From: a virus
Reading direction: 5' to 3' (one strand)
IMG/VR virus record: IMGVR_UViG_3300021959_000424
Coordinates: 1 to 22,837 of that record
DNA: 22,837 nt
Numbering within the stretch: position 1 is the first letter of the stretch; each line of letters begins with the position of its first letter. Made by a program: the position numbers and the translations under genes. The notes beneath the pieces were generated by a model. It saw only the letters and a list, made by a program, of their open reading frames with translations, was not told the origin of the DNA and ran no database searches. This document shows, in pieces, positions 1 through 22,837 of the stretch.

Positions 1-177
1 AGTCGCACGGTTATGGTGCCAGTCTCCTAAGAAGATACAGGTCTCAGCACCAGCGGCTTTTGCTTCTTCGCAAAACCATTTAACAAAATCTTCACAATCG
101 GTATTGTGAATCCTACTACCACTCTTCATTCCAAAATGAATGTCAGTGAAGCAGGCTGCTTTTTTAAATAACGGCAT
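1..177 (-). CDS. 47: gp47 recombination endonuclease subunit (SbcD-like), 5' part only
   Basis: This is the first 59 codons of a protein whose remainder lies beyond the left edge. It reads as a calcineurin-like metallophosphoesterase. Metal-ligand motif I, D12-I-H14, appears near the start (CFTDIHFG), and motif II, G51-D52-W-H-H-N, appears at residues 51-56. In T4, gp47 pairs with the SMC-like ATPase gp46 to resect DNA ends for recombination-dependent replication, and these motifs and the short N-terminus fit that family. The ATG at 177-175 was chosen because an AGGAG box lies just upstream on the minus strand (183-187). It follows gene 55 by 43 bp on the same strand, so the two are probably co-transcribed. 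SbcD/Mre11-type phosphoesterases share these motifs, but the T4-like neighbourhood makes gp47 the best call. Confidence 0.85.
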   Translation of the reverse strand, partial: MPLFKKAACFTDIHFGMKSGSRIHNTDCEDFVKWFCEEAKAAGAETCIFLGDWHHNRAT

Positions 178-220
178 TCTTTACTCCTATACTACATTTT
201 ATAGTAGTTTGTGTCATAAG

Positions 221-1063
221 TCAAGACTTTTCTGTTGTGTCTTTGGTTCCTCTAGGTTGAGCCATACCATTGTCTCTACCCTGTTCTTGTCTAGTCCAAC
301 TTGGATTCATACCATTCATTTCTAAAATATCGTCTCTAATATTTTGGTTACGTTTTTCGATATTAATGATACGAACAAATGAATTAGTAACAGCAGCGGT
401 ATAGTAAGCAAAAGGATTATTACTCTTAGATTCATCAAACTGTAGTCCTATTTGTGCCAACTGCAAAATTGCTTGGCCTTTCATTTCGTCATTGTATGTG
501 TATCCACGTACATTTCCTCGTGTTGCATAACGATCACAAAGTTTCATCCACATTCTTGCAAGGTCGTTAGTTGCTTTGCCTGATTTGGGATTGAAGAATC
601 CATTATCCATACCACCTTCCCAATGGCTTTTACCAACACATATCAAATTTCCACCATCATCAAACTTCCAATGTTGGAATGGCGGAAAATTTACTTTTAC
701 GTGTCTATCTGCTACTGTCTTTTTTGTTTTTTTGCGTGTTAAATCTTCTGGTATGTGTTCAAATGTCATTACTCTAAATACTACATCTTCTTTAGCAATC
801 TTTTTATAATCAATTTCAAACTGTTTTGCTGGCATTTTTTTACCGGCGGCTTCAACTGCTTCTGCGTGTGCTTGTTTTGCCAATCTAGAAGCACGGTTAC
901 GTTTTGCTTCAGCAGTGGTTCTAATGTTAATTTTTTCAAGACTAGGTACAATTAAGTCGTATTGATTGTATTCAGGGTCAACAAATGAACAGAATGTGTT
1001 CTTACTGCGGTGTATTTCCGCCAGTAGATCTTTATTTGTTAGATACTTTGTTCTTGTTGCCAT
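221..1063 (-). CDS. 55: gp55 sigma-like factor for late transcription, long form (280 aa)
   Basis: In T4, gp55 binds host RNA polymerase core and recognises the TATAAATA late promoter, coupled to replication through the sliding clamp gp45. The N-terminus (K6-Y-L-T-N-K-D-L-L) resembles the T4 start YVNNKELL. Residues about 166-250 match the sigma region 2-like core: GYTYNDEMKGQAI (187-199), FDESKSNNPFAYYT (209-222) and FVRIINIEKRNQ (229-240), compared with T4 FDETKYKNPHAYIT and FVQRIKKERKE. T4 gp55 is 185 aa. Most of the extra length is a block at about 46-160, basic and Ala-rich at first (46-80), then a W/F/G-rich stretch (121-160). The C-terminus is hydrophilic (ends GTKDTTEKS) and lacks the hydrophobic-acidic clamp-binding tail of T4 gp55. 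The ATG at 1063-1061 has an AGGAG box about 9 bases upstream. Identity is confident; the role of the insert is unknown. Confidence 0.88.
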   Translation of the reverse strand: MATRTKYLTNKDLLAEIHRSKNTFCSFVDPEYNQYDLIVPSLEKINIRTTAEAKRNRASRLAKQAHAEAVEAAGKKMPAKQFEIDYKKIAKEDVVFRVMTFEHIPEDLTRKKTKKTVADRHVKVNFPPFQHWKFDDGGNLICVGKSHWEGGMDNGFFNPKSGKATNDLARMWMKLCDRYATRGNVRGYTYNDEMKGQAILQLAQIGLQFDESKSNNPFAYYTAAVTNSFVRIINIEKRNQNIRDDILEMNGMNPSWTRQEQGRDNGMAQPRGTKDTTEKS

Positions 1064-1088
1064 ATTTTTCTTCTCCTATATGAATTAA

Positions 1089-1096
1089 TATAATAG
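1089..1096. promoter_or_regulatory. -10-like AT box in the divergent spacer between gene 55 and the baseplate operon
   Basis: TATAAT (1089-1094) matches the sigma70 -10 consensus on the + strand. The same bases read TATTATA on the - strand, about 26 bases before the gene 55 start codon. No convincing -35 hexamer lies at the right spacing on either side, so the direction is uncertain. An early or middle promoter for gene 55 is the natural expectation here, because gp55 must be made before late genes are expressed. That is inference from position. Confidence 0.3.
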
Positions 1097-1110
1097 CACA
1101 TTTCTCTTAG

Positions 1111-1118
1111 AATAAATA
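1111..1118 (+). promoter_or_regulatory. Candidate T4-type late promoter for the baseplate operon
   Basis: AATAAATA differs from the T4 late consensus TATAAATA only at the first base. It lies 27 bases before the first structural gene's ATG at 1146, followed by a plausible ribosome site (AAAGGAAA, about 1127-1134). It is the best late-promoter match in the spacers of the window. It would be recognised by gp55, which is encoded immediately upstream on the opposite strand. Confidence 0.6.
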
Positions 1119-1145
1119 GAGTTATTAAAAGGAAATATTACCAAA

Positions 1146-2342
1146 ATGACTTTAAGCATAAATCCGTTAGCAAAATTAACCACCAAAGTTAATAGTTCAG
1201 TGGCTGCTGACATTGCCGCAGCAACAGCAAAAGCCAATGGAGCACTACAAGTTGCAGGAAGTTTGCAAGATAAACTAGCACTAGATGCAAAAATTGGACA
1301 ACTAAGCGGCGGACTTAATAGTGGTCTTTCACAAGCAGCAGCAGGAGCAAACGTTGCAACTGCTTTAGGTGGAGCACAAACAGCAATGCAAACAGGTCTA
1401 GGTAAAGTTATATCATCGCCAGTAGGTAGTGGTCCACTTATTAACGGTACTGCAATCGGCGGACAACTAACAAATGCAGCAGAAAGCATAGGTACTATTG
1501 GTAACGTGTTCGGTGGCGTTGCGTCGACTATTGGTGATACTGTAGGCGACATTTCAGGTGCACTTACAAAATTAACAGGCGGTGACTTAGCAGGTGGCTT
1601 TAAAGATATTGCCGGCGCACTTGGAAGAACTGCAGGCAGTCTGAATGATATTTTAAGTTTAAAACGTGGTGCCAATTTACCTCCAGGCGGCGAATTGTTT
1701 ACAAGTTCCGGCGAAAAGATTAAGTTAAATCCAAGTGCCGAAAATGACTGGCGTGTAAGAATTAGTTGTGCGTGGAACATTTTTAACTCCGACATTTTTT
1801 CTGTATTAGAAAAAACAGGAGGTGTTGTTTGGCCAGTGTTGCCAACAATGGAAATAAGAACAACAGCAAACTATTCAGAATTAGCACCAGTACATAATAA
1901 TTATCCTTTCCTATCTTACAAGAACTCACAAGTGGACGCAATTAATATTAGCGGTGATTTTATTTGCGAAACTGAAAGAGATGCAGCATATTGGATTGCA
2001 GCAACTACATTTTTTAGAACAGTTACTAAAATGTTTTACGGACAAGGAGCAAACGCAGGTAACCCACCGCCGGTGTGTTCACTAAATGGATACGGAAGTA
2101 TGATGTTTTCAAATACACCAATTGTTGTTAAATCGTTTAGTGTAAGTATGCCAAACGATGTTAACTACATCAAGGTAAGTCCAAATTTAACAAATTCAGA
2201 AAGACCAACCTGGGTACCTATCAAGAGTAATATTAGTGTTGAAGTACAGCCTATCTACAATAGAGCTGATATGAGACAATTTAGTTTGACAGAATACGCT
2301 AACGGCCAGATGGCTAACAAAGGCGGAGTAGGATACTTCTAA
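1146..2342 (+). CDS. 48: gp48-like baseplate tail-tube cap protein
   Basis: The 398-residue product is probably the cap that sits on the hub and starts tail-tube polymerisation (T4 gp48, 364 aa). The N-terminal half (about 1-190) is low-complexity and rich in Ala, Gly, Thr and Ser, with helix-like then Gly-rich stretches (for example VGSGPLINGTAIGG). The C-terminal half (from about 197) looks folded: DWRVRISCAWN, VVWPVLPTMEI, PFLSYKNSQVDAI and a closing NISVEVQPIYNR strand region. A T4 gp54-type protein is the main alternative, because gp48 and gp54 are related in place and role. The choice of gp48 rests on position beside gene 53, as in marine T4-like phages. The ATG at 1146 follows a GGAAA ribosome site. 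A 236-codon open frame on the other strand is a shadow of the Ala/Gly-rich codons. Confidence 0.7.
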   Translation: MTLSINPLAKLTTKVNSSVAADIAAATAKANGALQVAGSLQDKLALDAKIGQLSGGLNSGLSQAAAGANVATALGGAQTAMQTGLGKVISSPVGSGPLINGTAIGGQLTNAAESIGTIGNVFGGVASTIGDTVGDISGALTKLTGGDLAGGFKDIAGALGRTAGSLNDILSLKRGANLPPGGELFTSSGEKIKLNPSAENDWRVRISCAWNIFNSDIFSVLEKTGGVVWPVLPTMEIRTTANYSELAPVHNNYPFLSYKNSQVDAINISGDFICETERDAAYWIAATTFFRTVTKMFYGQGANAGNPPPVCSLNGYGSMMFSNTPIVVKSFSVSMPNDVNYIKVSPNLTNSERPTWVPIKSNISVEVQPIYNRADMRQFSLTEYANGQMANKGGVGYF

Positions 2343-2343
2343 T

Positions 2344-2643
2344 ATGGCTAGATACGATGCATCTTCACACTACCAAGCAACACGTCAGAACGGATTTTAT
2401 TTAGATTTATTAACTCCCAGACCTGTACCATCAGAGAAGGATGATTTTGTATATACTATTGAAAGCCAATATAATCATAGACCTGATTTATTAGCACACG
2501 ATTTATACGGTGACTCGAAACTTTGGTGGGTTTTTGTTCAGAGAAATATGGAAGTTCTAAAAGACCCTATCTATGATTTTGAAACAGGTGTAACTATACA
2601 AATACCAAAAGAGTCAAATTTAAGAAAGTTTTTAGGAGTCTAA
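2344..2643 (+). CDS. 53: gp53 baseplate wedge subunit, short form
   Basis: This 99-residue protein matches the N-terminal core of gp53, the T4 wedge protein that joins neighbouring wedges around the hub. Diagnostic stretches are the Y-N-H-R-P-D-L-L-A-H-D-L-Y-G run (43-56), LWWVFVQRN (60-68) and DPIYDFETG (74-82), followed by a basic tail. The pattern of a Tyr-rich start, a WW pair and 'P I x D ... G x x I x I P' resembles the LysM-like fold described for gp53. T4 gp53 is about twice as long (196 aa), so the extra C-terminal part is missing here. The ATG is one base after the previous stop; AGGA at 2330-2333 or GGAG at 2325-2328 can serve as ribosome site inside the upstream gene. Confidence 0.82.
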   Translation: MARYDASSHYQATRQNGFYLDLLTPRPVPSEKDDFVYTIESQYNHRPDLLAHDLYGDSKLWWVFVQRNMEVLKDPIYDFETGVTIQIPKESNLRKFLGV

Positions 2644-2644
2644 T

Positions 2645-5395
2645 ATGGCCGCTGAATTTACCGAACGTAGAATACAGAGCAACGGTAACACCGCCAATTT
2701 TAATATTGATAGAAGCCAGCCTTTTATAGACGTCCAGAAAAACGGACAGACTCAAAGAATTTATGGCACACAGGAACAGTTAGCCACTTATCAAAATAAA
2801 AAACCAGACGGAACTGCTGCACTTAACTTTCCTCCTAAAACAGGTATTCCAAAAGGAGTAGCAGTAACTTACGGTCAAAACGCAGAAGGTAGAGTTACAG
2901 TTGAACCACTTGTGCCTGGAACAGGCAAAACACTTGATGAAATTTTAGACAATGCACTTGGTAGTGAAGAAGGCATACCACCTTCTTCGTCAACAAAAAA
3001 TGTAAATCCAAGCAAACAAGGAACAGTTATTCCTAATCCTCTTGAGCAGTTTGCATCAGTTACCCCATTATGGACTCTGGCAGTATTAACGCCTAAACAG
3101 TTTAACAAACCATCATTATATAGAACAAAAGATTTATCTTTTTCAGCACAAACAGAAATAGCAACAACTACTGTTGATCCAGTTACTGACTTCGACGATG
3201 GATCGAGATCAGTCACATTAAAAAGCAGTATTATATTTTCATCTGGTGGTAGAGGCGATGCTACCCGTGCAACAACCATAAATGGATCGCCAGAATATTT
3301 TATTGACAATTTTAAAATGATGTCAGTTATTGCTCCGTCTCCAGCAACTGGTAATACCAATGCAATTAATTTTGAATTTGGTATATTAGAGCCTTACAGT
3401 ATGGGATTGCTTTTACAGTCTATGCAAAGTGCTTGTCTAAAAGCAGGTTACAACGATTATCTAGAAGCACCTTTCTTACTAAGACTAGACTTTAAAGGGT
3501 ATAATGACAAAGGGCAATTTATTAAATCAATAAAACCTAAGCACTTTGTAATGAAATTTAAAAAAGTAGAGTTCTCGGTCAACGAAGGTGGCAGTCAATA
3601 TTCAGTGCAAGGGTATCCTTATAACCATCAAGGGTTTGCTGATACAGTTGATACAATGTTCCAAGATATTAGTATTGGACCACAACCTGATGCTGACCCT
3701 ACAGTTTTTTCTGTTCTTGCTGACCCTAATAATGAAAAAAGTTTAGTTCGTGTGCTTAATGATAATGAAACTAAAATGATCAATCAAGGAAAGTATAAAG
3801 TTAGAGATCAGTACGAAATACAATTTCCTGAAAAAACATATGATTTTGTTCCTGCAGATAAAACTACAGAACAAACATCAATGACTGTTGACCCGGTAGG
3901 TCCTCCTAATAGAAGATCAGTCGGCAAGCAATCTAGCCAAGGAGCCTCAAACACAACTGACGCAGGTGTAAATCCAATAGGAAAAAGTACATTTGATTAT
4001 TCTCCTAAAAAAGGCGGTAACTTTGCATTTAGAAAAGAAGATGATGTTGTAAATGAAGAGACCGGTCGAATTGAAAGAGGAAAATTAACTATTATTCCCG
4101 GAGAACGTATTTTTAATTTTACACAAAAAATGAAAATTACAGATATTATTACACAGACTATCCTAAGTTGTAGACACAGTCATAAAGCAGTAACAGGCGA
4201 ACTACCGATTACAGAAGAAGGATATGTTAATTGGTTTAGAATCGATGTGCAAGTAGAATTTTTAGAATACGACGATTCGGTAGGCGACTTTGCTAAAAAA
4301 TATACATATAGAGTTGTTCCATATCTTGCTCACGCAAGTGTATTTGGAAACACAACATCTAAACCGCCAGGTCAAGAAGAATTAAAAAAACAAATTGTAA
4401 AAGAATACAACTACATCTATACCGGTCAAAATGCAGATGTTATTGACTTTGATATTAAAATTAATAATTTGTTTTATACAGGAATTAATCCTGCAACTGA
4501 GGGTAATACAGAAAGTCAATCCAATCAAGATAATGCAGGACAGGGAGAAGAAACTGCTTCTAGTACTCCATCGAATACAGGTCCAGATCCTAAAGCACAG
4601 GTTAGTAATTTAGGAAAAAGTAAACAAAAAAGAGATCCTGGAATGTTTAGTGTTTTTAAAGGCGGTTCAGGAGCAAAGTCAGTAGAACAGAAAGTAGCAG
4701 AAAACTTTCACGATGCACTAGTAAAAAATGCAAGTGCAGATTTAATTCAAGTAGAATTAAAAATTATAGGCGATACTTTCTGGTTGGTAGAAAGCGGTTT
4801 AAGCAATCACTTTGTTCAAGCAGCACCTGCTGCACAGTTTATGAATGATGGAACAGTAAATTACGAAGGCAATGATGTTTTTATTAGAATCAATTTTAGA
4901 ACGCCTGCAGATGTCGATCCTAAAGGCGGCCTTTATAAGTTTAGTAAAATGTCTAGAAGGAGTCCTTTTAGTGGAATCTACAGAGTGTACAAGTGTGAAA
5001 ATGAATTTTCCGGAGGTCTGTTTACACAGACATTGTCTTGTGTAAGAATGCAAGGTCAAGTAGAAGATTACGACGGAGAAAATATTACTGAAGATAAAAC
5101 TACTGCGTTAGCAACACAAGTCGCAGAGAAAAAACCACCTAAAACTAATCCTGCACAAGAATTGCCGATTGCAGATAAACTTGCACAGGCATTCGGATTT
5201 AGTAACATTGCAGAGTTACAAGCAAAATTTCCGGCAGGCCCGGCAGATAAACCTAAAGAACCTGAAGGACCAACACTTACTGAAAGAAGAAGACAGTCTA
5301 ATGGAGTTTTAGTAAACTTTAATATTGATAGAACTAAACCGTTTGTTGATCAAACAGATACTGATGGAAACATACTAAGGATTTTTGAAAGTTAA
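2645..5395 (+). CDS. Large virion protein, putative baseplate hub (gp27 position)
   Basis: The 916-residue protein lies between genes 53 and 5, where a hub partner for the gp5 spike is expected. I recognise it as a family of structural proteins found in marine T4-like phages, not as a close T4 gp27 homologue. Visible parts are: residues 5-42, a short motif (F-T-E-R-R...FNIDR) repeated at the C-terminus; NPLEQFASVTPLW (131-143), opening the folded body; a region about 500-610 ending in YNYIYTGQNADVIDFD (from 588); a polar linker about 615-665 rich in N, Q, S, T and E; and a second folded part about 670-850 (DTFWLVES, RSPFSGIYRVYKCENEFSGG). An AGGAG box at 2634-2638 precedes the ATG, which is one base after the gene 53 stop. 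The stop overlaps the gene 5 start (TAATG), fitting coupled synthesis of two contacting hub proteins. Hub assignment is inferred from context. Confidence 0.6.
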   Translation: MAAEFTERRIQSNGNTANFNIDRSQPFIDVQKNGQTQRIYGTQEQLATYQNKKPDGTAALNFPPKTGIPKGVAVTYGQNAEGRVTVEPLVPGTGKTLDEILDNALGSEEGIPPSSSTKNVNPSKQGTVIPNPLEQFASVTPLWTLAVLTPKQFNKPSLYRTKDLSFSAQTEIATTTVDPVTDFDDGSRSVTLKSSIIFSSGGRGDATRATTINGSPEYFIDNFKMMSVIAPSPATGNTNAINFEFGILEPYSMGLLLQSMQSACLKAGYNDYLEAPFLLRLDFKGYNDKGQFIKSIKPKHFVMKFKKVEFSVNEGGSQYSVQGYPYNHQGFADTVDTMFQDISIGPQPDADPTVFSVLADPNNEKSLVRVLNDNETKMINQGKYKVRDQYEIQFPEKTYDFVPADKTTEQTSMTVDPVGPPNRRSVGKQSSQGASNTTDAGVNPIGKSTFDYSPKKGGNFAFRKEDDVVNEETGRIERGKLTIIPGERIFNFTQKMKITDIITQTILSCRHSHKAVTGELPITEEGYVNWFRIDVQVEFLEYDDSVGDFAKKYTYRVVPYLAHASVFGNTTSKPPGQEELKKQIVKEYNYIYTGQNADVIDFDIKINNLFYTGINPATEGNTESQSNQDNAGQGEETASSTPSNTGPDPKAQVSNLGKSKQKRDPGMFSVFKGGSGAKSVEQKVAENFHDALVKNASADLIQVELKIIGDTFWLVESGLSNHFVQAAPAAQFMNDGTVNYEGNDVFIRINFRTPADVDPKGGLYKFSKMSRRSPFSGIYRVYKCENEFSGGLFTQTLSCVRMQGQVEDYDGENITEDKTTALATQVAEKKPPKTNPAQELPIADKLAQAFGFSNIAELQAKFPAGPADKPKEPEGPTLTERRRQSNGVLVNFNIDRTKPFVDQTDTDGNILRIFES
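2657..2770 (+). repeat. N-terminal copy of a terminal protein repeat in the putative hub protein
   Basis: This encodes residues 5-42: F-T-E-R-R-x-Q-S-N-G, then F-N-I-D-R-x-x-P-F-x-D, then R-I-Y. The same motif closes the protein at 5276-5392. The DNA copies have diverged at many third positions, so the similarity is kept at protein level. Confidence 0.8.
5276..5392 (+). repeat. C-terminal copy of the terminal protein repeat in the putative hub protein
   Basis: This encodes the last 39 residues (878-916): L-T-E-R-R-R-Q-S-N-G, then F-N-I-D-R-T-K-P-F-V-D, then R-I-F-E-S at the stop. It matches the motif at residues 5-42 of the same protein. A proline-rich linker (PAGPADKPKEPEGP, ending just before it) separates it from the preceding domain. 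Confidence 0.8.
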
Positions 5396-7149
5396 TGTCT
5401 ACACAAAGAAGAACCAGATATGATAGAACAAGAGGCGTTGGACTAGGCTCCGGCGTATACGTTGCATCAGTTGTTAGTGTAATGGATCCTACATTTAACG
5501 GTAGATTAAAAGTTACACTATTAAAAGATCAAGGTAACGAAGTTGGAACAGAGAACCAAACATTCCTTGTAAGTTATGCTTCGCCATTCTTTGGAATGAC
5601 TCCGTATGAAGCACAAGGTAAAAACTTAGAAGATTTCAACGATTCTCAAAAATCCTACGGTATGTGGGCAGTGCCGCCTGATGTTGGAGTAAAAGTTTTA
5701 GTTTTATTTGCCGACGGTGATCCAGGTAAGGGTTATTGGTTTGCTTGTGTGCCACCTAGTTTTGCTAACCATATGGTACCTGCAATTGGTGCTACAACAA
5801 ACGTGGCTATTAGTGATGAAGATAAAAAACGTTATAACACAAAACAACCATTGCCTGTTGCAGAAATAAACAAACGTATTAATGCAACGGATCAAGAAGT
5901 AGATGCTGAAAAAATCAAAAAGGCTGTACACCCTATTGCTGATAGATTTTTAAGACAAGGCACAATTGAAGATGATGTAAGAGGACCTAGTGTTACTAGT
6001 GCTAGACGACAAGTTCCTAATACTGCATTTGGTATATCTACACCAGGTCCTTTAGATTACAGCCCGGGTGCCAAGCGTATGAATATTGGCCCTACAGAGT
6101 CTCAAACAAGAACTCCTATTCCTGTAAGCAGATTGGGAGGAACTCAATTTGTTATGGATGATGGCGACGATAGATATCAACGTAAAACAGCACCAGGTGT
6201 AGGACCAGTTGAATATGCAGATATAAATGCAGGTGAAAAAGGCGTAGTTGATATTCCTTATAACGAATACACAAGAATAAGAACAAGAACGGGACATCAA
6301 CTGTTACTACATAACTCAGAAGATTTAATATATCTTACAAATTCAGGCGGTACTGCTTGGATTGAAATGACCAGTAACGGCAAAATTGATATCTACGGTG
6401 CAGACAGTATCAGTGTACACAGCGAGAATGATCTAAACATTAGAGCAGATAGAGATATAAACATTGAAGCAGGTAGAAACATTAATATGAAAGCAACAGC
6501 AGAATATGTTTCACCTGACGAACTACATCGCAGAGCAGAAGGCGAAACAAAAACCGTTTCTAAGATAGAAGATGGTGCTGGTATTGAATCAGGAAGAATT
6601 CAAATCGAAAGTGCATTCAACACAAATATTTTGATCGGTGCCAATGGTAAGATTGAAACCAGAACTTATGAGTATGCCGACGAAGTTCCTGCTAACGGAG
6701 ATCTTGATATTAGAGTAGCAGGTAATCATAGACATACAATTAATGGTAATACCGATATCTACACTCTTGGTGATAGGTCAGACACACAAAGAAATTGGGA
6801 TATTAAAACTGAAGGATACAATTACTTAACATCTGGTAAAAACACAGAACTTGCAGTAGGCGGTGACATATTGATGTCAGCAAGTCCAAACATACACCTA
6901 AACGGACCTGCTGCAACAGATGCAGCACAGGCAGATCCTGCGTTATCTATAACAGATTTAATTACACACGATAATATTTTTACAAATACTGTGAGTGAAT
7001 GGGCAACCACTAAGTATCAGCAAGGGGCATTTAACAGTATTATGAAAAGGGTACCGATGCACGAACCTTGGGCACTACACGAAAACCAATCGCCTAATTT
7101 CTTAACTCCTTCTGATACAGATAGAGAAATACCACCGAGCGAGGAATAA
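5395..7149 (+). CDS. 5: gp5 baseplate hub/spike protein with OB-fold and beta-helix, no visible lysozyme domain
   Basis: The 584-residue product is the central spike of the baseplate. Residues about 15-130 form the gp5/VgrG-type OB domain (GVYVASVVSVMDP, GRLKVTLL, YGMWAVPPDVGVKVLVLFADGDPGKGYWFACVP in sequence). A polar linker follows, about 135-280 (ISTPGPLDY, GGTQFVMDDGDD). From about 283 the chain becomes beta-helical: RIRTRTGHQLLLHN, TNSGGTAWIEM, GKIDIYGADSISVHS, NDLNIRADRDINIEAGRNINM, then less regular repeats to about 500. A conserved-looking C-terminal tail contains RVPMHEPWALHENQSP. T4 gp5 (575 aa) carries a lysozyme domain between OB and helix; I see no such segment here although the length is similar, the helix part being longer. 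The ATG overlaps the upstream stop (TAATG); AAGGA at 5377-5381 is the likely ribosome site. Confidence 0.85.
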   Translation: MSTQRRTRYDRTRGVGLGSGVYVASVVSVMDPTFNGRLKVTLLKDQGNEVGTENQTFLVSYASPFFGMTPYEAQGKNLEDFNDSQKSYGMWAVPPDVGVKVLVLFADGDPGKGYWFACVPPSFANHMVPAIGATTNVAISDEDKKRYNTKQPLPVAEINKRINATDQEVDAEKIKKAVHPIADRFLRQGTIEDDVRGPSVTSARRQVPNTAFGISTPGPLDYSPGAKRMNIGPTESQTRTPIPVSRLGGTQFVMDDGDDRYQRKTAPGVGPVEYADINAGEKGVVDIPYNEYTRIRTRTGHQLLLHNSEDLIYLTNSGGTAWIEMTSNGKIDIYGADSISVHSENDLNIRADRDINIEAGRNINMKATAEYVSPDELHRRAEGETKTVSKIEDGAGIESGRIQIESAFNTNILIGANGKIETRTYEYADEVPANGDLDIRVAGNHRHTINGNTDIYTLGDRSDTQRNWDIKTEGYNYLTSGKNTELAVGGDILMSASPNIHLNGPAATDAAQADPALSITDLITHDNIFTNTVSEWATTKYQQGAFNSIMKRVPMHEPWALHENQSPNFLTPSDTDREIPPSEE

Positions 7150-7152
7150 TAG

Positions 7153-7590
7153 ATGGCAAACTTATATAATCAAAAGAAAGTAGCAGTAAACAAAGCATCT
7201 GTAGGTGATCAAACATCAAGTACATTCACGTACAAAGGATTTAGCAGTCAAAATGCTAAACAAGGTTTTAAACTTTATGATATTGATCTTGTTAAACAGG
7301 ATCTTATCAATCACTTTTATATTAAAAAAGGTGAAAAGTTACAAAATCCTGATTTTGGAACTATTATTTGGGATATGATATTTGAACCTTTTACTGAAGA
7401 AACAAAAAAATTAATTGCTGATGATGTAGAAACTATAGTGAACTATGATCCTAGAGTAGTAGTTGATAGTGTTTCGGTTGACAGTACAGAAATGGGTATG
7501 CGAATAGAAGCAAGTATTACATATTTGCCATTTAATGTAAGCGATAGAATGACATTTGATTTTGACAGAACAACATCAACAATAAAGTAA
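7153..7590 (+). CDS. 25: gp25 baseplate wedge subunit (TssE family)
   Basis: The 145-residue protein fits gp25 of T4 (132 aa), the small wedge component that helps anchor the first sheath ring and is related to TssE of type VI secretion systems. Visible family features are KKGEKLQNPDFGT (58-70), IIWDMIFEPFTEE (71-83) and the conserved core motif near residue 99. That motif reads D-P-R here (YDPRVV) where many gp25/TssE proteins have E-P-R. The C-terminus ends in beta-type sequence (ITYLPFNVSDRMTFDFDR). The ATG is three bases after the gene 5 stop, and GAGGAA at 7141-7146, inside the gene 5 end, is the ribosome site. Confidence 0.9.
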   Translation: MANLYNQKKVAVNKASVGDQTSSTFTYKGFSSQNAKQGFKLYDIDLVKQDLINHFYIKKGEKLQNPDFGTIIWDMIFEPFTEETKKLIADDVETIVNYDPRVVVDSVSVDSTEMGMRIEASITYLPFNVSDRMTFDFDRTTSTIK

Positions 7591-7606
7591 GCAGTTAATG
7601 ATTGAC

Positions 7607-7614
7607 GCTAAATA
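7607..7614 (+). promoter_or_regulatory. Weak late-promoter-like box before gene 6
   Basis: GCTAAATA matches 6 of 8 positions of TATAAATA in the only spacer of note within the structural operon (7591-7634, 44 bp). It is 21 bases upstream of the gene 6 ATG, with a strong purine-rich ribosome site (AGGAATAGGA, 7621-7630) between. The spacer suggests an additional initiation point, but the box is weak. Confidence 0.3.
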
Positions 7615-7634
7615 TTACTAAGGAATAGGACGTA

Positions 7635-10600
7635 ATGAGCACTACATCAAGACAAAATAATTTAATACTTAATGAGGACTGGACTCGCATTTATCAGACG
7701 TTTCGTAACGCTGATTTCAAGTCTTATGACTTCGAGAACCTGCGTAGAGTTATCATTACCTACTTGCGTGAAAATTACCCAGAAGATTTTAATGATTATA
7801 TCGAATCATCAGAGTACCTAGCACTTATTGATGCCATTGCATTCCTTGGACAGAGTTTATCTTTTAGACTAGATCTTGCAAGTAGAGAAAATTTTATTGA
7901 ATTAGCAGAGCGTAAGGAAAGTGTTCTAAGAATTGCTAAGATGCTTTCTTATAATGCTAAACGTAATGTTCCTGCAAAAGGTCTTTTAAAGTTTGTTAGT
8001 GTTACTACATCAGAAGATGTTGTTGATAGCAACGGACGTAACCTAGCACAACAAACAGTTCGTTGGAACGATCCAACAAATACTAACTGGGCAGAACAGT
8101 TTATTCTTGTGTTGAACACCGCAATGAGTGACAATACAGAATTTGGTAGGAGCCAAGGTACTGCTACTATTCAAAGTATTCCGACAGAGCAGTATAGATT
8201 TAGATCTTTTTCAGCAGATGTTCCGATTTACTCCTTTAGTAAATCAGTCGCAGGTCGAAATATGGTGTTTGAATTAGTCAGCACTACATTTAAAGATGCA
8301 GAAGAAATTTATGAAGAATCACCAACTCCTGGAAACCAGTTAGGTTTTGTATATAGACAAGATGGTCAAGGACCAGGAAGTGCAAACACAGGGTTTTACT
8401 TACAATTTAAACAAGGTAGTTTAGAACTTGCAGATTTTAATATTGGTGTTCCTACTACAAATGAGCGTGTTGCAGTAGAAAGTCAAAATATTAATAATGA
8501 TGATGTTTGGTTGTACAATATTAATCCAAACGGATCACAAGGAACAGAGTGGTTAAAAGTTTCAAACCTTATTGGAAACAACATTGCATATAACAGTATT
8601 GTAGGCGGAAGTAGAGATATCTATGCTGTCAACACAAGAGAAAACGATAAAATTGATTTAGTATTTGCAGATGGAGTGTACGGAAATTTACCACAAGGTA
8701 ATTTTAGAACATATTATAGAGTAAGTAATGGATTAAGTTATACAATTTCTCCTAATGAGTTAAGAGGTATTAATATTACTGTACCATATCTTAACAAGGC
8801 AGGCGCAAGACATAATATTACTATTGGTTTAGCATTACAACAAAGTGTAAACAGTGCAGCACCAACAGAATCAATTGACAGTATCAGACAGAATGCACCT
8901 GCAAATTATTATACACAAAATAGAATGATTACAGGTGAAGATTATAATCTTGCTCCGTTGTCTACTTCACAAAATATTTTAAAGGTAAAATCAGTTAACA
9001 GAACTTCAAGCGGAATTTCACGTAATATTGATATTATTGATGCTAGTGGAAAATATGGTTCAATCAATGTATTCGGAGATGACGGGTACATCTATAAGCA
9101 GGAATCAGAAAATACATTAAGTTTTAAATTTACTAGTAGAACTGACATTATTAATTTTATTAAAAATAGAATAGAAAGTGTGTTTGCAGATACAGATGTT
9201 TATAATTTCTATATAACACGTTTTGAAAAGATACTATTTTCTGAAACTACAATTGAATGGAACAGTATCACTAATGATACTAATATCGGTACAGGATACT
9301 TTGTTAATAATATTGACCAAAGTTTACTTAAAGTAGGAACTTATGCAACTAATAACCTTAAGTTTTTGTTATCTGGTGCTAATCTTAAGTTTTTACCACC
9401 AGCAGGAAAAGCATTTAAGAATAGTGCTATTGTAGATATTAACGAAGATGATAGCGAACAAAGAAGTTACCTATGGACAAAAGTACAAAGTGTTGTAGGT
9501 GACGGTACTAACGCAGGCAGAGGAGTATTAACAACAGGACTAGGTCCGATTACATTCACTGATAATATTCCAACAGGCGCTATTGCAAACAGAATTGTTC
9601 CTAAATTTGTATCAGATATTAGTACTGCTATCGAAGCACAAATGACAAATATTATTTTTGCAAACTTAAACTTTGGTTTAAGGTACGATATTAATACAGC
9701 ACAGTGGAAAATTATTCAAGCAGAAAATTTAGATGTAACTTCTGCATTTGGTTTAGGTAAAGCGGGTGATACTACAAGTGAAAATCTTGATGCTAGTTGG
9801 ATAATTGCATTTGTTAAAGATAACGATCAGTATGTTGTTAGAATTAGAAAACTAGACTATGTGTTTGGTAGTGTTTCACAAAATAGATTTTATTTTGATA
9901 AAAATGACAAGGCCTATAATAACATTACAGGAAAACTTGAAAAAGATTCTGTTAGAGTTTTAGGTATTAATAAAACAAGTCAAGGAATTGGATCATTAGT
10001 TCAAGATTATTCTTTTGAAATTTCTGACACTATTAAATTTGATGATGGATACGAATCTACTAATGAAATTAAATTAGCATTTTCTGATAAAGATAGCGAT
10101 GGTGTTGTTGACGATCCGCAATCTTTTGAAAATATTGTAGGATCAGATTTAGATTTAAATTTCTTATTCTTCCAAGAAGTAACTGACGCATACGGTACAT
10201 CTGTTTTTAATCTTGTTGATCCAAGTGTTACAAACATTATTATTGCACAACGAGAATCGCAAGTTAATATTAATGACTATAATGACGGTCAACTAATTTA
10301 TTTTTATGATGACAATGAAGATAGAGTAAAAAGTGTAAACAAAGCAACTAACACACTACAACTTGAAACTTCGTATAAAGCAGAAATTGGAAGAAGAGAT
10401 CTTAAGTTCCAATATACACACGCAGCAAGTACTGACAGACGAATTGATCCAAGTGTAACTAATATTGTTGATATTTTTATTTTAACTAGATCATATGATA
10501 CTTCTTTTAGAAATTACCTTGCAGGAGCAGGAACACAACCTGCTGAACCAACGTCAGAAGATTTAAGAATATCATTTGGCTCGGGTCTTAATCAAATAAA

Positions 10601-11033
10601 AGCAATAAGCGATGAAATTATATATCATCCTGTAAAATATAAAGTGTTGTTTGGAACAACAGCAACACAACAAGTACAAGCACAATTTAAGGTTGTTAAA
10701 AATCCTAATAAAACTATTAATGACAACAACCTAAAAGTAAGAATTGTAAATGCAATTAATACTTTCTTTAGTATTAATAACTGGGATTTCGGAGATAGAT
10801 TTTATCTTAGTGAACTGACTGCATTTATTATTAATTCAGTATCTCCAGATGTTACTAATTTTGTAATCTTACCTAGAGATCCAGCACAAGTGTTTGGCAG
10901 TTTGTTTGAAATTCAAAGTAAGCCTGATGAAATTTTTGTAAGCGGAGCAACTGTAGATGATATCGAAATCGTATCCTCGATCACTGCTGCTGAAATTAGA
11001 GCAGGCACTGGAACAGTGGTGAGTGATACATAA
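7635..11033 (+). CDS. 6: gp6 baseplate wedge subunit, enlarged (1132 aa)
   Basis: gp6 forms the dimeric ring that links wedges (T4 660 aa; gpJ-like core). The N-terminus is diagnostic: LNEDWTRIYQTFRNADF, YLRENYPEDFNDYIESSEY, then AFLGQSLSFRLDLASRENFIELA and LSYNAKRNVPAKG within residues 1-120. A middle part, about 410-450, has RQNAPANYYTQNRMITGEDYN, usual in this family. The C-terminal core, about 1020-1100, has NPNKTINDNNLKVRIVNAIN, FGDRFYLSELTAFI and a final TAAEIRAG tail. Between these lie large extra beta-rich parts, including QWKIIQAENLD...LDASWIIAF at about 690-740 and an acidic DKDSDGVVDD loop at 818-827. The excess over T4 is about 470 residues. The ATG at 7635 follows AGGAATAGGA. The stop overlaps the next gene (TAATG). 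Confidence 0.88.
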   Translation: MSTTSRQNNLILNEDWTRIYQTFRNADFKSYDFENLRRVIITYLRENYPEDFNDYIESSEYLALIDAIAFLGQSLSFRLDLASRENFIELAERKESVLRIAKMLSYNAKRNVPAKGLLKFVSVTTSEDVVDSNGRNLAQQTVRWNDPTNTNWAEQFILVLNTAMSDNTEFGRSQGTATIQSIPTEQYRFRSFSADVPIYSFSKSVAGRNMVFELVSTTFKDAEEIYEESPTPGNQLGFVYRQDGQGPGSANTGFYLQFKQGSLELADFNIGVPTTNERVAVESQNINNDDVWLYNINPNGSQGTEWLKVSNLIGNNIAYNSIVGGSRDIYAVNTRENDKIDLVFADGVYGNLPQGNFRTYYRVSNGLSYTISPNELRGINITVPYLNKAGARHNITIGLALQQSVNSAAPTESIDSIRQNAPANYYTQNRMITGEDYNLAPLSTSQNILKVKSVNRTSSGISRNIDIIDASGKYGSINVFGDDGYIYKQESENTLSFKFTSRTDIINFIKNRIESVFADTDVYNFYITRFEKILFSETTIEWNSITNDTNIGTGYFVNNIDQSLLKVGTYATNNLKFLLSGANLKFLPPAGKAFKNSAIVDINEDDSEQRSYLWTKVQSVVGDGTNAGRGVLTTGLGPITFTDNIPTGAIANRIVPKFVSDISTAIEAQMTNIIFANLNFGLRYDINTAQWKIIQAENLDVTSAFGLGKAGDTTSENLDASWIIAFVKDNDQYVVRIRKLDYVFGSVSQNRFYFDKNDKAYNNITGKLEKDSVRVLGINKTSQGIGSLVQDYSFEISDTIKFDDGYESTNEIKLAFSDKDSDGVVDDPQSFENIVGSDLDLNFLFFQEVTDAYGTSVFNLVDPSVTNIIIAQRESQVNINDYNDGQLIYFYDDNEDRVKSVNKATNTLQLETSYKAEIGRRDLKFQYTHAASTDRRIDPSVTNIVDIFILTRSYDTSFRNYLAGAGTQPAEPTSEDLRISFGSGLNQIKAISDEIIYHPVKYKVLFGTTATQQVQAQFKVVKNPNKTINDNNLKVRIVNAINTFFSINNWDFGDRFYLSELTAFIINSVSPDVTNFVILPRDPAQVFGSLFEIQSKPDEIFVSGATVDDIEIVSSITAAEIRAGTGTVVSDT
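10086..10115 (+). other. Ca2+-binding-like loop DKDSDGVVDD in gp6
   Basis: Residues 818-827 of gp6 follow the D-x-D-x-D-G pattern of EF-hand, dockerin and thrombospondin type 3 loops. The flanking sequence does not show the paired helices of an EF-hand, so a stand-alone calcium loop between beta segments is more likely. The motif is short and could be chance in an Asp-rich protein. Confidence 0.4.
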
Positions 11034-14000
11034 TGGCAGATAAAAAAGTCTTCCCCAACAGCAATATTCCAATTAGAAAATCTTCAGAATTTTTACCTGA
11101 CGTTTTTAAAACTGAAACCAATAATAAATTTTTAGGGGGCGTTTTAGATCCTCTAATTCAACCTGGCGCAACAGATAAACTTACAGGGTATGTCGGTCGA
11201 CGTTACGGAAAAACTTACAATACTAAAGATATCTATCTTGATGATGACGATACATTACGTAGCAGGTATCAACTTGAACCAGGTGTAACTATTGAAAAAG
11301 ATAGAAAGGTAGAAGATTTTTATGATTATATTGATTTTAAAAATATTTTAAATTACTTTGGTAACTATAACGATCGTGACGATATTTTAAATAAACAAGA
11401 ACATTATTCTTGGAACCCTCCTATTGACTGGGACAAGTTTACAAACTATAGAGAATATTTTTGGGCACCCCAAGGTCCTCCATCTGTTCCTGTATACGGA
11501 CAGAACAGTGCAATAACATCTACATATAAAGTGTCTCCGGGTGTTAATAGTTGGATATTTACGCCTGATGGTGCAACTAATAGTCCTAACCTTAAATTAT
11601 ATAGAGGACAAACATACCGTTTTGAAGTTAACAGTCCGCTCGAAGGATTTATTATTAGAACAAACTACGATACAGGAAGTTTGCTTTATGATGCACGAAT
11701 TTCTTATTTTGTAGGTGACTATGCAATTTTTGATGATAAACTTTGGCGTGCCAAAGTTGATATCACACCAGCAGACGGAAGTACAATTAGTGTTGATTCG
11801 CAAGACTGGGAATTAGTAGATAATAACGCTGTACTAGAATCATTAACATACAATACCGGTATAATTAATAACGGAGCAAAAAGAGGTGTAGTAACATTTA
11901 CTGTGCCTTTAGATTCGCCTGATGTTTTATACTATCAAAGTGACGTCAATCCTAATAGACTAGGACAGTTTATAATTGGCGATATTCAAGATGCTACGTT
12001 TATCGATCCTACAAATGAGATTGTTGGTAAAAAAGATTATACAAGTGCTAACGGTATAAAACTTAGTAACGGACTAGTAATAGAATTTAGAGGCGAAGTA
12101 GCAGAAGAAAAGTATGCTCAAGGTACTTGGCTAGTTGAAGGTGTAGGTAAAGAAATTTCTTTAACAAGATTTACAGATCTTATTCCTCCAACAGTAACAA
12201 CCACTACTCCGGAAATTTTGTTTGACAATGAAGGATTTGATTCTCAGCCCTATGATGATGCTACACAGTTTCCAGGATCAAAAGATTATATTACAATCAA
12301 TAGAACAAGTAGAGATTTAAATCCGTGGAGTAGATATAATAGATGGTTTCATAGAACAGTCTTAGAGTATGCACATACTTTTAGAGGAGAAGACTTTGAT
12401 GCTAGTGAAGATACTAGAGCAAAACGTCCTATTATTGAATTCCATCCTAACATCCAACTGTTCAATCACGGCGGCCAAGCGAAACAAACAGTAGACTACA
12501 TTGATGACTTTACAACTGATATTTTCTCAAAAATAGAAGGAAGTACAGGTTACAGCGTTGATGGAGAGTTCTTGTTCGAAGGAGCAAGAGTACTTGTAAT
12601 TTCTGATACAGATAATTTAGCAAATAATAAAATTTACGAAGTTAAGTTTATCATACACAACGGTCGTAAACAAATTAATCTTAGAGAAACAGAAGATACA
12701 GTATCAACAGAAAATGAGTGTGTATTGGTTAGACGCGGCGCAGAAAATGCAGGACTAATGTACCATTTCAACGGATCCAAATGGATTGCGAGTCAACCTA
12801 AAACTTCAATAAACCAATATCCGTTATTTGATCTATATGATAAAGATGGGTATAGTTACGGCGATACTTCTGTGTATCCGGTTACTACATTTAATGGTTC
12901 GCCTATATTGAGTTATGCTGTAGGCACTGGCCGAACAGATCCTGAATTAGGGTTTAAATTAAAATATCAAAATATCAATAACGTAGGCGATATTACTTTT
13001 CACTGGAATTTAGATAGTGATACTTTTCAATATACACAACTTCAAAAAACTGTTTCAGTTCCAATAAGAGAAGGCTATTTAAAAATTGAAAACCAGTATG
13101 ATAACGGTTGGCTAAAAACAGATGAAAAATATTTACAGCCTATTATTAACACAGTTAAAATTGACACCGATGGTGTGATAGCATTAGACTGGAGTAACAC
13201 AATTGATTGGGCACAAACAACAAACAACTTAGAGGTGTGTTTTTATAGAAACGGTATAAAACTTAAAGACACATACACAAGAACACTATCTACTTTTGTT
13301 TTTGACAATACTGAATTTTCAGCAGGTGATGTTGTAACTATTAAAATTATTGATAATGTTTCTCCTATTACAGGTTATTATGAATTTCCTGTAGGATTAC
13401 AAAACAATCCACTTAATACAACAATTACTGAATTTACATTAGGACAAGCATCAGATCATTTAAGCACAGCACTAGAATTTAATGAAGAATTTGTTGGAGT
13501 TATTCCAGGTGTATCTAATCTAAGAGATTTGTCAGGATTTCAAGTTCACACTAAACGTTTTATGAAACATAGTGGTGTTGCAGCAGCATCTGTTGCATTA
13601 CTAAATGATAAAGATTACAACTTAATTAAATCTATTCAATATGCTAAAAAAGCCTACAGTGTTTTCAAAGATAGTTTTATTAAAAAAGCAAATGAAGTAG
13701 AGTTTGAAGATGTACCAGCAAATTTTGTAGATAGTATTATTGAAGAACTAACACGAACAAAAAGTGTAGCAAGTCCATTTGCCGATACTGATGTTATTGG
13801 TTCTGGCGCATTTACTTCAATTGATTATGAAGTTGACGATGTTGGTATTACAACCTTTGCGTTAAACAATAACTTTGATACAACAGTATTATCTAGAAAA
13901 GCAGTTTATGTTTATATTAATGATAGACAACTACTTTTAAATGCAGAATATACAATTGATGCTAATTTTAGTTTTGTTAGAATTAGTAAAGAATTGCTAA

Positions 14001-17000
14001 GAGGCGATAAGATACAAATTAGAGAATACGTATCAACTTCCTTTAGTTATATCCCTCCAACTCCTGCTTCATTAGGAATTTATAAGAAGTATACTCCTAA
14101 AAAGTTTTTAGATGATACTTATCGTGAACCTAAAGAAGTAATACAAGGCCACGATGGCAGTATTACAATTGCATACGGCGATTTCAGAGATGACTTATTA
14201 TTAGAACTAGAATATAGAATCTATAATAATATTAAAGAAAATTATGATGAAACTGTTTTTGATATTGATAGTATCATAGGTAGTTATTATTATAGAACAG
14301 ATTTTACAAAACAGCAATTTGACGACATTGTAAATCAAGAATTTTTAAAATGGGTTGCAGATACAAAATTAGGATATACTCTTAACGAATATTTTAAAGA
14401 AAATGAACCGTTTACATATACCTATAACGAAATGGCAAGTCCAGATGGTACCGAGTCGTTGCCTGGCTGGTGGAGAGGGGTATACAAGTATTATTATGAT
14501 ACAGACCGCCCACATTCACATCCTTGGGAATGCTTAGGCTTTACTGAAAAACCAACTTGGTGGGACGATGAATATGGAAAAGCCCCATATACAAGTGGCA
14601 ACTTATTATTATGGGAAGATATTAGAGACGGTATTGTTAGACAAGGCAATAGAGCAGGTACATATCCTCGTTATGCTAGAACAAGTATATTAAAACACAT
14701 TCCATCAGATGCTGACGGCGAACTTGTAGATCCTTTAACAAGTGGTTTAGCAACTAATTTTGTGTTATTTAATAATCAAGGCAGTTTTAAACTTGGAGAC
14801 ATCGGCCCTGTAGAATATGCTTGGCGTTCAAGTTCTGAATATCCATTTGCAGTTGCTATAGCAATGTGTTTAGTCAAACCATTTGAATTTATTATTAGTA
14901 ATTTTGATAGATCAAAATCTAAAAGAAATATTTTAAATCAAATTATCGATAAAACTACAGACACATTTATAACCCCTGCAGAATTAAAATTACCAGTTGC
15001 TGGAGAACTGCAAACATCAGGATTAGCAAACTATATAACTTCTTATATTAAAAGTAGAGGAATATCTGTAGCAGATGTACAAGAAGATTTACAAAATTTA
15101 AATGTTAGACTATCATCAAGACTAAGCGGATTTGTTGATCAAGAACAACAGAGATATGCAGTAGATAGTAAGAATCCTAAATCAACTTCTAGTAATTCTT
15201 TTATACCGCCTGAAAACTTTGATATTATTTTTGATGTAAGTTCTCCTATTTCCACTATTACATATAGCGGAATAATTTTTGAAAAAACAGCAAACGGTTG
15301 GACTGCATCAGGATATGATGATGTAAAACCGTACTTTGAATATTTTGAAGCAGTACCTAATCAGAAAGATCCTGTAATCAGTGTTGGCGGACTCAGCGAG
15401 TCTTTTACTGTTTGGGCGCCTGACACACGATTTGCAAACGGCACAATAGTAGATAATAAAGGAACATATTTTAGGGCAAAAGAGTCACATACTTCAACTG
15501 GGGAGTTTGATGAAACATTTTGGACCAAGTTGCCTGAACTTCCAGTAGTAGGAGCAACTACGGCACAGAGACGAAGAAACTTTAATACAACCGTAATAAA
15601 AAGATTATCATACGGAGAGCAATTTAGTTCTATCCAAGCAGTTGCAGACTTTTTACTAGGACACCAAGAATATCTTAAATCAGCAGGTTTAGTTTTTGAT
15701 AACTATGACGGGACTACACAGTCTGTACAAGACTGGACAACTGCATTAAAAGAGTTTATGTTTTGGACACAGCATAACTGGGCTCAAGGGTCATTACTTA
15801 CAGTTAGTCCAGGTGCACAAAAATTAACAATTGAAGTTGCAGTAGGTGTAGCAGACAATCTACTAGATGGATTTTATGAATACAATATATTAGGAAGCAA
15901 TGGTAGTCCTCTAGATACAAAAAATATTAATGTAGATAGATCATTCCAAAAATTTACAATTTCAACTGTTGATACCGAAGACGGAATTTATTACTTAAAA
16001 GTAAATCTTGTTCTTAAAGAGCACGTAACTATATTCGATGATAGAACAGTATTCAACGACGTAATATTTGATAAACCTAGTGGTTACAGACAAGAACGAA
16101 TTAGATCACAAGGTTTTAGAACAGTAGACTGGGACGGTGATTACACCAGCCCTGGCTTTATATTTGACAATGTTAATATAGTTGCTTGGCAACCTTTTAG
16201 AAATTATAAACTAGGCGATATTGTTCAGTATAGATCTAATAACTATACAAGTTTAATTACACATACAAGTGAGCAAGAGTTTAACAATGCTAACTGGACA
16301 GTTCTTGATTCAGAACCTACAAAACAACTTATTCCTAATTTTGATTATAGAATTAATCAAATTGAAGATTATTTTAATGTTGATAGTTCGGGACTAGGCA
16401 AGAGTCAAAGAGACCTTGCAAGACACACTGTTGGTTATCAAACAAGAACATATTTAGAATCTATTGCTGAAGATCCAACAACACAGTTTCAAATTTATCA
16501 AGGGTTTATTAGAGAAAAAGGAAGTAAGAATCCTATTTCAAAAATCTTTAATAAAAAAACTAATACAGATTCTGGAGTACAACTAGATGAACAATGGGCA
16601 TTTAAAGTTGGTACAATGGGAGGTGATGCACAATCTTATAATATTGAGTTATCACTAGACACTGAACAGTTTAAAGTAAATCCACAGCCTGTTGTAATTA
16701 CACCAGAAACAGGAAACTTTTTAGATAGATATTACAGAGTTAATCAAAGCAATTTTGATTATGCTCCTATTCCATATACTGATGATATTAATCCTGTTAC
16801 AGAAAATTATAAACCAACACAAACAGCAGGGTATGTAAAATTAGGACAAACAGAATATGTTATTAAACATTTTTCAGATATTAGTACAGAACTAGATGTA
16901 AACACAGTAAGCAATAACCAACATATTTGGATTACATTCAGTGGACCTACCTGGACAGTAAAAAGAATTAATGTAGCATTTGAACTTCCTATTATAGGAG

Positions 17001-20000
17001 TTACTGTGAATAATACAACAGTAACCATTGACTTTGGAAAGCGTCATAATTTTGCTGTTGATGAATATATTGGTATAAAAGACCTAGCAGATATTTCAGG
17101 GTTTTATCAAATTACTAGTATAACAAATAATACTATTACATATGAACTTGCTAAAAAAGCACCTAATGATGAATATGATACAAGTACAGCAGTTTATCCA
17201 ATTTATTTTACTGATGTAAGATATAATTCTTACAATGATCTAAGCGAAGAAGAAATTGCATTACTACAAAACAAATCAAAATTATGGATCGATCATAATG
17301 GTGAACTTAAATGGGAAGTTGTAGAGAAGAATAAAGTTTACGAAAGTAAACAAATTACAAACTACGGGTTATCAGAGCCTGTAAGAGTTGGCGAAAAGGT
17401 ATTATATAATCCTGCACTTAAACAGGTAATTGCAAGTGCAACTGCTACACCTAGAGTAATTGTTTATTTAGAAACTGTACAAGGTCTTTCAGTTAAGCAA
17501 ATTTTACAACCACCTGATGCAATGATTGACGGAAATATAAATTCATTTGGTTTAGAAATTGCTATTAGCCCAGACAGTAAATGGCTAGCAGTAGGCTCTC
17601 CTAAGGCCACTGGTATAAACAGTAACTATAGAGGAGAATACAATCCTTATGTTGCATACGGCCAAAACCAAATTGTACTATATTCAGGAAGATTATGGAA
17701 ATCAAAAATTGACATTGAGCCAGATGGCAGCTCAATTAACATTTATTCTCAAGATTGGGAACAAGTAAAAACTGTCGAAGCAGTTGACTTCGGTAGTAAC
17801 GATGGCGAAACACAAATGGGAAGTGTTACATTATATGAATGGACACTTAACCAATGGAACTATAAATCAACAATACTAAGTCCCCGCCAAGAAGCGTTTG
17901 AACATTTTGGACACGCTATTGCTTTAGGTAAAACCGACAACGGTTACACTATGGCAGTAAGTGCTCCAGGATCATTACACGCAAAAGGTAGAGTATGGTT
18001 ATACCACTATACTGAAGATACTGGTTGGGAAACTATTCAAAACACAAACTATGTCGGTGAATACAATCCAGGAGAGATATTCTTTGAAGGTCAAATTTCA
18101 AATGATGTCTTAACTGTAAAAGCATTAGGTGATAGTACACCTATTGCAGGTAAGTTAAAATCCGGAGCCAGTGTAATTGGCGAAGGTGTACTAGAAGGCA
18201 CATATATTCTGGAACAACTTGATTGGCCTGTTTCAGATGATGGAACTATCCATACCGAAAAAGGTGGAGTCGGAACTTATAGAGTTTCAAAAAATCATAC
18301 AGTACCTACCAATAGTGTTAGAATGGAGTCGAACTATTTTTATCCGTCGGGCTCAGTTGTTACCTATGGTGGTAAGTTTTGGCAAGCGCAGTATGACACC
18401 TATGGGGATGGTAGTACATTAAGCATAGACTCCAATGAGTGGTCGCAACTTGATGCAGTTGCCACTCAAGCATCGCTGCCACAAAGTCTTGCATTAGACG
18501 ACGATGGTTCTAGTTTGTTCACAGGTTTACTTACCGACGGACAAGTCAATGAATTAGTAATGAATGGACATAGATTTGGTTCATCATTGTCAATGAGTTA
18601 TGACGGTAAAGTGTTAGTTGTTGGTGCACCTGATGCAGATAATCAGTTTTTCCCTAACTATAAAGGTGTATGGAGACCAGATTATGAATATATTCAGGGA
18701 GATGTTGTAAAGTACCAAAATGCATATCACAGACTGTCTAATATTGGCCCATCGCAGGTGCCGCAGGATAGTACTATTAGAAGTTACAACGAAGATCCAA
18801 GTAACGGTTATCCTTGGGTAGATGCAGGTGATAGTTCTGCAAATATTACTGGTAAAATGTATATCTATAGAAAAGACACAGTTGGCAATTATTCACTAGT
18901 ACAAACAGTTGCCGCAGACAACTTAGATGATTTTAATGATTTAAATCAAGCACATCCAGACAAAATTGCTGCCGGCGATAAGTTCGGTTATGCTGTTGCG
19001 GTAGACTATTCAGGTAATAATATTGTTGTAAGTAGTCCGCAGGCAGATATTAACTATCAAAACCAAGGTAGTGCATATATCTTTGAATATAAAAATGATT
19101 CAAGTGTGTACGAATATCGTATTGTACAGAAACTAGAAAGTTTTGATAGATTCCCTAATGAATTTTTCGGCCAATCTATTTGTATTAGTCCGAACACTTC
19201 AATAATTGCTATTGGTGCTAACAATAGTCCTTATGTGCAGCCTACAATTTATGATTCATCACAAACAACATTTGATGAAAAACGAACAACATTTAAAAAC
19301 TTTGATGGGTTTACAGGTAGTGTGTATGTGTTCGAGAAAAAAGAACACACATATTATTTGTCAGAGAAACTTGATGCTGATTTATCCTTAAATGAATCAT
19401 TTGGTACATCAGTTAGTTGTGAAGAAAATGTAGTTGTAGTTGGTTCGCCAGAATTTATTGAGCCAGTAACTGAAGGCAACAATATTGTGTTTACCGGTAA
19501 CAAAGTTGGTATGGTTAGAATGTTTAAAAAACCAACCGGAGTAAGTCCGTTAACTGTTATTACTTCACAACCGCAGCACATAGATTTAGAACAAATTAAA
19601 CGTATTTCACTTTATAAGAAAAATGATGATGTTAAAATACAAGATTTAGAATTTTTTGATCCTGCTAAACTAAAAATAGTTAATAGAGCAGAGCAAGAAA
19701 TTACATATAAAGTTCCTTTTGATCCAGCAGTGTATACTGTTGGTAACGATGAAGTAGTCGTTGATCCAGATATTAGTTGGAACAATGGTAAAAATGTTGG
19801 TAAACTTTGGTGGAACATTGCAAATGCTAAATGGATTGATTATGAGCAAGGCGATATTGCTTATAGAACATCTAATTGGGGTGCTCAAGCAGTTGGTAGT
19901 ACTATAGACATTTACGAATGGGTAGAATCTAAACTATTACCTAGTGAATGGTCAGTACTTGCTGATACTGCCGAAGGCTTAAACTTAAATATTTCAGGAC

Positions 20001-22837
20001 AGCCGTTATATCCTGATGATACAGCATATGCTATTAAAGAAATATTCAACACAAATACAGGACTTGCAACAGAAACACGATATTCTTATTGGGTTAGAAA
20101 TAAAACAACAGTACCATCAAACGTTGTAGGAAGAACAATTAGTGCTTCTACAGTATCTAGTTTAATTAGATCACCAGGTACAGTAGGAAATACTTTAATT
20201 GCTATTATAGATAAAAATAAATTCTTATTCTACAATTACAAAAATGTTGTTTCAGAAGATACAAATATTCTTAATATAGAATATTACACAGATAAAGACA
20301 GTAAAAATGCTGTACATAACGAATATCAGTTGTTAACTGAAGGTATAGCAGGAAGTGTTCCTACAGAGAAACTAGAAACCAAATGGTTAGATAGTTTAAT
20401 TGGTTACGACTCTGTTGGTAATAGAGTTCCTGATACTAAATTGGCTACAAAGCAACGATACGGAATAAGTTTCCGCCCAAGACAAAGTATGTTTGTAGAT
20501 AAAAGAAAAATTCTACAAATATTAGTCGGTAATATTAATACAATTCTTAAAAAAGAAGCGTTTGCTGATACCATAAATTATAGTACACTTAATAGTGTTG
20601 ATCCAGCACCAAGCGAATTGTTAAAATTATATGATACAAAAGTTTCATTCTATAGCGATCTCGAAAATGTAGGTACTATCAGAGTTAAGAAAGCAACACT
20701 GTCAGTAAACATTATTGATAGTGAAATTAACAGTATTACAATTACAGATCCAGGATACGGATATAAAGTTGCACCTAATGTAGAATTTGAAGGTGACGGT
20801 ACTGGTGCTGTTGCTACAACAACAATTGATAACCAAGGAAGAATTTCTAGTGTTACAGTAGTATCAAGCGGTAAAAAATATAGTTATGCTATTGCAAAAG
20901 TAAGAAACTTCAGTGTACTTGTTGAAAATGATGATACAGCAAATAATTACTGGAGTGTTTATGCCTGGGATGATGTAAGACAGATTTTCTTTAGAAGTCA
21001 ATCACAAGCATTTGACACTACAAGATACTGGACCAAAGAAGATTGGTGGAAAGAAGGTTATGGCGTAACATCTAGAATTGTAAAAGAAATTTTAAGTGTA
21101 TACCAAGAACCGACTGTAGAATTACAACCTGGAGATTTACTTAGAATTAATGAATATGGTGCAGGTGGCTGGGCAGTATTTGAAAAACAAGAAGGCGAGC
21201 CTAATGGAATTTTATTATCTAACTATAAATTAGTTGGTAGAGAAAGAGGTACTATTGAGCTATCACAAGATTTATGGAATACACAAGTAAGCGGTATTGG
21301 ATTTGATATTGTTGATTCATTTGACGCCGGCTTATATGATAAAGAAGTTGCTATTGAATTAAGAAATATTTTAAAAGCAATTAAAGAAGAAGTATTTGTT
21401 GGCGATTACAGTAACGAATGGAATAAATTATTCTTTACAAGCATTAGATATGTATTCCAAGAACAAACCTATGTTGACTGGGCATTTAAAACTAGTTTTA
21501 TTAGTGCAATACACAATGTTGGTGCATTCAAAACTACACCAACATATAAAAATGACAGTCTTGAAGCGTACCTAGAATATATTAATGAGATTAAACCATA
21601 CAGAACTACAGTAAAAGAGTTTATTAGTAAGTATGACCAATTAGAAACAAGTTATACATCTACAACAGATTTTGATTTGCCTCCAGTTTATAGTATTAGA
21701 GAAGGCAAGATTATCAATGTTGACGAGAACAACGAATTAATTAATTCATATCCTTATACACAATGGCGTGATAATAAAGGATTTGGTATTACGTCAATAT
21801 TAATTAGTAATGCAGGCGCTGGTTACACAAGTGTTCCTAATATTATTATTGAAGGTAACGGAACAGGAGCAAAAGCAACTGCATATATCTCAAATGGTAA
21901 GGTAAGTGGAATAACTGTAACAGCACAAGGCAGCGGATATACACAAACCCCAACGGTAAGAATTGTTGGCGGCAATGGAAGTAATGCAAATGATGCAAAA
22001 GCAGTTGCTACACTAGGAAATAGCAAGGTAAGAACAAATAATATAACAGTTAAGTTTGATAGACTTGACAAAGTAGGAAGATTTACTGAATTTGATTTCG
22101 AACAAACATTTACAGCATCAGGTGCAAGTGCAGTATTTGAATTATCATATCCTGCAACAGTTGATAAGTCTAAAATATCAATACTACAAGATGGACAAAT
22201 TGTTCTAGATAGTGAATATAGAATTGTACTGTATAGACAAAAAATAGATTTAGAAAATGTTTTAAGATGTAGAATTATATTTGATCAAAATCCACAAGCA
22301 GGTAGTGTAATTAAAATTACATATTCTAAAAACGATGAAATACTTGATAGTGTTAATAGAATAAACAAATATTACACACCGGGCACAGGAATGTTAGGTA
22401 AAGAATTACACCAGTTAATGACAGGTATAGATTTTGGTGGAGTTCTTGTACAAGGTACAACATTCGATGTTACTGGAGGATGGGACGCACTTCCTTGGTT
22501 TACAGATAGTTGGGATAGTGTAGAAGCAGCAGCAGACTTTTATGTAGTTTGTGACGGAAGTACAAATTTTATAACACTTCCATATGCTCCTATAGAAGGT
22601 CAGGTAATAACAATTTATTTAAAACGTGCTGGACAAGAACGTTTGCCAACAATTGATCAATTACAATATTCACAAACAGTTGCAGAACCTCCAACGTTAC
22701 GTATTGACGATCCAAACTTTGGATCATACACACCAGCAATACCAGCAGTACCAGGTTCGCCAGCAATACCAGCAGTACCAGGCGTACCAGCAGATGCAGA
22801 ATACAACAATGGTGCAATTATTAATGTAGTTGGCAAC
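11033..22837 (+). CDS. 7: gp7-like giant baseplate wedge protein, open at the window end (at least 3935 aa)
   Basis: Reading in frame from the ATG at 11033 gives 3935 sense codons with no stop up to the last base; T4 gp7 is 1032 aa. In T4, gp7 starts wedge assembly with gp10 and meets gp8, gp6, gp53 and gp25. Family-like stretches are WLVEGVG (about 366-372), RDLNPWSRYNRWFHRTV (about 430-446), NLRDLSGFQVHTKRF, IPPTPASLG, VIQGHDGSI, PGWWRGVYKYYYDTDRPHSH (1144-1163), GPVEYAWRSSSEYPF, FIPPENF (1390-1396), EFMFWTQHNW (1574-1583) and GYRQERIRSQGF (1684-1695). About 2170-2810 is a FG-GAP-like propeller region with inserted modules. About 2930-3780 holds further marine-phage sequence (DYEQGDIAYR, VDWAFKTSFI, TDFDLPP, GMLGKELHQLMTGIDFGG). 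A Pro/Ala repeat starts at the window end. The ATG overlaps the gene 6 stop, with only a weak ribosome site (GGTGAGTG, 11018-11025), so coupling from gene 6 is likely. Whether all of it is one gp7 or a fusion with another virion protein cannot be decided here. Confidence 0.78.
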   Translation, partial: MADKKVFPNSNIPIRKSSEFLPDVFKTETNNKFLGGVLDPLIQPGATDKLTGYVGRRYGKTYNTKDIYLDDDDTLRSRYQLEPGVTIEKDRKVEDFYDYIDFKNILNYFGNYNDRDDILNKQEHYSWNPPIDWDKFTNYREYFWAPQGPPSVPVYGQNSAITSTYKVSPGVNSWIFTPDGATNSPNLKLYRGQTYRFEVNSPLEGFIIRTNYDTGSLLYDARISYFVGDYAIFDDKLWRAKVDITPADGSTISVDSQDWELVDNNAVLESLTYNTGIINNGAKRGVVTFTVPLDSPDVLYYQSDVNPNRLGQFIIGDIQDATFIDPTNEIVGKKDYTSANGIKLSNGLVIEFRGEVAEEKYAQGTWLVEGVGKEISLTRFTDLIPPTVTTTTPEILFDNEGFDSQPYDDATQFPGSKDYITINRTSRDLNPWSRYNRWFHRTVLEYAHTFRGEDFDASEDTRAKRPIIEFHPNIQLFNHGGQAKQTVDYIDDFTTDIFSKIEGSTGYSVDGEFLFEGARVLVISDTDNLANNKIYEVKFIIHNGRKQINLRETEDTVSTENECVLVRRGAENAGLMYHFNGSKWIASQPKTSINQYPLFDLYDKDGYSYGDTSVYPVTTFNGSPILSYAVGTGRTDPELGFKLKYQNINNVGDITFHWNLDSDTFQYTQLQKTVSVPIREGYLKIENQYDNGWLKTDEKYLQPIINTVKIDTDGVIALDWSNTIDWAQTTNNLEVCFYRNGIKLKDTYTRTLSTFVFDNTEFSAGDVVTIKIIDNVSPITGYYEFPVGLQNNPLNTTITEFTLGQASDHLSTALEFNEEFVGVIPGVSNLRDLSGFQVHTKRFMKHSGVAAASVALLNDKDYNLIKSIQYAKKAYSVFKDSFIKKANEVEFEDVPANFVDSIIEELTRTKSVASPFADTDVIGSGAFTSIDYEVDDVGITTFALNNNFDTTVLSRKAVYVYINDRQLLLNAEYTIDANFSFVRISKELLRGDKIQIREYVSTSFSYIPPTPASLGIYKKYTPKKFLDDTYREPKEVIQGHDGSITIAYGDFRDDLLLELEYRIYNNIKENYDETVFDIDSIIGSYYYRTDFTKQQFDDIVNQEFLKWVADTKLGYTLNEYFKENEPFTYTYNEMASPDGTESLPGWWRGVYKYYYDTDRPHSHPWECLGFTEKPTWWDDEYGKAPYTSGNLLLWEDIRDGIVRQGNRAGTYPRYARTSILKHIPSDADGELVDPLTSGLATNFVLFNNQGSFKLGDIGPVEYAWRSSSEYPFAVAIAMCLVKPFEFIISNFDRSKSKRNILNQIIDKTTDTFITPAELKLPVAGELQTSGLANYITSYIKSRGISVADVQEDLQNLNVRLSSRLSGFVDQEQQRYAVDSKNPKSTSSNSFIPPENFDIIFDVSSPISTITYSGIIFEKTANGWTASGYDDVKPYFEYFEAVPNQKDPVISVGGLSESFTVWAPDTRFANGTIVDNKGTYFRAKESHTSTGEFDETFWTKLPELPVVGATTAQRRRNFNTTVIKRLSYGEQFSSIQAVADFLLGHQEYLKSAGLVFDNYDGTTQSVQDWTTALKEFMFWTQHNWAQGSLLTVSPGAQKLTIEVAVGVADNLLDGFYEYNILGSNGSPLDTKNINVDRSFQKFTISTVDTEDGIYYLKVNLVLKEHVTIFDDRTVFNDVIFDKPSGYRQERIRSQGFRTVDWDGDYTSPGFIFDNVNIVAWQPFRNYKLGDIVQYRSNNYTSLITHTSEQEFNNANWTVLDSEPTKQLIPNFDYRINQIEDYFNVDSSGLGKSQRDLARHTVGYQTRTYLESIAEDPTTQFQIYQGFIREKGSKNPISKIFNKKTNTDSGVQLDEQWAFKVGTMGGDAQSYNIELSLDTEQFKVNPQPVVITPETGNFLDRYYRVNQSNFDYAPIPYTDDINPVTENYKPTQTAGYVKLGQTEYVIKHFSDISTELDVNTVSNNQHIWITFSGPTWTVKRINVAFELPIIGVTVNNTTVTIDFGKRHNFAVDEYIGIKDLADISGFYQITSITNNTITYELAKKAPNDEYDTSTAVYPIYFTDVRYNSYNDLSEEEIALLQNKSKLWIDHNGELKWEVVEKNKVYESKQITNYGLSEPVRVGEKVLYNPALKQVIASATATPRVIVYLETVQGLSVKQILQPPDAMIDGNINSFGLEIAISPDSKWLAVGSPKATGINSNYRGEYNPYVAYGQNQIVLYSGRLWKSKIDIEPDGSSINIYSQDWEQVKTVEAVDFGSNDGETQMGSVTLYEWTLNQWNYKSTILSPRQEAFEHFGHAIALGKTDNGYTMAVSAPGSLHAKGRVWLYHYTEDTGWETIQNTNYVGEYNPGEIFFEGQISNDVLTVKALGDSTPIAGKLKSGASVIGEGVLEGTYILEQLDWPVSDDGTIHTEKGGVGTYRVSKNHTVPTNSVRMESNYFYPSGSVVTYGGKFWQAQYDTYGDGSTLSIDSNEWSQLDAVATQASLPQSLALDDDGSSLFTGLLTDGQVNELVMNGHRFGSSLSMSYDGKVLVVGAPDADNQFFPNYKGVWRPDYEYIQGDVVKYQNAYHRLSNIGPSQVPQDSTIRSYNEDPSNGYPWVDAGDSSANITGKMYIYRKDTVGNYSLVQTVAADNLDDFNDLNQAHPDKIAAGDKFGYAVAVDYSGNNIVVSSPQADINYQNQGSAYIFEYKNDSSVYEYRIVQKLESFDRFPNEFFGQSICISPNTSIIAIGANNSPYVQPTIYDSSQTTFDEKRTTFKNFDGFTGSVYVFEKKEHTYYLSEKLDADLSLNESFGTSVSCEENVVVVGSPEFIEPVTEGNNIVFTGNKVGMVRMFKKPTGVSPLTVITSQPQHIDLEQIKRISLYKKNDDVKIQDLEFFDPAKLKIVNRAEQEITYKVPFDPAVYTVGNDEVVVDPDISWNNGKNVGKLWWNIANAKWIDYEQGDIAYRTSNWGAQAVGSTIDIYEWVESKLLPSEWSVLADTAEGLNLNISGQPLYPDDTAYAIKEIFNTNTGLATETRYSYWVRNKTTVPSNVVGRTISASTVSSLIRSPGTVGNTLIAIIDKNKFLFYNYKNVVSEDTNILNIEYYTDKDSKNAVHNEYQLLTEGIAGSVPTEKLETKWLDSLIGYDSVGNRVPDTKLATKQRYGISFRPRQSMFVDKRKILQILVGNINTILKKEAFADTINYSTLNSVDPAPSELLKLYDTKVSFYSDLENVGTIRVKKATLSVNIIDSEINSITITDPGYGYKVAPNVEFEGDGTGAVATTTIDNQGRISSVTVVSSGKKYSYAIAKVRNFSVLVENDDTANNYWSVYAWDDVRQIFFRSQSQAFDTTRYWTKEDWWKEGYGVTSRIVKEILSVYQEPTVELQPGDLLRINEYGAGGWAVFEKQEGEPNGILLSNYKLVGRERGTIELSQDLWNTQVSGIGFDIVDSFDAGLYDKEVAIELRNILKAIKEEVFVGDYSNEWNKLFFTSIRYVFQEQTYVDWAFKTSFISAIHNVGAFKTTPTYKNDSLEAYLEYINEIKPYRTTVKEFISKYDQLETSYTSTTDFDLPPVYSIREGKIINVDENNELINSYPYTQWRDNKGFGITSILISNAGAGYTSVPNIIIEGNGTGAKATAYISNGKVSGITVTAQGSGYTQTPTVRIVGGNGSNANDAKAVATLGNSKVRTNNITVKFDRLDKVGRFTEFDFEQTFTASGASAVFELSYPATVDKSKISILQDGQIVLDSEYRIVLYRQKIDLENVLRCRIIFDQNPQAGSVIKITYSKNDEILDSVNRINKYYTPGTGMLGKELHQLMTGIDFGGVLVQGTTFDVTGGWDALPWFTDSWDSVEAAADFYVVCDGSTNFITLPYAPIEGQVITIYLKRAGQERLPTIDQLQYSQTVAEPPTLRIDDPNFGSYTPAIPAVPGSPAIPAVPGVPADAEYNNGAIINVVGN
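11702..11821 (+). repeat. W/GD-type beta module, copy 1, in gp7-like protein
   Basis: The pattern is Y-F-V-G-D-Y-A-I-F, then KLWRAKVDI, then DGSTISVDSQDWELV. It is closely similar to the modules at 17642 and 18335 (shared L-W-x-x-K-x-D-I-x-P and S-Q-D-W-E-x-V). The spacing G-D-x-x-x-Y...W recalls small carbohydrate-binding modules of the CBM5/12 kind. Confidence 0.65.
13235..13360 (+). repeat. Tail-fibre-like beta module, copy 1
   Basis: The pattern is V-C-F-Y-R-N-G-I-K-L-K-D-T-Y, then T-F-V-F-D-N, then A-G-D-V-V-T-I-K-I-I-D. This 'xVxxNGxxLxxxxYx...F...GDxIxIxxY' arrangement recurs at 13904 and 22175 and is common in phage fibre and baseplate adhesins. Confidence 0.5.
13904..14029 (+). repeat. 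Tail-fibre-like beta module, copy 2
   Basis: The pattern is V-Y-V-Y-I-N-D-R-Q-L-L-L-N-A-E-Y-T-I, then F-V-R-I, then R-G-D-K-I-Q-I-R-E-Y. It has the same layout as the copies at 13235 and 22175. Confidence 0.55.
15413..15532 (+). repeat. W/GD-type beta module, copy 2
   Basis: The pattern is W-A-P-D-T-R-F-A-N-G-T-I-V, then G-T-Y-F-R-A-K-E-S-H-T-S, then F-W-T-K-L. It pairs best with the copy at 16187 (shared H-T-S...F...W-T-x-L). Confidence 0.6.
16187..16306 (+). repeat. W/GD-type beta module, copy 3
   Basis: The pattern is W-Q-P-F-R-N-Y-K-L-G-D-I-V-Q-Y, then N-N-Y-T-S-L, then H-T-S-E-Q-E-F, then N-W-T-V-L. Length and anchors are the same as copy 2. Confidence 0.65.
17642..17767 (+). repeat. 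W/GD-type beta module, copy 4, inserted between propeller blades 1 and 2
   Basis: The pattern is V-A-Y-G-Q-N-Q-I-V-L-Y, then RLWKSKIDIEPDGS, then SQDWEQV. It aligns with copy 1 with a one-residue gap across about 25 residues. Confidence 0.65.
18335..18451 (+). repeat. W/GD-type beta module, copy 5, inserted between propeller blades 2 and 3
   Basis: The pattern is Y-F-Y-P-S-G-S-V-V-T-Y, then KFWQAQYDT, then GDGSTLSIDSNEWSQL. It is similar to copies 1 and 4 (DGST.S.DS..W). Confidence 0.65.
18671..18829 (+). repeat. W/GD-type beta module, copy 6, inserted between propeller blades 3 and 4
   Basis: The pattern is W-R-P-D-Y-E-Y-I-Q-G-D-V-V-K-Y, then A-Y-H-R-L, then a longer polar loop, then P-W-V-D-A-G. 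It has a clear start motif like copy 3 and a diverged second half. Confidence 0.55.
20735..20881 (+). repeat. Glycine-rich beta repeat, copy 1
   Basis: The pattern is I-T-I-T-D-P-G-Y-G-Y, then P-N-V-E-F-E-G-D-G-T-G-A, then I-S-S-V-T-V-V-S-S-G-K-K-Y. This 'GxGYxxxPxVxxxGxGxGA' unit recurs at 21797. Confidence 0.6.
21797..22021 (+). repeat. Glycine-rich beta repeat, copy 2, with two half-units
   Basis: A first unit reads I-S-N-A-G-A-G-Y-T-S-V-P-N, then I-E-G-N-G-T-G-A-K-A. A second follows at once: V-T-A-Q-G-S-G-Y-T-Q-T-P-T-V-R-I-V-G-G-N-G. It resembles copy 1 and would form a short stacked beta structure. Confidence 0.6.
22175..22330 (+). repeat. Tail-fibre-like beta module, copy 3
   Basis: The pattern is I-S-I-L-Q-D-G-Q-I-V-L-D-S-E-Y-R-I, then R-C-R-I-I-F, then Q-A-G-S-V-I-K-I-T-Y. 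It has the same layout as the copies at 13235 and 13904. Confidence 0.55.
22733..22786 (+). repeat. 27-bp tandem repeat encoding PAIPAVPGx, two units plus start of a third
   Basis: Units 22733-22759 and 22760-22786 share their first 23 bases exactly and differ only in the last four. A third start (CCAGCA) follows at 22787. They encode PAIPAVPGS, PAIPAVPGV and PA. The Pro/Ala/Val/Gly composition suggests an extended or collagen-like linker. Near-identity in DNA, unlike the other repeats of this gene, points to recent duplication or slippage. Confidence 0.85.

Follow-up and report, generated by a model that had tools for sequence, protein, structure and literature searches.

Gene order around a giant reading frame

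The window, that is the whole stretch of 22,837 bases analysed here, is the entire public record and carries a run of virion genes on the plus strand that ends in a giant reading frame. Following a late sigma factor gene assigned by position only (gp55; 221–1063, minus strand) lie genes for a virion structural protein (PHROG 12050; 1146–2342), the baseplate wedge protein gp53 (2344–2643), a second virion structural protein (PHROG 11190; 2645–5395), a gp5-type hub/spike protein (5395–7149) and the baseplate wedge proteins gp25 (7153–7590) and gp6 (1132 aa; 7635–11033). The giant frame (11033–22837; 3935 codons, 3′ end missing) follows gp6 directly. PA5oct and GAP32 share the order gp55-x-gp53-x-gp5-gp25-gp6-giant, with some extra small genes in between. 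In the 916-aa protein at 2645–5395, the N-terminal motif TERRIQSNGNTANFNIDRSQPFID recurs near the C-terminus as TERRRQSNGVLVNFNIDRTKPFVD. The gp5-type protein has OB and spike-like family matches, with no lysozyme domain reported; GAP32 and 121Q have a separate lysozyme-annotated gene near the gp5-type locus.

The ATG that opens the giant frame overlaps the stop codon of gp6 (TAATG); the frame contains no stop over its 3935 codons and is still open at the last base of the window. At the base composition of the window, the chance of an open run of this length is ~10^-143. The sequence-only reading had described a single frame open for 11,805 bases from the overlap, nearly four times T4 gp7 (1032 aa), and both statements hold. 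In the closest relatives, loci L006 (4673 aa) and L008 (4678 aa), the stop lies ~740 codons past the window end; both are ~85% identical in amino acid sequence to the window giant and are without the mobile module described below. The comparison with L006, which was split into 13 blocks and covered 3,895 aligned codons, gave dS values of 0.9–1.4 and dN/dS values of 0.058–0.195. As these dN/dS values extend to all 13 blocks, every block codes in one frame, and purifying selection acts on the whole aligned giant frame.

We found complete giant reading frames at 75 loci, a count that takes in overlapping loci from one contig and includes isolate genomes. They comprise 59 distinct proteins of 3,345–5,051 aa, L022 (3,633 aa) being counted among them though short for its clade. 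Two scans of IMG/VR for relatives of the giant gave 80 and 50, and a third, from an alignment, at least 587 confirmed stretches. A sequencing error hiding a real stop/start pair, raised by the sequence-only reading as a threat to its claim, is excluded by the 75 intact loci, with dozens of independent intact frames, and by dN/dS values of 0.06–0.20.

Protein family, virion homologues and architecture

The giant belongs to PHROG 10938, the known giant virion proteins of RaK2/PA5oct-type jumbo myoviruses. The profile of this family matches the giant over the conserved core (E 0, 1017.6 bits); it is annotated as 'virion structural protein' and contains PA5oct gp355, Atu_ph07 gp180, GAP32 gp230 and 121Q gp582. 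A tblastn search against 50,697 phage records gave ~60 records among the matches listed, at ~21–32% identity, nearly all from jumbo myoviruses (PA5oct relatives, Atu_ph07, Phosso, SCTP-2, RaK2, GAP32, 121Q and others). A profile of the giant core (A2) gave reciprocal matches to PA5oct, Atu_ph07, SCTP-2 and GAP32, and in a search of predicted viral structures the best matches, reaching E 3.5e-63, came from Atu_ph07 and from uncultured phages. BFVD A0A2Z5HGI1, a viral protein of 750 aa, fits the fold of the giant core along most of its sequence (TMt 0.74) and is perhaps a minimal version of the giant or a gene fragment.

The position of the gene is conserved together with its sequence. The giant core and gp6 adjoin on the same strand, with 1.8–3.9 kb between matches, in 56 of the 57 isolate records that have both gp6 and giant-core rows among the matches listed; in 121Q, which lies outside this count, the giant also adjoins gp6. 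The exception is Salicola phage SCTP-2, where gp6 and the giant are ~100 kb apart. SCTP-2 gene 141 (L004:6612-15902), coding for 3,096 aa, lies directly upstream of the giant where others have gp6.

Homologues of the giant are found in virions. The record of PA5oct gp355 bears an ESI-MS/MS note. For phAPEC6, Table 1 of the virion mass spectrometry report gives gp245 with a mass of 381.88 kDa, 17 unique peptides and 7.6% coverage (PMC7247149), directly after gp244, a 'baseplate wedge' protein of 131.18 kDa (PMC7247149). The computed masses of 121Q gp582 and gp583 are 381.87 and 131.21 kDa; since this pair closely matches phAPEC6 gp245 and gp244 in mass, gp245 is very likely a homologue of the giant. 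As given in that table, the peptides speak for the presence of the homologues in virions, not for a chain that stays uncleaved.

Along the giant, conserved blocks (aa 1–200, 400–1900 and 2900–3600) alternate with variable stretches (aa 200–400 and 1900–2850), in which identity to isolates is mostly 2–17%. The core common to RaK2/PA5oct/Atu_ph07-type jumbo phages (aa 401–1710; 12233–16162) takes up most of the PHROG 10938 match, and the AlphaFold model of aa 790–1700 has a mean pLDDT of 87. This core contains a beta domain (aa 925–999; 13805–14029) weakly like podovirus fibre-adaptor and CBA120 TSP4 domains (Z 5–6.7) and a CBM5/12-like module (aa 1461–1500; 15413–15532); a second such module follows at aa 1719–1758 (16187–16306), with a Pfam CBM_5_12 match of E 4e-11 at aa 1718–1749. 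The CBM-like part of the core model aligns with chitin-binding domains and with a Milano baseplate protein (Z 7.3, 45 residues). We take the CBM-like and fibre-adaptor-like alignments as hints of fold, not of function.

The sequence-only reading had placed a repeat-rich region in the middle of the frame, and this region can now be resolved into FG-GAP repeats and CBM5/12-like modules at aa ~2172–2675. It corresponds to an accessory region (17546–19057) with FG-GAP repeats at aa 2172–2201, 2515–2545 and 2651–2675 and two more CBM5/12-like modules at aa 2432–2473 and 2547–2571, and it is largely missing from isolate homologues. At 81–96% identity, the accessory region does not exceed other parts in variability when the nearest relatives are compared; in the wider clade variability is highest there, with 23–54% identity against mostly 50–69%. 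CBM5/12-like stretches are repeated in other large reading frames (777–2786 aa) on the contigs of L127, L103, L066, L045 and L105, many of these rows in jumbo contigs being weak.

A second conserved block covers aa 2930–3620 (19820–21892; AlphaFold model pLDDT 79). Three Gly/Tyr repeats (aa 3235–3283, 3589–3636 and 3627–3672; span 20735–22048) are of a type common to cyanophage gp7, gp8 and gp14. The stretch at aa 2930–3780 had been called marine-phage-like; it does hold a conserved block, and the sole cyanophage link found is the short Gly/Tyr repeat.

The ~311-aa module and its carriers

At aa 3896, the alignment of the window giant with its nearest relatives stops; the giant runs into TPAIPAVPGSPAIPAVPGV-PADAEYNNGAIINVVGN and then ends. 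The departing segment consists of a Pro-rich linker with a 27-nt tandem repeat (aa 3900–3918; 22730–22786) and the first 17 codons of a mobile module (22787–22837), inside which the record ends. A linker and a module start of this type also occur in relatives, and there the sequence continues into a module of ~311 aa ending ..GENDTGVSGYVVD. The window appears to break off just where the giant enters this mobile domain. The 17 module residues of the window resemble a second subfamily of the module (L356, PADAEYNNGAISNVTGN; Syn33, DPEYNNGPIVNVVGD), and the 51 module nucleotides are 68.6% identical to the first subfamily. An exact-peptide scan of IMG/VR DNA with the last residues of the window gave no match. 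As the records of the window and of L016 both end inside the module, a chimeric contig end is possible for them.

The module matched nothing in a PDB sequence search with its profile, nothing above cut-off in Pfam and, searched alone, no PHROG family. The pattern D-x2-E-x2-EH-x-FHT-x-H is invariant in the module alignment, which suggests a putative metal site.

The module scan returned 84 relatives, of which 80 were kept; L320, whose frame is broken, was left out of the locus count, leaving 79. Module DNA of the first subfamily is 91–98% identical between giants over 882 nt, and the 1,500 nt upstream in the same giants are mostly ~63–80% identical or unalignable; L306 and L324, with flanks 99.9% identical, represent a duplicate phage. 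At the protein level, modules of first-subfamily giants are likewise 91–98% identical, and their second conserved blocks 38–62% (one pair 81%). The L016 giant carries the module, and L068, 95.6% identical to it over 3.45 kb upstream, is a complete giant without it. Metagenomes that were assembled separately show the same module junctions again (L306/L324, L311/L313, L357/L364, L358/L359 and L309/L316). Contigs end inside the module at 33 of the 79 loci, as expected of sequence common to many genomes. The module thereby offers a concrete reason for the break points of such metagenomic contigs, the window perhaps included. Loci that had not been picked for the module give 4 distinct giants with it, 78 without it and 21 that end before the point at which it could be seen. 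Among the module-carrying reading frames, 27 were classed as giants, a count that takes in four flagged by short repeats only (L312, L347, L371 and L384); the second conserved block is found in 23. At L307 the side downstream of the module is unlike L006, which may reflect a chimera or a different C-terminus.

Genes of other kinds carry the same module. At L309 (the same as L316) and L323 it lies inside the gene that follows gp25-gp6, which at L309 precedes gp8. Both carriers begin with a gp7-type region (KGSE and KGTE, respectively), supported at L309 by PHROG 17744 and at L323 by a gp7-core profile built from T4-type and cyanophage gp7 (A1; E 2e-10). The carriers at L317 and of the L329/L385 type we take to be subtilase-like proteins, on catalytic motifs judged by eye. 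At L315 the module lies in a fibre-like gene after gp13-gp14, at L318 in another virion-like reading frame, and at several L337/L340-type loci in a gene slightly downstream of the gp7-core gene. At ~50% identity the module is also present in 85 cyanophage records; the Syn33 copy lies in a 'baseplate wedge subunit'. As it also occurs in non-wedge genes, its presence alone is no proof of a wedge role. The subtilase-like protein at L317:5046-8786 and residues 3484–3591 of P-SSM2 gp7 have another segment of ~115 aa in common (38.8% identity), which adds to the signs of module exchange.

Matches in bacterial genomes number 15, of which 10 are free-standing reading frames of 369–458 codons; several of these begin with lipoprotein-like signals, as judged by eye, and three end exactly at the module end. 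A contig end in a Pirellulaceae bin (L399:2-277) is 98% identical to the phage module and is perhaps phage DNA binned with its host. In-frame homing insertions exist, one in a phage methylase being described (PMC11855218); an intein-like nature of the module is not supported, as its cellular relatives look like ordinary exported proteins.

On balance, we lean towards reading the gp7-locus proteins of aquatic phages as exchange platforms for a horizontally moving domain of ~311 aa, probably an enzyme or adhesin. The domain would correspond to the mature part of a lipoprotein family of marine bacteria, right up to the C-terminal end. It would have entered giant wedge proteins of jumbo phages at the same site, often after a Pro-rich linker, as well as genuine gp7s and subtilase-like and fibre-like genes of unrelated phages. 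Entry would be recent, given DNA 91–98% identical between giants and many flanks that cannot be aligned, and the domain would probably lend the baseplate a predicted metal-dependent enzyme or adhesin acting on the host surface. Recent domain sharing across phage families is reported as confined to tail fibres and tail spikes (PMC10684548); the near-identical module DNA described here occurs in genes for baseplate wedge proteins as well as in protease-like and fibre-like genes, in phages that are unrelated. We consider the module the less expected part of the giant and more worth following than the giant itself.

Relation of the giant to gp7

The sequence-only reading had recognised gp7-type sequence in the first ~1700 residues, and this was not confirmed: neither profiles nor Pfam nor PHROG searches matched this part to gp7. 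Profile A1 of the gp7 core (KG[IT]E region) finds T4 gp7 at E 2e-78 and P-SSM2 gp7 at E 4e-115, and the gp7 profiles of cyanophages and T4 match one another (92%, E 7e-7). In ten jumbo-type records A1 matched no protein, and it is a weak probe, reaching E 0.02 even for L309, an evident gp7; the giant-core profile A2 finds the same ten records and neither T4 nor P-SSM2. As a positive control, a gp6 profile from T4-type and cyanophage groups finds 17 of 17 jumbo gp6 proteins (E 4e-14 to 1.5e-8); in loci where it succeeded, the gp7 profile finds none of 16 giants. Pfam Gp7_helical, Gp7_5th and Gp7_6th, all present in T4 gp7, are found in none of the giants of the window, L006, L133, PA5oct and GAP32, and P-SSM2 gp7 is likewise missed by all three. 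Compared by BLAST with the wedge proteins of T4 and P-SSM2, giants gave only weak matches, mostly in repeats, and profile–profile comparison with T4 gp7, cyanophage gp7, gp8, gp9 and gp10 gave no support beyond one short repeat; the proposed check against T4 gp7 and gp10 thus revealed sequence of neither. A PDB sequence search of the giant frame returned nothing below E 0.2, and Foldseek searches of the PDB with the models of aa 790–1700 and 2930–3620 nothing at E <= 0.001. No gp7 chain occurs among the VIA rows for the two models, which is no evidence against a gp7 fold.

We propose that the giant is a single virion protein of jumbo myoviruses that probably does the job of gp7, with conserved blocks in the wedge and modules directed outward. 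In RaK2/PA5oct-type jumbo phages gp6 is recognisable and gp7 is not, which makes the giant the obvious gp7 candidate. The giant is a probable counterpart of gp7 in role, not a demonstrated member of the gp7 family, on the grounds of (i) its position next to gp6, (ii) the lack of any other detectable gp7 and (iii) the mobile module in common with real gp7s (L309/L316 and L323). The earlier suggestion of a wedge protein with surface-binding modules at the gp7 locus (gp25-gp6-giant) is in this respect probably right. The giant, ~4,700 aa in its nearest relatives, would stand at the place of T4 gp7; conserved blocks at aa ~1–200, ~400–1900 and ~2900–3620 and the C-terminus would pack with gp6 in the baseplate wedge, and the stretches between and after them would display exchangeable modules outward. 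These modules (CBM5/12-like folds and FG-GAP repeats and, in the window phage, the Pro-rich linker followed by the ~311-aa module) may contact host glycans or the host surface. Host recognition by the giant is plausible from this module content.

Counting against a gp7-like role are that gp7 sequence is nowhere found in the giant, that neither modelled region has a PDB fold match at E <= 0.001 and that the SCTP-2 giant lies far from gp6. The first and the last would fit a rival reading, in which the giant is a fibre, whisker or decoration protein that just happens to lie after gp6 and the true gp7 has diverged beyond recognition elsewhere in the genome; so would the CBM and FG-GAP modules and the fibre-adaptor-like fold. 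We consider this unlikely, because the giant adjoins gp6 in all but one of the 57 records, among the matches listed, has large conserved blocks without repeats and shares its module with real gp7 in T4-like phages. Far less probable is that gp7 has fused with gp8 or with some other wedge gene beside it, a version of which the sequence-only reading had offered: no downstream gene in relatives is identified as gp8, which P-SSM2 and Syn33 have as a separate gene, but T4 gp8, gp9 and gp10 and P-SSM2 gp8 give no profile match save one short repeat, and a 220-aa downstream gene could play the part of gp8. A gp7–gp8 fusion was rejected on the profile comparison with T4 gp8 and P-SSM2 gp8. Separate genes joined by an assembly or sequencing artefact, an account favoured by a contig that stops inside a type of sequence where many contigs break, are refuted for the giant frame up to aa ~3896 by the complete frames at 75 loci and by dN/dS <0.2 in each block; the last ~40 codons are known from the window contig alone.

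The giant enlarges PHROG 10938, a known family without a named function, and its role becomes testable; in the literature searched, we found no account of what the giant does, nor one of the mobile module. The isolate members of the family share with the window protein a homologous core, giant length (3,323–4,449 aa) and a gene adjoining gp6; they differ in that they are at most ~30% identical to it and that the FG-GAP/CBM accessory region is largely absent. T4 gp7 is likewise encoded directly after gp6 with a short overlap, but it is a protein of 1,032 aa with three Pfam gp7 domains that are not found in the window protein. Syn33_094, a 'baseplate wedge subunit' of 1,721 aa, carries the same module as the window giant at ~50% identity and is elsewhere a different protein (PHROG 708), encoded beside gp8 and gp9. 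Cyanophage P-SSM2 gp7 (PHROG 2885) contains a gp7 core, the region of the KGIE motif, which is not found in the window protein, and no homology was found otherwise; it resembles the giant in its gp25-gp6-gp7 locus, its size, its modular build and its Gly/Tyr repeat. With 5,195 aa annotated for P-SSM2 gp7, giant size alone is not novel.

Follow-up and report, generated by a model that had tools for sequence, protein, structure and literature searches.

A predicted seven-bladed FG-GAP propeller with exchangeable modules inside a giant baseplate-region protein of an uncultured phage clade

The giant open reading frame and its genomic setting

The stretch of DNA analysed here (the window), an IMG/VR virus record of 22,837 bases, runs out within a giant open reading frame (ORF), whose product is about 4,675-4,680 aa long in complete relatives (Table 1). 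The genes 5' of this ORF are gp53-, gp5-, gp25- and gp6-like, and the ORF starts on the final base of the gp6-like gene. T4 gp7, which is likewise encoded directly after gp6, adjoins its neighbour similarly closely. The sequence-only reading of this DNA had described the giant protein as a gp7-type wedge subunit, and its gene does directly follow the gp25- and gp6-like genes, but profile comparison revealed no homology with T4 gp7 (hhalign probability 0.2-0.3% with 12- and 21-sequence profiles). T4 gp7 also differs in length, at 1,032 aa versus about 4,675 aa for the giant protein. Because the profile comparison was negative, "gp7-type" serves below as a positional label only. A match to phrog_438 that the C-terminal part of the giant ORF has in common with T4 gp8 was set aside as a shared repeat, the aligned profile ranges being different.

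Since the record of the homologue from phage PA5oct carries an ESI-MS/MS note, we take the giant protein to be present in the virion. Two further observations concern the ends of the window. On its - strand, positions 221-1063 hold a 280-aa ORF, and PA5oct has an annotated late sigma factor at the same place and on the same strand. Within the giant ORF, residues 3585-3660 (nt about 21785-22012) contain repeats of the GAGYTSVPNIIIEGNGTGA type. These repeats hit several PHROGs (phrog_460, phrog_1922) and align at multiple places in the homologues from Atu_ph07 and Phosso; being shared, they can lead annotation astray.

Table 1. Coordinates of the genes, predicted blades and candidate modules in the window.
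Feature	Position	Strand	Basis or remark
gp25-like baseplate wedge protein	7153..7590	+	PF04965, 1.3e-9
gp6-like baseplate wedge protein	7635..11033	+	phrog_219, 3.7e-22, also the PHROG of T4 gp6; directly upstream of the giant ORF, one-base overlap
Giant virion-protein ORF	11033..22837	+	last ORF of the window, 3' open, 3,935 aa; phrog_10938, virion structural protein
Conserved N-terminal part, residues 1-1890	11033..16702	+	common to cultured jumbo phages
Beta-hairpin segment SKLWIDH..WEVVEK..ESKQI, residues 2078-2110	17264..17362	+	directly 5' of the propeller; strands in model; conserved in alignment A2 of 60 relatives
Blade 0, residues 2111-2165	17363..17527	+	four predicted strands, no FG motif
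Blade 1	17528..17899	+	FG motif at residue 2172; CBM5/12-like module 1 in B-C loop
CBM5/12-like module 1, residues 2199-2245	17627..17767	+	local HMM; B-C loop of blade 1
Blade 2	17900..18040	+	FG motif at residue 2292
Variable module, residues 2337-2431	18041..18325	+	between blades 2 and 3; relatives lack it or have a replacement; modelled with low confidence
CBM5/12-like module 2, residues 2433-2474	18329..18454	+	local HMM; D-A loop between blades 2 and 3
Blade 3	18569..18967	+	FG motif at residue 2515; CBM5/12-like module 3 in B-C loop
CBM5/12-like module 3, residues 2543-2596	18659..18820	+	local HMM; B-C loop of blade 3
Blade 4	18968..19159	+	FG motif at residue 2651; best FG-GAP_2 match
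Blade 5	19160..19393	+	FG motif at residue 2712
Blade 6	19394..19567	+	FG motif at residue 2790
Conserved C-terminal flank, residues 2846-3180	19568..20572	+	common to cultured jumbo phages

Predicted fold of residues 2111-2845

Prediction supports well that a region at about 17363-19567 encodes a seven-bladed FG-GAP beta-propeller of the integrin-alpha type, about 730 residues long. The FG-GAP-type blade motif occurs once in each of blades 1 to 6 and is otherwise absent from the 3,935 residues, while shuffled versions of the whole ORF gave a mean count of 0.02 and a maximum of 1. Six copies had been counted before, and six were recovered, all within residues 2172-2808; the motif as literally written is too narrow and matches once, but a slightly looser version matches six times. 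The stretch originally flagged, 17546-19456, corresponds to these same residues in frame within the giant ORF and takes in the six FG motifs, but it missed a seventh blade just upstream, blade 0, whose lack of an FG motif explains why six were counted. The Pfam family FG-GAP_2 (PF14312) matched the whole protein at E = 2.9e-18 (66.2 bits against a curated cut-off of 23) and residues 2060-2850 at E = 1.5e-23, and it matched 60/60 relatives at E <= 0.001.

An AlphaFold2 model of residues 2060-2850, built from alignment A2 of 60 relatives, had a mean pLDDT of 80 and a pTM of 0.80, its weak part being the insert between blades 2 and 3, and a compact homologue of 555 aa (L077) was modelled with a pLDDT of 88 and a pTM of 0.88. 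Both models have seven blades, mostly with four strands each. In Foldseek searches of the PDB, integrin-alpha chains made up all 50 matches listed for the compact homologue, with a TM-score of 0.63 on the 440-residue alpha-V and alpha-5 chains, and most of the 50 listed for the window model, the others being other multi-blade propellers. The structure prediction and Foldseek comparison proposed by the sequence-only reading thus bear out its integrin-alpha-type propeller of six or seven blades, with seven as the modelled number.

The ring appears closed in the predicted models, as judged from strand order and TM-scores. This dependence leaves some room for the alternative that there is no propeller, the repeats being coincidental or arranged as an open solenoid, but we consider it very improbable given the confident models, the consistent seven-bladed integrin matches, the Pfam match and the motif statistics. 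The predicted fold shares with the N-terminal propeller of integrin alpha subunits its FG-GAP repeats and seven four-stranded blades, and differs in sitting inside a phage tail protein, in its CBM5/12-like inserts and in lacking calcium loops of the DxDxDG type. Such loops are a feature of several integrin blades and are not required for the FG-GAP fold; the pattern D.[DN].[DNS]G had no match in the window and scattered single or double matches in relatives.

The propeller gave no tblastn match at 1e-5 among 50,697 phage records, with weak ones only at E <= 10. A single-sequence search of the PDB returned designed SAKe propellers, which we rejected as matching through repeats only, and a profile search returned a CBM-like stretch of Anabaena All3316/Cis13, a chitinase and a weak match to integrin alpha-M. 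FG-GAP repeats are found in other tailed phages in stand-alone proteins, namely S-TIM5 gp054, CDS 22 of the uncultured siphophage LR797314, which likewise sits within a tail-gene region, and XYS97267.1 of the Sinorhizobium phage Phosso, but these are separate proteins rather than part of a baseplate wedge protein. The Phosso protein (L018:3226-13239) is itself giant, with 27 FG-GAP_2 stretches (E 4e-173), and is not encoded at the gp7 position. A search of open-access literature turned up nothing relevant on FG-GAP in phage baseplates; what is new here is a known fold in a new setting.

Inserted modules, the variable slot and its distribution

Three features went unmentioned in the sequence-only reading: three CBM5/12-like modules within the propeller, a module-swapping site at blade 2, and a variable slot in an otherwise conserved giant protein. 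With a local HMM, the ORF shows six CBM5/12-like modules, of which three lie inside the propeller; the CBM5/12 profile scored 43.3 bits on the whole ORF against a cut-off of 26.2, and 27.2 bits on residues 2060-2850 alone. From their sequences, these modules are candidate sugar- or surface-binding modules. The three within the propeller lie in B-C and D-A loops, and the face bearing these loops is the ligand-carrying face in integrins.

A module of 95 residues shares the D-A loop between blades 2 and 3 with CBM5/12-like module 2; some relatives (L019, L024) lack it and others (L020-L030) have a replacement. Blade 2 accepts modules elsewhere too: its C-D hairpin holds insertions of several types and up to about 190 residues in other relatives, and in L097 a swapped module enters its A-B loop. 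The B-C/D-A face shows the wider variation in loop length (median SD 4.3, versus 0.1 on the opposite face; p = 0.025), but blade 2 departs from this pattern, so the idea that all inserts lie on the ligand face holds in part only. Mean identity to the window is 52% for the blade strands, 60% for the N-terminal flank and 54% for the C-terminal flank, compared with 40% for CBM5/12-like module 1, and the variable module that follows blade 2 is for the most part missing, or else 25% identical. Since conservation of the strands comes close to that of the flanks while the modules diverge, the disc looks like a conserved scaffold whose attachments vary.

Giant proteins of the same phrog_10938 type are encoded at the same position after gp6 in five cultured jumbo phages, PA5oct, Atu_ph07, Phosso, SCTP-2 and GAP32, and the window is 23-38% identical to them over the N-terminal part and 27-32% over the C-terminal flank. 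In these five, however, the slot is occupied by 174-1,530 aa of different sequence that gave no FG-GAP match. By sequence comparison, then, the predicted propeller fills a variable slot within an otherwise conserved giant protein. CBM5/12 matches are present in 4/5 of the cultured giant proteins, and CBM5/12-like modules also occur in the conserved N-terminal part of relatives that have no propeller. The SCTP-2 slot (L015:17521-19149) has by eye a LamG or jelly-roll-type look, with no Pfam match at E <= 0.05.

The propeller was present in 80/80 of the best IMG/VR relatives, picked by the C-terminal flank. In a tree of 146 rows, built by a quick method from the flanks alone and from a sample drawn by sequence patterns rather than as a census, the profile label assigned a propeller to 100 rows, all within one clade of 105. 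Four of the five unlabelled clade members proved by reading and Pfam to have divergent propellers, which brings the count to 104/105. In the fifth, L254 (7775-10033), the slot holds a GDSL-like lipase/acylhydrolase (PF13472, 6.8e-10) in place of the propeller. After this correction the tree needs two changes of propeller state, or one if L254 is left out. Two other clade members carry a YHYH domain in the slot region alongside FG-GAP repeats (L224:6056-10018 and L239:6068-10021; PF14240, 5.5e-37 and 2.5e-38, respectively). All 5/5 cultured phages placed in the tree fall outside the propeller clade.

Clade contigs reach 355 kb (L208, 354,959 bases, with a giant ORF of 6,292 aa), which indicates that at least some members are jumbo phages. 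Across 16 contigs searched, all FG-GAP_2 matches listed lie in ORFs of 2,884-6,292 aa. A cyanophage identity was considered and dropped, as no psbA-type gene was found in 16 contigs, which may be fragments. A scan of GTDB bacterial and archaeal genomes with one pattern found no relative.

Proposed role of the disc

Our working model is that a conserved blade disc, built into the giant baseplate protein at the place of T4's gp7, carries three CBM5/12-like modules in its B-C and D-A loops and a further module exchanged from phage to phage at blade 2. One such disc per wedge would project from the baseplate and bring sugar- or surface-binding modules into contact with the host envelope as the phage adsorbs. 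We rate the chances as about even that the disc presents host-surface-facing modules from each wedge in this way, its copy per wedge, exposure on the baseplate and adsorption role being inferred. Since the propeller marks one uncultured clade and is absent from the cultured relatives, it may be this clade's way of touching hosts.

The main competing explanation is that the propeller has a structural role, bracing the wedge or serving as an anchor for separate fibres or other baseplate proteins, with the inserts making protein-protein contacts inside the virion. Several results are consistent with such a brace: the blade strands are almost as conserved as the flanks, when receptor-contacting surfaces often evolve fast; the propeller is retained across nearly the whole clade; a tail-collar/fibre-like gene lies just 3' of the giant ORF in L007; and the CBM5/12-like modules found elsewhere in the protein, including the N-terminal part of propeller-less relatives, suggest that these modules may be structural. 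Some blade 2 modules also sit in the C-D loop, or the A-B loop in L097, off the integrin ligand face, and the absence of DxDxDG-type loops from the window likewise counts against host-surface contact. Nevertheless, module swapping at blade 2 and replacement of the disc by a hydrolase would be unusual for an internal brace, and the cultured relatives dispense with the propeller. The swapping, the CBM-type modules and the hydrolase in one member's slot lead us to favour host-surface contact, and we regard a brace as a plausible but less probable role.

The propeller could instead be a lineage-specific decoration with no dedicated role, kept since its loss would disturb a giant multidomain protein. 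Cultured relatives are viable with 174-1,530 other residues in the slot, as this would predict, but near-universal retention while propeller identity falls to about 31%, with all six FG glycines kept at >=90% in alignment A2, makes it improbable.

Extending the host-surface reading beyond this clade is more tentative. The slot could serve jumbo phages in general as a docking site for host surfaces. In one large uncultured clade the disc fixed there would then act as a plug board on which binding or enzymatic modules are interchanged (CBM5/12-like, YHYH, and in one member a GDSL hydrolase replacing the disc itself), so that adsorption specificity would reside partly in the baseplate and not in the fibres only. 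If the proposed role is correct, the disc would be a concrete host-contact candidate for a large clade of giant phages that includes none of the five tree-placed isolates, and on a contractile-tail baseplate, a fold familiar chiefly from adhesion receptors of animals would be the scaffold for modules that can be swapped. The modular slot could then be scanned across jumbo phages to relate module type to host.
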